Assembly: GCA_002711995.1 (NCBI GenBank)
Contig: PASN01000016.1
Span: 124,001-188,000, forward strand
Source of the DNA: Halobacteriovoraceae bacterium
Lineage (GTDB): Bacteria; Bdellovibrionota; Bacteriovoracia; Bacteriovoracales; Bacteriovoracaceae
Direction of reading: 5' to 3'
DNA: 64,000 nucleotides
The notes under the pieces: generated by a model
What the model was told of the DNA's origin: nothing
Database searches by the model: none
The model's input: only the letters and a program-made list of their open reading frames with translations
Position numbers and translations under genes: made by a program
Part shown: positions 1-64,000 of the stretch, piece after piece
Numbering within the stretch: position 1 is the first letter of the stretch
Layout: each line of letters starts with the position of its first letter

Positions 1-8
1 AAGAAGAT

Positions 9-938
9 CTAATAAAAAGTAGAGCTATAAATCGTTTTATTATCACAAATCCTGTCCTCAAGTTTTTTAGTTTGGGCTATTAAAGAATTAATAAGGCCTA
101 CGAGATGCTTGTATTCTTTCTTGCTTTTAATTTGGTCCCGCACCCTAATTAGTTCCTTTAGGCCTTTTTGAGTTTCACATTCTTTGGTGATCCAAAAGGC
201 CAACCTTTTAACGACGGCCGGGTTGTTTTTTAGAAATAAGCGCAAGGCCTTCTCTATATTTAAATCTTTCAAGTTTCCTATCTCTTGAATCGCCACTCCG
301 AACAACCTCTCCAGGGCATGGTCTATAGCTGAAAAGTAATTGTTAATTTGATCAAATGAGTCTCGAAAATGTGCATAGGTTCTAAACACCGCGCCAATGA
401 GTTGATCAATTCTCATCATAAGTTCCATTTGCTCCTCTTCTGACAAAACTAAAACTTTTCGATTTAAGGAGTCATATTGAAGTTTTAGCCGAAAGTCCTC
501 ACCTATGGTTTTTAGTATGTGAACGGCCTGGTACAAATTAACTATGCCCATTTTAAAGTTGGCCATGTTGGATCGATGAATTGTTAACTCAATGGCCTTT
601 TTTAAATACCTTTTGTGATGTTCATGAAGCTTCTTTATTGGACGAAAGCTCTCATGCAAGAATTCAACAGGATGTTCACTTCTAAGACTATTAGAAAGAA
701 CAAGCTCGACTTGTTCTAAGAATGGAATCGTTTCAAAGCCACTGGCCCCGATATAAGCATCTACCAGAATGTCGGAAGTGTTTGAATTGAGTTGTCTTCT
801 CTCAAGGTAGTTAATGACACCAGAATAGTTTCTCTCATCAAGCATTCTTTGCGCCTTATCGGCCGTAGACTCTTCGGGAGCAAACTTTTCACAACTCATG
901 GTAAGGACTAGCGATAAAAGCAAGATTAAACACTTCAT
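9..938 (-). CDS. putative lipoprotein, unknown function
   Basis: This 309-residue protein starts with a short hydrophobic signal ending in a lipobox-like LTMSC, so it is probably lipid-anchored with Cys16 as the new N-terminus. The mature part is charged, Leu-rich and mostly helical in appearance, with no membrane segment and no enzymatic motif that I recognise. Its first stretch (a length of repeated Leu/Tyr/Ala helices) could be TPR-like, but I cannot align a clear TPR consensus. It lies downstream of nothing obvious on its strand, and the next gene on that strand (EamA transporter) ends 76 bases upstream of it. Function unknown. Confidence 0.75.
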   Translation of the reverse strand: MKCLILLLSLVLTMSCEKFAPEESTADKAQRMLDERNYSGVINYLERRQLNSNTSDILVDAYIGASGFETIPFLEQVELVLSNSLRSEHPVEFLHESFRPIKKLHEHHKRYLKKAIELTIHRSNMANFKMGIVNLYQAVHILKTIGEDFRLKLQYDSLNRKVLVLSEEEQMELMMRIDQLIGAVFRTYAHFRDSFDQINNYFSAIDHALERLFGVAIQEIGNLKDLNIEKALRLFLKNNPAVVKRLAFWITKECETQKGLKELIRVRDQIKSKKEYKHLVGLINSLIAQTKKLEDRICDNKTIYSSTFY

Positions 939-1013
939 GTTTAAATTTTACGCTAAACTCATGAATGAAATTAGCCGGCAAGTTAGTCTTGACTATAGGT
1001 GCTAAATTGAAAA

Positions 1014-1883
1014 TTAGAACTTTTGCTTTCCTTTTGACAGGGGCATTTTGGGTGTAAAGGAGCTTCCCTGGGAGGCAACAATTACGCATCCAATTGCAAG
1101 CCACTGCACACCAGTTAAATTCTCCCCTAAAAACACAAGGCCAATCACACTGGCAAACGCAGGCTCAAGGCTCATAAGAATGCTAAAGGTTTGTGAAGGA
1201 ATTCTTTTTAATGCGCTCATCTCCAAAGAGTATGGAATGGCGCTACTAAAAAGACCCACAAAAATTCCCATAGGCAAGGCCTCGGGCGCAAACATAACGG
1301 AGGCGTTTAGCACAAGACCCCAAGGGGCCACAATGATGGCGGCGATGGCCATACCTGAACTTGCGGCAACAGGACCTCTGACTTGGGTGCCAAGCCTTTT
1401 GCCAAAAACAATGTATAAGGCCCAAAAGAGTCCTGCTAAAAGCGCTAAAAAAACACCCATTGGATCTAGAGCTGCATCCGTCTCTTTCATTGGCAGGAGC
1501 AAATAAATTCCAACTCCCGCAAGAAGCGCCCACAGAAAGTCCAATTTTCTAGTGCCACCAAGAATTGCCACTGCCAAAGGTCCGGTGAACTCGAGGGCTA
1601 CTGCGATCCCAAGTGGGATTTTTGCCAGTGCAAAGTAAAAAGATAAATTCATAAGCCCTAATGAGGCACCATATAGAACAAGGTTTTTAATTGAGCCTTT
1701 AGCAAACTTGGTCTTCCATGGCCTAAAGATAGCGCACAAGGCCAGTGCCGCAACTATTAGTCGCAGGCTGGAAGCCCCGGCGACTCCGGCTATGGGAAAT
1801 AAGTTCTTAGCTACTGAGGCTCCGTATTGAATAGAGGCCATGGCAAGCAATAGAGTAAATATAGGTAGAAATTTATCTTTCAT
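1014..1883 (-). CDS. EamA/DMT-family transporter (RhtA-like)
   Basis: 289 residues with about ten hydrophobic segments arranged as two repeated halves, as in the drug/metabolite transporter superfamily. The sequence resembles RhtA-type threonine/homoserine exporters: an N-terminal QYGASVAKNLFP stretch, a SLRLIVAAL segment and a second-half PYSLEMSALKRIPSQTF stretch typical of that branch. It should sit in the inner membrane and export small amino-acid-like solutes; the substrate is not visible from sequence. It starts 10 bases after the stop of the LysR gene on the same strand, so the two are probably co-transcribed and the exporter may be controlled by that regulator. Confidence 0.85.
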   Translation of the reverse strand: MKDKFLPIFTLLLAMASIQYGASVAKNLFPIAGVAGASSLRLIVAALALCAIFRPWKTKFAKGSIKNLVLYGASLGLMNLSFYFALAKIPLGIAVALEFTGPLAVAILGGTRKLDFLWALLAGVGIYLLLPMKETDAALDPMGVFLALLAGLFWALYIVFGKRLGTQVRGPVAASSGMAIAAIIVAPWGLVLNASVMFAPEALPMGIFVGLFSSAIPYSLEMSALKRIPSQTFSILMSLEPAFASVIGLVFLGENLTGVQWLAIGCVIVASQGSSFTPKMPLSKGKQKF

Positions 1884-1893
1884 ATGTTTAGTT

Positions 1894-2757
1894 CTAAAAA
1901 AAGTAGTCTTTTACTATAGAAACAGAGTTTAGGCTGCTCTTTTTATTCCAAATAAGTTTTACCTCATAGGGAGCATTCCAATCCTGGGGAAGCTTGATTG
2001 CTTTCAGTCTTGGCTCATTATTTACGATTATATCTGGCAACAACGTCCAGTACCTTTTATTTTTCATCAATTCAATGGCCGTGAGGTCAGAGTCCCAAAA
2101 GTACTTGATATTTGGCGTGATTTTAAACTTTTTAAACATCGGGTGATCTATGCAGCTAAAAACATACTCATTTGCCTTATGAATAATGGCCGGATATTCA
2201 GAAATCTTTTCAATTGGGCGCTTTGCTTTTAACAGCTCACTATTTTTGTTTGTTGCTAATAAAAGCTCTCCCTTAAAAAGAGTTATGGAGTCTATGTCTT
2301 TGTGTTCTTTTGGTGAGAAGCAGATTGCAAAATTGAGTTCTCCAGAGAGCACTTTGAGTATAGAGATGTTGCTGTCTTGGGAGAAAATTTCAAAGTTTAT
2401 AAGCGGGTGGTCTCCTAGGATTTTTTCCAGCTTGTTTGGCACAAATTTGGCCGCCAGCCAGTGGCTGGCCCCAAGTTTAACAGTACCCCTTAGCTCGGTT
2501 AGTTCAGAGTTCTCAAAGAGATCAGAATAGGAGCTCAAAATGTGGTTAACCTTCTCTAAAAAACGCTTGCCGTCTTGGGTAATTAGGATATTCCTTCCGG
2601 ACCTTTGAAATAAGCTGTAGCCTAAGTCTTCCTCTATTATTTTAATCGAGCGGCTTACTGCACTTGGACTAATGCTAATCCTTTTAGCGGCGTGATTTAA
2701 GTTGCCCCAATCCGCAACAGCTTTAAAGTGTCTCATATTTTCCAATGATGTCCGCAT
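1894..2757 (-). CDS. LysR-family transcriptional regulator
   Basis: 287 residues. The N-terminal winged helix-turn-helix occupies about residues 5-65 (FKAVADWGNLNHAAKRISIS, then SRSIKIIEEDLGYSLFQR), the classic LysR DNA-binding layout, and is followed by a periplasmic-binding-like effector domain. It is followed after 10 bases by the EamA exporter on the same strand, and lies divergent to the HAD phosphatase with 95 bases between them, which would hold its autoregulatory promoter. LysR-plus-exporter pairs usually control efflux of the effector, but the ligand here is unknown. Confidence 0.9.
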   Translation of the reverse strand: MRTSLENMRHFKAVADWGNLNHAAKRISISPSAVSRSIKIIEEDLGYSLFQRSGRNILITQDGKRFLEKVNHILSSYSDLFENSELTELRGTVKLGASHWLAAKFVPNKLEKILGDHPLINFEIFSQDSNISILKVLSGELNFAICFSPKEHKDIDSITLFKGELLLATNKNSELLKAKRPIEKISEYPAIIHKANEYVFSCIDHPMFKKFKITPNIKYFWDSDLTAIELMKNKRYWTLLPDIIVNNEPRLKAIKLPQDWNAPYEVKLIWNKKSSLNSVSIVKDYFF

Positions 2758-2852
2758 TGTTATCCTGTGGTGAACGATTTGTTTCGATTATTCTAATATA
2801 CGGCACTCATTGTTTACAGTAGGTATAGTCAAACTTTCAAACAGGGGGAAAT

Positions 2853-3692
2853 ATGAAAGCGTTAATCTACTTATTTTTAGTTACAACATCACTATTTGCA
2901 AATGAGGGAATCTCACAAATTCAAAAGCTTATAGCTGAAGTGGGGAATCCTGTGGTCGTTTTTGATCTGGATGACACTTTATTTTATTCGTCTTCTCGCT
3001 CATGGGTAATTTTTAAGGAGCTTGCAAACTCGACTCGTTTTAAAGAGGAATATCCAAAACAGATAGCAAAGTTGGGTAAGATAGAGCTATCTCAAATTAA
3101 GTACAGTATAGAGGACACTCTAAGGGATGTGGGAATTGTTGATCCAGCACTCATAAAAAAGATCCTTAAATTTTGGAAAGAAAGGTTTTTTACAAACGAA
3201 TATGTAAAAGAAGACGCACCTGTGGAGGGGGGAAGAGAGTATGTTCACAAGCTCAGAAGTCTGGGAGCTAGAATTGTCTACTTAACCGGAAGAGATCATT
3301 CAATGCGAGAGGGAACTATAGAGTCTCTTAAGAGCTCTGGGTTCCCATTTGACGAAGAGAACTCCATTCTCATAACCAAGGAGAGATTTGATATCCCAGA
3401 TATTGATTATAAAAAGGGAGCTTTTGAGAAAATCGCTAACATGGGTACTGTTGTTGCGTTCTTTGAAAACGAGCCAAAGAATCTGAATGCCATGATAGAG
3501 CGCTTTAAAAAAGCAGTGCCTGTATTTTTAGATATTAAACATTCTCCTTCACCAGTTAGACCAAGCTACAAAGCTATCTGGATAAAGGATTATAATTTTG
3601 CCACCAAAAAAGTCGAATGTGCCTACGTTGATGGTTTTTATGAGAATATTGATAAAAATCCCTATTTGGGAGTTGGGCTCAACGTTTGCTAA
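2853..3692 (+). CDS. secreted HAD-superfamily phosphatase
   Basis: 279 residues with a cleavable signal peptide (residues 1-16, ending SLFA). HAD motif I is FDLDDTLF with the nucleophile and acid Asp. Motif II is the Thr of YLTGRD, and the motif III Lys lies in YKKGAF. Motif IV is FFENEP, where the usual paired acids are Glu residues. This layout resembles periplasmic class-B/C acid phosphatase-like HADs and the DUF2608 type; the physiological substrate is unknown. A good ribosome-binding site (AGGGGGA) precedes the ATG. A hairpin follows 26 bases after the stop. Confidence 0.8.
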   Translation: MKALIYLFLVTTSLFANEGISQIQKLIAEVGNPVVVFDLDDTLFYSSSRSWVIFKELANSTRFKEEYPKQIAKLGKIELSQIKYSIEDTLRDVGIVDPALIKKILKFWKERFFTNEYVKEDAPVEGGREYVHKLRSLGARIVYLTGRDHSMREGTIESLKSSGFPFDEENSILITKERFDIPDIDYKKGAFEKIANMGTVVAFFENEPKNLNAMIERFKKAVPVFLDIKHSPSPVRPSYKAIWIKDYNFATKKVECAYVDGFYENIDKNPYLGVGLNVC

Positions 3693-3717
3693 ATATATGA
3701 AAAATTACTCATTTGGA

Positions 3718-3744
3718 GATAGGCACTTTCAAAAAGTGTCTATC
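3718..3744 (+). terminator. terminator-like hairpin after the HAD gene
   Basis: A 12-pair stem (GATAGGCACTTT with AAAGTGTCTATC, one G-U pair) encloses a 3-base loop. The following TTGGTT is only a weak U tract, so termination may be partial. It sits just upstream of the next gene's start and could instead affect that leader. Confidence 0.5.
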
Positions 3745-3760
3745 TTGGTTAATAAGAACC

Positions 3761-4840
3761 ATGTTAAAAGCTCTATGTTTTTTACTCACACTTTCCACGC
3801 TCCAGGCGGCAGACCTAGAGAGTGGCCTTAGTGAGCTTAGAGCTAAATACAATATTCCGGGCCTGGGAGTAATGGTCACAAAATCCAACAAGGTTTTAGC
3901 TCTTTCAGCTTCAGGGTATCGAAAAATAGGGTTTCCTGAAAAGGTTGAAACTAGCGACAAGTTTCATCTTGGCTCGTGTACCAAGGCCATGACGGCCACA
4001 TTAGCGGCTATCTTTGTCGAGGAGGGAGAGCTTAATTGGTCTGATACCCTAGGAGATCTTTTTCCAGAGCTTAAAGTTCATCAAGATTTAAAAAAGATAA
4101 GATTTGATCAGTTGCTTGTTCATAGAACAGGGATTGCGGCAAATCCCAATCCAAACCTTTATGAACAACTTAGCAAACTTAAAGTTTCCAAGGCCAGAGA
4201 GAAACTTGCTAAAATCTTTTTAACCAAAAGACCTAAGCATGAGGTTGGAACATATAACTACAGCAATATCGGTTATATTGTTGCAGGCCATGTTTTAGAA
4301 CGCTTAAGCGGTAAAAGTTGGGAGAAATTGATGGCTAGTAAAATCTTTTCTCCTCTAGAGATGAACTGTGGCTTTGGTCCAACGAGCTCAAATGAAGAGC
4401 TTCGGCCTACCCAACCATGGGGACACATCCAAAGTGCCGGTAACCCCGCTGTGGCATCTCAAGGTGACAATGCCTTATTCTATGGCCCTGCAGGAACTGT
4501 TCATTGCTCAATGATGGACTGGAACAAATTCTTAAATATCCACATAGATGGGTTTAATGGAACTGATTCGATTCTTAAATCATCCTCTTTTAAAAAACTG
4601 CATACACCGTATTCTGAAGAGGGTGAGACTTACACTTATGGAGGATGGAGAAGGCTTGAAAGAAGGTGGGCCAAAGGAGCAGTTTTCACTCATACTGGAT
4701 CCAATACACTCAACTTCTCAAACGTATGGATTGCGCCCAAAGTTGAAGCGAGCCTTATTGGGGTGGCCAATAAGGGTGGAGAAGGCGCATGGACTGCCAC
4801 AAACAAGGTCATAGAAAAAGCTATCAAGCTTATCGACTAG
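3761..4840 (+). CDS. beta-lactamase-family serine hydrolase (class C/PBP4*-like)
   Basis: I chose ATG 3761 rather than the upstream ATG at 3713 because it places a clean signal peptide (MLKALCFLLTLSTLQA) at the N-terminus and keeps the hairpin outside the gene. The product is about 359 residues and periplasmic. The SxxK nucleophile motif is GSCTK, and the YxN motif is YSN in TYNYSNIGY. A C-terminal HTG (FTHTGSN) supplies the third motif. These are the three motifs of class C beta-lactamases, D-Ala-D-Ala carboxypeptidases and related esterases. Whether it cleaves beta-lactams, peptidoglycan or an ester cannot be told from sequence. It converges with the permease gene, overlapping it by 4 bases. 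Confidence 0.85.
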   Translation: MLKALCFLLTLSTLQAADLESGLSELRAKYNIPGLGVMVTKSNKVLALSASGYRKIGFPEKVETSDKFHLGSCTKAMTATLAAIFVEEGELNWSDTLGDLFPELKVHQDLKKIRFDQLLVHRTGIAANPNPNLYEQLSKLKVSKAREKLAKIFLTKRPKHEVGTYNYSNIGYIVAGHVLERLSGKSWEKLMASKIFSPLEMNCGFGPTSSNEELRPTQPWGHIQSAGNPAVASQGDNALFYGPAGTVHCSMMDWNKFLNIHIDGFNGTDSILKSSSFKKLHTPYSEEGETYTYGGWRRLERRWAKGAVFTHTGSNTLNFSNVWIAPKVEASLIGVANKGGEGAWTATNKVIEKAIKLID

Positions 4841-6240
4841 GTCATTCCCTTCTCTTTGTTTATCTCTTTTAAATCATGATGAATCTTATCGTCTTTATGT
4901 CGGCCAAGAGCATGAAAAATATGAAAGATTGCACCTTTTCTTTCAGCTCTACTTCTTACATAAAACAAAAACCAAAGAAGACAAAATATGGCCAAAGCTG
5001 CAGATATGAGAAGTGGCCTTTTTCCTAGATAATAAAGAAGTAAACATGAAGAGATTATCCCTAGGATCTGCATCCAAGGATAAAAAGGAGTTTTAAATCC
5101 AGGTTTATAATGTTCAATTTTGCTCTCTCTCATAACAATTAAAGTGCAGTTGACTAGAATAAATGCAATAAGTTGAACAACGCTTGCAAACTTGGCAACA
5201 CTCATAGGTGATAGAAAAAGCTGAAAGGCAACCATTACAGCTACCGTCAAAATTATGGAGAAAGTAGGTGTGTTAAAGCGATTCATCTTTGAGAAAAGAC
5301 TTGGAAGTATTTGATCTCTTCCCATGGCCAGGGGAAATCTCGAGGCACTCATAATGCTTGCATTGGCAGTTGATGCAAAAGCGGCCATCGCTGCGGCGAA
5401 TATTAAATATAGGCCCCAGTTTGAAGGAATCAGGGTAAATGCTCCCTCAGAAGCTGTGGCAATAGGTGAGAGATCTTTTGAGAGTTCATCCAGTTCGACA
5501 AAATGAACAACAAAGAATACGCCCAGAACCATTAAAACGAGTGCTGTTAAGACCGCATACATAATGCCTCTTGGTATGTCTCGGGCTGGATCTTTAACCT
5601 CTTCGGCAACACTTGCTAATTGGGAGACACCAAGAAAGGCAACAAACACAATTGCGGTTGCCTGCATGATTCCATCTATGCCATTGGTCAAAAATGGAGA
5701 AAATCCATCTTTAACCTCACTAACAGAAGAGTTGAAAACGGTGTTGACTCCAGCATCCACAAGAAAGTAACTAAGAATTATCACAAGCCCTGCCACTAAG
5801 ACCTTTTGCATCCCAGCTGTCTCTTTTGCTCCAAAGAGGTTTAACAATCCAAAAATCACTGTGAGTCCTATTGCGTAAGGAGTAATATCTCCACTAAAAA
5901 ACAAGCTTGTATAGGCCTGCATTCCAATCAATGCAAATGCCCCCTTAAATGTAAGGGCGAGCCACATGCTTATTCCTCCCACAGTGCTCATCAGCGGCCC
6001 TAGCGCTCGATCAATAAAAAAGAAAATTCCACTGGCCTTTGGCATGGCCGTCGACAGTTCCGCAATACTCATAAGTGATGGCAAAACTAGAAAGGCCGCG
6101 AGTACATAGGCCAGGACCACTGAGGGTCCAGTTTCACTAGCAGCAAGTCCTGGCAATAAAAAGAACCCAGAGCTAAACATGGCGCCAAGACAAATTGCGT
6201 AGACGTCGCTCAGCTTTAGACGTTTCTCAAACTTTTCCAT
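4837..6240 (-). CDS. APC-family amino-acid permease
   Basis: 467 residues with about twelve hydrophobic segments. The N-terminal segment GAMFSSGFFLLPG matches the unwound TM1 motif of APC-superfamily transporters, and an SIAELSTAMPKASGIFFF segment matches the TM2-TM3 region of the amino acid-polyamine-organocation family. The C-terminal tail is charged and cytoplasmic. It should be an inner-membrane proton- or solute-coupled amino-acid carrier; substrate unknown. It stands alone, convergent with the serine hydrolase. Confidence 0.85.
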   Translation of the reverse strand: MEKFEKRLKLSDVYAICLGAMFSSGFFLLPGLAASETGPSVVLAYVLAAFLVLPSLMSIAELSTAMPKASGIFFFIDRALGPLMSTVGGISMWLALTFKGAFALIGMQAYTSLFFSGDITPYAIGLTVIFGLLNLFGAKETAGMQKVLVAGLVIILSYFLVDAGVNTVFNSSVSEVKDGFSPFLTNGIDGIMQATAIVFVAFLGVSQLASVAEEVKDPARDIPRGIMYAVLTALVLMVLGVFFVVHFVELDELSKDLSPIATASEGAFTLIPSNWGLYLIFAAAMAAFASTANASIMSASRFPLAMGRDQILPSLFSKMNRFNTPTFSIILTVAVMVAFQLFLSPMSVAKFASVVQLIAFILVNCTLIVMRESKIEHYKPGFKTPFYPWMQILGIISSCLLLYYLGKRPLLISAALAIFCLLWFLFYVRSRAERKGAIFHIFHALGRHKDDKIHHDLKEINKEKGMT

Positions 6241-6544
6241 TTATCCTTCTCAACTGTGAAAGGGACTATTAGGTTTAGGCTATCACTATATTCTCCAATC
6301 GATGGCTAGATATGTATTGGAGTAGGGCCGTGTAAGCGATGTATAGAATTGGTTCAGGAGCTAGAATCTCTCATCAAGGTAGTTTCTTTGGAATCTAAAA
6401 AGGCCTTGGTTTTCTTAATGGTTGACTGGTGCGTCAAAGGATCAACGGTATAGTTTTTACAATACCCGCACAAAAGTGTTAAAAATGGTTGAATTCGAGA
6501 TAAATAGGATAAACGATTTTTATTAATAATCTTTTGGAGATCAA
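6241..6544. other. intergenic region, divergent promoters
   Basis: This 304-base gap lies between the permease start and a small secreted-protein gene. It holds no convincing gene; the short reverse reading frame inside it has no ribosome-binding site or recognisable content. AT-rich TTGAAT and TAGGAT stretches about 35-55 bases before the downstream ATG may be promoter elements, but spacing is not ideal. Confidence 0.4.
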
Positions 6545-6940
6545 ATGAAACTTCTACTATTAATTGCAATTTCTTCTTTAAGTGTTTTGGCTGACTCTTT
6601 TGACTTTAAATGTGTTGGAACAGACGCCGTCTATGTGAACAGCTTCTCAATGGAAGGCTCAGTTGACACACAATCTGGAACTATTGCCTACGATGTGGAG
6701 ACTAGGACTGCAGGAAACAATGGCACAACTTCCGTAAGCACAAACGTTGTTAGAAGTGCAACCTTTGAGCGCGTTACAGATCCAATAACTGGCGACTTCT
6801 TAGGATATAGAGCATACTCTGTTGATAAAAATGATGCTCATGTTTATGTAAATATTTTGATGAACTACCCAGGACAATTAGCTTCTCAAATCAGAGACGT
6901 TGACGGAAGAGTTTATCGCTCTGACTGCAAGGCCCTATAG
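6545..6940 (+). CDS. small secreted protein, unknown function
   Basis: 131 residues with a signal peptide (MKLLLLIAISSLSVLA) and a mature part rich in Thr, Ser, Asn and Asp with a likely beta structure. Two cysteines (FKCVG near the N-terminus and DCKAL at the C-terminus) could form a disulfide joining the ends. A TTTTGGAGATC ribosome-binding site precedes the ATG. The gene is monocistronic, closed by a strong terminator. I do not recognise a family. Confidence 0.75.
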   Translation: MKLLLLIAISSLSVLADSFDFKCVGTDAVYVNSFSMEGSVDTQSGTIAYDVETRTAGNNGTTSVSTNVVRSATFERVTDPITGDFLGYRAYSVDKNDAHVYVNILMNYPGQLASQIRDVDGRVYRSDCKAL

Positions 6941-6968
6941 TTTCTACCATAATATAAAATCATATAAT

Positions 6969-6992
6969 GGCCCTTTTAGAAGGGCCTTTTTC
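6969..6992 (+). terminator. rho-independent terminator
   Basis: GGCCCTT and AAGGGCC form a perfect 7-pair stem followed by TTTTTC. It ends the small secreted-protein transcript. Confidence 0.85.
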
Positions 6993-7197
6993 ATCGCTTA
7001 TAAATCTATCTACAAAAATAACTAAACACTAACTCTTCTCTACGAGTAGATTTCGTATTGATTAATAGTGTGAAGCTTGCTAGATAAAAGTCATGAGATC
7101 AATGTTCCGTTGGCCATTCATTCGTAATCTTCTTTGGTGTTGTTAAACATCAGTACTCATTTATTTCATTAAATTTATAATCCTTTGTGGAGATCTT

Positions 7198-8274
7198 ATG
7201 AAAAAGATTACGATCGTTTATGGGACGCGTCCTGAGTTTATAAAGCTGTATCCATTAATTAAGGCTTTAAAGCAAAAAAAACATTTTAAATTACAAGTTG
7301 TTTCTACAGGTCAGCATACTGACTTACTTGAACAGGCCCATCTTGAAGAGTCCTTCTCTCCAGATATCAATTTAGATATTCAGCGCAAGTTTGGCGATCT
7401 AAATGAGTTGCAAGGTTTGATTTTTAAAAAACTGTATGACCTTTCAAGACTGGACGCAAAACCAGATTTAATTTTAGTCCATGGTGACACTGCGACTGCC
7501 TTCTCAACAGCTTTATTCGCTTTTCAATTTCAAATACCGATTGCACATATTGAATCAGGCCTGAGGAGTAAAAATCTAATGTCTCCTTTTCCTGAAGAGT
7601 TTTATCGTCAATCAATTTCTAAAGTGGCTAGTTTAAACTTTGCACCAACTAAATCAGAGAGGGAGAACCTTTTATCTGAAGGAGTAGATGAAAGAAGTAT
7701 ATTTGTAGCGGGAAACACAATCGCTGACTCCTTATCCTCTAGGAGAAAAGCGGAATTTAAAAAGAAAAATAATATTCTAATTTCAGTTCATAGGAGAGAA
7801 AATAGAGAAAAAATAAAAGACCTTCTTGATAGAGTTCATAGTTTATCATGCTCTTTAGGTGCGGCAGAGTTTGAGTACTTAATTCATCCTTCTGTAGAAG
7901 GATTGATTGATGTTCAGAAGTATCCCCGAATAAAATTTCTATATTCAATGGACCATACTAGTTTCTTGGACCGTATCCAGAGTTGTCGGTTTATAATTAC
8001 CGACTCTGGAGGTGTTCAGGAAGAGGCCAGTTTGCTTGGCATTAAGGCCCTTATCTATAGAGATCATACGGAGCGCTTAGATGGTTTAGATTCAGGGGTT
8101 GAATTGATTGGAACTGATTTAAACATACTGTCGGCCCGAATCATTGAACTCGTAAATAATCCTGTGGGAGTGCAAAGCAAAAATCGTCTTTGTGTTAATT
8201 CAGTTTCTGAAAAAATTATCAAAGTTATACAGAAATTTTTAGCTCTTAGAGAGGAGTCTGTATGTCTACGTTAG
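7198..8274 (+). CDS. wecB: UDP-N-acetylglucosamine 2-epimerase
   Basis: 358 residues, normal length for the non-hydrolysing bacterial enzyme that interconverts UDP-GlcNAc and UDP-ManNAc in the cytoplasm. Visible signatures: GTRPEFIKLYPLI at the N-terminus, VHGDTATAF (Asp97), AHIESGLRS (Glu119), PFPEEFYRQ (Glu133/134), ISVHRRENR (His198) and DSGGVQEEA in the C-terminal UDP-binding domain. These match the catalytic acids and histidine of the family. It overlaps the following PIG-L-type deacetylase gene by 13 bases, so the two are translationally coupled and probably act on the same amino-sugar pathway, such as surface polysaccharide synthesis. Neighbouring glycosyltransferases are absent. GGAGAT precedes the ATG. 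Confidence 0.92.
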   Translation: MKKITIVYGTRPEFIKLYPLIKALKQKKHFKLQVVSTGQHTDLLEQAHLEESFSPDINLDIQRKFGDLNELQGLIFKKLYDLSRLDAKPDLILVHGDTATAFSTALFAFQFQIPIAHIESGLRSKNLMSPFPEEFYRQSISKVASLNFAPTKSERENLLSEGVDERSIFVAGNTIADSLSSRRKAEFKKKNNILISVHRRENREKIKDLLDRVHSLSCSLGAAEFEYLIHPSVEGLIDVQKYPRIKFLYSMDHTSFLDRIQSCRFIITDSGGVQEEASLLGIKALIYRDHTERLDGLDSGVELIGTDLNILSARIIELVNNPVGVQSKNRLCVNSVSEKIIKVIQKFLALREESVCLR

Positions 8275-8924
8275 CTATTGGTGCACATCCTGATGATATT
8301 GAGATCGGTTGCGGTGGAACTTTAGGTAAGCTGATAAGTCAGGGGGAGAAAGTTACAGTTTTAATTATAACAGATGGAAGAGCTGGGAGTTTAGAACAAG
8401 ACAGTTTGGAGCTTGTAAAATTGAGGCAAAATGAAGGAAAAAAATCAGCGAAAGTGCTGGGTGTTCACAATTTAATTTCTTTTGACTTAGCTGATGGCCT
8501 TGTCAGTTTTTCTAGAGACGAAAAACTTAAAATGATTGAATTGATTAGAACGATTCGCCCAGATACCATTTTTATTCATGCAAACGATGATAAATTTAAT
8601 GATCACCAAATTGTGCGATCTTTAGTTCTAGATTCAATTCAAGTTGCCGCTGGCCCATGGTATTCAGAGGTAGGCGGTTCTGCTCATTTAGTTAGGAAAG
8701 TTTATGGCTATGAAGTGTGGAACCCGATTAATAGGTTTCAATTAGCTGTTGATGTGTCAGATTTTATGAAGTTAAAGTTGGAGGCATTAAAAAAGCATAA
8801 ATCTCAAATCACAGATATTAATTATTTAGATGGAGTGAAAGGGCTAGGTATGTACCGAGGAGCGATGTCTGGCGTGGGGAAGTACGCAGAAGTTTTTGAA
8901 GTCATGCAACACCATGAACTGTGA
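8262..8924 (+). CDS. PIG-L/LmbE-family zinc deacetylase
   Basis: 220 residues. The AHPDD motif (residues 8-12) and IHANDDKFNDHQ stretch supply the zinc-binding His/Asp/His set of the PIG-L family, which removes acetyl groups from N-acetylglucosamine-type sugars. GCGGTLGKL after the first motif is also typical. BshB, MshB and sugar-nucleotide deacetylases share this fold. Its start lies inside the end of wecB, so it probably de-acetylates the product of that pathway or a related amino sugar. No BshA-type glycosyltransferase is nearby, so a bacillithiol role is not supported. Confidence 0.85.
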   Translation: MSTLAIGAHPDDIEIGCGGTLGKLISQGEKVTVLIITDGRAGSLEQDSLELVKLRQNEGKKSAKVLGVHNLISFDLADGLVSFSRDEKLKMIELIRTIRPDTIFIHANDDKFNDHQIVRSLVLDSIQVAAGPWYSEVGGSAHLVRKVYGYEVWNPINRFQLAVDVSDFMKLKLEALKKHKSQITDINYLDGVKGLGMYRGAMSGVGKYAEVFEVMQHHEL

Positions 8925-9137
8925 ACGGTGCGAGTTTTGAATTAAAAAACTTTTTCATTAAAAAAACGTAACAGTTCGCCCAGTGATTAAGGACTATTTA
9001 TAGAAGTCTTATGTCTAGGAAAAGTCATATTCCAATTAGCCAGTGTATAACTATTACCAGTTTTTACACTTTCTTGTTGTGCGGTGCGTGTGTTCGTCGT
9101 AAACACGCAACAATAAACTTTAAGCATTGGAGGATGT

Positions 9138-9545
9138 ATGAAATTACTAATTACAGGGCTATTGCTAATGGGAAGTATTTCTTCTTACGCTAATGAGTGG
9201 CAAAGCTATTGGGATAGTTTCGGTGGATCAATCATGAGTGTAAGCAACCACGAAAGATTGGATGTGAATGGAGATGAAAAACCAGGTGTTAGTGTTGAGA
9301 TTAGAGGTTGTGTAGCTACTTTAGGCCTGTCTGATATCGCATTCATCTTGGGGCTTAAAAACTTTAAGCCTAATCTTAAGTCTTGTGATGAAAATGAAAT
9401 CATCATTGCGCCGACCTATTATAGAACAACATACGCTGATAATTGTATGGACTATACTAAAAAGATCTTTGTTCCTATTCCAGAAGGCTGCAATTTTAAC
9501 GCAGAAACCGGAAAAGTGATTATTGATCATAATTTCGAAGAATAG
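9138..9545 (+). CDS. small secreted protein, unknown function
   Basis: 135 residues, signal peptide MKLLITGLLLMGSISSYA followed by a mature domain with six cysteines, which suggests disulfide stabilisation in the periplasm or outside. GGAGG lies 5 bases before the ATG. An imperfect hairpin (TGCGTGT at 9085 with ACACGCA at 9103) sits in the leader, without a U tract. A shorter upstream reading frame in another frame (from 9011) lacks a ribosome-binding site and is not used. Single gene ended by a terminator. Family not recognised. Confidence 0.7.
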   Translation: MKLLITGLLLMGSISSYANEWQSYWDSFGGSIMSVSNHERLDVNGDEKPGVSVEIRGCVATLGLSDIAFILGLKNFKPNLKSCDENEIIIAPTYYRTTYADNCMDYTKKIFVPIPEGCNFNAETGKVIIDHNFEE

Positions 9546-9574
9546 ATTTAAATTGATAGATTCAGTTTAAGAGA

Positions 9575-9600
9575 AGCCCAGCATTTTGCCGGGCTTTTTT
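9575..9600 (+). terminator. rho-independent terminator
   Basis: AGCCC pairs with GGGCT, with inner GC/GC pairs around an ATTTT loop, followed by six T. Nearly the same terminator (one loop base different) closes the secreted-protein gene at 15915-16655, and there too it follows a small exported protein. Confidence 0.85.
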
Positions 9601-9636
9601 ATTTAATATAAAGTTTTTTGGGCAGCCTAGAGTGGG

Positions 9637-10467
9637 TTAGAAATTAGAACTCTTTATGGTCTGAATGATTTTTTTACTAATCTGGTTATTATGTTTCTCT
9701 GGCCTATAAACCAAACAAATTTCATCTTTGAAGATTGGAGAGCCTTTTAATCTTTTAAGGTTGCTATATTGAGAGGCAATAGTTGCAGGTAAAAGACCGT
9801 ATCCTAGTCCTAGCGCCGTGAGTTTAGCTACTAGTTCAAGGTTTCCTGACTTTAGTTCCCCGGAAAACTTTATCTTCTTTCCAAGTTTTTTAAGTATAAA
9901 TTGTGATTGTGCCAAATTCTGGTCATATATAAGTTTGTCTTGGGTGTCATTGGTGTAAAAAATGGTTACTTCATCAGTGTAAAGCTTTTTGATGACAAGG
10001 TCCGGATGTTTAATAGGATTAACAATTACACCAAAGTCAGCTTCCCAACTGATTACTTTTTCTGTCATCTCTCTAGAAAGACCATGTGTAAAATTAAAAT
10101 CTAATCCTGGGAATTCTACTTGCAGGTTTCCAATGAAAAATTCAGTAGCATAAAGGGCAACCGAGGGGTGTATGGCAAAGGTATAGCTTCCCTGGACTAG
10201 GCCTGTCTCAGGGTTTGCTAGGTTTTGGGCCTGCTCCCATTCATATATGAGTCTTCGGGAGCGAACTTTGAACTCTTCGCCAAGTTTTGTTAATTGAATA
10301 CCATTTTTCAATCTAATTAAAAGCTGACCTCCAAGTTCATTTTCCAGTCTTTTAATTGCATAACTAAGAGCAGGTTGAGAAATACCAATTATTTCAGATG
10401 CCCTCGTTATATTGAGGGTCTCACTCACTGCAATAAAATACTTAACGTCATCCATCATTAAAGACAT
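9637..10467 (-). CDS. LysR-family regulator, divergent from isocyanide operon
   Basis: 276 residues. The N-terminal helix-turn-helix is typical (DVKYFIAVSETLNITRASEI, QPALSYAIKRLENELGGQLL). The rest is a LysR effector domain. It is divergent from the isonitrile-synthase operon with only 81 bases between the start codons. In Pseudomonas aeruginosa the pvc genes are likewise next to a LysR gene, ptxR, that activates them. I infer that this protein controls the operon by binding the shared spacer; identity with PtxR is not claimed. Confidence is high for the family, moderate for the target. Confidence 0.88.
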   Translation of the reverse strand: MSLMMDDVKYFIAVSETLNITRASEIIGISQPALSYAIKRLENELGGQLLIRLKNGIQLTKLGEEFKVRSRRLIYEWEQAQNLANPETGLVQGSYTFAIHPSVALYATEFFIGNLQVEFPGLDFNFTHGLSREMTEKVISWEADFGVIVNPIKHPDLVIKKLYTDEVTIFYTNDTQDKLIYDQNLAQSQFILKKLGKKIKFSGELKSGNLELVAKLTALGLGYGLLPATIASQYSNLKRLKGSPIFKDEICLVYRPEKHNNQISKKIIQTIKSSNF

Positions 10468-10548
10468 AAGTAAATTTTATCACAGTCACTGAAATAAGTC
10501 ATTTTATTTATCTTGGTCTCTTTCCTAAGGTTTTATTAGGAGGGAAAC
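10468..10548. promoter_or_regulatory. divergent promoter/operator of isocyanide operon
   Basis: 81-base spacer between the LysR and isonitrile-synthase starts. It contains interrupted dyads such as TTATC...GAAATAA with symmetric TTAT/ATAA arms, which is the kind of A/T-rich dyad LysR proteins use, but no perfect T-N11-A box stands out. A strong ribosome-binding site, TAGGAGGG, precedes ATG 10549. Confidence 0.45.
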
Positions 10549-11619
10549 ATGAAAAAAATGATAAATGCCCTGAAATCTGTAAGCACACCAATAAAGTCCT
10601 CATCTTCTGAGGTTTTGCGTGACAAAGACCCTGTAATAGAGACTTCAATAAAAATTCTGGCCGAAGTAATGAGTTATCGACGTTCACCCGAGAAAGTCAA
10701 ACCTTGCCGTGACTCAAAATGTGAGTCTTGTACATCGATTTATTTACCTAAAATAGTTTACGCTGTTAAAAATAGAAGGCCTGTGAATTTTGTTTTACCC
10801 GCATTCCCTGGTAAGTCACCAAATTTAAACAAGGTCGTTGGGGTGGTGCCTGACTTTGCAGAAAAGATATCTTTATCTTTCCTGCAAAGTCTTTGTAAGA
10901 GAGTTAAAACAATTTATTCTCCAGGCATCCAAATAATTATTTGTTCAGATGGAAGAGTCTTTAGTGATGTGGTGGGAATGCAGGAAAGTCATGTAACTTC
11001 ATATCAAGCGGAATTGGATAGGTTAATTGATGAGATGTCACTAAAGGATATTTCAACTTTTAACTTAGATGACATTTATAAAAACTTAAGCTTTGCCCAA
11101 ATGAGGGATGAATTGATGAAGACATATGGTAAATCATCAGAGATCTTAAAACATAAAATTAAAAGTGGTGCTAGGCCTGGAGCTACCCTAGAGGAGGTAG
11201 AGGCCAATAGAATGTATTGCGGAATAACACGTTTTTTATTTGAAGATTCATTGTTTCCTGGCCAAAGGAAAAGTCGGGCAGCAATTCAAAGAGAAGCTAA
11301 GTCGAAAGCGTATGAGGTAATTAGAAGAAGTAATGCTTGGAGTGAACTAATTGAGGAGTTATTTCCTGAAGCTGTCCGCCTCTCAATTCACCCACAGGCC
11401 TGTGGCTCAAAAAAATTAGGAATTCGTTTAGTTGGTAACGAATCTTGGATGACGCCTTGGCATGGAGTTGCTATGGAAACACCTAAGGGGCATATATTAG
11501 TTAAACGAAGTGAGGCTGAGGAGCTTGGAGCTAGATTGATTTATGACTCTTTGGGACGTCCATCTTTTTACCAACTTCTAGATTCTGACCTACCGGCGTT
11601 CATAGAAAGTAAGTTATGA
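10549..11619 (+). CDS. isocyanide (isonitrile) synthase, PvcA/DIT1 family
   Basis: 356 residues. The family's diagnostic blocks are in order: LPAFPGKSPN (83-92), YSPGIQIIICSDGRVFSD (123-140), SIHPQACGSKKLGIRL (279-294) and MTPWHGVA (301-308). PvcA, IsnA and yeast DIT1 use L-Tyr or L-Trp plus ribulose 5-phosphate to convert the alpha-amino group to an isocyanide. I see no feature telling Tyr from Trp as substrate. A Cys cluster (CRDSKCESC, 53-61) is an extra N-terminal element. It overlaps the next gene by 4 bases (ATGA), so translation is coupled. This stretch looks AT-richer than the core (sampled line 11041-11100 is 27% GC). Whether the product is a virulence factor, metal chelator or antibiotic is unknown. 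Confidence 0.9.
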   Translation: MKKMINALKSVSTPIKSSSSEVLRDKDPVIETSIKILAEVMSYRRSPEKVKPCRDSKCESCTSIYLPKIVYAVKNRRPVNFVLPAFPGKSPNLNKVVGVVPDFAEKISLSFLQSLCKRVKTIYSPGIQIIICSDGRVFSDVVGMQESHVTSYQAELDRLIDEMSLKDISTFNLDDIYKNLSFAQMRDELMKTYGKSSEILKHKIKSGARPGATLEEVEANRMYCGITRFLFEDSLFPGQRKSRAAIQREAKSKAYEVIRRSNAWSELIEELFPEAVRLSIHPQACGSKKLGIRLVGNESWMTPWHGVAMETPKGHILVKRSEAEELGARLIYDSLGRPSFYQLLDSDLPAFIESKL

Positions 11620-12452
11620 AATATAAAATAACTAAGTTAGAACCATTTGGTGCTTTGATTGAATCTGCTATGCCAGGTTTAGATATCGGTGAACTTAATA
11701 TTGAAGTCATTCGTGAACTATTTTTACAGGAACAAATTGTATTAATTCGAGGCTTTCAGGGATTTGCCAATCCTGATGACTTCTCCAAATACTGCGAACA
11801 ATTTGGAGAGATTAGTATTTGGCCCTTTGGAAAAGTGTTGGAGTTAGTTCAACAAGACGAACCACTAGACCACATCTTTGATAACAGTTATGTGCCGCTT
11901 CATTGGGATGGGATGTACAGAACCCAAGTTCCTGAATATCAAATATTTCATTGCGTAAAAGCTCCTTCACCAGGACAAGGTGGAAGAACTATATTCTCCA
12001 ATACGATTAAGGTCTTAGAAAATTTATCACAAGATATGAGAGAGAATTGGAAAAGCATATCAGGGATATACAAGAGAAAAATGGAGTTTTATAATAGCAA
12101 GGTTATATCACCTTTGATCACAAGACACCCTTATCGAAATTTTGATGTTATCCGTTATAATGAGGTTCATAATCCTGATAGAGGTAAACTTATAAACATA
12201 CCTGATATAAGTTTCACAGGACTAAAAGAGAAAGAGCTTGTAAAGGTTTTTAAAGACTTAGATAAGCTTCTTTATAACCCAAAAAATTCTTACGCTCATG
12301 AATGGAGAGATGCAGACATCGTTATAGCTGATAACTTTACGCTTCTACATGGTAGAGAAGCGTTTAAACTCAATGCTCCAAGGCATATTCAAAGAGTACA
12401 AGTTTTAAGTAATCCCCCTTTCGACAATCCACATCTGGAGACACTTAAATGA
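11616..12452 (+). CDS. PvcB/TauD-like Fe(II)/2-oxoglutarate dioxygenase
   Basis: 278 residues, TauD fold length. The metal-binding HxD is HWD (96-98), the distal His is probably His245 in LLHGREAF, and the 2-oxoglutarate Arg candidates are Arg256 or Arg260. The segment LHWDGMYRTQVPEY closely resembles IsnB/PvcB proteins, which act right after the isonitrile synthase, for example by oxidative decarboxylation to a vinyl isonitrile or by desaturation. It overlaps its neighbours on both sides by ATGA, as expected for a single pathway unit. Which reaction this copy performs cannot be told from sequence. Confidence 0.87.
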   Translation: MKYKITKLEPFGALIESAMPGLDIGELNIEVIRELFLQEQIVLIRGFQGFANPDDFSKYCEQFGEISIWPFGKVLELVQQDEPLDHIFDNSYVPLHWDGMYRTQVPEYQIFHCVKAPSPGQGGRTIFSNTIKVLENLSQDMRENWKSISGIYKRKMEFYNSKVISPLITRHPYRNFDVIRYNEVHNPDRGKLINIPDISFTGLKEKELVKVFKDLDKLLYNPKNSYAHEWRDADIVIADNFTLLHGREAFKLNAPRHIQRVQVLSNPPFDNPHLETLK

Positions 12453-13930
12453 TTTATAAAGAAGTGGACATTGTAGTAGTTGGTGCAGGCCCTGTTGGAC
12501 TAATGTGCGCATATCTTGGAGACATTTGTGGCTTGAATATTGTAGCAGTCGATAATAATGATGGACCACTGAAAGTTGGAAGAGCCGATGCATTAAATGC
12601 AAGAACACTCCAGCTTTTGGAATTAGCAGGGTTATTCAAAGAGTTATACCCTGAAGGAAAAATTTGTAATACTTCTTCCGTTTGGTCCAATGGAAGATTT
12701 ATTTCAAGACAGTCATCCTGGTGGGATGAAATAGAAGGTTGTTTTCACAAGCACTTTCTAATGCTTGGCCAGTCACACATAGAAAAATTGCTGGATCAAA
12801 AGCTGAACAGAACTAGCAATAAAGTCTTAAGAAAAACTGAGATAGAAAATATTGTGGCAACTACTGAGGGATGTTTGACAACGTTATCAACTGGAGAGGT
12901 AATTAAGTCAAAGTTTGTGATCGGAGCTGACGGTTCAAGGTCATTTGTGCGAAACCATTTCAAGATCCCTTTCGAGCTTATTAGACCTCAAATTACTTGG
13001 GCCGTTATAGATGGTGTGGTTGATACTGATTTTAAAAAAGTCCCTGAGATTATAGTTTTTCAAGCTGAAACTTCGGACGTGGCATGGATACCGCGGGAAG
13101 GAGAAATGGATAGATTTTATGTAAGAATGGACAGAGTAGACTTTACTCAAGAAGAAGTGCTTGAAAAAATTAACAATGCAATATTTCCACATTATTTAAC
13201 TTTTAAAGAGGTGGAATGGTTTTCACATTTTTCGGTCAAAGAGTCTGTAGCTGAATCATTTTACACTCAAGATAGAGTTTTTCTCGCAGGTGATTCGTGT
13301 CATGTTCATTCTGTTAATGGAGGTCAAGGACTAAATACCGGCCTGGCGGATGCTTTTAATCTTATTTGGAAACTGAGTTTGGTATTAAAGGGAGAAGCAT
13401 CCAGTGATCTTTTAAACAGTTATGAGTCGGAGAGAAGGCCAGTTGCTCAAAGTGTAATTGAGTCCTCGGGAGAGTTAGTTAGGGCAACAAAGTTCTCAGA
13501 GCGTGGAACCCACGCCCAAGATTATGTGAAAATTGTGGAAAAGCGTTCTGGAAATATTACGGGTATGGGAATTCGATATGGAGAAAGTGGGCTCAGAGGA
13601 ACAAGGGCCTTTGACTTTGAAATTTTTCGTGAGGCAGAAAAAACACGGCTGTATTCTCTTTTAGACTACAGAAAGTACACACTTTTAATTTGTGGCGATC
13701 TTGAGCCTCCTATGCATTTACCTGAAAGGATAAATTGCCTAAAAGTAAAATCCTTTAGGAACAATGGTGGATATTGGTCTAAAACAGCTCCCTATCATGG
13801 GCAAGCACTTTTGATTCGACCGGACTCGTATATTGAAAATAGTTTTAGCTTAGAGAAGGATACCTTTTCTGAGTTTTTGGCCGAAATGATTGAATGTATT
13901 ATTCCTAACAATCAAACATCAGAGGGGTGA
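12449..13930 (+). CDS. FAD-dependent aromatic-type monooxygenase, tailoring enzyme
   Basis: 493 residues. The N-terminal Rossmann motif VVVGAGPVGLM binds FAD. A DG motif lies in VIGADGSRSF, and the GD motif VFLAGDSCHVHSVNGGQGLN is the standard third signature of PheA/TfdB/PHBH-like flavin hydroxylases. The C-terminus has a shortened thioredoxin-like tail as in that family. This is a different enzyme class from the reduced-flavin PvcC of P. aeruginosa. I infer that it hydroxylates the aromatic ring or side chain of the isocyanide product. It overlaps the dioxygenase gene by 4 bases. No terminator is seen after it. Confidence 0.85.
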   Translation: MIYKEVDIVVVGAGPVGLMCAYLGDICGLNIVAVDNNDGPLKVGRADALNARTLQLLELAGLFKELYPEGKICNTSSVWSNGRFISRQSSWWDEIEGCFHKHFLMLGQSHIEKLLDQKLNRTSNKVLRKTEIENIVATTEGCLTTLSTGEVIKSKFVIGADGSRSFVRNHFKIPFELIRPQITWAVIDGVVDTDFKKVPEIIVFQAETSDVAWIPREGEMDRFYVRMDRVDFTQEEVLEKINNAIFPHYLTFKEVEWFSHFSVKESVAESFYTQDRVFLAGDSCHVHSVNGGQGLNTGLADAFNLIWKLSLVLKGEASSDLLNSYESERRPVAQSVIESSGELVRATKFSERGTHAQDYVKIVEKRSGNITGMGIRYGESGLRGTRAFDFEIFREAEKTRLYSLLDYRKYTLLICGDLEPPMHLPERINCLKVKSFRNNGGYWSKTAPYHGQALLIRPDSYIENSFSLEKDTFSEFLAEMIECIIPNNQTSEG

Positions 13931-14386
13931 CTCTAGGTTGTAGGTGATAAAAAGTTCTTTACTTCGAAAGTGAAGTTTCCCCCGAATCCTAATGAGGTTG
14001 AAGTAAAAATATGAATCACCTAAGGTATGGAGTGTTAACCATTGGCCGCAAAGGCTCTGACCAAAACTATGGCTCTGTTCGTAAGTGATTTAAATTAGTC
14101 GATGGAAATATAAAAGCCCTTTTGGTGCCGAAGACAGACTTGAACATAAGGCTGCCATACCAAGTTGAAATTGGGCTCTAACTCGCTGAAAATAAGCAAC
14201 TTTGTGATTGGCACTATTACTGCCTTAAATAAGTCCGAAAATAAGGTTTACGTAAGTTTCATGGGGTATAGGGCCTAGCTTTTGACCCAGTGTTCTTTTA
14301 TTACACATTATATTGTGCTTTATCGGTCAATATTTACACTTAAATTTGTGCTTCTTAACGTGTTTGTAGTGTGTTAGCATCTTTAT
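13931..14386. other. gene-poor spacer with decayed coding traces
   Basis: 456 bases between the isocyanide operon and the AAA_14 ATPase. Read forward from about 14011 it gives a broken peptide-like frame interrupted by stops (GSDQNYGSVRK, stop, FKLVDGNIKALL, and so on). Part of it (14052-14118) recurs at 18530-18598. I see no intact gene, tRNA or terminator. Confidence 0.5.
14052..14118. repeat. dispersed repeat, copy 1 (partner 18530-18598)
   Basis: The two copies share TCTGACCAA, ACTATG, CTGTT and then GTAAGTGATTTAAATTAGT, with GATGGAAAT and AAAGCC after it. Copy 2 carries about six extra bases in the middle, which keeps the reading frame. The second copy lies directly against an att-like repeat; this one lies upstream of the AAA_14 gene, so it may mark the far edge of the island. 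Confidence 0.7.
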
Positions 14387-15718
14387 ATGAAAAGAGCAGC
14401 TTTAAAAGACTTAGCAAATTGGTTGAGAAACCCTTATCGTAAGCCCTTAATCTTGAGAGGTGCACGACAAGTTGGGAAGTCGACCCTTGTTCATCTCTTT
14501 AGTGAGGATGAAGAATTAGACTTAATTGAGGTCAACTTAGAGGTTGAAAGACTGAGCTCAGTTGAAAAAAAGGAATTTAGACTTCAATCCCTTTTAGATG
14601 AAATACAGCTTAAAAAGAATAAGCGAATCACTAAAAATACACTCCTCTTCTTTGATGAAATACAAGAATCTCCAATGCTTCTTAAATATTTAAGATATTT
14701 CTATGAAAAATCTCCGGAGTTAAAAGTAATTGCTGCAGGCTCTCTTTTGGAGGTTGCTTTGCGTGCGGAGGACTTCTCATTTCCTGTAGGGAGGGTCGAG
14801 TTTTATCATTTAGGCCCAATGAGCTTTCAAGAGTTTTTATGGGCAACTGGTCAGAATTTTTTAGATCAAAAACTTACTGAATGGGATTTTAGTGACGAGC
14901 TTCATGAGGCCGCTATTGATGCTCTGAAGGATTATTACTATGTTGGAGGTATGCCTGAGGCTGTAAAGGTCTTCTCCGAAACACAAAGTTTGGTAAGAAT
15001 GAGGGAAATTCAAAGCCAGATAATTCAAACCTATCAGGCCGACTTTCCTAAGTATAATAAGAGAATAAATGTTCAGAGAATATCAAGAGTGTTTAACTCC
15101 TTGGCCTCAAGCTTAGGTGAGAAAGTTATCTTTTCTAAATTAGATTCTGAATCATTATCAAGGGATATAAAAAGAGTTGTTGAATTATTAATTGACTCAA
15201 GAGTTGTTTTGTCATGTCATCATTCAGATGGGAACAGCGTTCCCTTAGAGGGGGAAGTTGATTCAAGAATCTTTAAACCATACTTTATTTATATCGGGCT
15301 GCTAAATGCCATGTTGCGCCTTGATGTCGACTCAATTGATAGTGAGTTTCGAAACAACTTCAATACTAAAGGAATTCTGGCGGAGCAGTTCGTTGCTCAA
15401 CATTTGAACTACTTCCAAGGCCACTCATTAAATCCTTCACTATTTTATCATCTAAAGGATAAAGGTACTCAGAAAGCGGAAATAGATTTTCTAGTAGAGT
15501 CAGAACAAAACATATTTCCAATTGAAGTAAAATCAACTGCTAAAGGTCATTTAAAGTCATTAAAAAGTTTTTGTGAGAGGAAAAGTTCCCCAATTGGGGT
15601 TAAGGTATCTCTTGCAAATTTCACTATAGATGATGACTTTGTTAAAGACTGTAAGCTCGTTAATATTCCCCTGTATGCCATCGATTACCTGAAAAGCAAT
15701 TTGGGTAGGATTTTATAG
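14387..15718 (+). CDS. AAA_14/DUF4143 ATPase
   Basis: 443 residues. Walker A is GARQVGKST (25-33) and Walker B is LLFFDEIQ (Asp90, Glu91), followed by the arginine-sensor region. The C-terminal DUF4143 half ends in an IEVKSTAKG motif resembling nuclease-like restriction-endonuclease-fold domains (with EIDFLVESEQNIFPIEVKS giving the D-x(n)-ExK pattern). These proteins are frequent in bacterial accessory genomes; function is unclear, though toxin or DNA-related roles have been proposed. The gene ends 2 bases before the first copy of the tRNA-His 3'-end repeat, so it sits at the border of the island. Confidence 0.85.
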   Translation: MKRAALKDLANWLRNPYRKPLILRGARQVGKSTLVHLFSEDEELDLIEVNLEVERLSSVEKKEFRLQSLLDEIQLKKNKRITKNTLLFFDEIQESPMLLKYLRYFYEKSPELKVIAAGSLLEVALRAEDFSFPVGRVEFYHLGPMSFQEFLWATGQNFLDQKLTEWDFSDELHEAAIDALKDYYYVGGMPEAVKVFSETQSLVRMREIQSQIIQTYQADFPKYNKRINVQRISRVFNSLASSLGEKVIFSKLDSESLSRDIKRVVELLIDSRVVLSCHHSDGNSVPLEGEVDSRIFKPYFIYIGLLNAMLRLDVDSIDSEFRNNFNTKGILAEQFVAQHLNYFQGHSLNPSLFYHLKDKGTQKAEIDFLVESEQNIFPIEVKSTAKGHLKSLKSFCERKSSPIGVKVSLANFTIDDDFVKDCKLVNIPLYAIDYLKSNLGRIL

Positions 15719-15720
15719 CA

Positions 15721-15762
15721 AAAAAAAAGCCTTTCCGAAGAAAGGCTTTTAAAAATGGGGTG
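15721..15762. repeat. att-like direct repeat: tRNA-His 3' end plus terminator, copy 1
   Basis: These 42 bases are identical to 26348-26389: an A tract, hairpin GCCTTTC/GAAAGGC, T run, and TGGGGTG, which is the complement of the last seven bases of tRNA-His, CACCCCA. Integration at a tRNA 3' end commonly leaves such duplications. The hairpin with A and T tracts on both sides could terminate transcripts in either direction, including that of the AAA_14 gene. Confidence 0.85.
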
Positions 15763-15914
15763 ACATATTTGATTCTTGTAATCACCTAATATATGAGTTT
15801 TTTTTCTTGCTGAAGAAGCCAAAAGCCAGATTTTATGTAAATTTTTCATTTAGCTCGTAAAGTGAAAGTTTAAGGTCTAAAAAGTGGAAAAATTAATTTT
15901 ATTGGAGCAAACCT

Positions 15915-16655
15915 ATGAACATATTTGTCTACGCTTTTCTGGTTTTTTCTTCTTTGAGTGCATTTGGAAATGATTTTTCCCCTCTGCAAGAAGGTGTGTA
16001 CTACTACGATTGTCCTGAGGCACAAAGATATTGCTATGAGAGAACAACTTGGTACCGGTATGTTAAGCCAACATTTGATGAACTAGGGACGTTAAAGAAA
16101 GTAACCATTATGAGATCTAAAAAAGATGGTACCTTGGTTGGGTGGCCTGTAACTTTTTCATGTGTACAAGAAAATGAAGAATTCAACTGTGGAAACGGAT
16201 TCTTAATGGTCCGTAATCACGGCACAGGATTTAAAATGAAGGGGAAAAGAGCTTATACCAGTTATAGATATAACCTTCTTAAACGAGTTAAGAAAGAGTA
16301 TGGCCGTATTTATTGTAGTACAGCAGATGATAAGGGAAAGGTGATGCTCTACCTAGATTTAGACTCTAATGAAGTAAAGAATGTCTTTGCTGGAAAGTTT
16401 TCTTATACATGGAAAGAATATCTTTTTGGAGAAGACCACAGAAAGGATGAGCGCGCACCATCAGATATAAAACTTGAGAGGAATTACGATCAGGGGCAGG
16501 CAGTTTACAGGATAGGGAAGAAAGAGAAACTATTGCTTCAGATTTATTCGGATAAGACATTCACTCTCGAAGCTAACTTTTGTCATATTCATAATGGATG
16601 TAATTCCAAACAAGTTACTGGAATTTGTTCCAGCGTGGTTGGATTGGATTTTTAA
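15915..16655 (+). CDS. secreted Cys-rich protein, unknown function
   Basis: 246 residues. Signal peptide MNIFVYAFLVFSSLSAFG, then a mature domain with about nine cysteines and many Tyr and Lys residues. No transmembrane segment follows, so it is likely periplasmic or exported. It occupies its own module between an exact tRNA-His repeat and a variant one, and has its own terminator at 16687-16717. TTGGAGC precedes the ATG. No homologous family recognised by eye. Confidence 0.7.
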   Translation: MNIFVYAFLVFSSLSAFGNDFSPLQEGVYYYDCPEAQRYCYERTTWYRYVKPTFDELGTLKKVTIMRSKKDGTLVGWPVTFSCVQENEEFNCGNGFLMVRNHGTGFKMKGKRAYTSYRYNLLKRVKKEYGRIYCSTADDKGKVMLYLDLDSNEVKNVFAGKFSYTWKEYLFGEDHRKDERAPSDIKLERNYDQGQAVYRIGKKEKLLLQIYSDKTFTLEANFCHIHNGCNSKQVTGICSSVVGLDF

Positions 16656-16686
16656 TTTTTTTTAAAAATTGTCGATAAAAATAAAC

Positions 16687-16717
16687 AAAAGCCCAGCATT
16701 TCGCCGGGCTTTTTTTG
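16687..16717 (+). terminator. rho-independent terminator
   Basis: AAAAGCCC pairs with GGGCTTTT around a GC-paired inner stem and an ATTTC loop, then seven T. It matches the terminator at 9575-9600 except for one loop base. Confidence 0.85.
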
Positions 16718-16737
16718 TGGGAAGATTAAAGCACAAA

Positions 16738-16781
16738 AAAAAAGCCCTAATCAATTGATCAGGGCTTTTTAAAATGGGGTG
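16738..16781. repeat. variant tRNA 3'-end/terminator repeat, hairpin replaced
   Basis: A tract, hairpin with AGCCCTAATCA/TGATCAGGGCT arms, T run, then AAAATGGGGTG, the same tRNA-His terminal seven bases as the other copies. Only the stem sequence differs, while the flanks match. It may be an att site whose terminator came from another element or another tRNA. Confidence 0.6.
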
Positions 16782-16874
16782 TTCTATGAAAACCGCCAAA
16801 TAGTTCGGTACTCATAAGCCCATTAATTGATAAAAAAGCTTTAACTAATTTCCTGTTTTTGTCGAAAAGTAATC

Positions 16875-18371
16875 ATGAAAGTACTTTTGACCATGGTCGC
16901 ACTACTAGTGTTAAAGGTCGGTTACGGCCAAGATATTGCTGCATTAGATAAACTATTAGAGAAATCTGATAACTCTAAAGACTTTATTCTATCTCTTCCT
17001 CCTGAGTTTAGAAGCCACTATGTGCTCCTATATGAAGGACATGCTGGGACTGAGGCAAGTGTAACATCTCCTCGCATGATTTTTTATAATACGAGTACTT
17101 ATATTGCTGTGGGTGAAGGCGATGTAGAAATTATGGAGTGGGACTCTTCAAAAAAAGAATATGACTTTTATAGATATGAGCCCAAACCCGGAAATTCTTA
17201 TAAAAAAGTTAACATTGATGTACAGAAAGACTGTATCCGTTGCCACACCCAAGGAGAAGCTATTTGGGAAGACTACGCAACGTGGTGCGGAGTCTATGGT
17301 GGCACAAACGATGATACTCCTTCCGAAGCTGAGAAATATTGGTTAGCGCAATATTCAAAAGAGTTTAAAAGTGTTTTTCCACTCGAAGAGCTTACTGCTG
17401 AGAGGGAAAAGTTCAAATCAAATCCAGATCCTTGTCAACCAGGTCGTTCACATGAACTACATGGAGGACAGGCCTTAGGAAACGTTATTGGATACAGGCA
17501 ATTAGAGAAAATAACCCATAAAGTTAGAAGCTCTGAAGTTTATCAAAGTGATCCCGTTGCGATCCAAAAAGCATTTTGTGCATCATCTGTTTTTAACTCT
17601 ATTGCAACACTAGAGGTAGGACAAAGTGAAAGCTTCAAAGCTTTGGTGGACGAGCTGACTGACTTTCTTGCTCCTAGTGAAGAACAGAGGAAGAAGTTGT
17701 TGCAAGAAATGAAAGAGTTTTCCAGTGAGTGGGAGGCTCTACTAAGAAATAAATACAAGTTTAGAGGAGAAGAGCTGGAGTATGAGTTGGCAAAAGACGG
17801 GTATGCATATGCAATCCCTTTTTTGCAAAGAAAAGTCCTCTATAAATTAGGGCTAAGTGAGCCAGATATTAATACAGGTCATAATCGGCCGGATCCGGGG
17901 AAACTATCTAAAGCTCTTAATCCTAGATGTGCCAGGCCTATGTTTAATAGTAAAAATATTAGAAATGGACATAGTGGCGAGTATCCTAAAATTTCAAGTG
18001 GCTTTGGTTCTAGTAATGGAGAAGAGAGGCTTTCCGCAATTTTGGCAGGTGATTTTGGCCAGGACTTATAGACTCACCATTTGTCATTGAATGATAAAGG
18101 AACAATGACCTTAAAGGATCCTGACAGCAATAAAGTTAGGTCTTTTTGCAAAAAGTTAATTGAAGGTGAAATAGTCCAATCTGATTGCAACAGCTCAAAG
18201 GGCAAAAAAAGCCTTTCTTTTGGTGATCAATTATGGAACCTATCTCAGGAAGAGGCTAAGAGGCGTGAGTGTGAAGGAAAGCGTAAACCTGTGTCAGACC
18301 CTTGGGAAGAGATGGGGGATGATGCAACACAGGATGCAAAGCGACTTATTGATTCATTTTTTCAGAAGTGA
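16875..18371 (+). pseudogene. secreted haem-binding CxxCH protein with in-frame amber
   Basis: The first open stretch (398 residues, 16875-18071) has a signal peptide (MKVLLTMVALLVLKVGYG) and a single c-type haem motif CIRCH (120-124), so it is a probable periplasmic cytochrome-like protein. It stops at TAG 18069-18071. The frame continues in phase without another stop for 100 codons to 18371 (reading THHLSLNDKGTMTLKD and onward), with protein-like composition and two more Cys. I infer one original ORF of about 499 codons broken by a nonsense mutation, or a truncated protein with non-coding remainder. The second half has no obvious start or ribosome-binding site. Function unknown. Confidence 0.65.
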
Positions 18372-18529
18372 CATTGAAGCTACTGGTTCGCTCGATAAGA
18401 AGGCGACCAAAAACACTTAAATTGATCTACTTTAGACTTTTTTAAAATGGAATTTGATAGTCAGTCAGAGGTCAGTCAAAAATTGGCCAAGCGAAAGAAA
18501 GGGCATGAAATAATCTGAAAGATACGAGG

Positions 18530-18598
18530 TTCTGACCAAGATCGCGACTATGACCCTGTTTGTAAGTGATTTAAATTAGTTGATGGAAATAAAAAAGC
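18530..18598. repeat. dispersed repeat, copy 2 (partner 14052-14118)
   Basis: See the partner. The right edge runs straight into the A tract of the att-like repeat at 18591. The 158 bases before it, from 18372, show no gene. Confidence 0.7.
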
Positions 18599-18629
18599 CT
18601 TTCCGAAGAAAGGCTTTTAAAATGGGGTG
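18591..18629. repeat. att-like direct repeat: tRNA-His 3' end plus terminator, copy 2
   Basis: Same hairpin GCCTTTC/GAAAGGC and terminal TGGGGTG as the tRNA-His copy at 26348-26389, with a shorter A tract and one A fewer after the T run. It opens the largest module, which runs to the tRNA gene. Confidence 0.8.
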
Positions 18630-18670
18630 ATGAACTTTTTTCTTGGAGTTCGCCCAACCGCCAAGTCCAA

Positions 18671-19078
18671 ATGACTAATATTACTCAATTACCAGTCAAA
18701 AATGAGTGGCGAAATAAGGAACTTTTACATCAAAAATACGTCGTTGAAAGGCGAAGTTTAAACGAGCTGGCGGTAGAGTTTAAAGCTGCAAGATGTACCA
18801 TTTCAAAACAAATGAAAGCCTTTGGAATACATACTCGGATTACGGGATCAGTACAAAATAGAAAGCGAGGGCTTGCTTATGGCGAGAAGTGTCGAGATAG
18901 AAAGTTAAGAGCACATAAAAGAGAAACTGAGAATATTCAAAAAATGAAAGACCTTCGAGATAAAGGCTTCAGTTATTGGAAAATAGCAGAGATCTTCAAT
19001 TCAATGGAGATTCCTACAAAGACTCGAAAGGGGAAGTGGTATGCTAAGACAATTCAACAAATACTGGATAAAGCTTAG
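18671..19078 (+). CDS. HTH protein, resolvase/recombinase-like C-terminus
   Basis: 135 residues, very basic. Residues about 20-50 (VVERRSLNELAVEFKAARCTISKQMKAFGI) look like a helix-turn-helix. The C-terminal part (LRDKGFSYWKIAEIFNSMEIPTKTRKGKWYAKTI) resembles the DNA-binding recombinase domain of serine recombinases, in which a helix-turn-helix is followed by an IPT.RGK.W motif. It may be a regulator or a DNA-binding accessory of the island. It is convergent with the helicase pseudogene, overlapping its end by 4 bases. A divergent partial copy lies at 22806-22959. Confidence 0.6.
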   Translation: MTNITQLPVKNEWRNKELLHQKYVVERRSLNELAVEFKAARCTISKQMKAFGIHTRITGSVQNRKRGLAYGEKCRDRKLRAHKRETENIQKMKDLRDKGFSYWKIAEIFNSMEIPTKTRKGKWYAKTIQQILDKA

Positions 19079-21522
19079 TGCATCTCTGAGAACATATCAG
19101 CTTGATAAATTAAGTGATTGGCCTTGTTTGAGCTATCAGATATGATTTCATATTCCATTTTCTTATAAACAGGGACTCTCTTTTTAAACATATTAATTGT
19201 AAGCCCATTGTTCGCATCTAGATAGTCATAGATTCTGACTTCTTTTTTGTTTTCAAATGGGCGATGTATTCTTCCTGCGTATTGAATCATTCTTCCTTTG
19301 AATGAGATAGGCATTGTAATAAGTAAGGTGTCCAATATTGGAAGGTCAAAACCTTCTCCTATAAATGATCCTGTGGATAATATGTAAAATGGCCTCTTAT
19401 CTTTAATACAGTTATCTATGTTGGCCAATATCTCTTTTTTCTGCTTTTTGCCCATCTCACCAACAAGTATAAATTCCTTTGCCTTAAGTTTTTTAGATTT
19501 TAAGGAACGAGATAAATGAGAAATATGATCTTTTCTTTCAGAAATAATTAGAGGGTACCTATTTTGTTTTAATTCAGTCTCTATATCAGCGGTGATTTGA
19601 TTTGTACGTTCTTGATTATTTACAATTTCTGTCCAAATCTCATGAATTTCAAGACGTCTTTCTAGATGAACAGGAAATTGTAAATTGGTATCTCTAACAA
19701 ATATTAGTTTATTTAAATCTTTTGCTCCAAAGTCTTCCATTTCATATCGAGTTGGACCAAGTTGCATATGTATAATAGACTCATGACCATCTTTTCTATA
19801 TGGAGTTGCTGTTAAGCCGATAAAGTATTTGGCCGGAATCTTTTTAAGAACGGCCTCAAAAGAAACAGCTGGTATGTGATGACATTCATCTACAATAATT
19901 TGTCCGTAGCTATTTAAAAGTTCATCACTGTCTTCTAATTTTGATAAAGTTTGAATCATAGCAACATCAACTTTTCCTTTTGGTTTTTTACGGCTTCCTC
20001 CAAAAGAGCCTACTTCTTTAGGATCAATATCTAAAAATTCTTTAATACGCTCAATCCATTGTTCCATAAGTGGTTTTCTGTGAACGAGAATAAGAGTCGG
20101 AGTTTTTCTCTTTGCAATGAGATGGCAACCCATAACTGTTTTACCAACTCCTGGAGGAGCAACTAATACACCTGTATCAAACCTACTCATCTCCTTCATT
20201 GCCTTTTTCTGATCAGGTCGTAATTCTCCGGTGAATTTGATTTTTAGTCTTTTATGCTTTGCCCGCTCATCAAAGATATTAACAGTAGCACCAACATCAT
20301 TTGCAATCTTTATACAATCATCAAGTCGACCTCTTGGGATAGACATTTCTGATCCATGGTTGTCACTACAGCAAATAAATCTTGGTGTATCCCATGTAGA
20401 AAAACGCATTCTTTGCTTCTTGTAAAACTCAGGATTGGCAAAAGTTGCTGTTCTTCTTAAGGCACCAATAAGTGGGTCTGGTAGTTCTTCAATATTTATA
20501 AATACTTGCTCAGCTAATCTAATGTTTATTGCGTCACTGTATTCTTCCAGTTTAACTTTTTTATTAATTGCATCGAGCGTTCTCTCTGTAATCTTAATAT
20601 CAAAGTTATCTCCATCAAATATAAGATCTTTTGTAATATTCTTCTCAATTAAAGAATCAACTTCATTTTGTGAAAGAACTCTAGCTGTAGATAATAGATC
20701 CCACTGATCTTTAATAGGGGTGAAATCTTCATCTACAAATAATGTATTACCTTGATTTCTAGCATGCCTTTGGAGTGGTAGTGCAATCAAGTTACCAAAC
20801 CCTCCATTTGGCAGAGAGTCTTGATTGGGAAAGAACCTGTCATGACTGCTAAGTTTTATTTGCTTTGATAGTGCTGAAGCTTTAACAAGAATCAGTGTGC
20901 CTAGTTGCCTTGCTTTTCTAGCAAAGACAGGCTCCTCAAAGAAAATCCATGCATGAGCACCATTTCAAGATTTTGAAATTGCAATATAAGTTTCTATACC
21001 TAACTCTCTGGCAGCATGCTTATAGGCAGTAACATCTTTTTTCCAAGATTCTTTATCAAAGTCAGCAGCAAGAAAAATACAAGTATTATTTGATCGTATG
21101 GCATAAGTTCCAGCAATGTGAATTCCTTGCAGGTGATTTTTGATGGCAATGTCATCTAGAGGAAGAAAAGCTTGGTAGTTACAGTCAGTGCACTTAATTT
21201 TTGGTTTATTGCAAATCGGCCTAACCCATTCATTTGAACAAACAGGAGAATAACCCTTTTTATTGTTCTTGTTATTTTCCCAAAAACGAGGAAAGATATC
21301 CTCTCTACAGCAAAACAATCTTTTAAATAGTTGTATTTTAGCCTCTGGAGATTCAGGCTTTTGAAAGTTTAGCTTTCTTCCAGTTAAAGGTACGACATTA
21401 GTTTCAGATTTTCTTAAATCCCTAAGCTGTGCAAGTAGTTGCGCACGTTCATTGTTAAGAAGCTCTAATCTCTTTTCTATTTCTTTAATTTGAGAATCAG
21501 TAGTGGAGTTGTCATTTTTCAT
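19075..21522 (-). pseudogene. TOTE-type primase-helicase with opal codon in primase motif
   Basis: One frame of 816 codons, split by TGA at 20965-20967. Residues 1-30 are coiled coil. The archaeo-eukaryotic-type primase domain follows: REDIFPRFWEN, CNEWVRPIC, a KCTDC zinc-like pair and the acidic AADFD. The break falls at SKS-stop-NGAHAWIF, where homologues have S-G-N-G-A-H, so a GGA Gly codon became TGA in the catalytic motif. Downstream lie RFFPNQD, then a superfamily-2 helicase: Walker A APPGVGKT (about 455-462), DECHH (about 545-549) and motif VI QYAGRIHR. TOTE proteins belong to proposed phage or plasmid conflict systems. The primase half would lack its second motif and the helicase half could be separately translated from 20790 (ATG, MIALPLQ). 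Its start overlaps the end of fic by 4 bases. Confidence 0.85.
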
Positions 21523-22568
21523 TTATTGATTAAGACCCATTTTGCTCCACGGCCTTTACCCTTAGTTTGAATAGTATTTTCATCCCTCATTTCTCTAAGA
21601 ACGATACGAATCATATCTCTACTGATCCAAGGAAACTCTTTTTCTATGTCAGATATTGAGAATGCTCCTAATTGCTTCATGACAAATTGCCGGACCTGAT
21701 TACTTTTTGATCCTTTCCCTGGATTGATTGTGCCAACCCTCTCTTCAAATTCTTTATAGGCCTTTAATAGTGCTACCCAAAAATAGTTTAACCAAGGAAG
21801 AGGATCATGCTTATTTTCATGCCAGCCTTGTGAACTTTCCTCTAGTGTTCGATAGTAATCTTCTTTTGATTGCTCAAAAATTCTTTCTAAACTTATATAG
21901 CGTCCCACCTGATAATCAAAATGATACAAAAGAAGTAAAGTAAGTAGTCTCGCAACACGTCCATTTCCATCTGAGAATGGGTGAATACAAAGAAAATCGA
22001 GAACAGCCAGTGGAATAACGACAAGAGGATCAATCATGTTTTTATCAATTATAGATCTATAGTTTTCCTCAAGCTCTTGCATATACTTGGGTGTTTCAAA
22101 AGCAGCGACTGCTTTAAATCGAACTCTCACTTTTCCGCTGGGCAGAGTTTCAATAATTTCATTATCGGTACTCTTCCATCTTCCACCTGGAGTAGGCATA
22201 TACTTATAAATATAAGTATGCAGCTGAAGAAGAACATTCGAGCTAAATGGAATGTCCTCAAATAATTCATGTATTAGGGCAAGTGCGTCTCTGTAACCAG
22301 CGACTTCTTGCTCTGATCTATCTTCAGGTGTTGTATCTCCAAGAATTAGTTTCTCAATTCTATCTGGTGAAACCTCAATCCCTTCAAGTCTGTTTGAAGA
22401 TTCACTGGATTCAATAACTGCAACTTTTTGAAGGCCTTGTAAGACTTCAGGTGATTGCTTAGAGTAGAGAATTTGCTTGCCTTGGTATTCACCAAGCATA
22501 CGGAGTGTGGCCAACTCAGTTTGGCCGAATTTAATGTTTTCTAAGTAGTTTTCGTTTAATGAGTTCAT
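21519..22568 (-). CDS. Fic-family AMP/nucleotidyl-transferase, class II
   Basis: 349 residues. The complete Fic loop HPFSDGNGRVAR (196-207) has the catalytic His196. An upstream inhibitory helix reads SNRLEG (58-63), fitting the S/T-x3-E-G/N pattern that marks class II Fic proteins, self-inhibited by Glu62. The C-terminus looks like a winged helix (FSISDIEKEFPWISRDMIRIVLREM), found in transcription-linked Fic proteins. It modifies target proteins with AMP (or another nucleotide moiety) in this family. Its stop overlaps the TOTE start (ATGA), so the pair was one operon; I infer a joint defence role. All key residues look intact. Confidence 0.9.
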   Translation of the reverse strand: MNSLNENYLENIKFGQTELATLRMLGEYQGKQILYSKQSPEVLQGLQKVAVIESSESSNRLEGIEVSPDRIEKLILGDTTPEDRSEQEVAGYRDALALIHELFEDIPFSSNVLLQLHTYIYKYMPTPGGRWKSTDNEIIETLPSGKVRVRFKAVAAFETPKYMQELEENYRSIIDKNMIDPLVVIPLAVLDFLCIHPFSDGNGRVARLLTLLLLYHFDYQVGRYISLERIFEQSKEDYYRTLEESSQGWHENKHDPLPWLNYFWVALLKAYKEFEERVGTINPGKGSKSNQVRQFVMKQLGAFSISDIEKEFPWISRDMIRIVLREMRDENTIQTKGKGRGAKWVLINK

Positions 22569-22805
22569 AATAGGGTAATATTATACAATAGGGGTAAAAT
22601 AAAGGTCAAATTACCTACTTTTTTATGTTTTTGCCCCATTTAATTACATTGTAATTTCAATAGATTACATCTGTGGCAGAGGTGGTCGCCTCGGATAAAT
22701 ACGCAATTCATGTGATCCAACCGGTTTTACGATTTCTAATTACTATTAAGTCTAAGTGTTTGATATTATTCAACTTTTACCTCCTGAGACATGGGGGAAT
22801 AAATA
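22569..22805. other. spacer upstream of fic, no gene seen
   Basis: About 240 bases. It contains the presumed fic promoter on the reverse strand and AT-rich sequence. I see no gene here, only the approach to the HTH remnant. Confidence 0.4.
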
Positions 22806-22959
22806 GGCTTTATATCAAAAATACGTCGTTGAAGGCTTAGGAATGAGAGAGCTGACGGTAGAGTTTAAAGCAGCAAGAGAGACGATTGCAAAGCAACTTA
22901 GGTTGTTTGAAATTTCGATAAGGAACGCTGGGTCAAACCAGAATCATAAAGCTCTTTAA
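22806..22959 (+). pseudogene. partial diverged copy of the 18671 HTH gene
   Basis: Translated forward from 22809 (frame LYQKYVVEGLGMRELTVEFKA, then RETIAKQLRLFEISIRN) this matches residues 17-55 of the 135-residue HTH protein at 18671 (LHQKYVVERRSLNELAVEFKA). It has no start codon or C-terminal domain and ends at TAA 22957-22959. It overlaps the end of the reverse-strand gene at 22898. It is a remnant of a tandem or earlier copy of the same element. Confidence 0.7.
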
Positions 22960-23557
22960 GTATGGGATTAACTCTAGTGTTAATGTCGAGGGCCAATAAA
23001 AGATGGTTTCCTCCACATTTAAGCATCTGGGTATTGAGAATTTTCTCGATTTCATCGATGTGGAGTACCTCTCCAGTCGTTGAGATCTCCTTGTGCTCTT
23101 TAAGCTTTAGGTTATCCTTCTTTCCTTTGATTCCAAGCTCATACCTCTTTTGCAGGATATGACAATTACTGTGTCGAAGGTTTTCTAGTAATATTAGTTC
23201 ATCTCTGGTTAATAATTGCTTAAGTTCTCTCGCTTTGTCTCGAATCTGGAACATATCTCCAAGAATATCCTTACCATCGTAATTTAAGGGAGATAGCTTT
23301 TCACACATTTCCAGATTGTCAGCCCCTAACTTTTTGAGAGTATTTTCAAACTCATCACCGAATTCGACTATCGTTGCATATAGTCTAATCCAGAAAAGGG
23401 ATTCAAAAGATCCAGAATCGGCGTGTCCTAGATTTGTTATGAGCCAGTTCGAAACATGTAGGGTTGTACCTATCCACTGCTTCTTTTGTAGGGCATGAAT
23501 ATCACCTTTTGATAAAATTGAATCAGCCAGTTTTTGTTTGTCTTCATCTTCTAGCAA
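22898..23557 (-). CDS. hypothetical protein beside AAA_13 remnant
   Basis: 219 residues starting with TTG 23557, one base after the stop of the AAA_13 remnant on the same strand, a spacing that suggests translational coupling. Helical and charged, with no membrane segments. It has two Cys (CGGNH near the C-terminus and an ECH-like SNCH) but no motif that I recognise. A partner role to the former ATPase is possible; homology is unknown. Confidence 0.55.
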   Translation of the reverse strand: MLEDEDKQKLADSILSKGDIHALQKKQWIGTTLHVSNWLITNLGHADSGSFESLFWIRLYATIVEFGDEFENTLKKLGADNLEMCEKLSPLNYDGKDILGDMFQIRDKARELKQLLTRDELILLENLRHSNCHILQKRYELGIKGKKDNLKLKEHKEISTTGEVLHIDEIEKILNTQMLKCGGNHLLLALDINTRVNPILKELYDSGLTQRSLSKFQTT

Positions 23558-23558
23558 G

Positions 23559-23878
23559 TTAACTCTCTTCTTTCATCATCATTTCATAATGTGAATCATG
23601 GGCGGATTGGTAAAATATTTCTTTAAAGACATTCATGTACTGATCTATAACTTCAGGTCCTTCAGTGACATACAAGTCATCATGAACAGAGTGTGAACCA
23701 TCATTGACCCATGATAAAAGTGACTTGCAAATGAACTGTTCTTTACCTGTGAATTTCAAGTGGAGATCTTCTAGTTTGATATTACCCATGATCTTGAAGT
23801 AGTTCTCTAGAATTCTTCTAAGTATGTTTTGTATAGTAAGAAGGCATTTATCTTCAGACTTTGCTTGTTGCCATAATA
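23559..23878 (-). pseudogene. C-terminal remnant of AAA_13-type ATPase
   Basis: Reading the reverse strand in the frame of MGNIKLEDL (ATG at 23789) and continuing upstream gives LLWQQAKSEDK, TIQNILRRILENYFKIM, then WVNDGSHSVHDDLYV and a C-terminal HYEMMMKEES. RRILENYF and NDGSHSxxDDLYV are typical for the C-terminal lobe of AAA_13/RloC-like ATPases of defence loci. An in-frame TGA at about 23880 and loss of everything before it leave only about 110 residues. The Walker motifs are gone, so it cannot be an active ATPase. Confidence 0.75.
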
Positions 23879-24036
23879 GTCATACGAAGTCTTTATTGAA
23901 GACGGGCAAAGAGTTGAAATACCAAATGAAAAGTTCACTGATGGTCGTGTGGAAGTAAAGCACAATCTCCCATTTTTTCATTTATAGAAAACCATAAATT
24001 TCTACCAATCATTTCTTAGTTGTTTAAAATACTTCC
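23879..24036 (+). other. possible decayed coding sequence
   Basis: Forward reading gives a partly protein-like stretch (FIEDGQRVEIPNEKFTDGR, then HNLPFF) broken by TAG, then KTINFYQSFLSCLKYFLESG. I cannot assign a family. It may be part of the zinc-ribbon/recombinase remnant that follows. Confidence 0.3.
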
Positions 24037-24219
24037 TTGAAAGTGGAAGAACGAACTCTACATTTAACATCCGATGATGAGCCTTTAATGAAGGTTTGTA
24101 GTCGTTGTAAGAGAAATCTTCCTAATTCAGCCTTTTATCGGAATAAGTCAAAGAGGGATGGAGTCGAGAGTTACTGTAAAGAATGTGCAAAACATCGCAA
24201 TTTACTCAAAAGAATTTAA
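24037..24219 (+). pseudogene. zinc-ribbon (HNH-nuclease-like) fragment
   Basis: 60 residues. CSRCKRNLPNSAFYRNKSK then SYCKEC gives a CxxC...CxxC zinc ribbon of the type that opens phage HNH endonucleases (a CSKC..LP.S.FYKNKS... YCKEC consensus). The HNH catalytic domain itself is missing, so this is likely a truncated remnant. The annotated start is provisional. Confidence 0.6.
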
Positions 24220-24224
24220 AAAAA

Positions 24225-24443
24225 ATGATCTCTTTTCAGGCGACTTCTCTTCCATTTGGTGCAGTTATTGATAAAGAGCTTTTTGATAAGACACAGGCCA
24301 ATGTAGCTGTCGTAGAAAAACTAAGGGGATTTAATAAAAAGCGGTCTCGCTTATATGCCCTTACTGGTATTTTACAATTTGAGGATGGCTCTCGTTTTAC
24401 TGGTAACTCTGGTACTGCTCGAAATGGTGAACCAAAGTATTAA
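24225..24443 (+). pseudogene. serine recombinase fragment (recombinase domain/C-terminal)
   Basis: About 73 codons. AVIDKELFDKTQANV, then RSRLYALTGILQFEDG and FTGNSGTARNGE, match the piece of large serine recombinases that joins the recombinase domain to the zinc-ribbon part (the family reads V..ELFD.VQ ... ALTGIL.. CG..FTG.SG). The zinc Cys positions are replaced (FEDG for a CG pair). The resolvase catalytic domain with its Ser is absent. It marks a former integrase of this island. It overlaps the end of the zinc-ribbon fragment region. Confidence 0.65.
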
Positions 24444-24636
24444 GTTAGCTCTTTAATAATGTACTCTACCGGTAATTATCGTGCGCTCTAGGCGCTTGTT
24501 TTCACGTTTTTAAGTAACTCACCATTTTTGGAATTTTACGGCCATGCGTCTACGGCCGTGCGAAATGAAAAGCCTTTTATTCTGCTTTAATTTTTGTCGC
24601 CAAACACAAATTAAAAAAGAAACAAAAGGCCCTCTT
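24444..24636. other. spacer before transposase
   Basis: Roughly 190 bases. It holds a hairpin ACGGCC/GGCCGT (24539-24560) and A-rich sequence. One IS end must lie in it, but I could not align terminal inverted repeats with the downstream side. Confidence 0.35.
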
Positions 24637-25923
24637 ATGATTAAAAATACTATTGAATTTGAAACAACAAGAAAAGACCTAACTCACTTATCAGGCCTGG
24701 TTTTCTTTCAAAAACTCGTTAAATCAACAAGTTTGGATAGCATCATAGGTCAAATAATTCCAAGCAAAAAGCGACTTAGAGGTCAATCCAACAAAGAAAA
24801 ATTCTTTACTGCCCTCTATTCCTTCATCGCAGGAGCTGACTGCATCGAAGATATAGAGATGTTAAAGCACGACCCTTTATTTAACGAGATTGCCAACAAA
24901 CCCTGTAGTGCTGTTACTATGGAAAGATTCTTAAAAAGCTTTAAGCTAAAGACCTATGAAAAACTGCAAAACGAACTTGCTCGCCTGGCCTATCGCCTTC
25001 GAGAGAAACTCTACCCAGATAATAATGCTTTAATTCTAAGCATGGATTCAACTCCACATCAACAATACGGAAAGTACATGGAAGGGGTCGACTGGAACTA
25101 TAAAAATATGTGGTGCCTGGACTCTCAAAACTGTTTTGACCAATTTGGATTTTGTTATGGTTGGCACTTGCGTGAAGGCAACACCTACTCTGCAAATGGT
25201 GCCGTCGAGATGCTTACGCGTATCTTTAATAACATCCCTAAAAACAAGGATGTCTTTTTTCGTGCAGACAGCGCCTATGGCAATAAAGGAATTTACAACA
25301 GTCTTCTCACTAACAGGGCTCACTTTGCAATTTGTCTTAAAGAAAATGTTTGGAAGCCTCTATTAAGGGATTATGAGAGCAAAGTGAAATGGAAGAAGAC
25401 CGACATCTACTTTTTCGACTCCAACAAGTGCGAGATTGGTTCTTGCCTTTATCCTTTAAAAGATTTGGCAATGGGAAGAACTTTTTTAAGAGTGGTCTTT
25501 ATTCGCGCCAAAAAGAAAAGGCTGGGACCTGGAGACAAAGAGTATTACCACCACTATGCAGTTGTCACCGACATGTCTGATAAGCAAATGAACGACGAAC
25601 GAGTCATTAAGTTCTACAAGAAGCGGGCCAACGTCGAGAACCAAATAAAAGATTTGAAAAATGGGATGGATTTTAAACACTTTCCTTGTCAGAAACTCAA
25701 TGCGAATCGAGCTTGGGGCATGATAGCCATCTATGCATACAATCTCATGCGCTTTGGAGCTCATAAGCTGCACAGGAAAAAAGGCTGTTTTCTCAAAACC
25801 GTCAGAAGAGAAATGATCTTCATCGCTAGTGAAATCAGAAAGGGACAACGAAAAATAAAGCTGCGTTTTACAAACCATATGTACCAGGAGGTGGAGAGAC
25901 TAGAAATTATGATGACTTCTTAA
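24637..25923 (+). CDS. IS1380-family-like DDE transposase
   Basis: 428 residues from ATG 24637. The upstream in-frame start at 24544 is less likely because its 31 extra residues are not family-like. Catalytic acids fit the IS1380 pattern: Asp137 in LSMDSTPHQQYGK, Asp211 in FRADSAYGN and Glu334 in KRANVENQIKDLKNG. HFPCQKLNANRAW in the C-terminal part is also typical of this family. Full length with no internal stop, so the element could be active. It is probably the latest insertion into the decayed island, next to the recombinase fragment. Inverted repeats and target duplication were not identified. Confidence 0.85.
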   Translation: MIKNTIEFETTRKDLTHLSGLVFFQKLVKSTSLDSIIGQIIPSKKRLRGQSNKEKFFTALYSFIAGADCIEDIEMLKHDPLFNEIANKPCSAVTMERFLKSFKLKTYEKLQNELARLAYRLREKLYPDNNALILSMDSTPHQQYGKYMEGVDWNYKNMWCLDSQNCFDQFGFCYGWHLREGNTYSANGAVEMLTRIFNNIPKNKDVFFRADSAYGNKGIYNSLLTNRAHFAICLKENVWKPLLRDYESKVKWKKTDIYFFDSNKCEIGSCLYPLKDLAMGRTFLRVVFIRAKKKRLGPGDKEYYHHYAVVTDMSDKQMNDERVIKFYKKRANVENQIKDLKNGMDFKHFPCQKLNANRAWGMIAIYAYNLMRFGAHKLHRKKGCFLKTVRREMIFIASEIRKGQRKIKLRFTNHMYQEVERLEIMMTS

Positions 25924-26347
25924 CTAGGTTTTGACCGATCAGATGTTTGTGGGCAAGGCCCTCCATGCTGACAGTTCTTTGACAACTGAATATCAAAACC
26001 AGCTGAGCTATCGCTGCATGATTTAGGAAGGAAGACGAAGTCTTTACCAGCCCGACTTTGTCTTCGCGAGGCGTTTTTGGGTCAGCTCGTAAAATATGGA
26101 CCTGAACGGAGGGTATAAAATGCACTGAAGGCACATTAAAAAACTTTGCTGTAAAAAATTTGAGAAAAATTAGGGTGAAGTTATGAAATTTTGGGGAATT
26201 TGGCTTCCCATAAGTGAGATAAGGAACTTAGTGAAGGATTTGGGATTGACGGAGAAAGCATTATTTCTTCCCAGTCACTTGGCGAGTGCATGTAATCTAT
26301 CGCTAATTGTTGAAGTCTAGGTTTGTAGTGGTTCTAAAAGTTTAGGT
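25924..26347. other. IS flank and spacer up to tRNA-His repeat
   Basis: About 420 bases. The right IS end is expected here. A small forward reading frame of 45 codons (ATG 26183 to TAG 26320, MKFWGIWLPISEIRNL) has a purine-rich upstream stretch (GGGTGAAG), and could be a remnant of a replication-initiator-like protein whose N-termini often read KFWGIW. No further gene is seen. Confidence 0.4.
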
Positions 26348-26389
26348 AAAAAAAAGCCTTTCCGAAGAAAGGCTTTTAAAAATGGGGTG
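26348..26389. repeat. att-like repeat, original copy: 3' end of tRNA-His plus terminator
   Basis: Reading the reverse strand: tRNA-His ends CACCCCA, then follows the terminator hairpin with a T tract. These 42 bases are repeated exactly at 15721-15762 and nearly so at 18591-18629. The tRNA gene itself stays complete here, so this is the intact chromosomal site. Confidence 0.85.
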
Positions 26390-26459
26390 GACGATGGGAC
26401 TCGAACCCACGACAAACAGAACCACAATCTGCTGCTCTACCAACTGAACTACGCCCACC
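26383..26459 (-). tRNA. tRNA-His (GTG), CCA encoded
   Basis: On the reverse strand GTGGGCG pairs with CGTCCAC in the acceptor stem. An extra 5' G opposite C73, the tRNA-His hallmark, is present, and CCA is encoded. The anticodon loop is TTGTGGT, giving anticodon GTG with stem GCAGA/TCTGT, and the T-loop GTTCGAGTC is standard. It is the boundary of the 14-26 kb island. Confidence 0.95.
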
Positions 26460-26650
26460 ACAATAAATTCAGTTCTAGTTTTATAAGTATCTTTTGGCTT
26501 TTAGTCAATTGGAAATTAACAAGTTTGCGTTGCGTTGTAGTTTTTACTTGTTGTTCAAGCGCTTGATTTTTAAACTCTATTTTGACGAGAGGCATCTTTT
26601 GGGATTAAACTTGTCTAAAACAATCATTCTACAAACGTAAGAGGGAGTTT

Positions 26651-27256
26651 ATGAAAAGAATTATTTTAGCTGTTGCCATGATGGTTTCTACTGCTGCTTT
26701 CGCCACTACCGTTGGCCTTTCTACCCACCCATTCACTATGAATAAAAGCGTTGTGACCACAGAGTTTAATTCTTACCTGTCATCAGGGGATGGCATGGGA
26801 ATTACTGCCAAATATTTTCAAAGAGTTAGCAACAAATTAAATGTTGATGCTGGATTTGGTGTAACTGATGGTGATAGAGCAAATAGACTATTTGCAGGTG
26901 CAGATTATGAGCTATTTCCAGATTATGGAAGACAGCCAAGAGTATCTATCAAGTCACTTCTTGAAACCAACGAAGTAGACGGAGACCGAATCAATTCTTT
27001 GGGATTTGCTCCAACTCTTTCAAAAGGCTTTTCAATCTACGGTAAGGAAGCTTTCCCATTTGTTGCTCTTCCGATGAGTGTGGGTCTAAACACAAATGAA
27101 GGAACTTATGAAACAATTACAGCTCTTTCTGCTGGTATCACTGGAAGACTTCCAGTTAGAGGTTTTGAGAGCCTTGTAGGCAATATTGAGACAAACTTCA
27201 ACCTAAGAAACAGCTATACGGCCCTAGTAATGGGTCTATCTATGCCTCTACAATAA
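26651..27256 (+). CDS. putative outer-membrane beta-barrel protein
   Basis: 201 residues. Signal peptide MKRIILAVAMMVSTAAFA. The mature part has alternating hydrophobic and polar residues (YFQRVSNKLNVDAGFGVTDG, ALVMGLSMPLQ) and ends on a hydrophobic residue, features of small porin-like barrels. No cysteines. RBS GAGGGAG. The HAD gene starts 5 bases after it, so the two may be co-transcribed. Confidence 0.6.
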   Translation: MKRIILAVAMMVSTAAFATTVGLSTHPFTMNKSVVTTEFNSYLSSGDGMGITAKYFQRVSNKLNVDAGFGVTDGDRANRLFAGADYELFPDYGRQPRVSIKSLLETNEVDGDRINSLGFAPTLSKGFSIYGKEAFPFVALPMSVGLNTNEGTYETITALSAGITGRLPVRGFESLVGNIETNFNLRNSYTALVMGLSMPLQ

Positions 27257-27260
27257 ATTT

Positions 27261-27995
27261 ATGAAAATAGTATTTTCCGACTTCGACGGCACCCTGACTG
27301 TAAACGGTAAATTGGGTGCCTTTTTTTTTGACCTTCTTGATATCATCGAAAAAAACAACTCTGAGCTAGTAATCGTCTCCGGACGCTCTCTTTCGTGGGG
27401 ACATTTTCTTCTAACTCACTTTCCTCTAAAGCATGCCATCATGGAAGGTGGGGGAGTTATTCTTTCTAAGAATGTGGACGGCGTAATTTCTGAAGAATTC
27501 TTAGTGAGTGACGATGAACTTGAAAGACTTGAGAGTGTAACGGCCAAGCTTCAGAGAGATGTTCCTGAAACGGTATTGAGTGTGGATAGCTTTGGCAGAA
27601 AGTCAGATCGCGCCATAGAGTTTTCCCAAATGAAACAAACAGATGTGGAAAAGGCCGAAAGTTATCTTTTAAAAGAGAAGGCAAATTTCACTAGAAGCAA
27701 TGTGCACGTAAACTTCTGGTACGGAGATATTTCAAAGAACTTTGCAGTGAACTATTTCCTTAAAAACTATACTCCTCACATTAAAAAAGAAGAGACTATC
27801 TTTTATGGGGACTCTTTGAATGATGAATCCATGTTTGAGAGCTTTCCCAATACGGTAGGCGTATCCAACATCATTAGCGTTCTAGACGAGCTTTATCATA
27901 AGCCAAAAATTATTTTAGAAGGAAAAGAGAATGCTGGGGCATTCGGAGTCTTAAACCACCTGAAAGAAATCTTTAATCAGAGCATCGATTTTTAG
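27261..27995 (+). CDS. HAD-superfamily hydrolase, Cof/sugar-phosphatase-like
   Basis: 244 residues. Motif I SDFDGTLT (Asp7 and Asp9), motif II VIVSGRS, and motif IV FYGDSLND are complete, with the Lys of motif III before it. The cap resembles IIB-type (Cof) phosphatases. Cytoplasmic; substrate unknown, probably a sugar phosphate or phosphoglycolate-like compound. It converges with the pseudouridine synthase gene, overlapping by 45 bases. Confidence 0.82.
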   Translation: MKIVFSDFDGTLTVNGKLGAFFFDLLDIIEKNNSELVIVSGRSLSWGHFLLTHFPLKHAIMEGGGVILSKNVDGVISEEFLVSDDELERLESVTAKLQRDVPETVLSVDSFGRKSDRAIEFSQMKQTDVEKAESYLLKEKANFTRSNVHVNFWYGDISKNFAVNYFLKNYTPHIKKEETIFYGDSLNDESMFESFPNTVGVSNIISVLDELYHKPKIILEGKENAGAFGVLNHLKEIFNQSIDF

Positions 27996-29027
27996 ATTCA
28001 ACTCATCAATACTTAGTGATTTAAAGTTGTCCTCTATCCAAGGGATAAAATCATTTGGTATTTTAGTTTCTAGAAGAAGTGAATCTTTTTCACTTGGATA
28101 GGCGATCACAAGTGCCATTGCGTGAAGAGCATGTCTTGAAATCTGCATGAGATCATGATCTTCTTCCGTTGCAACTCCATCTTTAAACCTTCCAAAGACA
28201 CTCGGGTCACCGCTGTAAAGCTTGTCTCCTATAAGAGGCAGCCCATAGTGTGCGGCATGAGCTCTAATTTGGTGCTGTCTTCCAGTCTTTGGAAATGCAA
28301 GACCTAAAAGGTACTTATCGTTTTCAGCTACTTTTAGGAAAGTGGTCTTCGCCTTTTTACCTTTGGAAGAACTCTCGTCATAACAATGCACATAGAGTCT
28401 TGGGATGAAATCATCCTCCTGTCCAAGTCTTTCGTTGGCAACGATAGGAAACTCATTATCTTGTTTTTTATGTGCCATGAAGAAATAGCATTTTTGAACT
28501 TTTTCTTTTTCAAATAGTTCCCCACAAAGTTGTGCGGCCTTTGGATTTTTACCCAAAAGAAGAGCTCCACTTGTTTCACGGTCAAGCCTGTGAATTGAGT
28601 GAACCGTTTTATTGTACTTTGTCTCCAAAAAGACTGTGGCGCAATTAAAGAGTCTTTTACCAGTAGGGTGGGTGGTCATGTAAGCAGGCTTTGAAATCGC
28701 GACGATATTTTCATCCTCGTAAATGATTTCTGGAACTAGATCAAGCTCGAGCTTTTCACCTCTCCAGTACTCGTCTTCAAGGTCACCTCTTGGAGTGCTC
28801 ACTGTGATCTTTTCGCCCTCGTAAACCTTAACGCTTGGCTTGTGGGGAAATGGACGATTATGGATTTTAACCTGTCCAATTTGAATCTTCTTTTTGATTT
28901 GTTGCCTGGAAAAGCTTGCAAGGTAGTCCATTAAGAACTGGTCAAGTCTTAGGCCATCTTGGTCTTCTTCAACCTCCAAGACGGCCTCAAATAATTGTGA
29001 TGTAAATTTCTTTTTTATTTCGCCCAT
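27951..29027 (-). CDS. RluA-family pseudouridine synthase with S4 domain
   Basis: 358 residues. An N-terminal S4 RNA-binding domain (LRLDQFLMDYLASFSRQQIKKKIQIGQV) precedes the catalytic domain. The catalytic Asp lies in IHRLDRETSGALLL, and GRQHQIRAHAAHYGLP closes the active site. It isomerises uridine in rRNA or tRNA (RluC/RluD type); exact position not assigned. It lies 3 bases from the PrkA-like gene and may be co-transcribed with it. Confidence 0.92.
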   Translation of the reverse strand: MGEIKKKFTSQLFEAVLEVEEDQDGLRLDQFLMDYLASFSRQQIKKKIQIGQVKIHNRPFPHKPSVKVYEGEKITVSTPRGDLEDEYWRGEKLELDLVPEIIYEDENIVAISKPAYMTTHPTGKRLFNCATVFLETKYNKTVHSIHRLDRETSGALLLGKNPKAAQLCGELFEKEKVQKCYFFMAHKKQDNEFPIVANERLGQEDDFIPRLYVHCYDESSSKGKKAKTTFLKVAENDKYLLGLAFPKTGRQHQIRAHAAHYGLPLIGDKLYSGDPSVFGRFKDGVATEEDHDLMQISRHALHAMALVIAYPSEKDSLLLETKIPNDFIPWIEDNFKSLSIDELNLKIDALIKDFFQVV

Positions 29028-29030
29028 AAT

Positions 29031-31238
29031 CTATTGGGCGGCATCATATCTCTTTTTTAGTAGGTGTTTCAAACAATTTATGGCGCCTCTTTTTGTGTAG
29101 CCATGGTTTGAATGCAATTGCTCAAGGATTGTTTCAATTTGCGCCCTTCCCTCGTCTGAAAGACCTGATGGCTTGGATTCTTCATCATCTCCGTTTAGCT
29201 CACTTAAATAGTACACTAAGTTCTTTCCGACATTTTGAATGATCTTTCTCTGCTCATTTCTAAAGGACTCCTTTAATTGCTTAGTAATGGAGTCCAAAAC
29301 TTCGCTATAAACAATCTCTTTGCCTGGGTTGTCTAGAGAGTAGGCGCCAAGCTTGGAAAGAATGTGAGATCTAAAGGACTCTGGGTCTTCCTTAAGGTGA
29401 ATATTGGATTCAAATTCCTTTATGAAGTAACGGTCTGGATCTTCAAACTTGCCAATTACAGGGTTTTTGATTTTTTCACCCTTTATTAAAGCATTGATAT
29501 GCAAGACATATTTAGAGATGTAATCCTCATAAGACCTGTTGTCCACAAGTCCCAAAGAGTCTCTAAGCTCAATATCAAACTGATTTAAAAAATGTTGCTC
29601 TACCAGGTATAGGAACTTTTTCGAGTTGTGGTAGTCCCCCTGAGCCCCTATGTTTAGGAATTCATGCTCACTTTTCTTCTCACTAATGTCCTTTAAATAC
29701 TCTAAAACCTCTATGAAAGTGATGTGTTCATGTAGCAATGAGAGCTCATATATAAATTGTTTAACCTCTCTTGGAGAAATTCCAAATTTGCCTTCATACA
29801 TTTGATCGTTTTCAAATTCAGAACAAATAGTTTCGACTCCAGGCCTTAGAATTTGCTGCTCCTCCTGGTTAAGGTACTCTGGAACAATATTGTCCGCAAT
29901 AAGCAAGGCCTTCTCTAGGGGAGTAAGCTTTTCTGCAATTTCACCAAGGCGTTTGTCTTGATAATTCTTACTTTGAGGATGGCGCATTCTAGTCATAACT
30001 GACCATAAGCAAAGAGTCTCAAGGGAGTGAGGCTCAAACTTTGTTTTGTCTCTTACGTTCGCGACTTGATCAAGATAGATATTTTTCTCATCCTCATAGC
30101 TTAGTAGGTAAGGAACTCTTAAAAAACTAAACCTTCCTCTAAATGAGCTGAAGTCTGGATGTTGTTTAAAGGCGTTAAAATGCACTTCATTGCTGCTTCC
30201 AATGAAAAAGATATCAAGTTCTGTTAGTATGCCCTGGAGATTTATGGTTTTAGTCTCCATTGTCATCAGAAGGTATTTAAATGTGTCCAACGGTCTTTTG
30301 AGAAGGTCTGAAAACTCCAAGATCCCTCTGTTTGCAAGAATCACTTCGCCGTTCATGCTAAAAAGGTTTAATGATTGAAGACTTGGCGGCAAGCTCGCGA
30401 GTCTTTTATCCATAGTTATTTGCTGGAGCTTTGCATCCACATGTAGCTGAGGCTCTATAGTTGACGCCGCAACTGAATATCTCTTATCGATATTGAATCT
30501 TTCCACACGGATGTGTTTTAAAACTTCTTCAAAAGAGCCTTTATAGTTCTTTAAAAGAGCGTCAAATATTAACCTATTTCTTTTAGATAAATCTCCATTG
30601 TAGAGGTAGCTCAGCTGAATGGACTCAAGCTTTTCCGGCTCGTCTGCAAGAAGTTTATCTATAAGCTTCTGTCTGGTCTTCAGAGGAATAAGCAGAAGCG
30701 GGTGATCTTTTAATTCAGAGACTAAAATGGCGCTGATTTCAGAGTCTTCAAGGTGCGCAAATGATTGAAGGTGCTTATCGACCTGCTTGGAGCTAAGCCC
30801 TAGACTCCCTTTTACATAAGTGTCTATTGGAAATATCCAGCTGAAAGTGTAAAGAGCTCCATGATCTGTATGAGAGTACTCCTCAGCAGTTCTCATGATC
30901 TTTTTAACTAATGAAGTCTTGGATGATCCATTAGGGCCAACAAGAAGAATGAACTTGTTGTTAAAGCCTTCTTCGTTAAAGTTTACAAGGTTTTGGTAAA
31001 TCTTCTCTTGTGCTCTTTTTTGACCCGCCACTGGAGGAGAGTTGGGATGGTTTTTCTTAAAAAGACTGAAACTTCCATCTTCATCTTTTCCATAGAAGTC
31101 GAACATGTCCTTTAGGTACATGCTGGAAGTTCTAAGCTCCCTTGAAGGGTTGCGCTCGAATATTTCCATGTACTCATTAAAAGAAAATATCTGATCGAAT
31201 TTTTCTTCTTCTTTGTTTACTTCCTCTAACCAATCCAT
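29031..31238 (-). CDS. PrkA-family (YeaG-like) serine kinase ATPase
   Basis: 735 residues from ATG 31238, which has AGGAAG just upstream; the earlier GTG at 31244 is less likely. It is longer than YeaG (about 640). FNEYMEIFERNPSRELRTSSMYLKDM at the N-terminus, split by line, is the PrkA AAA-domain opening; Walker A is GPNGSSKTS (103-111). The family has been reported to phosphorylate protein targets in stress or starvation responses. A YeaH/SpoVR partner is not present here. The start codon is only 14 bases from the divergent gene's start, so the promoters overlap neighbouring coding sequence. Confidence 0.8.
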   Translation of the reverse strand: MDWLEEVNKEEEKFDQIFSFNEYMEIFERNPSRELRTSSMYLKDMFDFYGKDEDGSFSLFKKNHPNSPPVAGQKRAQEKIYQNLVNFNEEGFNNKFILLVGPNGSSKTSLVKKIMRTAEEYSHTDHGALYTFSWIFPIDTYVKGSLGLSSKQVDKHLQSFAHLEDSEISAILVSELKDHPLLLIPLKTRQKLIDKLLADEPEKLESIQLSYLYNGDLSKRNRLIFDALLKNYKGSFEEVLKHIRVERFNIDKRYSVAASTIEPQLHVDAKLQQITMDKRLASLPPSLQSLNLFSMNGEVILANRGILEFSDLLKRPLDTFKYLLMTMETKTINLQGILTELDIFFIGSSNEVHFNAFKQHPDFSSFRGRFSFLRVPYLLSYEDEKNIYLDQVANVRDKTKFEPHSLETLCLWSVMTRMRHPQSKNYQDKRLGEIAEKLTPLEKALLIADNIVPEYLNQEEQQILRPGVETICSEFENDQMYEGKFGISPREVKQFIYELSLLHEHITFIEVLEYLKDISEKKSEHEFLNIGAQGDYHNSKKFLYLVEQHFLNQFDIELRDSLGLVDNRSYEDYISKYVLHINALIKGEKIKNPVIGKFEDPDRYFIKEFESNIHLKEDPESFRSHILSKLGAYSLDNPGKEIVYSEVLDSITKQLKESFRNEQRKIIQNVGKNLVYYLSELNGDDEESKPSGLSDEGRAQIETILEQLHSNHGYTKRGAINCLKHLLKKRYDAAQ

Positions 31239-31252
31239 ATACACTTCCTACT

Positions 31253-32362
31253 ATGTTCAAAAGGTCCTTTACCAGTATAACAAATCTAAAAAAATTATCA
31301 GTTATTATTGTTTTGCTGGCGATCCTTGCCTTGGTAGTTAGTAAACCTTTTAGATCGGGTAAAGGGCCCGTCTCAACTCAAAGCGCTCAGACTATTTTGA
31401 AGTTTTCAGAAACTATGGAAAAAAGGTGGCTAGAAGGGGATGTTGAGGAATTATACGAAAAAGCTGAGCTGAATTGTCCAGACCTCATCACTTCCAATGC
31501 AAAAATTCACCCAAGCTATTTTCAGTGCAACCCATATTACATGCAGTGTTTTTTGAGAAATCTAAACAAGAAAGATTCATCCGATTTTAAATTCTTAAAA
31601 GCAAGTTTTGACTCCAAAGGCAATTTTTTAGCAAACTTTAAAGAACTCAAGACTAAAAAGTCCTTCATATTGAAGTTCAAAGACACTTGTTCAAAAATTA
31701 GGCTTAAACCATCGGTTTACTCCGCCTCCCCCAAAGATGGAGATCAATATTTGTGGGACAACATGGGCCAAGTTGTGGAAATCGACGCCCATTACGCCAA
31801 TATCGGTGAAGTTTTAATTTGGGCAAACAAAGTAAACCTTAAAGTTTCCAACAGGCCAAAACACGCTCCATCTACAGAGCTAAGTTTTGAACAAAAAAAA
31901 CAATTCTGCGCATTCAAGGGCGGCCAGCTTCTTCAAAGTAGACACTTTGATGCCGCAACCTTTTTGCCGGCCAGATCCAAGAATAATTTTGTATATAAAT
32001 TCCCATATCCCTGGAGTAAGAGAAAAGACGCTTTGGAAAGGCTTGGTGAAAAAAATTGCTCTAAAATATTCAGCAAAGAGTGCTCTTTTGAACAGTACGA
32101 ATATCATTCCACATATGGAGCTTCTTGGAGTGGTGTCTATCACTCGCTGGGATCCTTTGTTGAAAGCTTCGACAATAAGTTTTTACCACTGGCCAGGTTT
32201 AAGATGAGCTCAAAGGATTTTGATTTGAACTCCCCGTGGCATAAGTTAGGCCTTAGGGGTGCAGAGGAGCCTGATAGGCAGATTCATATTTATAATGGCG
32301 AGGGGATAAGAATGCCCAAAGAGGAATTAAGGAGTGCCTTTAGATGCGTATACTACAGGTAG
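31253..32362 (+). CDS. membrane-anchored protein with FGE/sulfatase-modifying-like domain
   Basis: 369 residues. One N-terminal transmembrane segment (LKKLSVIIVLLAILALVV, about 13-30) anchors a periplasmic domain. The C-terminal half has FCAFKGGQLLQSRHFDAATF, similar to the AyCaWkGgRLPTEaEWEyAA block of formylglycine-generating-enzyme-like (SUMF1) domains, and ends in RSAFRCVYY as those domains end in GFRCV. It has several Cys. The catalytic pair of true FGE is not obvious, so it is probably a non-catalytic relative. No ribosome-binding site precedes the ATG, which leaves the start uncertain. It overlaps the next gene by 19 bases. Confidence 0.6.
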   Translation: MFKRSFTSITNLKKLSVIIVLLAILALVVSKPFRSGKGPVSTQSAQTILKFSETMEKRWLEGDVEELYEKAELNCPDLITSNAKIHPSYFQCNPYYMQCFLRNLNKKDSSDFKFLKASFDSKGNFLANFKELKTKKSFILKFKDTCSKIRLKPSVYSASPKDGDQYLWDNMGQVVEIDAHYANIGEVLIWANKVNLKVSNRPKHAPSTELSFEQKKQFCAFKGGQLLQSRHFDAATFLPARSKNNFVYKFPYPWSKRKDALERLGEKNCSKIFSKECSFEQYEYHSTYGASWSGVYHSLGSFVESFDNKFLPLARFKMSSKDFDLNSPWHKLGLRGAEEPDRQIHIYNGEGIRMPKEELRSAFRCVYYR

Positions 32363-33123
32363 CTGCACTTATATTCATTCTAGCTTCTTGCAAGGCCAAA
32401 CCCAAGGTAGAGAACTCTTATCTTCAGGAAGCACTCACAAGTGTTTTTATTGTAACTGATGTTAATGGGCGACTCGTCAATGCAAGTGAGATGGATATGG
32501 CGCCTGGAACTTGGCACACGGCCATGAAGCTCAGCACTCGAATAAACAACTTTAAAATAAAAGACTATTGCTTGATGGTAAAAACGCCATACGAGCTTGA
32601 GCCTGGAAAAATGAAGTTTGTGAGTCTTGATTCTGAATCCAAATGCTCAGATGCAATTTTTAAAGAACCCGTTGATCAGGAATTTGAATTCTACAACCTT
32701 ATGATTAAGCTTAAAGACAATCACCTAACTCTTGAGTTTGATAAAAACAAAATCGAATTTTCCTTTTTCAATATTAAAAGCAATGCTGTGGAACTCTCTA
32801 TGGAGAGTGCTGATAAAGGGCGCCAACTTCAGATCTTGAAGGATGGGGACGTGTGCAGACAAGTAGCAGATGACTGCACAGTAGTTAAGGATGAATGCGA
32901 TCGATGCGAGAATGGATCCTATTATTTAAAGAATAGTTCCTGCTTAAGCTCTTACTCCAAGGTTTGTGGAGTGGACAACTGTGGCCTTAAAAACAATCCC
33001 GCATGTATACGAGGGGAAGTCTCCACTGGTGTAAAAGATTATTGTATTCAAGATAGCCCTGTAGGCTTTTGCATCGGGGATGCAAGAGTGGGGTGTGTGA
33101 ATAAAACTCTTATTTGCGAATAG
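32344..33123 (+). CDS. putative lipoprotein, Cys-rich C-terminus
   Basis: 259 residues. Signal peptide ends in the lipobox LASC (MRILQVAALIFILASCKAK). The C-terminal 100 residues hold about 13 Cys (CRQVADDC, CDRC, CGVDNC, CIQD, CIGDARVGC), which must form disulfides. It overlaps the upstream membrane-anchored gene by 19 bases and so may be co-translated; the two are likely cell-envelope partners. It overlaps the reverse 5'-nucleotidase-like gene by 14 bases at the 3' end. Family not recognised. Confidence 0.7.
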   Translation: MRILQVAALIFILASCKAKPKVENSYLQEALTSVFIVTDVNGRLVNASEMDMAPGTWHTAMKLSTRINNFKIKDYCLMVKTPYELEPGKMKFVSLDSESKCSDAIFKEPVDQEFEFYNLMIKLKDNHLTLEFDKNKIEFSFFNIKSNAVELSMESADKGRQLQILKDGDVCRQVADDCTVVKDECDRCENGSYYLKNSSCLSSYSKVCGVDNCGLKNNPACIRGEVSTGVKDYCIQDSPVGFCIGDARVGCVNKTLICE

Positions 33124-34333
33124 GAAGAGGCTGAATTTTTATTTCTTCGCCTAAAAATTTTGCTGGAACGATTTCAATGTTTCGAAGCACTTCTTTCACA
33201 TAACAGTCTTCTGTCTCTTTAAAGAAAGCGTGGCACATCTGAATTGGCTGCATGATTTGAGTTTTACTTCTTACCACTCGATTTAACTTTGTGTCGTATA
33301 CAAGCTTTGCCCAAGACATGTGTTCAGCTCCCTTGAAACTTTGAAGAACTGGGTGTCCGGCAATAAGGTTTGCAACCTTTGAGTCAACTCCATTTGTGAA
33401 GACTATATCAACCATGGCCGGTGGCAACTTCTGGAGAGTCTGTACAAGCTCGTTTTCAAACAGGTCACAAACTTTTTCATCAGAGGGCATGAAGTTGACT
33501 TTTTGGCGGTCTATGTTTTGAGTTTCTGACTGCTGACTAGTGCAGTCTAGGCCGTGTGAGATCATAAGAGCGACAATGTTCGCTCCGTCCTTTCTTAATT
33601 TATTTGAAAGATTGATTATTTTGGGAGCAAGGGATTCAAAGTAAACCTTGTTCAGCTTTTTGCTGTCAAAAGTTTGCGCCATGGTTGGGGCCACAAGAGA
33701 GATGTAGCCCACATTTAACTTGCCCGCTGGAACAACGACGCTTTCTTGAATGTTTTTGAATTCAAACCTATTGGCGAGTGAGAGATTGTAAACATTGGAC
33801 AAAAGAACTGGGAACTTCGCCGATTTTAACTTTTCATCCATGACATTGAGAAAGTTTTCCTCAAAAGGGAGAGAGAAGTCGGATTTTGAAAGTCCGCTGG
33901 CGTCAAGGCCTAGATAGTTTAGATAGAAAAGAGTCTCTTCAACACTGGATTTTTTTGAAAACAGTGAACCAGAGCTTATAAACTGAACGGATTCTCCAAA
34001 CTTGTCCTTAAGGATATTTGCATATGCCTTAAAAGCGGATATTCCCCCAATCTCAATATCATATTTTTCGTCTTGGGCTGGATCGATAACAAGGTACTCG
34101 TTCGCCTGAATTTTTCCTTCAAGATCATTTATGGCCGCAAACACCACATCTTGGTATCTTTCATCTTTCGATTTTACCAGGTATTCATCGGTTTTTTCAG
34201 GATAGGAGTATAGTCTAAAGTGTCCTTCGCCAACTTGGTTTTGCCCCATATCCTTGTGAGTGCTGCAAGAATGAAAGGGCATGGCCAAAAATAGAGTGCA
34301 TAAGGCGCAAAATTTAATGACACTTTTAATCAT
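33110..34333 (-). CDS. degenerate 5'-nucleotidase-like (UshA-family) lipoprotein
   Basis: 407 residues with a signal peptide and a weak lipobox (PFHSC, Cys23). The backbone looks like the metallophosphatase half of UshA: INDLEGKI in place of NDFHGR, a GSLFS block where the family has GD..GGS, LLSNVY for the Asn block, ISHGLDC for the His block and FTNGVDSKVANLIAGHPV for the GGHTH region. Most metal ligands (Asp-x-His and the final GHTH) are absent, so I doubt catalysis. It is convergent with the Cys-rich lipoprotein and precedes none of the NAD genes except by one base from the desulfurase. Confidence 0.6.
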   Translation of the reverse strand: MIKSVIKFCALCTLFLAMPFHSCSTHKDMGQNQVGEGHFRLYSYPEKTDEYLVKSKDERYQDVVFAAINDLEGKIQANEYLVIDPAQDEKYDIEIGGISAFKAYANILKDKFGESVQFISSGSLFSKKSSVEETLFYLNYLGLDASGLSKSDFSLPFEENFLNVMDEKLKSAKFPVLLSNVYNLSLANRFEFKNIQESVVVPAGKLNVGYISLVAPTMAQTFDSKKLNKVYFESLAPKIINLSNKLRKDGANIVALMISHGLDCTSQQSETQNIDRQKVNFMPSDEKVCDLFENELVQTLQKLPPAMVDIVFTNGVDSKVANLIAGHPVLQSFKGAEHMSWAKLVYDTKLNRVVRSKTQIMQPIQMCHAFFKETEDCYVKEVLRNIEIVPAKFLGEEIKIQPLPIRK

Positions 34334-34334
34334 G

Positions 34335-35489
34335 CTAGTAGTTTGAGATTCCTGAAAGCTTTGCGTAGGCGCTCTTTAAGGCATCAGCAATCTTTTTGTA
34401 ATCCTCATTACATGCTCCACAACAAAGACTAATCCTTACAACACCTCTGCCCACATCGTCCTTAATCCCCATGGCCTTTAGCACTTTGCTTGTCTCAGGT
34501 TCATTGTCTGAGCATGCGGATGAAGTGGTGACAAAAATATTTTGAGATTCAAGCTCAATTTGAACTGCTTGGCCGTGAACGCCTGGTAGTGCGATCATTG
34601 TAGTTGTAGCCAGCCTGTCGGCTTCCTCGCCAATAATCACAGCGTTAGGGAACGCCTTCTTAACTTCCTGCTCAAATTCAACTCTATAGCTTGCAAGCTC
34701 GGAAAGCTGGTCTTTTGATTTTTCAAAAGCGTCGAATGCAACTGCAAGGGTTTCAATTCCGATATAGTTTTGAGTGCCGCCTCTTAGGCCTTTCTCTTGT
34801 CCACCGCCAAATACTATTGGCTTCAGCGTGGCCGGGTCTTTAGCGATGATAAATCCACTTCCAACCAAAGCGCCAACTTTATGGCCGCTGACTACTGCAT
34901 AGTCCATTCCACTTTCTTCAAAGTTGAATTCTGTTTTGCCAATGTATTGAGTAGTGTCTGAAAAGTAAGTCACGCCATTCTCTTGGCAGAGCTTGGAGAT
35001 TTCTTTCCATGGCTGAATCACACCGCTTTCGTTGTTTGCGGCCATAATGCAAACCATTGCTGTTTTATCAGCGTTGTCTTTTAGAAGTTTAGTGAAGTCT
35101 TCAATATCCACCACACCTGAAGTTGTGGTTTTGGCGTGAAGAACTTCAGCTCCTCTTTCTGCATAATAAGCACAGGCCTTAACAACTGCGGAGTGCTCTA
35201 TGCGAGAAGTGATAATAATGTTCTTATTATCCTGTCTCTCGCTCATTACTGAATGAAAGACTTGAGAGATGCCTTCACTTGAGCCAGAGTTAAAAATTAT
35301 TTGATTGGACTTTGCGCCCAGGACTTTCGCACACATCCTTCGGCATTTCTCCATGCCAAATAGCATTTTTTTGCCAATAGAGTGAATGGCGTTAGGGTTT
35401 GCGTATGGACCGTTCTGTTTCCTGTCACAAAGGTAGTCTTTGACACTTGGGTGTAACGGAGCTGAGCCGTTGTAATCTGCATAAATCAT
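34335..35489 (-). CDS. cysteine desulfurase (NifS/IscS-like)
   Basis: 384 residues. Class V aminotransferase fold: PLP lysine in SGHKVGAL and the persulfide-forming Cys in TTSSACSDNEPE. A CCGAC stretch near the C-terminus is an additional cysteine feature. It lies 10 bases downstream of nadA on the same strand; a NifS-like protein next to nad genes is known in other bacteria to build the NadA Fe-S cluster (NadS-type). I infer that role here. It lies 1 base from the next reverse gene. Confidence 0.88.
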   Translation of the reverse strand: MIYADYNGSAPLHPSVKDYLCDRKQNGPYANPNAIHSIGKKMLFGMEKCRRMCAKVLGAKSNQIIFNSGSSEGISQVFHSVMSERQDNKNIIITSRIEHSAVVKACAYYAERGAEVLHAKTTTSGVVDIEDFTKLLKDNADKTAMVCIMAANNESGVIQPWKEISKLCQENGVTYFSDTTQYIGKTEFNFEESGMDYAVVSGHKVGALVGSGFIIAKDPATLKPIVFGGGQEKGLRGGTQNYIGIETLAVAFDAFEKSKDQLSELASYRVEFEQEVKKAFPNAVIIGEEADRLATTTMIALPGVHGQAVQIELESQNIFVTTSSACSDNEPETSKVLKAMGIKDDVGRGVVRISLCCGACNEDYKKIADALKSAYAKLSGISNY

Positions 35490-35499
35490 AAAAGGTATT

Positions 35500-36600
35500 C
35501 TATGAAATTTTTAGCATTCTTTCGAGCGCTTTTAGCGAATTTTTTTTCACTTCTTCGCTAACAGAGATCACGTTGATAGGCTCTCCGCGCTTGATTGACC
35601 TAAAGCTCTCCAGGAGCCATCTAGGCCTAACCCTATACATAGTCGCGCAAAGGCACTGGTAAGGGGAAAGAGAGACAATCTTTTTGTCGCTAAATTCATT
35701 TGCCAAACGGTTCACAAGATTGATCTCCGTTCCAATGGCCCACTTTGAGCCCGCAGGGGCATTTTTAACCGTATTGATTATATGTGAAGTTGACCCATCC
35801 ATGTCAGCGGCCTGAACAACATCGAACGAGCATTCTGGGTGGACAATAACAGTGGTTTCAGGATCATCTTTCTTTATTTGTTCTACTTGCGCCTTGGTAA
35901 AACCCTGGTGAACTGAACAGTAACCGTACCAAAGAATGACTTTGGCCTTCTGAATTTGCTCAGGCGTCACACCGCCATTTTGCATATTGGGATTGTAAAC
36001 AATCATCTCATCAAGAGGGATTCCTAGATCAAAACAAGTGTTTCTTCCAAGGTGCTGGTCTGGGAAGAATAGAAGCTTCTCGCCATGCTCCAAGGCCCAC
36101 TCTATGACTTTTTTGGCGTTGCTTGAGGTGCATATGGCACCGTCATTCGCTCCAACAAAATCTTTAAGAAGCGCGGAGCAGTTGATGTAAGTTATAGGTG
36201 TGATTTTGGCACTTGTGGCCTTTTTAATATTTTCCCAGGCCCTGTCTATTTCTACACGATTTGCCATGTCGGCCATAGTACATCCGGCGTTCATGTCGGG
36301 AAGAATCACTTTTTGGTGTGGAGCGCTTAGCATGTCAGCTGTCTCCGCCATGAAGTGAACACCACAGAAGATTATGTATTCAGCGTCAAGCTTTGCAGCC
36401 TCGCGGGCCAGCTGAAGAGAGTCTCCCGTGTGATCGGCAAGGGATATGACATCGTCTTGCTGATAGTGGTGTCCCAACACAACAAGCTTGTCTCCAAGCT
36501 CTTCTCTTATGGCGTGAAGCTCTTCCATGACTTGTTCGTCGGAAAGCTCTGCTTCGCTAATTTTAGGTAAATGGTCTTGTTCGTTTTCGTAAATATTCAT
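35500..36600 (-). CDS. nadA: quinolinate synthase
   Basis: 366 residues. NadA condenses iminoaspartate with dihydroxyacetone phosphate to form quinolinate, the NAD precursor, using a [4Fe-4S] cluster. The three ligand Cys appear in FCGVHFMAETAD, GAICTSSNA and CLCATMYRV. HHYQQDDV and HPECSFDV are the other family blocks. nadB and nadC are not in the window. The gene is divergent from parA with 194 bases between, where paired dyads may hold the NAD-regulated operator. Confidence 0.95.
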   Translation of the reverse strand: MNIYENEQDHLPKISEAELSDEQVMEELHAIREELGDKLVVLGHHYQQDDVISLADHTGDSLQLAREAAKLDAEYIIFCGVHFMAETADMLSAPHQKVILPDMNAGCTMADMANRVEIDRAWENIKKATSAKITPITYINCSALLKDFVGANDGAICTSSNAKKVIEWALEHGEKLLFFPDQHLGRNTCFDLGIPLDEMIVYNPNMQNGGVTPEQIQKAKVILWYGYCSVHQGFTKAQVEQIKKDDPETTVIVHPECSFDVVQAADMDGSTSHIINTVKNAPAGSKWAIGTEINLVNRLANEFSDKKIVSLSPYQCLCATMYRVRPRWLLESFRSIKRGEPINVISVSEEVKKNSLKALERMLKIS

Positions 36601-36794
36601 AATTTTTCCCTTGTCGTTCTTTTAAACCAAATACGTTTCGAACTCAAGGTTTATCGGGTGAACATCGTTTGGTTTATGAGATTGCGCGCAGCGCAAAAAG
36701 TCAATAGTTTTAGCTACTTATTTTTTGACGTAGTGTGATGGGTATCCTAGACTTTTTCTATAAGGAATAACTTTGTCGAAAGGGAGTTCACACT
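36601..36794. promoter_or_regulatory. nadA-parA divergent region with dyads
   Basis: Contains an inverted pair TAAACCAAA (36623-36631) and TTTGGTTTA (36668-36676), and a perfect palindrome TTGCGC-gca-GCGCAA at 36682-36696. Either may be an operator or, for the palindrome, a ParB-type site. The 16-base classical parS consensus is not present. AAAGGGAG precedes parA. Confidence 0.4.
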
Positions 36795-37571
36795 ATGGCA
36801 AAAGTAATCACTGTCGCAAACAATAAAGGCGGCGTGGGTAAAACCATGCAAGCTTATCAACTTTCCACATATCTTGCTCACAAGGGCAATAAAGTATTAG
36901 TAGTAGATTTAGACTCACAGGCCAACCTAAGCGTGACCCTGGGAGCCGATGTTAGAAGAACACTAATCCCAGAATGGCTAATAGGGGACGTGGACAATGA
37001 GGACGTAATTGTTCCAGCTGAAGGCAAGCAAGACTTTTACAATAACTTGTTTGTGATTCCTTCATCTCGACACATGGCAAACCTTGCAAAGCTTCTAATT
37101 CTTTCAGAGGCGGAAGTAAGAAAGAACGCCGGCAGAAAAGAGAGACTATTGAAGCTTCGCCTTGAAACTCTTAAAGAGAAGTTTGACTACATTGTGATCG
37201 ACACTCCTCCAATGCTTGGAGATGAGCTCATCATGGCCTTGGTTGCCAGTGATAGAATCTTTATCCCCACTCAGGCGCAGGACTATTCAATAGATGGTCT
37301 TGAGGAGCTTATGGACACTTTTGAAATCATTAAAGAAAGCGAAAACCCTTCTCTTGATTTCAGCATTATCCCTTCAATGGTTAACGGCAGAAGAAAAATT
37401 GAGCAAACTAGACTTGAAGAGCTTGCGCAATCTTTCAATGTTACTCCTTCAATTAGAAACTTGGTGGACATGCAAGAGTCAATCTCTTTGAGAAAACCGG
37501 TATTTCTAATGGGTAAGAAATCCAAAGGCAAAAAAGACTACAACAAGCTTTGGCACTCTTTGGGATTGTAA
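36795..37571 (+). CDS. parA: ParA-family partition ATPase
   Basis: 258 residues. Deviant Walker A KGGVGKTM (11-18) carries Met where the family has Thr or Ser, which is unusual. Walker A' DLDSQANLS and the B motif YIVIDTPP are standard. ParA binds DNA non-specifically when ATP-bound and moves ParB-bound cargo. The parB gene follows by 24 bases. The surroundings are core chromosomal (nadA, gdh), so this is likely a chromosomal or secondary partition pair, not a plasmid. No parS found nearby. Confidence 0.9.
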   Translation: MAKVITVANNKGGVGKTMQAYQLSTYLAHKGNKVLVVDLDSQANLSVTLGADVRRTLIPEWLIGDVDNEDVIVPAEGKQDFYNNLFVIPSSRHMANLAKLLILSEAEVRKNAGRKERLLKLRLETLKEKFDYIVIDTPPMLGDELIMALVASDRIFIPTQAQDYSIDGLEELMDTFEIIKESENPSLDFSIIPSMVNGRRKIEQTRLEELAQSFNVTPSIRNLVDMQESISLRKPVFLMGKKSKGKKDYNKLWHSLGL

Positions 37572-37595
37572 TTAGGACTGAAAGGAGAACGAACT

Positions 37596-38471
37596 ATGGC
37601 CAAGACTTTTGCGGCTCGCGTTTCAAAAAAGAAAAGAGAAAAGAAAGATATAGCTTCACACCTAGATCAGAAGATCTTTGAAATGAACGATGAAAAGCTC
37701 CTTCAGGGAGCTCGTCTCGACGACATCGCTCTTGCAAAAATTGAAGTAAGAAAACAAGTAAGAACAAAGTTTAATGACGACTCCATTGCGGAGCTTGCTG
37801 AAAACATCAAAGAAAACGGATTAATCCAGCCAATCGTGGTTCACAGAGAAGGCTCAAAATACGTTTTGATCTGTGGTGAAAGACGCTTTAGAGCAATGTC
37901 CACAATTGAAGACATGAAGGTTGCTCCATGTTTTATTCTTGAGGATAAAACTGATGAAGAGCTAATGGCGATACAGTTTTCTGAAAACTCCGCCAGAGAG
38001 CAGCTTCACTACATTGATCAAGCAGACTCAATCCACGGTTATAAAAAACTTACTGGAGCGTCTGAGAGAAAAATCCAAGCGGCCCTTGGCATCTCAAAGT
38101 CAGAAGTTCATAGATGCCTAACCATTGCCAAGCTTCCAAAAACCGTTAAGGAAGCTGCAAAGACACATAATACTGAAAAGTATGTGCTTATTGAGTGGGG
38201 CTCCCTTGAGCGCGGGAAAGTTAGAAATGATCTTAAGAAGAAGATTCTAGACGGAACCATCACCAAGAGACTTCAACTAAAGCGCGCAATTAACGCCGCA
38301 GGTGGCGTGGTTAAGGCCGGAAAGAAAAAGGCCGCAACTAAAAAGACAACAACCAGAAAGAAAACGACTGCCAAGACTTCCGATCTTTTAAAGCTAATGA
38401 AGGCAAAAAAGATGGACAAAAAGACTCAGGCAGCGTTGAAAGAGTTGCTTGATGAGGCCACTCTAAACTAA
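37596..38471 (+). CDS. parB: ParB-family protein with histone-H1-like tail
   Basis: 291 residues. The N-terminal ParB box is LAENIKENGLIQPIVV and GERRFRAMS, and the helix-turn-helix is in IQAALGISKSEVHRC. The CTP-contact motif appears as SENSAREQL. Residues about 240-263 are Lys, Thr and Ala-rich (KAGKKKAATK, TTTRKKTTAK), a histone-H1-like tail unusual for ParB; it may add non-specific DNA binding. A short helical C-terminus follows (dimerisation). RBS AAAGGAG. Confidence 0.88.
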   Translation: MAKTFAARVSKKKREKKDIASHLDQKIFEMNDEKLLQGARLDDIALAKIEVRKQVRTKFNDDSIAELAENIKENGLIQPIVVHREGSKYVLICGERRFRAMSTIEDMKVAPCFILEDKTDEELMAIQFSENSAREQLHYIDQADSIHGYKKLTGASERKIQAALGISKSEVHRCLTIAKLPKTVKEAAKTHNTEKYVLIEWGSLERGKVRNDLKKKILDGTITKRLQLKRAINAAGGVVKAGKKKAATKKTTTRKKTTAKTSDLLKLMKAKKMDKKTQAALKELLDEATLN

Positions 38472-38516
38472 ATTTCCCCCTGTAATACCGGATCTTTGTT
38501 CAATACAATGGAGTGT

Positions 38517-39251
38517 ATGAGCAAAGTATCCGGTTATTCTTCACCTTCTCAAATACCAAAAGCAACTTCCAGCGCTGTTGGCGCAAAAAACGTCGGGAAC
38601 AAACAAAGCTTAAAACCGGACTATGAAGTCTCGATCTCCAAGAACGCAAAAGAGCTGGAAAAAAGTTTAAAGAGCGAGAAAAAATCGGAAGTTAACCCCA
38701 CTGAGATCGCTCAAAAGATTCATGAAAAGAAGTTTGGAAAACTCAAAAGTCCCGGAATCTTTTTTGTTAGTGGCTTTGACTGGTTTGGAGCGAGCTCTGT
38801 GAAGGGCAATTATGATGGAATAAGAGATATGGCCGAGGCGGTGGAGGGAGCTCGCCACTACGCTTGGGATCAACAAGAAGAGATCCTAGACCAGATCAAA
38901 AAGAGAGACCCGAAAGAGCCAATTATTCTAGTTGGACACTCCTTTGGAGGGGACGCAGTCGTGGAAATAGCCCAAGAGCTTAATAAAATTGAAAACGGCT
39001 TTCGAAAAATCGATCTTTTGGTGACCCTAGACTCTGTAGGTATTGATAACGATATTATTCCTCAAAATGTGAAGAAGAATCTCAACTTCCTAGCGCAAGG
39101 AAACAGGCTTATTAATGATGGGCCAAACATTGCGGCCAACTATCAAAGAAGCGAAGTTTCAAACTTTTTAAGACACGAGGCCCATGCAGAACTTGATGAC
39201 ACCACAGACATTCAAGTTGCAGTATTAGAGGCCATCTCGGATATAGTCTAG
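38517..39251 (+). CDS. alpha/beta-hydrolase (lipase-like)
   Basis: About 244 residues from ATG 38517, preceded by GGAG. An earlier TTG start 21 bases upstream is possible. The nucleophile elbow is VGHSFGGDAV (G-x-S-x-G), the acid may be Asp in LVTLDSVGI and the His lies near the C-terminus (LRHEAHAEL). The N-terminal 80 residues are charged and probably disordered. No signal peptide. It stands in the same orientation as parAB with 45 bases between. Substrate unknown. Confidence 0.7.
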   Translation: MSKVSGYSSPSQIPKATSSAVGAKNVGNKQSLKPDYEVSISKNAKELEKSLKSEKKSEVNPTEIAQKIHEKKFGKLKSPGIFFVSGFDWFGASSVKGNYDGIRDMAEAVEGARHYAWDQQEEILDQIKKRDPKEPIILVGHSFGGDAVVEIAQELNKIENGFRKIDLLVTLDSVGIDNDIIPQNVKKNLNFLAQGNRLINDGPNIAANYQRSEVSNFLRHEAHAELDDTTDIQVAVLEAISDIV

Positions 39252-39340
39252 CGATCCAGTCAAACTTGGCATGACTCTTGCCCTTATATAAGCATAGAGA
39301 GAGAAACAACCCTGAGAAATCAGGGGGTTATGAGGGAAGA

Positions 39341-40216
39341 ATGCTAAGAAATTGTTTAAAATTTATACACCTACTAAAAGTTTTACAATCATGCTGCTTT
39401 TTGGCGATTGGGACTTCTTTTACCGCCAATGCCCAGGTTGGAAGAGCGCCAGCGAACTTTGTTCCAGATGACGACAAGATACTGGTTCCAATGGTCGTTG
39501 AAAAAAGCATGATGGATGAGTTTCACGAAAAACACGCCCACAAATTTAAAAACGCCAAGCAAAAGATTAAAACATGGATGGCGCAGGAAGAATATGCCGA
39601 GGTCTATGGTTTTGAAAACTCGGGTGTGGTTCCACTTCCAACCGCTGAGGAGAAACAAAAGTTCTTTGAAAGAAACTATTTAAGATTTATCACTAAGGAT
39701 ATTGAAAGAAGCGCCAATAGAAACGCAAAGCAAAGTGTGGAGGAGTGGTATGAGGACTTCAACTCCGATGACGAACTTGCTGCAATTGAGGCTCAGGAAG
39801 CTCATGAAGAGTTCATCATCAAAGCGAGAAAAAATCGAGGCCAAAAAGAGAATAAGATAGAGAAAGAGGTGAAGGTTGGTAAAAGCCGCATCCACTTGGA
39901 CGTTCAGCCAAGAGTGGAGATTGGCATGGTTAAAATAAGATTTAGAAGTCCTTTTCTAAAGGCCAGAGCTTGGGTTGGTATTAATGGAAACCAAGAAATT
40001 CAATTGGAGAGACGATTCAACTCCACCCAAACCAATGCTGAAGTAAACTATTTCATTGAACAAAAGAGAGTTCTTGCCTCCGTGGATCAAAGGCTTACCC
40101 GCAATTTAAGCTTAAGATTAACTCATGACAAAATTGACGCTGATGGTATCAATGCTCTAGAAGGAAAATCTTTCGAAAATAATGTTGTCCAGTTAAGATT
40201 TGGTATGGGATTTTAA
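39341..40216 (+). CDS. secreted protein with basic coiled region and beta C-terminus
   Basis: About 291 residues from ATG 39341, chosen because GAGGGAAGA lies just upstream and a signal peptide (LLKVLQSCCFLAIGTSFTANA) follows. The 63-base longer form is less likely. The middle part is charged and helical (KHAHKFKNAKQKIKTWM). The last 110 residues (RVEIGMVKIRFRSPF, then LRLTHDKIDADG) look like barrel or sheet strands ending in FGMGF, the aromatic C-terminal residue of outer-membrane barrels. Family unknown. Confidence 0.65.
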   Translation: MLRNCLKFIHLLKVLQSCCFLAIGTSFTANAQVGRAPANFVPDDDKILVPMVVEKSMMDEFHEKHAHKFKNAKQKIKTWMAQEEYAEVYGFENSGVVPLPTAEEKQKFFERNYLRFITKDIERSANRNAKQSVEEWYEDFNSDDELAAIEAQEAHEEFIIKARKNRGQKENKIEKEVKVGKSRIHLDVQPRVEIGMVKIRFRSPFLKARAWVGINGNQEIQLERRFNSTQTNAEVNYFIEQKRVLASVDQRLTRNLSLRLTHDKIDADGINALEGKSFENNVVQLRFGMGF

Positions 40217-40224
40217 TAATTAGG

Positions 40225-40253
40225 GTGTTAAATTTTTCTAAAATTCTTATAAT
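40225..40253 (+). promoter_or_regulatory. candidate promoter of glutamate dehydrogenase gene
   Basis: A consensus -10 box TATAAT (40248-40253) precedes the gene start by 28 bases. A TGTTAA upstream at 40227 is a poor -35 at 15-base spacing. Confidence 0.5.
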
Positions 40254-40280
40254 GGTAGAAAACTAAACAATGGAGAGTTT

Positions 40281-41540
40281 ATGGCGTTGTACCACAGCCC
40301 CCTCTATAAAGATGCGTTAGCTCAACTGGAAGAAGCTGCAAGCGTAATGAAGGCGGATGAAAACATTATTGACAGGCTTAAGAAGCCTAAAAGAGCGATT
40401 CAGGTTTCAATTCCTATTAGACTTGATGATGGAACTGTAAAGACTTTTGAAGGCTATAGAGTTCAGCACAATCTTACTTTAGGCCCAGGCAAAGGGGGAA
40501 TCCGTTTCCACCCTGACGTTGACCTTTCTGAGACAACTGCTCTCGCTATGCTTATGACTTTTAAGTGTGCCTTGGTTGGCCTTCCTCTTGGAGGGGCAAA
40601 AGGTGGTGTGAAAGTTGATCCAAATGACCTTTCTCGTCAAGAACTTCAAGGTCTTACTAGAAGATTTGCTATGGAAATTGGTCCATTTGTTGGACCTGAC
40701 AAAGATATCCCTGCTCCAGACATCGGAACAGACCGCCAGACTATGGCCTGGTTTATGGATACTTACTCTCAAGTTCATGGCTATGCCAGTCACGGAGTAG
40801 TAACAGGAAAGCCTATTTCTGTAGGTGGATCTCTTGGTAGAGAAGAGGCCACAGGTAGAGGCGTTGCATACTGTGTGAACTTTGCCTACGACAGAATGGA
40901 CAAACAAGTCGACAACAACACTACTGTTGCCATTCATGGTTTTGGTAAGGTTGGCATGCCGGCTGCGGTTGATCTTGCTGAGCAAGGCGCAAAGATTGTT
41001 GCTGTAAGTGATGTGTCCGGAGCTGTGTACGACCCAGATGGATTGGACGTTTTAAAGCTAATCAATTGGGTTAAAGGCAGAAAGCTTTTAAAAGACTATC
41101 ATGGTGTTGAGCACATCTCCAACGACGAGCTACTAGAGCTTGATGTAGATGTTCTTATTCCTGCCGCAATTGATGGTGTAATAACAAAAAAGAACATGAA
41201 AAATATTAAGGCCAGACTTATTGCTGAAGGCGCCAACGGCCCTTTGACAAAAGAAGCGGTTGAGTATCTTTCTGAAAAAGACGTGTTCATCATTCCAGAT
41301 ATTCTGTGCAACGCTGGTGGTGTTATTGTTTCCTACTTTGAGTGGGTACAGGGACTTGCGCACTTCTTCTGGGATATTGATCAAATTAACAAAACTCTTC
41401 ACAACATTTTGAAAAACGCTTTTGCGGAAGTTGTGAAAAAGTCTATTCACTACAAAGTGGATATGAAAAAGGCCGCAATGATTGCCGCTTTGGCGAAGCT
41501 TGAGGCCGCAATGAAGCTTAGAGGATTGTTCCCAGGCTAG
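40281..41540 (+). CDS. gdhA: glutamate dehydrogenase (Glu/Leu/Phe/Val family)
   Basis: 419 residues. The catalytic lysine block PLGGAKGGVKVDP, KDIPAPDIGTD and the coenzyme-domain AIHGFGKVGMPAA are complete. It catalyses reversible oxidative deamination of glutamate to 2-oxoglutarate in the cytoplasm; NAD or NADP preference is not assigned. Length fits the small hexameric class. AATGGAG precedes the ATG. A small secreted-protein gene follows 1 base after the stop, so translation may be coupled. Confidence 0.94.
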   Translation: MALYHSPLYKDALAQLEEAASVMKADENIIDRLKKPKRAIQVSIPIRLDDGTVKTFEGYRVQHNLTLGPGKGGIRFHPDVDLSETTALAMLMTFKCALVGLPLGGAKGGVKVDPNDLSRQELQGLTRRFAMEIGPFVGPDKDIPAPDIGTDRQTMAWFMDTYSQVHGYASHGVVTGKPISVGGSLGREEATGRGVAYCVNFAYDRMDKQVDNNTTVAIHGFGKVGMPAAVDLAEQGAKIVAVSDVSGAVYDPDGLDVLKLINWVKGRKLLKDYHGVEHISNDELLELDVDVLIPAAIDGVITKKNMKNIKARLIAEGANGPLTKEAVEYLSEKDVFIIPDILCNAGGVIVSYFEWVQGLAHFFWDIDQINKTLHNILKNAFAEVVKKSIHYKVDMKKAAMIAALAKLEAAMKLRGLFPG

Positions 41541-41541
41541 A

Positions 41542-42048
41542 ATGAAGCACTTTTCAATTATAAACAAAGCATGCCTGTTATGGGCATGCTTTTGTTTTTC
41601 CACTCATGCCAAAATAATCAAATACGATATTGCGGTAACCAAAGACAATTATTTCTCTCTTAAAGAAGTCTGCAAAACGATGATTAAGATGGATGCTCCC
41701 CTGGTGGAGGCGGTGTCAGTCTCAAAGATTGAATGCATGGGCAAGCTTGTTGATGCAATAGACTTTTGCGATAAAAAATTTACTGACAACTCTCAATTCG
41801 CTAGGGCCCTTGCCAAGGATAGAAAGCTGAATTGTCAGCTTGCAAAGAGAGTCTCTCTTAGCTATTTATGCAAGTCAGGGGATGATAATTGCAAAGACAA
41901 GGATATAGGCTGTCAAAAATTAAAATCAAGGCTTGCCAGAAATTTAAGAATCTCTCACTCTTCTCTTGTGTCCAATGGTAAAGAAAAGAAGCTCTCCTGC
42001 TATTATGACTCGGAATCTGTGGAAAGCTCTTTTAAATTAGATCGATAG
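41542..42048 (+). CDS. secreted Cys-rich protein, unknown function
   Basis: 168 residues. An N-terminal hydrophobic signal (ACLLWACFCFSTHA) precedes a mature part with about nine Cys and a run of Lys. It starts right after gdhA and may depend on gdhA translation. The 3' end overlaps the pfkA stop by 12 bases on the opposite strand. No family identified. Confidence 0.65.
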   Translation: MKHFSIINKACLLWACFCFSTHAKIIKYDIAVTKDNYFSLKEVCKTMIKMDAPLVEAVSVSKIECMGKLVDAIDFCDKKFTDNSQFARALAKDRKLNCQLAKRVSLSYLCKSGDDNCKDKDIGCQKLKSRLARNLRISHSSLVSNGKEKKLSCYYDSESVESSFKLDR

Positions 42049-43020
42049 AGTTTCAGAAACACCTAAATAATTAATCATCGCGTGATCGCTTTTTTGCATG
42101 CATTCATCCAAAGGCACCACATGCACTTTAGCGTCTCTTACAACCACAGCGTGACATTCAAGGTTCTGAAGTAGTGCTCCAACGGCCTCTTTGCCCATTA
42201 CTGAAGCGAAGAATCTGTCGTCAGGGGTAGGGCTTCCACCCCTTTGAATATGGCCTAGCACACAAACCTTGCTTGAGATTTCATGTTTCTCTTCAAGCAC
42301 TTTTGCTATCTGATAGCTTCTGCCTGGACTCTCGCCCTCTGCGACGATAATGATAGAAGAGTTTTTTCCTCTTCTTATGCCGCGTCTAACGTCGCTTGAT
42401 ATTTTTTCGTAATTCACTTTCTCATTGTTTAAAAGAATGTTCTCTGCACCTGAGCAGATGCCAACCTTCAGGGCAATGGAAGAAGTCCGCGCACCCATCA
42501 CTTCAATAAGAAATGTTCTATCACTTGACTGGGCGGTGTCTCGAATTTTGTCCACGGCCTCCATCGCTGTTTGCACAGCAGTGTCAAAACCAATCGTGTA
42601 GTCGGTACCTGATATGTCGTTGTCGATTGTGCCTGGGATTCCAATTACGGATATTCCAAATTCGTCATGAAGGGCCTTTGCGCCCTTGAAAGATCCGTCG
42701 CCGCCAATCACCACCAACGCGTCAATATCGCGGTCTTCAAGAATTTGTGCGGCCTTCTCTCTTGTTTGCTTTTCCTTAAACTCTGGACACCTTGAGGTGT
42801 AGAGAACCGTTCCTCCATGGTGAATAATGCTCCCAACCGAGGAGGCGTTCATCTCATAGATCTCATTATTGATTAGGCCTTGGTAGCCTCTTTTAATTCC
42901 ATAAACTTTGAGCCTTTCTCCAATTGCCGCTCTTACAACACTTCGAATAGCGCAGTTCATTCCTGGACTGTCTCCGCCACTGGTCATTACCGCAATAGAT
43001 CTAATCAGTTTCTCGCTCAT
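42037..43020 (-). CDS. pfkA: ATP-dependent 6-phosphofructokinase
   Basis: 327 residues. It phosphorylates fructose 6-phosphate in glycolysis. MTSGGDSPGMNCAI binds ATP phosphate, GGDGSFKGA with Gly at the specificity position indicates ATP and not pyrophosphate, and PGTIDNDISGTD contains the catalytic Asp. LGHIQRGGSPTPDDR is the fructose-site block. Length matches the bacterial PfkA. It is 8 bases downstream of gpmI, giving a glycolytic pair. Confidence 0.95.
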   Translation of the reverse strand: MSEKLIRSIAVMTSGGDSPGMNCAIRSVVRAAIGERLKVYGIKRGYQGLINNEIYEMNASSVGSIIHHGGTVLYTSRCPEFKEKQTREKAAQILEDRDIDALVVIGGDGSFKGAKALHDEFGISVIGIPGTIDNDISGTDYTIGFDTAVQTAMEAVDKIRDTAQSSDRTFLIEVMGARTSSIALKVGICSGAENILLNNEKVNYEKISSDVRRGIRRGKNSSIIIVAEGESPGRSYQIAKVLEEKHEISSKVCVLGHIQRGGSPTPDDRFFASVMGKEAVGALLQNLECHAVVVRDAKVHVVPLDECMQKSDHAMINYLGVSETLSI

Positions 43021-43028
43021 ATATAATC

Positions 43029-44561
43029 CTATTTAAAAATGGAATGTCCCTCAAACTCTCTTGGGGCATCTATATCTAAGATGTTCAAAATCGTGGGTGC
43101 AATATCCTTTAAGGCATTGTCTTTTGAACCAAGTTCCAGTTTCTTGTCTTTAAGCTTTGGGTGAAACACTGAAAATGGCGCAAGCGCTTTGGAGTGAGAT
43201 GTATGAGGGCTATTGTCGTCATACTCCATTTCATCCGCGTTTCCATGATCGGCGGTTAAAAGAAGTGTGATATTTTCTTGCTCACAAGTCTTCATAAGCT
43301 CGCCAAGACAGTTGTCCACAACTTCAATGGCCTTCACTGTGGCGTCAAAGTTTCCAGTGTGTCCAACCATGTCAGGATTTGCGAAGTTCACAACATATAA
43401 AGAATAGCTTTTATCTTTAAGCTTATCATTTAATTTTGAACAAACTTCTGGAGCGCTCATTTCAGGTTTAAGATCATATGTCGCCACATCTCTTGGAGAT
43501 TCAACTAAAACTCTGTCTTCGCCTTCAAAGGGCTTTTCCGCACCACCGTTTAAGAAATATGTAACGTGGGCGTACTTTTCTGTTTCAGCGATCTTTAGTT
43601 GCTTGAGACCTTTTTGCGATAGATATTCACTTAATGTTTGTTTGATGTTTTCTCGTGTGAACAAAACTGGAACGCTTGGCATCTCTTCTTCAATATACGG
43701 AGACATACAAAGAAAGTACTCAGGTCTGACATCATTTTTAAAGTGATCAAACTTTGGATCGGTGAAAGCGAGGCTTATCTGTCTCGCTCGATCAGGTCTA
43801 AAGTTTATGAAGAACATGCAGTCTTCGCTTTTAATCGCTCCGTCTTCTATAAAAAGCACATGCTCTATGTGCTCATCGTAAACTTCTTTATCATAGTTGC
43901 TTTTTAAGTATTCGAGAGGCGTGGTGTCAGAGACTCCGCTTTTGCCTGTCATCGCATTGTATGCTTTTTCAATCTTTTCCCAGCGGCGGTCTCTATCCAT
44001 GCCGATTGCTCGGCCACCCATGGAAGCAAACTTAAAGCCTCCATAATTTTCAATCTCTTCGATGTAGTTCACACCACTAGTCTTAGAGGTGTCTCTGCCG
44101 TCGGTGAAGGCGTGAAGATAAATTTGGATATCGTCATCAATGCTGTCGATTATGCTCTTTAGGTGATCAATGTGAGCGTGAACGCCACCATCTGAAAGAA
44201 GTCCCATAAGATGAACTCTCTTGGTGCCCGCTTTGGCCTTCTCAATCATCTCTTTAAATTTTGGCATATCTTTAAGAGTGTCGTTTTTAATCGCCTCGTT
44301 GATCCTTACAAGATCCTGTCTTACTGGACGGCCGGCGCCAATGTTCATGTGTCCAACTTCTGAATTTCCCGCAACACCTTTTGGAAGGCCTACGGCCTCG
44401 CCCCCAGGCTCAATCTCAGTGCTAGGGTAGTGCGATCTTATAAAATCTAGATTCTTGGTGTTGGCGGCCTTTACAGCGTTTCGTGAAGATGTTTCATTTA
44501 TGCCCAGTCCATCGGCAATAACCAGTAAAACTCTATTGGAGAGTCCTCTCAATCCTTCCAT
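43029..44561 (-). CDS. gpmI: cofactor-independent phosphoglycerate mutase
   Basis: 510 residues. Interconverts 3- and 2-phosphoglycerate with two Mn ions. The catalytic Ser is in GVAGNSEVGHMNIG. NFRPDRARQ and the ADHGNADEM metal site also match. TTAGGAG precedes the ATG, making this start preferred. It lies 9 bases after rlmH and 8 before pfkA. Confidence 0.95.
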   Translation of the reverse strand: MEGLRGLSNRVLLVIADGLGINETSSRNAVKAANTKNLDFIRSHYPSTEIEPGGEAVGLPKGVAGNSEVGHMNIGAGRPVRQDLVRINEAIKNDTLKDMPKFKEMIEKAKAGTKRVHLMGLLSDGGVHAHIDHLKSIIDSIDDDIQIYLHAFTDGRDTSKTSGVNYIEEIENYGGFKFASMGGRAIGMDRDRRWEKIEKAYNAMTGKSGVSDTTPLEYLKSNYDKEVYDEHIEHVLFIEDGAIKSEDCMFFINFRPDRARQISLAFTDPKFDHFKNDVRPEYFLCMSPYIEEEMPSVPVLFTRENIKQTLSEYLSQKGLKQLKIAETEKYAHVTYFLNGGAEKPFEGEDRVLVESPRDVATYDLKPEMSAPEVCSKLNDKLKDKSYSLYVVNFANPDMVGHTGNFDATVKAIEVVDNCLGELMKTCEQENITLLLTADHGNADEMEYDDNSPHTSHSKALAPFSVFHPKLKDKKLELGSKDNALKDIAPTILNILDIDAPREFEGHSIFK

Positions 44562-44570
44562 AAATTACTC

Positions 44571-45029
44571 CTAATTATGATAAGGGTGATTTTCTTTAAT
44601 AGTTATAGCGCGATAAATCTGTTCAATGAACAATAGTCTGGCCAGTTTGTGTGGAAATGTAAGCTTTGACAAAGATATGCGCTCTTGGCAGGCGGCCAGA
44701 ACAGAGGGATCAAAACCTTCAGCTCCAGCGATGATAAAGATGAGACTCTGAGAGCTCTCCAGATTTCCATATAGCCACTTGGAGAAGCTAACACTGTCTC
44801 TTTCTTTGCCAAACTCTGTTAAGGCCACAACGTGAGAGTTCTGGCCTTTGTTTATGTCTTGTATTTTTTTAAGTATAAGTTTTCCCTCACTTGCTTTGTC
44901 CAGTGCGTTGGCCTTTAGCTCGTGAATTTGGAAATCGACGCTTTTGATTCGTTGAAGGAAATCTTTTTCCAGAGATTCAATATTCTTGTCTTTAAGCTTT
45001 CCTACAACGATTAAATGAAGCTTTTTCAC
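44571..45029 (-). CDS. rlmH: 23S rRNA pseudouridine-1915 N3-methyltransferase
   Basis: 152 residues, normal for RlmH. SPOUT methyltransferase signature IIAGAEGF and the C-terminal LARLLFIEQIYRA, then HPYHN (the family ends PYHK/N). It methylates a pseudouridine in helix 69 of 23S rRNA. It overlaps the rsfS stop by one base. Confidence 0.93.
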   Translation of the reverse strand: MKKLHLIVVGKLKDKNIESLEKDFLQRIKSVDFQIHELKANALDKASEGKLILKKIQDINKGQNSHVVALTEFGKERDSVSFSKWLYGNLESSQSLIFIIAGAEGFDPSVLAACQERISLSKLTFPHKLARLLFIEQIYRAITIKENHPYHN

Positions 45030-45493
45030 TAAAAGTAGTTGTCCGTGGAGTCAGATTTTGGAGTGGCCTGAGTCTCAGGATGCTCAAAGTAGTACTCTTG
45101 TGGAATTTCAACTTGAGGGTAGCCAGACCATAGCTCGTCAAGGTCAAAAATGTCTCTTGATAGCTCTTGGAATACGTGAACAATCACATCGCCGCAATCT
45201 AAAAGAATCCATTCGCCATCGCTTACTCCCTCGAGAGAAAGTACTTTGGCGCCATGTTGCTTAAGATTGTATTGAATCTCGTCAATCATGGTTTTAGCCT
45301 GAGTGGTGTTTTGAGCGGTTGCGATAATGTTGTAGTCGCAAAGGGAGCTAGATTCTGACACATCATAGATCTTGATATTGATGCCTTTGTAGTTGGCAAC
45401 AATCCAAGCAGCCGCCAAGGCCATCTTTTTGGTTTGGTCATCCTCTTGCTTAAAAATCTTATTTACTTCTTTTACGACAAATTCGTTCGCCAT
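45029..45493 (-). CDS. rsfS: ribosomal silencing factor RsfS
   Basis: 154 residues. It binds L14 and blocks subunit joining in starvation. DYNIIATAQNTTQAKTMIDE and WILLDCGDVIVHVFQ match the YbeB/RsfS core; the C-terminal extension (about 20 residues) is variable. It sits between obgE and rlmH, a common order. Confidence 0.93.
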   Translation of the reverse strand: MANEFVVKEVNKIFKQEDDQTKKMALAAAWIVANYKGINIKIYDVSESSSLCDYNIIATAQNTTQAKTMIDEIQYNLKQHGAKVLSLEGVSDGEWILLDCGDVIVHVFQELSRDIFDLDELWSGYPQVEIPQEYYFEHPETQATPKSDSTDNYF

Positions 45494-45509
45494 GTATTCT
45501 CCTAAGGCC

Positions 45510-46508
45510 TTATTTAGCCTTTGTCTTTAGCATAAGTCTTTTTAAAAGATCAAGGTTCCTTCCCGAGACTGAAGAAATGGGTAGGACTTTTTTATCAAGA
45601 GTCTCTTCCATTGTTTTTTGAAACTTGGAAATCTCTTCTTCAGTCATGGCGTCAATTTTGGTTAGACACACAATTTCAGGCTTATGGCCGAGTTCTTCTT
45701 TATATTTTAATAGCTCATTCTTTACTGTGGCGTAGTCTTCCAGGGCCTCATATGGATCTAGAAGCATTGAGCAGTCCACTAAGTGAACAAGAGAGCTGGT
45801 TCTCTCAATATGCTTTAAAAACTGAATTCCAAGTCCTTTGCCTTCACTGGCCTGCTCAATAAGTCCTGGGATGTCGGCAACAACCAAAGAGTCATCATCA
45901 ACTTTAACCACACCAAGATTGGGAGTAAGAGTGGTGAAGGGATAGTCTGCAATTTTTGGCTTGGCCGCAGATATTGAGGAAATTAAAGTGGACTTCCCAG
46001 CATTTGGAAGCCCAATAAGAGCAATGTCTGCAATAAGTTTTAGTTCAAGCTTTAGTGGAAGGTGGACTCCCTCTTCACCTTCTTGGGCAAATCTTGGGGC
46101 CTGATTGGTGGCACTTTTAAAGAACGCATTCCCAAGTCCGCCTCTTCCTCCTTGAGCTATAAGCTCTTTTTGATCATGTTCAACAATATCAAAAAGAAGC
46201 TCTTCAGTTTCCTGATGAAATATAAGTGTGCCGACTGGGACCTTTAAAACAAGATCCTCGCCAGTGGCCCCGTCCATTTGAGAGCCTTTGCCATTCTCAC
46301 CATCAGGAGCGTTGTATTGCTTTCTTCCACGATAATTCATCAAGGTGTTGATGTTTTCATCCCCAACGATATAGATATTGCCGCCACGTCCGCCATTGCC
46401 TCCGTCAGGGCCGCCGAATGGCACAAACTTTTCCCTGCGAAAGTGAACACCCCCGTTGCCGCCTTTTCCTGATGAAACTTCAATTTTTACTTCATCGATG
46501 AACTTCAT
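45510..46508 (-). CDS. obgE: GTPase ObgE/CgtA
   Basis: 332 residues. N-terminal Gly-rich Obg fold (VEVSSGKGGNGG-like start, GGPDGGNGGRGG), then the G domain with GLPNAGKST (G1) and DIPGLIEQA (G3), and CLTKIDA (G4). No C-terminal OCT extension, as in many bacteria. It acts in ribosome maturation. Preceded by a terminator hairpin on this strand after rpmA. Confidence 0.95.
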   Translation of the reverse strand: MKFIDEVKIEVSSGKGGNGGVHFRREKFVPFGGPDGGNGGRGGNIYIVGDENINTLMNYRGRKQYNAPDGENGKGSQMDGATGEDLVLKVPVGTLIFHQETEELLFDIVEHDQKELIAQGGRGGLGNAFFKSATNQAPRFAQEGEEGVHLPLKLELKLIADIALIGLPNAGKSTLISSISAAKPKIADYPFTTLTPNLGVVKVDDDSLVVADIPGLIEQASEGKGLGIQFLKHIERTSSLVHLVDCSMLLDPYEALEDYATVKNELLKYKEELGHKPEIVCLTKIDAMTEEEISKFQKTMEETLDKKVLPISSVSGRNLDLLKRLMLKTKAK

Positions 46509-46524
46509 TTCTAAAAACCTCTAT

Positions 46525-46550
46525 AAAAAAAGGGAGTCTTGCGACTCCCT
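46525..46550 (-). terminator. terminator between rpmA and obgE
   Basis: On the reverse strand AGGGAGTC and GACTCCCT form a perfect 8-pair stem with a 4-base loop and run into a seven-T tract just after rpmA. The position suggests attenuation between the ribosomal proteins and obgE, or a separate obgE promoter. Confidence 0.75.
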
Positions 46551-46577
46551 TATATGCAAAAACAATTTGTTTTTAAA

Positions 46578-46832
46578 TTATGCAGAAACGACTGAAACTT
46601 TCTTGATACTCTTAGAGTAGTGAGAGAATTCAACCTTTCCTTCTGTCATTGCGTAGATAGTGAAGTCACGTCCCATTTTAACGCCAGTTCCTGGGTGAAA
46701 TTTTGTACCCTTTTGACGAACAATGATGTTTCCAGTTTGAACTGCTTCTCCGCCGTATTTCTTCACACCTCTCATCTTTGGGTTTGAATCACGGCCGTTA
46801 CTAGTACTACCACCTGATTTTTTGTGAGCCAT
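46578..46832 (-). CDS. rpmA: 50S ribosomal protein L27
   Basis: 84 residues. [19 protein letters not shown] is the standard L27 N-terminus, and [10 protein letters not shown] and RDFTIYA match. The N-terminal tail reaches the peptidyl-transferase centre. Order rplU-rpmA-obgE is conserved. RBS TAGGAG. Confidence 0.96.
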
Positions 46833-46857
46833 ATATTTCTCCTAAATTATTTTTAAA

Positions 46858-47163
46858 TTAAGCTTTAACGTCTGTGATCTTAAGAGCAGTAAAGTATTGT
46901 CTGTGACCATTTTTAGTTTGGTACTTACCAGGCTTTCTCTTAAGAACGATTACTTTTCTAGATCTACCTTGTTTAACAACTTCAGCAACTACTTTAGCAC
47001 CTGAAACAACTGGAGTTCCAACCTTTGGAGAATCTCCTCCAATGAATAGAACTTGGTCGAATTCAACCTTAGATCCAACTTCTTCTTCCATTTTTTGAAC
47101 ATCAATGATGTCACCGGCCTTAACTTTATATTGGTGGCCTTTAATTTCAACGATACCGTACAT
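46858..47163 (-). CDS. rplU: 50S ribosomal protein L21
   Basis: 101 residues. MYGIVEIKGHQYKVKAGD is the L21 start, and GRSRKVIVLKRKPGKYQTKNGHRQ, split here by position, fits the C-terminus (KKRY...GHRQ). It begins the rplU-rpmA-obgE operon, preceded by a leader with a stem. Confidence 0.96.
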   Translation of the reverse strand: MYGIVEIKGHQYKVKAGDIIDVQKMEEEVGSKVEFDQVLFIGGDSPKVGTPVVSGAKVVAEVVKQGRSRKVIVLKRKPGKYQTKNGHRQYFTALKITDVKA

Positions 47164-47430
47164 TTTAACTCCTTATGCATGGTTAGGGGAGGAAAGAGCC
47201 TTCTTTTTACCCTAACTTATGGCGTAATTTGAACCTACACTTTTAAGCTTCTAAAGCATAATTGTCAATATAATTTATTAAAAAGCGCCTACTTGGCCAT
47301 GCGTCATTGAAACTCTGACGTAAATAGTCGTAATTAATGATAAAAAATATTAAGCCAATCTTAAAATAATTAAAGTTGATACCGGTTTTGGTCGATCAGT
47401 GAGGAGAAGACATCCAAGGAAGAGGATTTT
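47164..47430. other. rplU leader and opposing gene promoter region
   Basis: 267 bases. On the reverse strand GTTAGGG and CCCTAAC (47182-47216) form a hairpin 20-odd bases before the AAGGAG ribosome-binding site of rplU, a possible r-protein autoregulatory leader. The rest is AT-rich, no gene. Confidence 0.5.
47182..47216 (-). promoter_or_regulatory. candidate L21 leader hairpin
   Basis: Seven-pair stem GTTAGGG/CCCTAAC, with a 21-base loop that contains purine and pyrimidine runs which can pair partly. It lies in the rplU 5' leader. Its function as an L21 autoregulatory element is inference by position. Confidence 0.4.
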
Positions 47431-48234
47431 ATGACAGACCAAAGACCTATTTATTACCAATTCGGAACAGAGCTTAAGTACCAGGTATTCGCAAGAATAG
47501 AGGACGAGCATTTGGAAAGAGAGCTATTGCCTGTTCTAGATAAAATGGGATTCTCAAGAATTGACGCTGAGAAACTAAAATCTATTGAGTTTAGTCGCTC
47601 AGAAACCAAGGTCCTGAAATTGTCGAAAGCATCCTTGAAGGTGTCAAAGCAAATCTTGGGAGTTTCAAACGGAATGGATCGCTTTGGGCCTGAGAGCATT
47701 AGCACCCAAGGGGGTTATGAAGTCTACCGCTATCAAGGGGTGGGCATGATGATATTCTCACAACAATCTCCCACTTGGGAGATGGGTGTTCTCAATCCAG
47801 CAACAAACACCGAGGCCGTAAAGGTTATGCTAACTCGATTTGTCTCTTGGTCTTTGGTGCAAAAGGGCGTTGTGGGCTTTTGGGGCGTGTCTGTTAATGA
47901 GGGCTTTGTCGTAATGAAGCCAAAGGATTCTTTATTTGAGTCCATCTTCATAGACATTAATCAAATGGCAATGATTACTCAAGATGGAGTAAAGCCTATT
48001 GCTGGTAACCTTCAGATTCTACGCCTGGACGACACCCTTAAAAATGCCACAAGGCAGATGAGTAAAGAGGGACTTTTAAGTTTCTTATGCGCAAACACAA
48101 CCTACCTTTCGTACTCAGGTCTTCCAACATCGATGAGATCAAGTCTCTATGAGGTATCAAGCTTCGCCAATGGTGTTGTATACCCTGTGGAGAACTTTGA
48201 ACCACGCTCAAAGGTTAATTCCCCAGAGCTTTAA
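47431..48234 (+). CDS. conserved-looking hypothetical protein
   Basis: 267 residues, no signal peptide and no membrane segment, likely cytoplasmic. The sequence is globular with mixed alpha and beta content (GGYEVYRYQGVGMMIFSQQ, GFWGVSVNEGFVVMKP). Ribosome-binding site GAGGAT precedes the ATG. Not assigned to a family; convergent with the next gene, 1 base between stops. Confidence 0.65.
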   Translation: MTDQRPIYYQFGTELKYQVFARIEDEHLERELLPVLDKMGFSRIDAEKLKSIEFSRSETKVLKLSKASLKVSKQILGVSNGMDRFGPESISTQGGYEVYRYQGVGMMIFSQQSPTWEMGVLNPATNTEAVKVMLTRFVSWSLVQKGVVGFWGVSVNEGFVVMKPKDSLFESIFIDINQMAMITQDGVKPIAGNLQILRLDDTLKNATRQMSKEGLLSFLCANTTYLSYSGLPTSMRSSLYEVSSFANGVVYPVENFEPRSKVNSPEL

Positions 48235-48235
48235 A

Positions 48236-48784
48236 TTACTTGGAAACATTCTGAACTTCTTGCGCCGCCATTGATTTTAAAAGAGGTGTGAAGTCTTTAA
48301 ACTCAGGGTTCTCTGGAAAAACAGCATAGAAAATAGGAAAGCATGTAATCGTGCAGGCTCCTGAGTAAACATGTCTTAGTCCTTTTTTACCTTTCCAAAC
48401 ATAGACGGCCTGCTCTTCAACCTTTTTGTAGATGTCTTGTTTTCCAATTCTATTAATTATGGATTGGTGGAAAATATCGTGAAGAAAGTACGCCGGAAGC
48501 CTGGCGTAGAAATCAGTTATTTTTCCGCTAACTGATTGAACGAGCACTGGGAATTTGTACCTGATGTGGGCCACATAAAATTTATGTACCAAGACCGCGC
48601 TATCTTTTTTGATTATTTGGGCTTTCCCGTGTTTTTTTGTGGCGGCCCTTAAAGTGCTTCCAGGCATAAATACTTCCAAGGCTTCCAGACTAAAATCATA
48701 GTTAGGTGGATCCACTTTGGCGTGAATCGAGGATGAAAATAAAAGAATCAAGGCACTTGTGAGAGCGCGGGAAAAATAGTTCAT
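48236..48784 (-). CDS. secreted protein, unknown function
   Basis: About 182 residues from ATG 48784, chosen because AGGAAGGG lies just before it and a signal peptide begins there (MNYFSRALTSALILLFSSSIHA). A longer form from 48838 is less likely. The mature part has a compact mixed fold with a Cys pair (CTITC) near the C-terminus. Not recognised. Confidence 0.65.
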   Translation of the reverse strand: MNYFSRALTSALILLFSSSIHAKVDPPNYDFSLEALEVFMPGSTLRAATKKHGKAQIIKKDSAVLVHKFYVAHIRYKFPVLVQSVSGKITDFYARLPAYFLHDIFHQSIINRIGKQDIYKKVEEQAVYVWKGKKGLRHVYSGACTITCFPIFYAVFPENPEFKDFTPLLKSMAAQEVQNVSK

Positions 48785-49010
48785 TGCCCTTCCTGGGAAC
48801 TTGTTTGCTGATAGAATTATCACATGGATGATGTTCAAAAATCTTGAAATGGAATTATTTTCTAGAGATCAATAGACCAGATCTAAGTGGTTGAAAAAAC
48901 ACGGACAACATCCATGCAGTAAACAGGTGACAATTCCGATTTAATATCCCAAGATTAAATTTTATTCACCTGTAAAGCTCGTCGTTTGTTCAACTAGGAG
49001 AGGTTGTTTG

Positions 49011-50480
49011 ATGTTTCTTAAGTCCCTAAAATTTATCCTGCTTACTTTAATTATATCCTCTTGCGCCACAAGGGAAGTTGCTCAAGTTGCTGAAACAGTT
49101 GAAGTGAAGCCCCAAAGAATTCAACATGACCTAATTGAGAAAGGATTGGATTTTTGTGAAACATGCGTGATCGGCTCGGTTGGAGACGAGGCCCTAAAAA
49201 ACGCAGACAAAGAAACCTTTTATCTTCACGGTGCTGAACACCTAAATCTAAACAACTACTATTTTGATATTCCTGTGGTTTACAACGCCGCTGTTAGAAA
49301 GTGGATCAACTACTTCACAGGAAGAGGAAGGGATCTATACAGAAGATATGCTGAGAGAGCTGGCAGGTATGGACCAGTGCTATCCAAGATTTTAAATGAA
49401 CAAGGCCTTCCAAGAGACTTAATATTTTTATCAATGGCCGAAAGTGGATTTACAAACTCTGCTAGATCTTGGGCCAAGGCAGTCGGCCCTTGGCAGTTCA
49501 TGCCATATACAGGAAGAAGGTATGGACTTGATGTGGGATTCTTTCTGGATGAAAGAAGAGATCCCCTTAAGGCCACACTTGCAGCGAGTAAGTACTTGAA
49601 GGATCTGCATAATCGTTTTGGCTCATGGGAGCTTGCGATGGCCGGCTATAACGCTGGTGAAGGCAAGATTGGAAGAGCCATCAGAAGATACAGAACAAAG
49701 AACTTCTGGAAAATCAGAAGAGGCAGATACCTTAAGGCCGAGACTAAAAACTATGTTCCAAAGATTATGGCATTGGCCATCATTGGAAAAAACTTAAAAG
49801 CATTTGGCTTTGAAAATGTTGAATTTAAGAAAGCGTTGGATTTCCAAGAAATCGTAGTTCCTGGCAACTCTGATCTCTATAAGGTTGCCGAAGTAATAGG
49901 AAGTGACTTCAAGGAAATGAAAAAGTTCAACCCTGAAATCCTTAGATGGCAAACACCTCCAGCGATGGAGAGCTACACTTTAAGAGTTCCAGTGGGTAAG
50001 AAGCAGGCATGGCTTGATCTTCAGGACAAAACAGTCGTTAAGGCAACTGACTATAAAGTGTACCAACTCAGAGGCTATGCTTCTCTTTACCACGTGGGTA
50101 GAAAGTTTAAGGTGCCTTCAAAGGTTCTTGAGCAGATCAACGGGATGAGCTCCAAAAAGAGGCTTTTTCCAAAAACAGCTGTTTATCTGCCATTTAGAGA
50201 AGACCACAAACCTAGAAAGAATAGACTTTATTCTGATTTATATGAGAAACCGCGCAAAAGTGTGCTTCGCCGCAGGGCCTACAATCGCTGGATCAAGCGT
50301 GGTAGAAGACGTGGGGCCAAAATTGAGAATCCAAAACAGTTTTACATCGTTAAAAAAGGTGATACTCTCTGGGACATAGCCAGAAAGACCGGTGTAAGCA
50401 TCAACACAATCATTCGATCAAACTATTCACTAGTTAAAAAGAGAATGATTCTTCCGGGAGACAAGCTGGCAATTAAATAA
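49011..50480 (+). CDS. mltD: MltD-like lytic transglycosylase with LysM
   Basis: About 489 residues. Lipobox ISSC (MFLKSLKFILLTLIISSC) anchors it to the outer membrane. The SLT-like catalytic block: catalytic Glu in MAESGFTNSARSWAKAVGPW (the ESGF motif), QFMPYTGRRYGLD, and AMAGYNAGEGKIGRAI. A LysM domain at the C-terminus (FYIVKKGDTLWDIARKTGV, INTIIRSN) binds peptidoglycan. It cleaves glycan strands to 1,6-anhydro ends. The next gene begins 12 bases later. Another Lys-rich stretch (about 400-440) links the domains. Confidence 0.92.
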   Translation: MFLKSLKFILLTLIISSCATREVAQVAETVEVKPQRIQHDLIEKGLDFCETCVIGSVGDEALKNADKETFYLHGAEHLNLNNYYFDIPVVYNAAVRKWINYFTGRGRDLYRRYAERAGRYGPVLSKILNEQGLPRDLIFLSMAESGFTNSARSWAKAVGPWQFMPYTGRRYGLDVGFFLDERRDPLKATLAASKYLKDLHNRFGSWELAMAGYNAGEGKIGRAIRRYRTKNFWKIRRGRYLKAETKNYVPKIMALAIIGKNLKAFGFENVEFKKALDFQEIVVPGNSDLYKVAEVIGSDFKEMKKFNPEILRWQTPPAMESYTLRVPVGKKQAWLDLQDKTVVKATDYKVYQLRGYASLYHVGRKFKVPSKVLEQINGMSSKKRLFPKTAVYLPFREDHKPRKNRLYSDLYEKPRKSVLRRRAYNRWIKRGRRRGAKIENPKQFYIVKKGDTLWDIARKTGVSINTIIRSNYSLVKKRMILPGDKLAIK

Positions 50481-50492
50481 AAAGGCCATTAA

Positions 50493-51626
50493 ATGTCAGG
50501 ATTTGGATTAAGAGCTTTTAAAAAGCTCAAAGAAGACTCTCGCAAAGAGGATAAAAGACAATACATTCAACACATTGTTTGCGGCGATAGTGATTTCGCC
50601 GTACTTACCTATCTAAAGCTTTTGCACAAGCATGGTGAAGACAAGGTAAAGCTTGTCTGCAAAGATCCTATAGACAAACAAGACATCATTAACCAGTGGA
50701 AGTGCTCTCTTCATTATTTAAGAGATGAGGAAGTTGCCAATAAACTTATTGAGATCAATCCAAGACTTGAGATCATCTCTAGTCAATCCAATGTGGTTTT
50801 CTACAAAGATGGAAAGTTTCACGAAATAGACGGCAGGGCCAAGCCTTATGAGTTTATGGAAGATGAGGATTACTTCCAAACACCTTACTATCTCATGAAA
50901 AAAGAGGCCTTATTCTCGACAGAGGACTGGAACAACCTAGATGAGATTCTAAGAAAGGCCCAAATCAATAAATACATCTCTTCTGTAGATAAGGTCGTAA
51001 ACCAGGACCTTGTTGAAAAAACAAACTTCAGACTATCAACTGGAGAGCATGAAAATCTTGAGTGCGAGAAGCTCTATTGGTGTGAAAGTCCTAAAAGCTT
51101 CTACAAGCTTTTTCCAGATAAGAACAAGCTTAGTGACGCCATTGCAGGCTATTGTAGCTCCTTAGAAGAGAAAGTTGGACTTACAGTACACTTTGAAGTG
51201 GATAAAGAGATCTATGACTCTCACGGTACCGTGCTACTTCCACAAAGCGCTACCCATGAGTGGGGTTATTTCATTCTTGATTTTGACAAATACGATCCTG
51301 AACATGAGAAGCAAGTTTTTAAATCAATGATGTTCATTAATCTTGATGAAGTAAACGAAGAAGAGCTTGCTAAAAAAATAAAGCTTATGAAAAGGGTGAT
51401 TGGAAGAGTGTTCCCTGACTTTGAAAAAGTAAAATACACAGAACATATTCACTACAATGAGTCAGAACTGATTAAAAACTTTAAAGATGATCTTTACTTC
51501 CAAAATAACGAAGAGCAAGAGTATTTAAAGTTCATTGGAATCGGAGCTCCAATCAAAGAAGAGAACCCTGAAAAGTTTAAATACGAATCCAGGGCAATCA
51601 CAAGCTACCACAACCTAGAGATCTAA
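50493..51626 (+). CDS. hypothetical protein, Rossmann-like start
   Basis: 377 residues, acidic and Lys-rich, no signal peptide. The opening IQHIVCGDSDFAVLTYLKLL looks like a Rossmann beta-alpha unit but without a full GxGxxG, so FAD or NAD binding is not supported. It starts 12 bases after the transglycosylase stop and ends at a terminator, likely one operon. Function unknown. Confidence 0.65.
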   Translation: MSGFGLRAFKKLKEDSRKEDKRQYIQHIVCGDSDFAVLTYLKLLHKHGEDKVKLVCKDPIDKQDIINQWKCSLHYLRDEEVANKLIEINPRLEIISSQSNVVFYKDGKFHEIDGRAKPYEFMEDEDYFQTPYYLMKKEALFSTEDWNNLDEILRKAQINKYISSVDKVVNQDLVEKTNFRLSTGEHENLECEKLYWCESPKSFYKLFPDKNKLSDAIAGYCSSLEEKVGLTVHFEVDKEIYDSHGTVLLPQSATHEWGYFILDFDKYDPEHEKQVFKSMMFINLDEVNEEELAKKIKLMKRVIGRVFPDFEKVKYTEHIHYNESELIKNFKDDLYFQNNEEQEYLKFIGIGAPIKEENPEKFKYESRAITSYHNLEI

Positions 51627-51656
51627 AAACAAACCAAACAAACACAAAATAAAAAA

Positions 51657-51680
51657 GGCACTTCCATGAGTGCCTTTTTT
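51657..51680 (+). terminator. rho-independent terminator (plus strand)
   Basis: GGCACT and AGTGCC stem with a TCCATG loop, six T after it. It ends the mltD-hypothetical operon. Confidence 0.85.
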
Positions 51681-51696
51681 ATTGCCTAAAATTTAA

Positions 51697-51724
51697 GCAA
51701 AAAAAAGGGACCCAAAAGGGTCCC
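51697..51724 (-). terminator. rho-independent terminator (minus strand)
   Basis: GGGACCC and GGGTCCC stem around AAAA, preceded on the plus strand by eight A, which becomes the U tract on the minus strand. It ends the outer-membrane-protein gene. Confidence 0.85.
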
Positions 51725-51753
51725 CGTATTTTCAAACTTAATTAAAAATTAAA

Positions 51754-52347
51754 TTAGAAAGTTACTGCGAAGTTCGCAACGTTAAGTCTAAGTTCAGTAG
51801 ACTTAAGATCGTCAGAACCATCAGCGTAGAACTCAGCAGTAGCCATAGAGTAAGTAGCTGATGGAGAATAAAGAACTGGCATTCCAAATACTTTACCCAT
51901 TTCCATTCTCTTACCAAACTCAAGAGTCGTTACAGTAACATTTTCAGTACCAGTAGTATCGTCTTGATCACTCTCTTCAAAAGAAGTCATGTCATATCTA
52001 ACTGCTGCATACATTGATTCCCAACCACCGTCAAAGTTCCAGAAGAAGTTCAGACCGATAGTGTTGAAGTTCTCATCTTGGATAGAGTCAGAAATGTCAC
52101 CATCTCTTGTCTCAGACTGAGAAACATACTTAAGACCAGCACCAAAGTTGTTAGTGAATAGGTAGTTGTAGTTGAACGCAAAGTTCATTTCGTCAAGTTC
52201 ATTGTCATCAACATCGTCAGTTGACATGTTGAAGTCAAGGTTTGAACAACGGTTTCCGTCGAAACAGTCATTAAGTTCAACCATGCCTTTACCGTTAAAA
52301 GCAAAAGCAGAAGTAGCCATAAGAGCAACCATTACAAGTTTTTTCAT
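51754..52347 (-). CDS. outer-membrane beta-barrel protein, small
   Basis: 197 residues. Signal peptide MKKLVMVALMATSAFA, then acidic loops and beta-strand-like alternation (NYNYLFTNNFGAGLKYV, GLNFFWNF, LRLNVANFAVTF). The C-terminal Phe fits a BAM substrate. One Cys pair (CFDGNRC) near the N-terminus could form a disulfide. It is divergent from the larger porin-like gene across a 478-base AT-rich region. Confidence 0.7.
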   Translation of the reverse strand: MKKLVMVALMATSAFAFNGKGMVELNDCFDGNRCSNLDFNMSTDDVDDNELDEMNFAFNYNYLFTNNFGAGLKYVSQSETRDGDISDSIQDENFNTIGLNFFWNFDGGWESMYAAVRYDMTSFEESDQDDTTGTENVTVTTLEFGKRMEMGKVFGMPVLYSPSATYSMATAEFYADGSDDLKSTELRLNVANFAVTF

Positions 52348-52825
52348 TTTTCACATCCTTTTGTTAGGTTGTTTGTTAGTAGTTAAACGTTGTTATAAAA
52401 CGCATTTAATTCATAAACTATATATTTAAGTGTAACTATAAAACTTAATTTGCAAACAGAAAATTGCGAATTAAGTCGGTTTTTTTTCTTAAAAAATTTT
52501 ACTCTTTATATATGTTAATTAACTAAATTTACTAGTATTGTTTAACGCTTGTCTTACTTGCGCAGTGCGCGATTGAAGCCGTTTTTAATTCTAAAAGTTA
52601 TGAGGCTTCGACTATTAGCACTTATCGGTGCCCCGACAGTTTTAAGTCGCCTGGTCCTATGGTTACATCTGATAAAATACCTGCTTAAAAGTCTCTAAAA
52701 CTTAACCAATGTGTTTGACAAACAAGGACAACCTTTTGATCATTTTATAATAAGGAAAAATATTCCCATTTAAGTTTGTTTCTTTAAAACAACACTTTTA
52801 ACACAGGGATTAACAAGGAGATGTT
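52348..52825. other. AT-rich divergent region between two barrel genes
   Basis: 478 bases. Includes a GCGC-GTG-like dyad TTGCGCAGTGCGCGA (about 52558-52572) and a TATAAT (52746-52751). TTGACA lies at 52715-52720 but 25 bases away from it, so the promoter assignment is weak. I see no gene or known riboswitch. The long leader suggests heavy regulation. Confidence 0.45.
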
Positions 52826-54019
52826 ATGAAAAAGCAAATTGCTATCGCCATGGGATTGGCTGTGATTTCTACTTCTGCTTTTGCAACTAAAGCAAGACTA
52901 GAAGCACTAGGTGAGGACCAGTACGGTTCACAATTTATTTCGGACAATAGAAACGTATTTCTAAATGCCGCTACTGTAAACTTCCACAAAGATCTTGTGT
53001 ACATGGAGTTTGGTTCTTCAGACACAACACAAAATACTGTTTTTGAAGGAGTTGATCTTGCAAACGCTGGTGCGTTAGGTGGTACAAATTTGACTGAGTC
53101 AACTGACCAAGACACTTCTGCAACTCCAAAGGCTGAAGGTGGATTCTTTAAAGCTTCGGGCAACATGGTTTATGGTGTTGTTTTTGGTTCTGAGTCAAAT
53201 ACTTCCAATGGTCTTAGAACACTTGCAATGGGCAATGAAGTTGTTCATGAGTCCAACAACTTTGATATCTTTGTAGGTGGTGATGCTGGCGTTCAATGGG
53301 GAGCTAGTTTTACTTACTCTGATTCAAAAAATGAGCAGTTTACAGCTGAAGATGAGCAAACTGCAATGAGGGCAAGACTTGGTGTTATTTCTGGTGACCT
53401 TTCTGGTTTTGCTAACCTTAACCTTCAAAATAACGCAGAATCTGCTAATGAAGAATTTGATGGTCAGGCGGGATATCAAGTCGGTGGTACTTATGAAATG
53501 AATGACATGTACTACATGGTTCAACACAGAAGTTTTAAAGGTGAAGATACTGATAACAATGAAATCAGCGTTGATAAAACTTGGTTGGGTGCAGCTAAGG
53601 CTTATAGGCTAAATGATAAGTCAAATGTTTGGTTATCTGCTTGGTACAAAACTGAAAAAACTGAAAATGACTTTGATGCAATTCTTGCAACTGGTGAAAC
53701 TAAAACAGACTTTATACCTGTAACTCTTGCTGCTGAAGTAAGTGTAAAAGAATGGTTAACACTTAGAGGTTCTGTAGGTCATACTATTTGGGGAACTACT
53801 GAAAACGATTCTGGCGATGAAGCAACTGTAACAGATACTTTTGTTAATGCTGGTGCATCTCTTATCTTTGGTGACTTCCAAGTTGACGGTCTAATTGGGA
53901 ACGTAACTTCTAATGGCTCTGGCGCTAACGCTGCTGGTTCTACTAGCACTGACGCTGGCGAAGGTGTTCTTAGAACTGACGCTCTTATGTCTAGAGTTTC
54001 TCTTCTATACAGATTCTAA
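52826..54019 (+). CDS. porin-like outer-membrane protein
   Basis: 397 residues. Signal peptide MKKQIAIAMGLAVISTSAFA. Mature sequence is acidic, Gly/Asn/Thr-rich and strand-like throughout, ending RVSLLYRF with the C-terminal aromatic residue of beta-barrels. No Cys. AAGGAG precedes the ATG. It is a likely abundant porin; specificity unknown. Ended by a strong terminator. Confidence 0.72.
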   Translation: MKKQIAIAMGLAVISTSAFATKARLEALGEDQYGSQFISDNRNVFLNAATVNFHKDLVYMEFGSSDTTQNTVFEGVDLANAGALGGTNLTESTDQDTSATPKAEGGFFKASGNMVYGVVFGSESNTSNGLRTLAMGNEVVHESNNFDIFVGGDAGVQWGASFTYSDSKNEQFTAEDEQTAMRARLGVISGDLSGFANLNLQNNAESANEEFDGQAGYQVGGTYEMNDMYYMVQHRSFKGEDTDNNEISVDKTWLGAAKAYRLNDKSNVWLSAWYKTEKTENDFDAILATGETKTDFIPVTLAAEVSVKEWLTLRGSVGHTIWGTTENDSGDEATVTDTFVNAGASLIFGDFQVDGLIGNVTSNGSGANAAGSTSTDAGEGVLRTDALMSRVSLLYRF

Positions 54020-54054
54020 TAGGATGTTAGAAATATAAACAAGGTAACTTGTTA

Positions 54055-54081
54055 GGCCGCGACTTGTTCGCGGCCTTTTTT
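54055..54081 (+). terminator. rho-independent terminator
   Basis: GGCCGCG and CGCGGCC stem around ACTTGTT, followed by six T. It closes the porin-like gene. Confidence 0.9.
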
Positions 54082-54135
54082 GTTTTTAGGGCTTCTTGTA
54101 AAGCTGAAGAGTAGGGCTTATAGTGCTTCTAGACT

Positions 54136-54948
54136 ATGAAAAAAATGCTACTTTTCATTATATCCTCTTTAGCACTGTCATTAATTGGTGTTGTTGGGCT
54201 CTTAGGATATATCATTCAATCCAATGAAATCTCTAAGCTTCAACACGACTATCCTTTCTATTCTGATAAATTAAATAAATACACCTTCTCGATTGATAGA
54301 CCAAAGGACTGGGTCTTAGTGGATGACGTGGCCAAATACGCTAAATGGGCCATCATTGTAAGCGAGGATTGGGCCTTCTTTGATCATCCTGGAGTTGATC
54401 TTAATCAGCTTAAAATTACGATTGAAGAAAGCATTCGGGAGAGAGAGTTCACTAGGGGGGCCTCCACAATTACGCAGCAGCTTATAAAGAATACGGTACT
54501 TAGCGATGAAAGGACTCTTTGGAGAAAGTTTCAAGAGATTGTACTTGCTCTCTATGTGGAAAAGGTAATGAGCAAAGACGAAATCTTGGAAAAATATCTT
54601 AATATCATTGAACTTGGAGATGGCATTTATGGTATTGGCGAGGCCTCAAAATTCTATTTTAGCAAACCTCCAAAAGATCTGAACGCAAGGGAAGGAGCCT
54701 TTCTTGCGATGCTGCTTCCTAGTCCTGTGAAATACGCTGTGTCTTTTCATAAAAAAGAACTCACTGACTTTGCTGAGGAAAGAATTGAAGACATCTTAGT
54801 AAAGCTTCGCCAGGCCGATGTTTATGATGAAAAAGAAAGGCTAAAGCAAAGAGAGAAAAAGTTTTATTGGGAAGAGGACTTTTACCAAAAAGAAATCAAA
54901 GAGGTCTTTCAAGGCTATGACGACTACCTAGAGGATAGTTTCTTTTAG
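54136..54948 (+). CDS. mtgA: monofunctional peptidoglycan glycosyltransferase (GT51)
   Basis: 270 residues. One N-terminal membrane segment (MKKMLLFIISSLALSLIGVV), then the GT51 blocks: SEDWAFFDHPGVD with the catalytic Glu, RGASTITQQLIKN and LEKYLNIIELGDGIYGIGEAS. It polymerises lipid II into glycan strands in the periplasmic face of the inner membrane. No transpeptidase domain. It overlaps the trmL stop by 4 bases on the opposite strand. Confidence 0.92.
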   Translation: MKKMLLFIISSLALSLIGVVGLLGYIIQSNEISKLQHDYPFYSDKLNKYTFSIDRPKDWVLVDDVAKYAKWAIIVSEDWAFFDHPGVDLNQLKITIEESIREREFTRGASTITQQLIKNTVLSDERTLWRKFQEIVLALYVEKVMSKDEILEKYLNIIELGDGIYGIGEASKFYFSKPPKDLNAREGAFLAMLLPSPVKYAVSFHKKELTDFAEERIEDILVKLRQADVYDEKERLKQREKKFYWEEDFYQKEIKEVFQGYDDYLEDSFF

Positions 54949-55415
54949 AACTTTAATTGCCTAAAGCACTCATAGGCCGCAGCTGTGGCCGTATTGGAAA
55001 GGTTTAGCGACCTAATATGTTCGCTTCTCATAGGAAGAAAGAACATCCTGTCATGATAGTTGTCATAAATCTCTTGGGGAAGACCTTTAGTCTCAGCTCC
55101 AAAAATTAAATAACAATCATCTGAGTAATTGGCATTAAAGTAGCTGTCTGAACCATTGTTTTCAAAGAATATAAGCTTGTCACGCTCAGGGGATTCTCCT
55201 TCAAGAAAGTCCTGAAAGTTTTCATACTCTTTGATGGAGACATGTTTCCAATAATCAAGTCCAGCTCTTCTAACCGCCTTCTCAGAAAGGTCAAAGCCGT
55301 AAGGTTTAATAAGGATAAGGTTTAGATCAAGGGCGACACATGTGCGCCCGATGCTTCCAGTATTTCCTGGAATTTCGGGCGCAAACAATACGATATTAAA
55401 ACTTCTATTTGCCAT
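54945..55415 (-). CDS. trmL: tRNA (cytidine/uridine-34-2'-O)-methyltransferase
   Basis: 156 residues, the small SPOUT TrmL/YibK type. FAPEIPGNTGSIGRTC at the N-terminus, LIFGAETKGLP and MRSEHIRSLNLSNTAT are the three family motifs. It methylates the wobble nucleotide of certain leucine tRNAs. It overlaps the pepA end by 11 bases. Confidence 0.94.
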   Translation of the reverse strand: MANRSFNIVLFAPEIPGNTGSIGRTCVALDLNLILIKPYGFDLSEKAVRRAGLDYWKHVSIKEYENFQDFLEGESPERDKLIFFENNGSDSYFNANYSDDCYLIFGAETKGLPQEIYDNYHDRMFFLPMRSEHIRSLNLSNTATAAAYECFRQLKF

Positions 55416-56901
55416 TAGTTAGCGCGTCGTGAAGCGTTCTCACGATCAATCCGGAAGCGCCTTTTGAAGGACAGTATGGTAGGTGAGCTTGAGAGTCGCC
55501 AACACCTGCAATATCAAGGTGCGCCCACTTCACGTCATTTTTAACAAAGTTTTCTAAGAATGCTGCCGCAGTGGCAGTGCCTGCTCTACCTGCAGTGCCA
55601 ATGTTTTTAAGATCAGCAATCTGGCTTTTCATATCATCACGCCATTCTGGGATGATTGGAAGTTGCCACATGTACTCGTCCTGCTTTTTTGCATGATTTC
55701 TTAATTCATTGATCCACTTGTCATCGTTTCCTAAAACCGCGCACACTTGGCTTCCAAGTGCTACTAGACATGCACCTGTAAGAGTTGCAGCGTCAATTAG
55801 ATAGTCCGGCTTTTGGTCACATGCGTAATCTAGGCAATCTGCTAGAACTAATCTTCCCTCTGCGTCAGTGTTTAGGATTTCAACATTTAGGCCGTTTCTT
55901 GCTTTTACAATTGAATCTGGCATTGTGGCAGTGCTTGAAACAGCATTGTCTGTCATACCTAGAATACAAGTGATCTTGTAAGGGGAGTTGTTAAGAACCG
56001 CAGCTCTAAAAGCTCCATAAACTGTTGCAGATCCGGCCATATCAAACTTCATGCCCATCATTGATCCGCCTGGTTTCAGAGAGTATCCACCAGTATCAAA
56101 AGTTAAACCTTTGCCCACCATGGCGATGTGCTTGGTGTTCTTTGTTGCCTTCTTAGGAGTGTAAGTTAGGTGAACCAGTCTTGGGCCAAATGCGGAGCCA
56201 GCGTTCACTGAAAGAAATAGGTTCATTTTTTCTTTTTTAAGTTCGGCCTTACCCATAACTTTTACTTTAACGCCTTTAAGGTTCTTCTTTACGTCAGCTT
56301 CGATAGCTTTGGCATAGCCTTCCGAGTGAAGAACGTTTGGAGCTTCATTTACAAGATCTCTTGTAAAGTTAACACTAGAGGTCACGTTTTGAGCTTTCTC
56401 AACCGCTTTCTCAACGGCCTTCTTTGCTTTTTTATCGTCAATAAATAGACAGATCTTCTTAAACGTCGGCGTTTTCTTATTTGCTAGGTACTTGTCGAAT
56501 GTGTAAGAGCTCATCTGCAAAGATTCTGTGATTAGTTCAGCAGCCTTGGCCTTGTCGTTAACACAGTTAAATGAAAGGGCGTCTATTGCCACTGTTTTGA
56601 ACTTTTTAGAGCTAATTGCTTGGTATGTTTTTGCTATTGTTTTTCTAAGTTGCTCGGCCTTTGCCTCTTTTTTAGCTCCAAGTCCAACAGCAAGTACTGT
56701 TTCACCTTCTGGACCTGTAAAAGTCATGAATTCACCAGCTGATCCTGAAAAACTCTTTGATGAGCGCAGTCCTTTAAAGTGGGACATTAGGTTTTTGTCA
56801 CTCCAGCTTCCCTGAAATGTTTCATCTTTTTGATAGCAAGCAACCACTTTTAGGTCGGCCTTGTCAAAATGTTCGCTGGAAAAGTCCAATTCTATTTTCA
56901 T
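55405..56901 (-). CDS. pepA: leucyl aminopeptidase (M17)
   Basis: 498 residues. Dinuclear metal site: the KGLTFDTGGYSLKPGGSMMGMK block and the NTDAEGRL motif, which is the M17 signature. LGAKK and AFLENFVKNDVKWAHLDIAG are also family segments. It removes N-terminal residues, preferentially Leu, in the cytosol and may bind DNA as in E. coli. Length is normal. Confidence 0.94.
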   Translation of the reverse strand: MKIELDFSSEHFDKADLKVVACYQKDETFQGSWSDKNLMSHFKGLRSSKSFSGSAGEFMTFTGPEGETVLAVGLGAKKEAKAEQLRKTIAKTYQAISSKKFKTVAIDALSFNCVNDKAKAAELITESLQMSSYTFDKYLANKKTPTFKKICLFIDDKKAKKAVEKAVEKAQNVTSSVNFTRDLVNEAPNVLHSEGYAKAIEADVKKNLKGVKVKVMGKAELKKEKMNLFLSVNAGSAFGPRLVHLTYTPKKATKNTKHIAMVGKGLTFDTGGYSLKPGGSMMGMKFDMAGSATVYGAFRAAVLNNSPYKITCILGMTDNAVSSTATMPDSIVKARNGLNVEILNTDAEGRLVLADCLDYACDQKPDYLIDAATLTGACLVALGSQVCAVLGNDDKWINELRNHAKKQDEYMWQLPIIPEWRDDMKSQIADLKNIGTAGRAGTATAAAFLENFVKNDVKWAHLDIAGVGDSQAHLPYCPSKGASGLIVRTLHDALTNGK

Positions 56902-57015
56902 TTGCTGCTCCTTGATAGCGCAATTAAGCGCCCTAATCAGTTTTTAGATGTTTTTTTAAGCTTAACAGAATAGGCCATTATTGTCTAAGTAGGGGGAATA
57001 AAGTAACCTTTGTCC

Positions 57016-58161
57016 ATGTCAAAGTTAACACCCAAAATTTACCAATTTTACTTGGCCTCAAATACTATTGTGCCTTTTATAGTCAGCACAGTTTTCTTCG
57101 TTACATTTCTTTTAACTTTTGAAATGTTTAGAATTCTTCAACTCATGTCATCTGATGAGGCAAGCTTGGGTTTTGTAACTGGGCTGATGGGTGACGTCGC
57201 CATAACGCTTGTTCCAATGGCCATTCCTTTGTCCATGTTCTTTTCTGTGATCTACAGTCTTGGAAAACTTTCAGGTGATTCTGAATATGTGGCACTAAGA
57301 GCGGCAGGCCTGGAGAAGTTTAAAATCCTTATTCCATATGTTCTTGTGTCCTTTTTAGTGGCGCTGAATGTTTTTTATCTTGCCCAAGAGCTTGTGCCTA
57401 ACGCTCACACAAGAGTTAGAACCAAGGTTAAAATCATCAGTTCTGCAAGTCTTATTCAAGGAATTAAGGGAGGCCAGTTTTTTACGGCCATACCAAATAT
57501 CACAATTTTTCCTTCCAGAATGGACGATGAGACTTTGGAGCTTGAGGATGTTTTCCTTCATATCTACAATCCTGGCCAGGTTCTGGATAAGGTCATTTGG
57601 GCAAATACTGGAAAGATTCTTCACGACAAAAACGAATCCACTGGAATTGAAACTTTTAAACTTCTATTGAATAACGGAAACATCACAAGCTTCTCCAAAG
57701 GAGAGAGCGATGTGGAAAAGATTCTTTTTGAGGAATATGTGCTTCCAATCTCAGAGAAGCGATTTTCATACGACCCATCCACTAAAGAGATCATGATGGA
57801 TAGAAAAGAGCTAAAGGCCTTCATGGATGCAGGACTTGAGGAAGCAAAGAAGAAGAACTTTGATAAAAAAGACTTCTTTAACGCCAAGTACGAGTATTGG
57901 AACAGGATGAACACTCCGCTTCTATGTATGCTTTTGTCATTTCTAGGTTTTGGACTTGGAATCTCAGGAAATAGGGGAAAGAGTAAAAATCCTACTGGAA
58001 AAGCGCTCTTGTTTATTATCGGATACTACGTGGTGTTCTTTTCTATGGTGAATGTGGCCAGGTCAGGTTCAATTCCTCCATGGCTGGCCATGCTCATTCC
58101 GGGTGCCATTTTATTTGGCTTCGGTGTCTATTATTATAGAAAGCTTGACTGGGTAAGCTAG
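57016..58161 (+). CDS. LptF/LptG-family permease
   Basis: 381 residues from ATG 57016; the TTG at 57010 is an alternative. Six membrane segments, three N-terminal (IVPFIVSTVFFVTFLLTF) and three C-terminal (LLCMLLSFLGFGLGISGN and later), flank a periplasmic jellyroll. This is the YjgP/YjgQ lipopolysaccharide export permease pattern, which with LptB moves LPS to the outer membrane. Whether it is LptF or LptG is not decided; the partner is not adjacent. It converges with the rodZ-like gene, overlap 4 bases. Confidence 0.85.
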   Translation: MSKLTPKIYQFYLASNTIVPFIVSTVFFVTFLLTFEMFRILQLMSSDEASLGFVTGLMGDVAITLVPMAIPLSMFFSVIYSLGKLSGDSEYVALRAAGLEKFKILIPYVLVSFLVALNVFYLAQELVPNAHTRVRTKVKIISSASLIQGIKGGQFFTAIPNITIFPSRMDDETLELEDVFLHIYNPGQVLDKVIWANTGKILHDKNESTGIETFKLLLNNGNITSFSKGESDVEKILFEEYVLPISEKRFSYDPSTKEIMMDRKELKAFMDAGLEEAKKKNFDKKDFFNAKYEYWNRMNTPLLCMLLSFLGFGLGISGNRGKSKNPTGKALLFIIGYYVVFFSMVNVARSGSIPPWLAMLIPGAILFGFGVYYYRKLDWVS

Positions 58162-59324
58162 TCCTCTTTTTCTACCATTCTCTTCTTATAAACATCCTGG
58201 CGATAAGGAACGCCTTTATAGCTTGGGAAAAGAGGGAACTCGTAATTTGCGGCCTGCGCTTCAGGAAAGATCAAGCTTTTAACACCTGTTCTTGTGTCCG
58301 CTTGGACGAGCTTATTGTTATAAAATACTTTGGCCGCATTGAAGTTGCCCATAAATAAAAGGATAACCTCTTCAGCTTGAAGGAATAGTGACTTTCCTTT
58401 CTTTAAAACAAACCTTTTAATATCGTCGCCATCAATCTGGTAGCTAAGCCAAGTGTCGCCCTCTAAAGCGTGAATGTAGAGGTTTTGCTTGTCAGCGTCC
58501 ATAGCTCTTTGGAATCTTTTTGGAAAGATTTCAGCGTTTTCAACTTCCTCTGCGTCTTCTGAAAGACTGAATAGGTTTCTAGGAGCAGGGTAGAACTTTT
58601 TAAAAGGAAGCTCTCCTTGAGCAAGCTCAACTTTGGGCTCTTCCTTCTTAGGCTCTTCTTTTTTCTCCTCAACTTTCTCTTCGTCTTTTTTGACCACAAC
58701 CTCTTTAGGCTCCTCGGTAGAGGCTGCTTTAGGTTCTTCAACTTTTTCAGTCGGTTCAATCTCTTTGCTGTCAGCAGCGATTTTTTTAGAGTTTTCGAGC
58801 TCAAATAGTGAGGCCTCTTTAGGCTTTATGTCTTTTTCTATCGCTTCAGCTTCCTTGGAGGCCGTTAGCGAGGTCTTTTCATCGCTGATAGTAGAGAAGA
58901 AGTTGTAGACACCCTTAACCACAAAAAACAAAACCAAAGCGGCTGCGATGCCAGCTAAAAGCTTCTTGTTTATAAGTTGTCCGGCAATGCCCTGAATTCT
59001 GTCTTGGAGTTCGCCGAGATCAATATCTGATTCTTTAGAGGTTGCAACCTCTTCCTCAGGAACCTCTTCAACTTCAGGTTCGTTTTCTTTGTAAAGTAGC
59101 TCAAAGGCCTTGATGGCCTCATCTGAATCCAACCCAATGGTTTTAGCGTAATTTTTTACAAAGCCTTTAACGTAAGTTTTGTTGGGAAGAGTTTCAATAT
59201 TCTCCTTCTCCAAAGCGCGAAGAATGTTGATGTTGATTTTAGTTTTATTGGCAACATCTTCTAGGGGAATATTGTTCTTTGTGCGAGTCTCTTTTAAAAG
59301 CTTTCCAATCGTTTTATTTTCCAT
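58158..59324 (-). CDS. rodZ: RodZ-like cytoskeletal protein
   Basis: 388 residues. Cytoplasmic helix-turn-helix of the HTH_25 type at about 6-75 (LLKETRTKNNIPLEDVANKT, NINILRALE), then an acidic linker, one transmembrane segment (LLAGIAAALVLFFVVKGVYNF, about 135-155), a long Lys/Glu-rich linker (about 210-245) and a C-terminal DUF4115 domain. RodZ links MreB to the elongation machinery. It sits directly before the PilF-like TPR gene on the same strand, a known pairing. Confidence 0.85.
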   Translation of the reverse strand: MENKTIGKLLKETRTKNNIPLEDVANKTKININILRALEKENIETLPNKTYVKGFVKNYAKTIGLDSDEAIKAFELLYKENEPEVEEVPEEEVATSKESDIDLGELQDRIQGIAGQLINKKLLAGIAAALVLFFVVKGVYNFFSTISDEKTSLTASKEAEAIEKDIKPKEASLFELENSKKIAADSKEIEPTEKVEEPKAASTEEPKEVVVKKDEEKVEEKKEEPKKEEPKVELAQGELPFKKFYPAPRNLFSLSEDAEEVENAEIFPKRFQRAMDADKQNLYIHALEGDTWLSYQIDGDDIKRFVLKKGKSLFLQAEEVILLFMGNFNAAKVFYNNKLVQADTRTGVKSLIFPEAQAANYEFPLFPSYKGVPYRQDVYKKRMVEKED

Positions 59325-59354
59325 ATTTCAGCATTTTAAACGAAATAAAAAAAA

Positions 59355-60191
59355 TTAAAAGTCCAAAGACTTGACTGGAGACTCCATTTTTTGTGAGTAA
59401 ACCTGACCCGAGCGCTCTTGTTTGGATTGCAAGGCCTTAACTTTCATGATGGTTCTTCTTGCAATTGACTCATATTTTGTCATGGCAAAACGCTCTTGCA
59501 TGTCCGTCAATTTCAGCAAAGCTTCGGAGTATCTTTTCATTTTTAGAAGAGACTTGATTTGACCTAAAAGAGGTTCTGGATTGTTATAACACACTCCCAT
59601 GCTCGCATCTTTAAATGATCTGTAGGCCTTTTCATAGTGTCTACTTTCATAGGCCATTTGCGCAATTTTAAAGTGTGCCTGGCAGTAGTCCGGATCGATT
59701 TCCAATGCCAGTTTAAACTTCTGGTAGGCCTGTGTGTTTTTACCTTGAGCAAGCTCAATTATGCCCAAATTATAGTGAGTTCTATGTTGTCCTTCATAGG
59801 TAAGATCTTCCAGTATCTTTTCATAGAGGGCCTTCGCTTTCGCGTATGATTTCTTTTCCAAATAGATGGATGCCAAGTTTAATCTTGCATCAGTGTTTTT
59901 TTGATCAAGCTCTATAGCCTTTTTTATGTGTCTAATAGCTCTAGGCTCACTCTTTTTGAACCAGTAGGCCATTCCAAGGTTGTTGTGAATTTGGCTATTG
60001 TCAGGATCAAGTGCCACCGCTTCCATCAAGTTTTTAAGGGCCGAGGTGTAGTCTTCGCTTACCAAGTCTCTAGTGCCTTGGTTGTAATATAGCTTGGCCT
60101 TTTTTTCAGTGGGTGAGAGCTCGTTTTTAGGATTGCTAGAACAACTCGACAAGAAAAGTATGCCCAGCGCCAAAAGAAAAATTGATTTCAT
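59355..60191 (-). CDS. TPR lipoprotein, PilF/PilW/Tgl-like
   Basis: 278 residues. Lipobox LSSC. At least five tandem TPR units (LYYNQGTRDLVSEDYTSAL, NLGMAYWFKKSEPRAI, NLASIYLEKKSYAKAK, NLGIIELAQGKNTQAY, FKIAQMAYESRHYEKA). In other bacteria, PilF-type lipoproteins are outer-membrane pilotins for the type IV pilus secretin and sit next to rodZ; by context I infer the same role. The gene ends 30 bases before rodZ. Confidence 0.8.
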   Translation of the reverse strand: MKSIFLLALGILFLSSCSSNPKNELSPTEKKAKLYYNQGTRDLVSEDYTSALKNLMEAVALDPDNSQIHNNLGMAYWFKKSEPRAIRHIKKAIELDQKNTDARLNLASIYLEKKSYAKAKALYEKILEDLTYEGQHRTHYNLGIIELAQGKNTQAYQKFKLALEIDPDYCQAHFKIAQMAYESRHYEKAYRSFKDASMGVCYNNPEPLLGQIKSLLKMKRYSEALLKLTDMQERFAMTKYESIARRTIMKVKALQSKQERSGQVYSQKMESPVKSLDF

Positions 60192-60251
60192 GCTAATCCT
60201 CCAAGATATATAATCAATATTTTGACCAATATCATTGGATTTGTAAAAGCA

Positions 60252-61340
60252 TTATTTGAAGCGGATCACCGTCATTGCCTCAAAGTGAAAAGTCGATGGA
60301 AACAGGTCTAAAAGCTTTGTTTCGAGGATTTTGTAGGGCATTTCAAGCTGCCTGATATCCCGAATCATGGTCTGTGGATGGCAAGACACATAAAGCAAGG
60401 TTTTAGGAGCAAACTTCTTGACCCATGCATTTAAATGCTTAAATCCGGCCCTAGGTGGATCTACGATGAATAGATCAAATTCTTGATTCCCCACCACTGT
60501 GGAAAACTGAGCTAGGCTTTCTTCCTCCGATAGATCCAAGGATATAAAGTTATCCTTTCTTTCAAAAGGGTACATATCAATGTGAAAGGTCTCTCCATCT
60601 ATAGAGCGAGATAGATTTCCATCTCCGCCAAATAAATCCAAGGTGGACTTTGGGTGTTGGTCTTTCAGAGCATTTGATACACACTCTAGAAGCTTTTTAT
60701 TCATTTGCTCATTGACCTGGGTGAATCCATCTGAGGCGTAGCGTGTATCCCAGCTAACTTTTATTTCATCATCACCTCTGTGGTAGAGCTCCACATGGCC
60801 TTTAGGTCTTTTACTTTTTTTAAGATACTTTGATTTATTTCTATAAAGCTCGTCAAAACTTGGTTTTAGGTCACTTTTGAAGATCTTGCACTCCGGAACC
60901 TCTAATATCCTATTTTGCAGGGCCTTTATAAAGCCTAGCGATTGGGATCTTTTATGATAATGCAATTGCACTCTGTTTCTATAGCCTGTCCTCTCTGGCG
61001 CCTCTATAACATCAAACTCTGGCGAACCTATAGGGGCAAGCATTCTTTTAAAGCTCTCTGCTTTGAATTTTAGCTCATCTTCGTAAGTGGTATGAAGAAA
61101 GTGACACCCTGGGCATTCTGTAAAGTGGGGGCAGATTGGATCGATTCTACAACTGCTGGAGTCCTCAATTTTGACAAGCCTGCAAAAATGAATATTCTTT
61201 TTACTTTTTATGATTTCGGCCTGGCCTCTTTCACCGGGCAAGGTTTTAGGGATAAAGTATATTTGGTCGTGTTTTTTAAAGACGCCTTGTCCTAATGGAT
61301 CAATATGGTCAATTAAAAAATTAATAGAGTTTTTGGCCAT
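60252..61340 (-). CDS. 23S rRNA m5U methyltransferase, RlmD/TrmA-like
   Basis: 362 residues. N-terminal TRAM-like start, then an Fe-S Cys set (CPHFTECPGC with CRIDPIC before), the SAM loop LDLFGGDGNLS, IVDPPRAGF and the catalytic Cys in YVSCHPQTMIRDI. This is the RumA/RlmD or TrmA family making 5-methyluridine; rRNA versus tRNA target not decided. Divergent from the potassium-uptake operon by 53 bases. Confidence 0.88.
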   Translation of the reverse strand: MAKNSINFLIDHIDPLGQGVFKKHDQIYFIPKTLPGERGQAEIIKSKKNIHFCRLVKIEDSSSCRIDPICPHFTECPGCHFLHTTYEDELKFKAESFKRMLAPIGSPEFDVIEAPERTGYRNRVQLHYHKRSQSLGFIKALQNRILEVPECKIFKSDLKPSFDELYRNKSKYLKKSKRPKGHVELYHRGDDEIKVSWDTRYASDGFTQVNEQMNKKLLECVSNALKDQHPKSTLDLFGGDGNLSRSIDGETFHIDMYPFERKDNFISLDLSEEESLAQFSTVVGNQEFDLFIVDPPRAGFKHLNAWVKKFAPKTLLYVSCHPQTMIRDIRQLEMPYKILETKLLDLFPSTFHFEAMTVIRFK

Positions 61341-61393
61341 AATTTTCTTATCTCGTTAATTTTACAAAAATCAATTATCATAAACTTATATAT

Positions 61394-63124
61394 ATGAACA
61401 AAAGATTTCAAAAACTGCCTTTTATTTTAGAGCTCATTTTTAACGGAGCTTTTATTTTCTTGTACGCCTTTTATAAAGCGAACAGGATTAAGACGCCACT
61501 GATCTCTAGTGAGATGGTTGAGGTGGTGTTGCAAAGTCTTGCATGGAGCGCTCCGCTTTTTGTATTGTTCTCGATTGTTTCATTCTTTCTGCGCTCTGAA
61601 AACGTGGAAGAGTTTTTCCGAAAATATGTTTTTAGCCTTATCGTGTTCTTCCCAATGATGATTACTTTTGGGGATGTGCAGTTTACCTTTTGGCTTGCGG
61701 CCGTTCACTTATTCTCCTCTGTGTTGTCTATATATGAGCTTAAGCCTGAAAACACTGAAGAAGGGCAGGACTATGTTCTCGGAATGCTTGAAAAAATTAG
61801 GCTTGCTCCCGCGCAAATTGTTATCTTGTCCTTTAGCGCAATTATTCTGATTGGTACTTTGCTCTTGGCCCTTCCAATATCAGCGGCAGAGGGGAAGAGT
61901 ATCTCTTTTATCGACGCTTTCTTTATGGCCACATCCGCCACTTGCGTGACAGGTCTTAGCACTGTCTCTCTTGTGGATAATTTTAGTTTCGTTGGACAGT
62001 CGATCGTTTTGGTTCTTCTTCAAATTGGAGGCCTTGGGTATATGACGCTTCACTCCTCAATGATGATCCTTTTGGGCAAGTCCATGGCGGTAAAGAACCA
62101 AGTTATGATGCAGGATCTTTTGGACATTACCTCAATGTCTGATCTAATTGCTATGATTGTGGACATTATTAAATACACTATTGTTATTGAGTTTTGCGGC
62201 GCCATAATACTTACCTTTGCGTTTAGCTTTGAGGGATACGAATTTGGGCAGGCGCTATATTTTGGATTTTTTCATGCAATAAGCGCTTTCTGTAACGCAG
62301 GATTCGCTCTGTTTAACGACTCTTTGGAAAACTTTGCTTACAATCCAGTTATAAGCAACACCATCGCCTGTCTTATCCTTTTAGGAGGACTTGGCTTTAT
62401 AGTGTTGAAAGAAGTTGAGCTGGTTTTAAGAGGAAAAAAGAAGATCGTGAACCTTTCTGTTCACTCAAAGGTTGTCTTTACCACGACTTTTTCGCTAGTG
62501 CTTTTAGTTGCCGTCTACATCTTCTTCTCTGAATATCTACATTCACTTAAGGATTTAACATTCTGGCAGCAGTTGCAAGTCTCTTTCTTTCAGTCAGTCA
62601 CGACAAGAACCGCGGGCTTTAACACCATTAGTTTAAGCTCTTTATTTCCACACACTTTGTATCTATTTATATTGGTAATGTTTATCGGGGCCAATCCCGG
62701 CTCATGTGGTGGTGGTATTAAAACAACAACCTTTGCGATCCTTTTTCAATCAGTGAGAGCGACTTTGAAGGGGAAGGACAGGGTGGAATTCTTCGATAGA
62801 ACTCTTCCAAATGTATTGGTTGTTCGCGCCATCTCAATCATTGTTATTTCTCTTATGATTTGCAGCGCCTTCATATTGTTGCTTATGAGGCTTGAGACTG
62901 AGCACAGTTTCCTCTCCATCTTCTTTGAGGTGGTGAGCGCCTTTGCCACTGTTGGCCTGTCTCTTGGGATTACACCTTACTTGACCGTGGCGGGGAAGGC
63001 GGTCATTATTGTTTTAATGTTTATAGGAAGAATTGGCCCTTTAACCATGGCACTCGCCATTGGACAGAAAAAAGAAGAGGCCGGAAAGTTCAAATATCCA
63101 ACTGGAAGGATAATGATAGGGTAA
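61394..63124 (+). CDS. KtrB/TrkH-type potassium channel subunit
   Basis: 576 residues, about 100 longer at the N-terminus than typical KtrB, with several extra membrane segments in that extension. The four filter loops carry TCVTGLS, CNAGFAL, TRTAGFNT and ATVGLSL, matching the TxGL and GF filter motifs of the four M1-P-M2 repeats. It imports K+ with Na+ or H+ coupling. The TrkA-type gene follows 3 bases later, so they are co-translated. Confidence 0.9.
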   Translation: MNKRFQKLPFILELIFNGAFIFLYAFYKANRIKTPLISSEMVEVVLQSLAWSAPLFVLFSIVSFFLRSENVEEFFRKYVFSLIVFFPMMITFGDVQFTFWLAAVHLFSSVLSIYELKPENTEEGQDYVLGMLEKIRLAPAQIVILSFSAIILIGTLLLALPISAAEGKSISFIDAFFMATSATCVTGLSTVSLVDNFSFVGQSIVLVLLQIGGLGYMTLHSSMMILLGKSMAVKNQVMMQDLLDITSMSDLIAMIVDIIKYTIVIEFCGAIILTFAFSFEGYEFGQALYFGFFHAISAFCNAGFALFNDSLENFAYNPVISNTIACLILLGGLGFIVLKEVELVLRGKKKIVNLSVHSKVVFTTTFSLVLLVAVYIFFSEYLHSLKDLTFWQQLQVSFFQSVTTRTAGFNTISLSSLFPHTLYLFILVMFIGANPGSCGGGIKTTTFAILFQSVRATLKGKDRVEFFDRTLPNVLVVRAISIIVISLMICSAFILLLMRLETEHSFLSIFFEVVSAFATVGLSLGITPYLTVAGKAVIIVLMFIGRIGPLTMALAIGQKKEEAGKFKYPTGRIMIG

Positions 63125-63127
63125 TTT

Positions 63128-63823
63128 ATGATTGTAACGGTTATTGGACTGGGAACATTTGGCTCAAAAACGGCCACAAGACTATTTGAAAAAGGCGCTG
63201 AAGTAATCGCGATCGATCAAGAAACTGAGCTTGTCGACAAGATTAAAGAGCGTGTAACCCACGCAATCTGTGTAGATGTTACAGATGAGAGGGCCATTCG
63301 TTCTCAAAATATTTCAGATGTCGATGTTGCCATTGTAGCCATCGGGGACAATATCGAAACAAGCATCCTTGCCGTTGCCATGCTTAGGAAGCTGGGTGTG
63401 GGAAAGATTATTGCTAGGGCGACCAGCAAGCTTCATGAGCATGTTCTTAAAGAAATTGGCGCCAGTGAAATTGTAAAGGTCGAGGAGGAAATGGGTGAAA
63501 TTGTGGCGTCGAAGATCGTAGCTCCCCACGTGCTTCAGAGATATAACTTTGCCGCTGGGTACTCGATTGTCGAGATTAAGCTAGGCAAAAAATTTGAAGG
63601 AAAAACCCTTGTCGAAAGTCAGATTCGTCAAAATTATTCTTTAAACATTGTCGCCCTTCAGAAGAGGGTTCCTTATATTACTGAAGACGGAAAGTCTGCC
63701 TTTAGAGTTGAAATCAATGACAGTCCTCTGCCAATGGATATTATTGACGCTGACGATATTGTTGTTTTGGTTGGAAGTGAAAAGAACTTTAACAAGCTTT
63801 TCGCTGATTTGGCGGAGAGTTAG
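63128..63823 (+). CDS. KtrA/TrkA-type nucleotide-binding regulator
   Basis: 231 residues. A RCK-N domain with VIGLGTFGSKTATRLFEKG binds ATP/NAD, and a RCK-C domain follows. It forms the octameric ring that gates the KtrB pore according to ATP or NADH. Co-operonic with the channel gene. TTTATG shows no strong ribosome-binding site, as translation continues from the upstream gene. Confidence 0.92.
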   Translation: MIVTVIGLGTFGSKTATRLFEKGAEVIAIDQETELVDKIKERVTHAICVDVTDERAIRSQNISDVDVAIVAIGDNIETSILAVAMLRKLGVGKIIARATSKLHEHVLKEIGASEIVKVEEEMGEIVASKIVAPHVLQRYNFAAGYSIVEIKLGKKFEGKTLVESQIRQNYSLNIVALQKRVPYITEDGKSAFRVEINDSPLPMDIIDADDIVVLVGSEKNFNKLFADLAES

Positions 63824-63831
63824 GAGAAAGA

Positions 63832-64000
63832 ATGAATATTTCATTAAAAAAGCGTATTGCCGCAAGTTTTGTTTTAGCGAACTTGATGGTTTTAACCATT
63901 GGCTTCACTGTTTTCTTTTATTTGAACTCGCTAAACAAGCAAATTGAGAATATCACAACAAACACAAATCAGATCAACCTTCTTACTGACGAGATTAGAA
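63832..64000 (+). CDS. membrane sensor protein, N-terminal part only
   Basis: Starts ATG 63832, with TAGGAG just before it, 8 bases after the KtrA stop, and runs off the window after 56 codons. It opens with a basic stretch and a long hydrophobic segment (SFVLANLMVLTIGFTVFFYL), then coiled sequence (LNSLNKQIENITTNTNQ) typical of a methyl-accepting chemoreceptor or histidine kinase periplasmic start. The type cannot be decided from this much. Confidence 0.6.
   Translation, partial: MNISLKKRIAASFVLANLMVLTIGFTVFFYLNSLNKQIENITTNTNQINLLTDEIR

Follow-up and report, generated by a model that had tools for sequence, protein, structure and literature searches.

The stretch of DNA analysed here (the window, 64,000 nucleotides) is likely to hold integrative elements in tandem that a phylum-wide family of large serine recombinases (LSRs) stacked at the 3' end of tRNA-His; judging from the sequences, these recombinases appear to split their own gene. 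The anchor of the array is a tRNA-His(GTG) gene at 26383..26458 on the minus strand, recognised as intact by both ARAGORN and Rfam (RF00005), as the original prediction held; the target site is its 3' end, at the low coordinate. Four copies of this end, all co-oriented on the minus strand, start at 15721, 16735, 18591 and 26348. The tRNA-proximal junction (copy 4, 26348..26389) comprises the last 7 nucleotides of tRNA-His and a terminator hairpin of -13.2 kcal/mol on the minus strand, and its 42 bases, AAAAAAAAGCCTTTCCGAAGAAAGGCTTTTAAAAATGGGGTG, are identical to those of the distal-most copy and hairpin (copy 1, 15721..15762), identified by sequence match, which is probably the displaced native trailer of tRNA-His. 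Copy 3 (18591..18629), a distal tRNA-end copy with hairpin that is followed by a small recombinase-C gene, differs from copies 1 and 4 by a one-base deletion. These three had been predicted, and base-level alignment confirmed the exact repeat and the near-copy; a fourth, copy 2 (16735..16781), had been overlooked. It has the same TTTTAAAATGGGGTG end, sharing AAAATGGGGTG with the other copies, and a hairpin of unrelated sequence, GCCCTAATCAATTGATCAGGGC (-19.5 kcal/mol). The description of the repeat as tRNA-His 3' end plus terminator stands, but only 7 bases (TGGGGTG, reverse complement CACCCCA) derive from the tRNA, the remainder being trailer and terminator hairpin.

The copies are specific to this locus. 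Exact direct repeats of at least 25 bases in the window are confined to the core copies, and TTTTAAAATGGGGTG, with up to two mismatches, occurs four times in the window against 0.45 expected, a number reached in 0 of 100 shuffles. A search of the full 3.7 Mb genome at the same tolerance places GGCTTTTNAAAATGGGGTG at three of the four copies and nowhere else; the one-base deletion takes the remaining copy outside this pattern. Ordinary terminators spread over the genome, the finding that would have told against the original prediction, are ruled out because the genome holds no further copies and the pattern is confined to the tRNA-His locus. Three of the four copies have the same hairpin sequence, and beyond the core no two copies continue alike. 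Left of copy 1, the search for a further core gave only a bare TGGGGT at 14262, devoid of context, and a native two-hairpin trailer like that of the same-genus genome G001 was not found in the window or in its own contig to the left.

Gene content differs between the copies, bearing out the expectation of distinct cargo in each interval. Module 1 (15763..16734, about 1.0 kb) has a single secreted-type ORFan gene (15915-16655, plus strand), found in one of 129 family genomes, its own, the protein of which gave no match in Pfam. Module 2 (16782..18590, about 1.8 kb) has a gene at 16875-18071 on the plus strand, with matches, mostly weak, in 18 of the 129 family genomes including its own, and a small open reading frame (ORF) at 18081-18371. 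Both modules have end copies and no recombinase gene, as in cis-mobilizable elements (CIMEs), and their mobility is putative; sought as mobile cassettes elsewhere in the 129 family genomes, module 1 was not found and module 2 gave weak matches only, and as homologues are thus absent or weak there is no independent sign of movement for either. Since neither has a recognisable mobility gene, it is their end copies that assign them to the LSR system. Module 3 (18630..26347, about 7.7 kb) probably consists of two eroded units, from 18630 to about 22700 and from about 22700 to 26347, and retains what modules 1 and 2 lack, namely a small gene (hereafter SMALL) and an LSR fragment. SMALL (18671..19078, plus strand) encodes 135 aa with a helix-turn-helix (HTH) and half of the LSR 'Recombinase' domain (Pfam PF07508, with a match to the RD domain of the SPbeta integrase). 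Its frame is open back through copy 3 to 18593, although it has its own ATG at 18671, and it is interpreted as the C-terminal part of an LSR that has been cut off from the rest.

An eroded second copy of SMALL with an internal stop follows at 22762..22950 (plus strand; 54% identity over 63 aa), and the LSR fragment of 86 aa at 24183..24443 (plus strand) matches the LSR of a relative (G021); the place expected for the rest of that LSR is occupied by an IS-type DDE transposase (24544..25923, plus strand; Pfam PF13701). The remaining genes of module 3 lie on the minus strand: a TOTE-type primase-helicase gene whose ORF is broken near 20790-20965, with its helicase part at 19075..20790 (AEP-TOTE, ResIII) and its primase part at 20965..21522 (PF22548, E 1.2e-42), and a SoFic-like Fic family gene at 21519..22568 (Pfam Fic; PADLOC SoFic, E 9.5e-37). 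Beyond the array, an AAA_14/DUF4143 ATPase gene (14387..15718, plus strand; PADLOC candidate PDC-S01) ends 3 bp before copy 1 and may be either flank or an older unit. A search of the window's own genome gave no match to an intact LSR; the genome has tyrosine recombinase genes, none of which lies in the array region.

Comparison with relatives indicates that the 3' side of tRNA-His is an integration hotspot. The genes upstream of the tRNA (26651..31244; outer-membrane protein, HAD, RluD-like and PrkA-like) are conserved in the same order within the family, while almost every relative has something different on the 3' side; in same-genus G001 the sequence beside tRNA-His differs, on a 5.8 kb contig, and does not provide a clean empty allele of the window site. 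The window itself has the layout of a tRNA-anchored island, with an intact tRNA at one end and a co-oriented copy of its 3' end at the other. With copies that are locus-specific and co-oriented and a 3' side that varies among relatives, the proposal of serial integration and stacking at this tRNA end is supported. SMALL adjoins tRNA-end copies in relatives too, including multi-unit arrays at tRNA-Pro (G008), tRNA-His (G125), tRNA-Asp (G122) and tmRNA (G109), and the LSR often overlaps the intact RNA gene at the opposite end. Each autonomous element in relatives has its LSR beside the RNA gene and SMALL at the other extremity, adjoining the copied RNA 3' end. Across the phylum the targets are eight kinds of tRNA and, in some relatives, tmRNA; the core is the CCA/acceptor end, and in tmRNA likewise the 3' end. 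The core shared by both ends is 6-9 bp in most relatives examined, mostly just these 6-9 bases with flanking A/T. Judged by these genes, the enzyme of the system is a large serine recombinase and not the usual tyrosine integrase: in relatives (L101, G131) the protein combines a Resolvase catalytic domain (PF00239) followed by a Recombinase domain (PF07508).

SMALL homologues were found in 130 of 291 phylum genomes, most of the relatives being draft or metagenome-assembled; in scanning contigs, a single SMALL protein found nothing and an alignment-based scan found 15 loci. Where homologues have an identifiable core, SMALL almost always lies 47-49 bp inward of a tRNA- or tmRNA-end copy; the ORF is open through the core in all 42 homologues so placed, and in 25 of them no start codon precedes the conserved domain or falls early within it. 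Some copies besides that in the window have their own ATG. Purifying selection acts on SMALL (dN/dS mostly 0.05-0.3), which carries a recognisable DNA-binding fold, and its tree follows the identity of the target RNA, with 6 changes against a mean of 19.7 after shuffling (0 of 200 shuffles were that low). Viral and phage collections held few or no homologues and plasmids three partial ones, from which it follows that these are not described phage elements.

That LSR and SMALL are halves of one gene is suggested by their reading frames. At all 18 LSR/tRNA junctions (His, Asp, Leu, Met, Val, Asn, Ala) the LSR ORF runs unbroken through the tRNA 3' end, and all 12 pairs measured, drawn from 10 genomes, have LSR and SMALL in one frame through the core, with all three possible offsets represented. 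The two genes of a pair are in several cases tens of kb distant from each other or on separate contigs, and the pairs are partly interrelated. With a common open frame running through the core from both parts, an excised circle would carry one ORF of about 670 aa (667 and 672 aa in the circles predicted). G207 has uninterrupted LSR-core-SMALL genes (787 aa and 752 aa) whose frame takes in the tRNA-His core, and G097 has a partial one with a tRNA-Asp core. A sister SMALL in G207 is 84% identical to the intact gene over 705 bp in a match that starts at the core, beyond which a terminator hairpin stands in place of LSR sequence. From the in-frame pairs, the uninterrupted genes and the sister copy stopping at the core, integration would split the recombinase gene. 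Two further loci are used solely as support that the LSR and SMALL parts form one protein: a 659-aa LSR-SMALL fusion (G131) and an LSR adjoining SMALL in a different frame across an A9 run (G102), neither with a TGG core at the junction. In relatives the attachment site lies within the integrase frame; in the window SMALL is likewise open through the core, and the LSR half has decayed.

These observations lead to a model in which the excised circle would join LSR and SMALL into a single gene containing the attachment site. Full-length enzyme expressed from this gene would integrate the circle, splitting the gene in the process, and the element would then be stuck until full-length enzyme was supplied from elsewhere. 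Alternatively, a new unit might insert its SMALL behind a resident LSR and so restore a gene, possibly a chimeric one. On this model the recombinase parts would have been lost from modules 1 and 2, or would never have been present in them. Since the LSR in the window has decayed and the genome yielded no intact one, the array has probably been left as a stranded fossil of this system, to which it is linked through SMALL, the 86-aa fragment and the relatives, the window being without an intact LSR. The 42-base identity in the window takes in a hairpin of about 35 bp, shared by three copies, beyond the 6-9 bp core usual in relatives; as the hairpin lies outside that core, the hairpin-bearing ends of the non-autonomous units need an extra explanation, such as captured tRNA trailers. 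The general form of the model, that serine integrases across the phylum split their own gene at a tRNA or tmRNA 3' end and that the next unit rebuilds it, in some cases giving a chimera whose C-terminal DNA-binding part is new, is advanced tentatively, at somewhat short of an even chance. If this is true, integration would be one-way with no need of a separate directionality factor, and the retention of the C-terminal piece in units that have no LSR would be explained.

Local duplication of the tRNA terminator by slippage or homologous recombination, in place of integration, might be suspected from the three hairpins of the same sequence, but is very improbable given the differing cargo, the change of sequence on the far side of every core, the unrelated hairpin beside the same tRNA end in copy 2 and the recurrence of the architecture at other tRNAs. 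Integration by another enzyme, with islands joining the tRNA-His 3' end serially by tyrosine integrases that were later lost, leaving CIMEs and a SMALL unrelated to integration, draws on a well documented course of stacking and decay (PMC5704250), on the tyrosine recombinase genes of this genome and on the 42-bp repeats, which are closer to tyrosine-type direct repeats than to short LSR cores. It is nonetheless quite improbable, as no tyrosine recombinase lies in the array region, the enzyme at tRNA-His and other RNA genes in relatives is an LSR whose ends mostly share 6-9 bases plus flanking A/T, and the distance from SMALL to the core is constant.

Two further readings accept the LSR and dispute the role of SMALL. 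It could be an independent accessory protein, a directionality factor or regulator kept near the distal attachment site for regulation, whose frame match is incidental; its own ATG in the window (18671) and in some other copies would suit this, as would the common use by LSRs of a separate directionality factor, fusion of which to the integrase can control direction (PMC5737554). With frames matching in 12 of 12 pairs, many copies lacking an early start codon, and uninterrupted fusion genes that contain the core or, in the 659-aa gene of G131, lack one at the junction, this is rather unlikely. Reading of the LSR into the tRNA could instead be a by-product of an attP placed at the gene's 3' end, the additional C-terminal part having no function. 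The authors who described DsiB themselves list such a trivial explanation, a variable and unimportant C-terminus (PMC3146451), and in the tRNA-side form the tail is antisense tRNA only; it is unlikely all the same, because SMALL is under purifying selection, has a DNA-binding fold and tracks the target RNA in its tree.

Several described systems resemble the self-splitting LSR system preferred here. In the ssrA islands of Dehalococcoides, the serine recombinase DsiB accompanies tandem islands with end repeats at an RNA gene 3' end, its ORF overlaps attL without a stop of its own, and some islands lack an integration module, as do modules in the window; its authors suggest that full function of dsiB may require the circle, or a neighbouring island carrying the 3' fragment that it lacks (PMC3146451). 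By description, those islands differ in targeting tmRNA, with insertion in the T-loop, 20-bp repeats and no conserved 3' fragment found (PMC3146451), whereas here that fragment has been identified as a conserved DNA-binding domain, the CCA/acceptor end serves as core, and the targets comprise eight tRNA kinds as well as tmRNA. The archaeal 'suicidal' tyrosine integrases (SSV1, pTN3, pT26-2) also have the att site in the integrase gene, which integration splits, and their integrated copies need intact enzyme from elsewhere, with chimeras proposed (PMC8371274); the present system would work like them without being a member, its recombinases being serine not tyrosine and its hosts bacterial not archaeal. 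IntP of phage Mx8, as cited in PMC4383910, is a phage integrase with an altered C-terminus; the citing paper mentions neither loss of a separate conserved domain nor arrays. Streptococcal ICE, IME and CIME accretion (PMC5704250) shares the tandem stacking at one site and the decayed members that keep only att sites, but involves mostly tyrosine integrases, and the integrase gene is not described as split. The SCC/Ccr recombinases too are of the LSR family; matches of the L101 LSR and the G131 fusion to the CcrA/B/C models fall well short of the cut-offs, and the LSRs are for that reason not filed as Ccr.

Each single fact thus has precedent, and it is the combination of serine type, tRNA targeting and self-splitting that appears to be new. 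Serine integrases were stated in a 2014 database paper not to be known to target tRNA genes (PMC4383910), and self-disrupting recombinases in a 2021 review to be confined to archaea (PMC8371274); the sequences described here, from a large bacterial group related to Bdellovibrio, point against both statements. If the function is confirmed, serine integrases, which are in wide use as genome-insertion tools, would gain a simple one-way switch that is built in, LSRs directed at conserved tRNA ends would become available, and the question raised for DsiB in 2011 about its missing 3' fragment would be answered. For these bacteria themselves, it provides a testable model for the growth of gene arrays, defence genes included, at tRNA sites.

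The repetition of the tRNA-His end at this locus is confirmed and extended by base-level comparison. The tRNA-His gene is intact, as claimed, at 26383-26458 on the minus strand, and four copies of its end, each composed of the last seven tRNA bases (CACCCCA; TGGGGTG on the plus strand) and a terminator hairpin, share one orientation in an array that runs from the 3' end of the gene toward lower coordinates. Copy 4, at the gene itself (26348-26389), is identical over 42 bases to copy 1 (15721-15762), and copy 3 (18591-18629) has one base fewer than either. The exact and near repeats of the original prediction therefore stand; its list was incomplete, having missed copy 2 (16735-16781), which has the same TTTTAAAATGGGGTG end as the others and an unrelated hairpin. 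Opposite the hairpin, the sequence differs at each of the four copies, which is what a junction at the tRNA end would produce. No exact direct repeat of at least 25 bases occurs within the window apart from the end copies, and a whole-genome pattern search placed them at this locus alone, without the genome-wide distribution of ordinary terminators. A TGGGGT at 14262, about 125 bp upstream of a DUF4143 ATPase, may be an older copy of the end; 6-mers of this kind are common.

Upstream of tRNA-His, gene order (outer-membrane protein, HAD phosphatase, RluD-like, PrkA-like) is mostly kept among relatives of the same family, and gene content on the 3' side differs in nearly every genome; judged by this comparison, the 3' side is an integration hotspot. 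Serial integration with stacking at the tRNA-His 3' end is supported in outline, and the intervals between copies do hold different cargo. Module 1 (15763-16734) is 1.0 kb with a single gene, module 2 (16782-18590) is 1.8 kb, and in both the end copies are all that is seen. Module 3 (18630-26347; 7.7 kb) holds, besides remnants of recombination genes, a TOTE-type primase-helicase, a Fic gene and an IS transposase. The primase-helicase is divided at 20790-20965 into two ORFs and so is probably broken. The remnants comprise a small gene (18671-19078), an eroded second copy of it (22762-22950) and, ahead of the IS transposase, a recombinase fragment of 86 aa (24183-24443); with these contents, module 3 probably represents two units, both eroded. 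The window's own genome yielded no intact large serine recombinase (LSR). A diverged second small gene lies left of the window (G000:C16:97566-97961; locus L108, 9566-9961); it points at a tRNA-Met about 2.3 kb off and suggests that this genome has a further element of the family, likewise eroded. Elsewhere in the window, a run of three consecutive genes at 10549-13930 adjoins a LysR-type regulator; the three (one unnamed and, by eye, a TauD-like dioxygenase and an FAD monooxygenase) may form a small biosynthetic cluster.

Immediately internal to copy 3, the small gene encodes a 135-aa protein that combines an HTH with one half of the LSR 'Recombinase' domain. Its profile aligns with residues 174-244 of the SPbeta integrase, for which a structure is solved. 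Structure prediction (mean pLDDT 82.5) also places the small protein nearest to this integrase, with Bxb1 also listed, at weak Foldseek E-values. Homologues occur in 24 of 59 family genomes and 130 of 291 genomes of the phylum, with Bacteriovoracaceae, Halobacteriovorax and Bdellovibrio-related assemblies among the named relatives, and are mostly set 47-49 bp inward from a copied RNA 3' end. These ends, assigned by end sequence and additionally by ARAGORN where the RNA gene was on the same stretch, belong to tRNA-His, -Asp, -Pro, -Met and -Asn and to tmRNA. Tandem small genes follow tRNA-His (G125), tRNA-Asp (G122) and tmRNA (G109, G076) two or three at a time and tRNA-Pro five at a time in genome G008; this five-unit row (L088/L089, G008:C1) is without an LSR and carries paralogous secreted-protein genes and, by eye, a HipAB-like pair. 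Another tRNA-Pro (L099, G010:C132) is the site of a roughly 1-kb unit that comprises a small gene and one membrane-protein-like gene, with nothing else.

In intact elements (L098, L101, L035 and others) an LSR overlaps the RNA gene at the end opposite the small gene; the cargo of the tRNA-His element L101 (G068) includes, according to PADLOC profiles, an LmuA/LmuB (Lamassu-type) pair (5447-8271). In all 18 junctions the LSR frame crosses the tRNA 3' end without meeting a stop codon, and the small ORF is open across its own core, the short RNA 3'-end sequence common to both element ends, in 42 of 42 cases; by our count, 25 of these lack any ATG, GTG or TTG upstream of the conserved domain or early within it. 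Where both ends were identifiable, the codon phase of the core was equal at the LSR and small ends in all 12 measured pairs, from ten genomes and covering all three phases, and likewise in two additional copies in G109. Joined computationally as circles, such ends gave one ORF each, of 667 and 672 codons.

Uninterrupted genes of this form also exist. A genome of a different family in the same phylum (G207) has two intact recombinase-small genes, of 787 and 752 aa from the start codon, with the tRNA-His end within the reading frame (AAATGGGGTCGC and AATGGGGTGACCGATTGG). A sister of the second small part lies on another contig, with 84% identity over 705 bp in a match that begins at the core; beyond the core the sister continues as terminator hairpin and the intact gene as recombinase sequence. 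The pair resembles a single insertion seen before and after the event. A partial ORF in G097 runs in frame from recombinase sequence through a tRNA-Asp core into the small part, and the 659-aa fusion in G131, whose junction lacks the core, shows that the two parts also occur as one uninterrupted protein. In G102 (L146, 182-2234; G102:C216) an LSR adjoins a small gene in a different frame with a nine-A run between them, which may be a frameshift, a slippage site or an assembly error.

With dN/dS mostly about 0.05-0.3, the small part is under purifying selection. Its tree requires 6 changes of target RNA, against a minimum of 5 and a shuffled mean of 19.7, and none of 200 label shuffles was as low. 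This agreement fits a role for the small part in site choice or binding; co-inheritance of LSR and small part would produce an identical pattern.

Simple hairpin trailers also occur at tRNA-His in relatives (G019), and in G011 (L096, G011:C4) a tRNA-His trailer of about 90 bp with both hairpins stands at each element end, which suggests trailer capture. The window's hairpins would likewise be tRNA-His trailers, one native and the rest brought in.

The nearest described case comes from Dehalococcoides, in whose tmRNA islands the serine recombinase gene likewise runs across the attachment site and has no stop of its own; the authors of that work proposed in 2011 that the recombinase might be completed by a 3' fragment supplied by a circle or a neighbouring island (PMC3146451). 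Self-splitting is well known in some archaeal tyrosine integrases and is stated to occur only in archaea (PMC8371274), and the C-terminus of Mx8 IntP is altered upon integration, as cited in PMC4383910. As of 2014 tRNA genes were not known as serine-integrase targets (PMC4383910), and tRNA goes unmentioned in a large survey of LSRs (PMC10083194). We found no publication on the present combination among the open-access papers searched, a set that mostly excludes subscription papers and preprints. The anatomy of the system is well supported at the level of sequence, and in the model that we propose for it the full-length enzyme would be active, the split form would be stuck, and the gene could be rebuilt in arrays.

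Follow-up and report, generated by a model that had tools for sequence, protein, structure and literature searches.

A second ParA–ParB pair across the Bacteriovoracaceae and a candidate second centromere at the chromosome origin

Introduction

Plasmid partition systems of type I have centromeres made of iteron-like arrays of tandem repeats. Noc, to our knowledge, has no ParA of its own.

For ParA-like ATPases the deviant Walker A motif has been given as KGGXXK[S/T] (PMC9178275). Canonical parS is read by Q162, K171, R173, N178 and the GHAR segment (Caulobacter numbering), and the positions that contact parS or NBS have been reported in the same work (PMC7383237). For Bdellovibrio bacteriovorus a single parAB has been described, along with two orphan ParAs that have no ParB-like gene next to them (PMC7186360), and two identical parS sites near the consensus (PMC10547168). 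The main text of a comparative genomic study of the phylum does not use the terms ParA, ParB or partition (PMC11656739). Among the matches listed in the open-licence literature on partition in Bdellovibrio, Bacteriovorax and Halobacteriovorax we found no description of the gene pair or the repeat array reported below, and the matches listed for two centromere systems on one chromosome origin contained none.

Results

The parA2–parB2 locus and its distribution

The window, by which we mean the whole stretch of 64,000 nucleotides analysed, is C16:124001-188000 of genome G000 (3.70 Mb in 23 contigs). It carries a ParA ORF and a ParB ORF, each matched in a Pfam search, with the following features.

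36725-36753, forward strand: predicted sigma70-type promoter of parA2 (-35 TTGACG at 36725-36730, 17-bp spacer, -10 TAGACT at 36748-36753)
36795-37571, forward strand: parA2, ParA/Soj-type ATPase of 258 aa that begins MAKVITVANNKGGVGKTMQ and has the signature NNKGGVGKTM...DLDSQ; PF13614, E 4.3e-45
37596-38471, forward strand: parB2, ParB-type CTPase clamp of 291 aa whose DNA-reading head is rewritten and whose altered C-terminus ends KAGKKKAATKKTTTRKKTTAKTSDLLKLMKAKKMDKKTQAALKELLDEATLN; PF02195, E 8e-17

Contig C7 of the same genome carries another ParA/ParB pair, with KGGVGKTTT in its ParA, after putative mnmG and rsmG genes. This C7 pair is the canonical, housekeeping parAB (ParA1/ParB1); the window pair is therefore a separate second one, which we name ParA2/ParB2. 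Two further proteins of G000 belong to these families: a third ParA-like protein (KGGVGKTT; L003:1237-2088), with no adjoining ParB seen in its 3.5-kb locus, and a third ParB_N protein (L011:1390-2421) directly upstream of a gene read as deaminase-like. Upstream of parA2, TTGAC[AGT] could be aligned within 260 bp of the gene in 76 of 80 loci, the next base being G in 82%, and a T-rich stretch is conserved at the -10 distance from it; together these probably mark a sigma70-type promoter.

In a set of 59 genomes, ParA2 orthologues with 65-97% identity were present in 36 of the 37 genomes from this family, a count that includes the window's own genome and a partial copy in G027 (the exception, G003, is 75% complete), and the best match outside the family reached 40%. 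A search with the ParB2 alignment gave scores at the ParB2 level in 109 of 116 class genomes, one of them a partial match in G124, as against none of the 208 genomes from elsewhere in the phylum. The 116 genomes are at least 80% complete and comprise one family with 45 genera. One genome outside the class, G314, passed the search threshold (3.8e-25), but at the level of a canonical ParB only. No ParB2 was detected in G027, G068, G079, G084, G131, G136 and G138; six of these seven assemblies have a completeness of 80-85%, and in G027 a contig ends within parA2. Since a single parAB is reported for B. bacteriovorus and none of the 208 genomes outside the class scores at the ParB2 level, the second pair is not a general property of multi-nucleoid predators. 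The 80 loci come from records labelled Bacteriovoracaceae, Halobacteriovoraceae, Halobacteriovorax or Bacteriovorax, or bearing looser or other labels (Bdellovibrionales, a few Bdellovibrio sp., Oligoflexia, Proteobacteria and one Epsilonproteobacteria).

The order parA2 then an ORF of the ParB2 cluster was seen in 35 of 36 loci, and parA2 was followed by a GERR-containing ORF in 78 of 80. The surroundings are for the most part conserved: by their translations, the genes upstream include one resembling cysteine desulfurase (33/36 loci) and nadA (29/36), and those downstream an unassigned secreted-type gene (30/36) and glutamate dehydrogenase (27/36). The gene directly after parB2 in the window (38496-39251) is weakly alpha/beta-hydrolase-like, below Pfam cut-offs, and is not part of the core locus, as its family occurs in only 6 of 36 loci. 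Two side observations concern the surroundings: a transposase-like ORF at 24544-25923 of the window, judged from its translation, and a perfect palindrome, CAAACGTT-N4-AACGTTTG, near the 5' end of a 418-419 aa ORF, probably glutamate dehydrogenase, in one group of loci (L144, L148, L161, L163, L173, L176 and L196).

Within the family ParA2 is more conserved than the housekeeping ParA, with mean pairwise identities of 74% for ParA2 (n=35) and 66% for ParA1 (n=33), and of 58% for ParB2 (n=35) and 55% for ParB1 (n=31). On the four contigs that carry both pairs, parAB2 lies about 290-390 kb from parAB1. A ParA tree of 50 rows placed ParA2 in a single clade (100/100) with a long stem, apart from the Soj fork; the fork with the Soj rows had a support of only 85/92 and several other rows were long branches. 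This tree does not support a recent duplication of the housekeeping ParA. Recent gain from a plasmid or phage was likewise rejected, as ParA2 has no close relatives in phages or plasmids (best listed about 37% identity) and ParB2 none in plasmids (best listed 40% over half its length). ParA2/ParB2 is a deep paralogue that has probably been vertically inherited in Bacteriovoracaceae.

ParA2 and the residue after GKT

36825-36848, forward strand: Walker A KGGVGKT (residues 11-17) followed by residue 18, which is Met here and in 79 of 81 ParA2
36906-36920, forward strand: DLDSQ (residues 38-42), where housekeeping ParA has D[LFM]DPQ

The first-pass annotation had described the Walker A motif of this ParA as altered by a Met after GKT, and KGGVGKTM does indeed occur in the ORF at 36795-37571. 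The remaining two ParA2 have Thr at this residue, as do all 34 canonical ParA1 of the same family (KTT), and the two groups also differ in Asn10 (81/81) versus Gln10 (34/34) and in DLDSQ or DFDSQ (81/81) versus DxDPQ (34/34). A DNA pattern encoding KGGVGKTM was found in 109 of the 116 class genomes and in none of the 208 others, so that, with its frequency among ParA2, the Met cannot be put down to chance; judged from these sequences, KGGVGKTM is a clade marker. The placing of the change within the motif did not survive: deviant Walker A ends at K[S/T], so Met18 falls just outside it, and all 81 ParA2 have a regular KGGxxK[S/T] in the form KGGVGKT.

Lys11, Lys16, Thr17, Asp38, Asp40 and Asp136 are invariant in alignments of 28 and 40 ParA2, which thus have both the Walker A' and the Walker B Asp. 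R199, R200 and R221 are also invariant, which is suggestive only. The AlphaFold model (pLDDT 82.7, pTM 0.87) has Soj/ParA as its nearest solved structures. We rejected a reading of KTM as the mark of a broken ATPase, given the invariant catalytic residues and the presence of KGGVGKTM in diverse ParA-like proteins of viral contigs (60 stretches, 55 ORFs read); ParA2 is, by its sequence, probably a working ATPase. Two of the viral-contig proteins (L247:1643-2437 and L269:586-1404) have the triple signature of ParA2, NNKGGVGKTM...DFDSQ, at only 30-37% identity.

The DNA-reading head and the tail of ParB2

37596-37637, forward strand: N-terminal peptide M.K.F..R..K..R (residues 1-14), proposed ParA2-activating element
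37875-37895, forward strand: CTP motif GERRFRA (residues 94-100), conserved in 35 of 35 ParB2
37983-37997, forward strand: CTP motif ENxxR (residues 130-134), with E, N and R in 35 of 35 ParB2 and 37 of 37 ParB1
38088-38114, forward strand: recognition helix G-I-S-K-S-E-V-H-R (residues 165-173), in place of GK[ED]RSxxAN
38175-38195, forward strand: EKYVL[LIV]E (residues 194-200), in 35 of 35 ParB2, in place of the GH[AG][KR] segment
38319-38366, forward strand: Lys/Thr-rich linker (residues 242-257), predicted to be disordered (AlphaFold, pLDDT <50)
38376-38465, forward strand: C-terminal helical hairpin (helices 261-270 and 275-290) of the AlphaFold model, at the place of the ParB dimerisation domain

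Heads were compared by aligning 35 ParB2 with 37 canonical ParB, of which 31 were from the family and six from outside. G94, E95, R96, R97, R99 and A100 are present in every ParB2, and the 37 ParB1 have the same residues except for Lys in place of R99 in two; with GERRxRA and ENxxR in 35 of 35, ParB2 retains the CTPase motifs. At the N-terminus, M1, K3, F5, R8 and K11 are invariant in 58 ParB2 and R14 occurs in at least 90%.

The DNA-reading residues are replaced. K168, H172 and R173 occur in 35 of 35 ParB2, in columns where 37, 36 and 37 of 37 ParB1 have R, A and N, and GH is found at the GH[AG][KR] segment in 37 of 37 ParB1. The full set of swaps from ParB1 to ParB2 is Q to E157, K to I166 (32/35), R to K168, A to H172, N to R173 and GH[AG][KR] to YVL[LIV]. 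With the Caulobacter numbers matched to alignment columns by us, these are parS/NBS-contact positions or their neighbours, and the aligned ParB2 do not have the canonical set of parS-reading residues. Nor do the aligned columns show the Noc set of specificity residues, Q173, K179, K184 and R201; the residues there are K168, S or C174 in most ParB2, K or R179 (matching Noc) and Y196. As aligned here, the unusual part of the pair is the DNA-reading head of ParB2, the CTP motifs having been kept. Because this head has changed and is nevertheless invariant, it predicts a new conserved site.

A Lys/Thr/Ala-rich tail had also been noted for the ParB at 37596-38471 and is present, but its likening to histone H1 was not borne out. 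The linker varies across the family, the tail has no Pfam match at E up to 1, and we found no conserved H1-like repeat domain; the model (pLDDT 82.9, pTM 0.51; best matches ParB/Noc CTPase structures) predicts a disordered linker and a helical hairpin instead of the canonical C-terminal dimerisation domain. Across 80 ParB2 the tails are variable in length and sequence, with a median length of 56 and a median net charge of +7 (charge at or below zero in six, one a truncated ORF), and 59 of 80 contain the helix motif [LF]xK[AVTIL][LMIV]. The K+T+A fractions of the window species (0.59) and of its close relative L117 (0.57) are the two highest of the 80; the extreme composition is limited to these two, and the basic tail is family-wide. 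On the model, the tail looks like a variable, mostly basic linker that replaces the ParB C-terminal domain rather than a histone domain. The five ParB1 C-termini inspected are of another kind. The first-pass annotation would have been refuted by KTM and the tail being widespread among relatives' housekeeping copies, and the 34 ParA1 and five ParB1 read do not bear that out. The suggestion of a non-canonical partition-type system stands, though not for the reasons proposed, as the enzyme class is changed by neither KTM nor the tail.

A candidate centromere at the origin

Our candidate for the ParB2 site, parS2, is a 16-bp near-palindrome, TGSYCCYATAGRACCA, often in tandem with copies 24-30 bp apart. 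It was discovered in a scan of four 400-kb regions, at the origin of G009, where six tandem copies of TGGTCCTATAGGACCA, exact or with one mismatch, lie inside a gene read as mnmE and one further copy of this type lies just after parB1. Twenty further origin regions were then fetched. Under a wider pattern that admits half-symmetric units, 119 sites were present in 338,649 bp, in 20 of 21 origin regions (mnmE/parAB1), or 19 of 20 if the discovery case is set apart. There were none in G006, in the three 400-kb regions of G004, G015 and G133, in 1,416,210 bp around 80 parAB2 loci, or in the window.

The strict form, TGGTYCTATAGRACCA with at most one mismatch, has 1 to 21 sites per genome in 112 of the 116 class genomes. 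Of the 208 genomes from the rest of the phylum 11 have it, at one site each; a reversed-pattern control matched 21 of the 116 and 24 of the 208, so that occurrence outside the class is at noise level. In the first genomes listed, the sites of a genome were nearly all clustered within a few kb. In several class genomes there is one strict site only (e.g. G000, G001, G017, G021, G022, G075, G076, G118 and G125), and a strict-form tandem array is therefore not universal in the class. Four class genomes have no strict site (G064, and G006, G137 and G139 of genus g5), and ParB2 is present in each of them. In the sole g5 origin region inspected, that of G006 (L500), no candidate parS2 was found and a looser search gave only AT-rich, chance-like pairs; a search for other tandem palindromes in the origin regions of G006, G022, G133 and G007 likewise gave only chance-like AT-rich pairs, in G006. 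The seven genomes without detected ParB2 do have sites, and their ParB2 is probably on missing contigs.

In G000 itself, ten units spaced 24 bp apart stand at the start of C7 (18-249), the parAB1 contig, and six more at the start of C18 (18-153); L518 and L527 are these array ends. The units are mostly of the half-symmetric form TGCCCCNATAGRACCA, and the assembly seems to break inside this array. Three parS1-like sites, each with one mismatch, are at the same C7 end, and single further candidate sites occur at C7:11216, C2:32958 and C18:113168. Many units, including most of those in G000, have a single perfect half only (TGCCCC...GRACCA). Canonical-type parS was present in 21 of 21 origin regions, with two to four parS1-like sites each, in the exact form TGTTCCACGTGGAACA in 12 and as variants in nine. 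The candidate unit resembles this local canonical parS, TGnTCC....GGAnCA, with the core TATA in place of ACGT.

Of the 119 sites, 62 are in frame 2 of ORFs assigned to mnmE and 32 in frame 2 of unassigned ORFs; 14 are between called ORFs, and the others are in mnmG, parB1 or other frames. Variation between Y and R within the sites, including G-T-type changes, alters the encoded amino acids and keeps the pairing of the arms. Because of this, and because sites are also intergenic or in other genes, the sequences indicate selection at the level of DNA. In the nine mnmE read, the G[PS]I repeats show next to no codon variation (GGT, [CT]CT, ATA, mostly CCA), and ATT is commoner than ATA overall in eight and equal to it in one. 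A half-site, ATAG[AG]ACCA, is found in the 150 bp before parA2 at 20 of the 80 loci, a 146-fold enrichment over background (20 matches as against 16 in 1,405,810 bp). When ParA2 is clustered at 85% identity these loci occupy only 2 of 34 clusters, and at 90% only 4 of 45, and so are nearly one lineage; the parA2 promoter of the window has no such half-site.

Other site candidates were set aside. Local palindrome searches at 80 parAB2 loci gave no ParB2 site; a palindrome near parAB2, AGTTYTCnGARAACT, encodes the invariant QFSENS stretch of ParB2; and a scan of parA2 and parB2 for synonymous constraint gave several windows above the mean, none of which fitted a hidden palindrome. A 17-bp palindrome, TGTCTAAAnTTTAGACA, occurs genome-wide in Bacteriovoracaceae and was intergenic in 18 of 23 loci fetched (L214-L236, site at 1501-1517), and by our own reading often lies upstream of sigma54-like TGGCAC-N5-TTGC promoters. 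We rejected it as a ParB2 site, since it is genome-wide and mostly intergenic and exceeds its control in some non-class genomes as well; it is probably the site of an enhancer-binding protein. A copy with two mismatches is at 39353-39369 of the window, at the 5' end of the gene downstream of parB2.

Discussion

The main interest of the locus is a class-wide second ParAB together with a candidate second centromere at the same origin. We consider it somewhat probable that parA2-parB2 is a second chromosomal system of ParABS type that acts on this origin through candidate parS2. The wider proposition, that two separate ParABS machines serve one origin across the whole class and provide two independently controllable centromeres, seems to us evenly balanced. 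From its motifs, ParB2 would be a CTP-dependent DNA clamp that binds the origin sites, loading at TGSYCCYATAGRACCA units in mnmE or beside parAB1 and then sliding and spreading. ParA2-ATP would coat the nucleoid and cycle on it, its ATPase triggered by the N-terminal peptide of ParB2, and Met18 may tune this activity without abolishing it. The basic linker and C-terminal hairpin of ParB2 could provide non-specific DNA contact and dimerisation. In this way the system would move origins or set their spacing along the cell, working in parallel with ParAB1/parS1; ParAB1 would use two to four canonical-type parS and ParAB2, encoded some 290-390 kb off, a different palindrome.

The co-occurrence of sites and ParAB2 is observed in one clade, where any other family-specific DNA-binding protein would co-occur too. 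It is possible, though unlikely, that ParAB2 is real and the array unrelated to it, with ParB2 acting in the manner of Noc or a transcription factor and the sites belonging to another family-specific protein such as a replication regulator. The genus g5 genomes that keep ParB2 without such a site, and the lack of sites within parAB2 loci, would fit this explanation; however, the unit resembles the local canonical parS with a changed core, as expected for a ParB with changed reading residues, the array adjoins parS1 and a half-site is present in the parA2 promoter of one clade. The shared location of candidate and parS1-like sites (20 of 21 regions) might instead reflect use of the array by both ParBs or by ParB1 alone, with ParAB2 as an accessory that modulates ParAB1 at the same centromere. 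We regard this as improbable, because ParB1 keeps the canonical reading residues and has canonical-type parS beside it in every region, and the array has the core TATA, not ACGT.

That most sites in assigned genes lie in mnmE, and in one reading frame, speaks against our main reading, and 32 more sites are in frame 2 of unassigned ORFs; the repeat could then be a feature of the MnmE protein (GPI[EG]P repeats) and not a DNA element. We judge this very improbable in view of the intergenic sites, those in mnmG, parB1 and other frames, the near-fixed codons in genes where ATT is as common as ATA or commoner, and the Y/R changes that alter the protein but keep the site. Scarcely more probable is an origin of the pair as a partition cassette of a plasmid or phage, since domesticated to position a cargo other than DNA. 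ParA2 does lie outside the family's Soj group in the tree, and ParA-like ATPases are reported also to position carboxysomes (McdA; PMC9178275), but ParB2 keeps its conserved HTH and CTP motifs, and neither protein has a close relative among the plasmid matches listed, nor ParA2 among those from phages.

If the origin-directed second system is real, this clade would provide a natural test of two questions: why a chromosome needs ParABS, as either system could be deleted with the other left in place, and how the DNA code of a ParB changes. It would also offer a second ParB/parS-type pair for DNA labelling. The subject bears on origin spacing in bacteria that divide non-binarily.

Chromosomal ParABS (Soj/Spo0J-parS) is alike in its deviant-Walker-A ParA, CTP-clamp ParB and origin-proximal palindromic sites. 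ParAB2 differs in being a second set beside the canonical one, at a distant locus and with other DNA-reading residues; the candidate parS2 units are often tandem with a TATA core, and ParB2 appears to be without the canonical ParB C-terminal domain. Noc/NBS offers the precedent of a ParB-derived paralogue with changed DNA specificity, and a Noc chain is the best sequence match to ParB2 among solved structures, but ParB2 has its own ParA, reading residues that are neither ParB's nor Noc's, and candidate sites at the origin rather than chromosome-wide. With plasmid type I partition ParAB2 would share a tandem-repeat centromere and a parA-parB operon; it is set apart as a core chromosomal locus of 45 genera with a candidate centromere away from the operon. 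The orphan ParAs Bd1326 and Bd2331 of B. bacteriovorus are likewise extra ParAs in a predatory relative, but have no ParB-like neighbour (PMC7186360), whereas ParA2 is paired with its own ParB.
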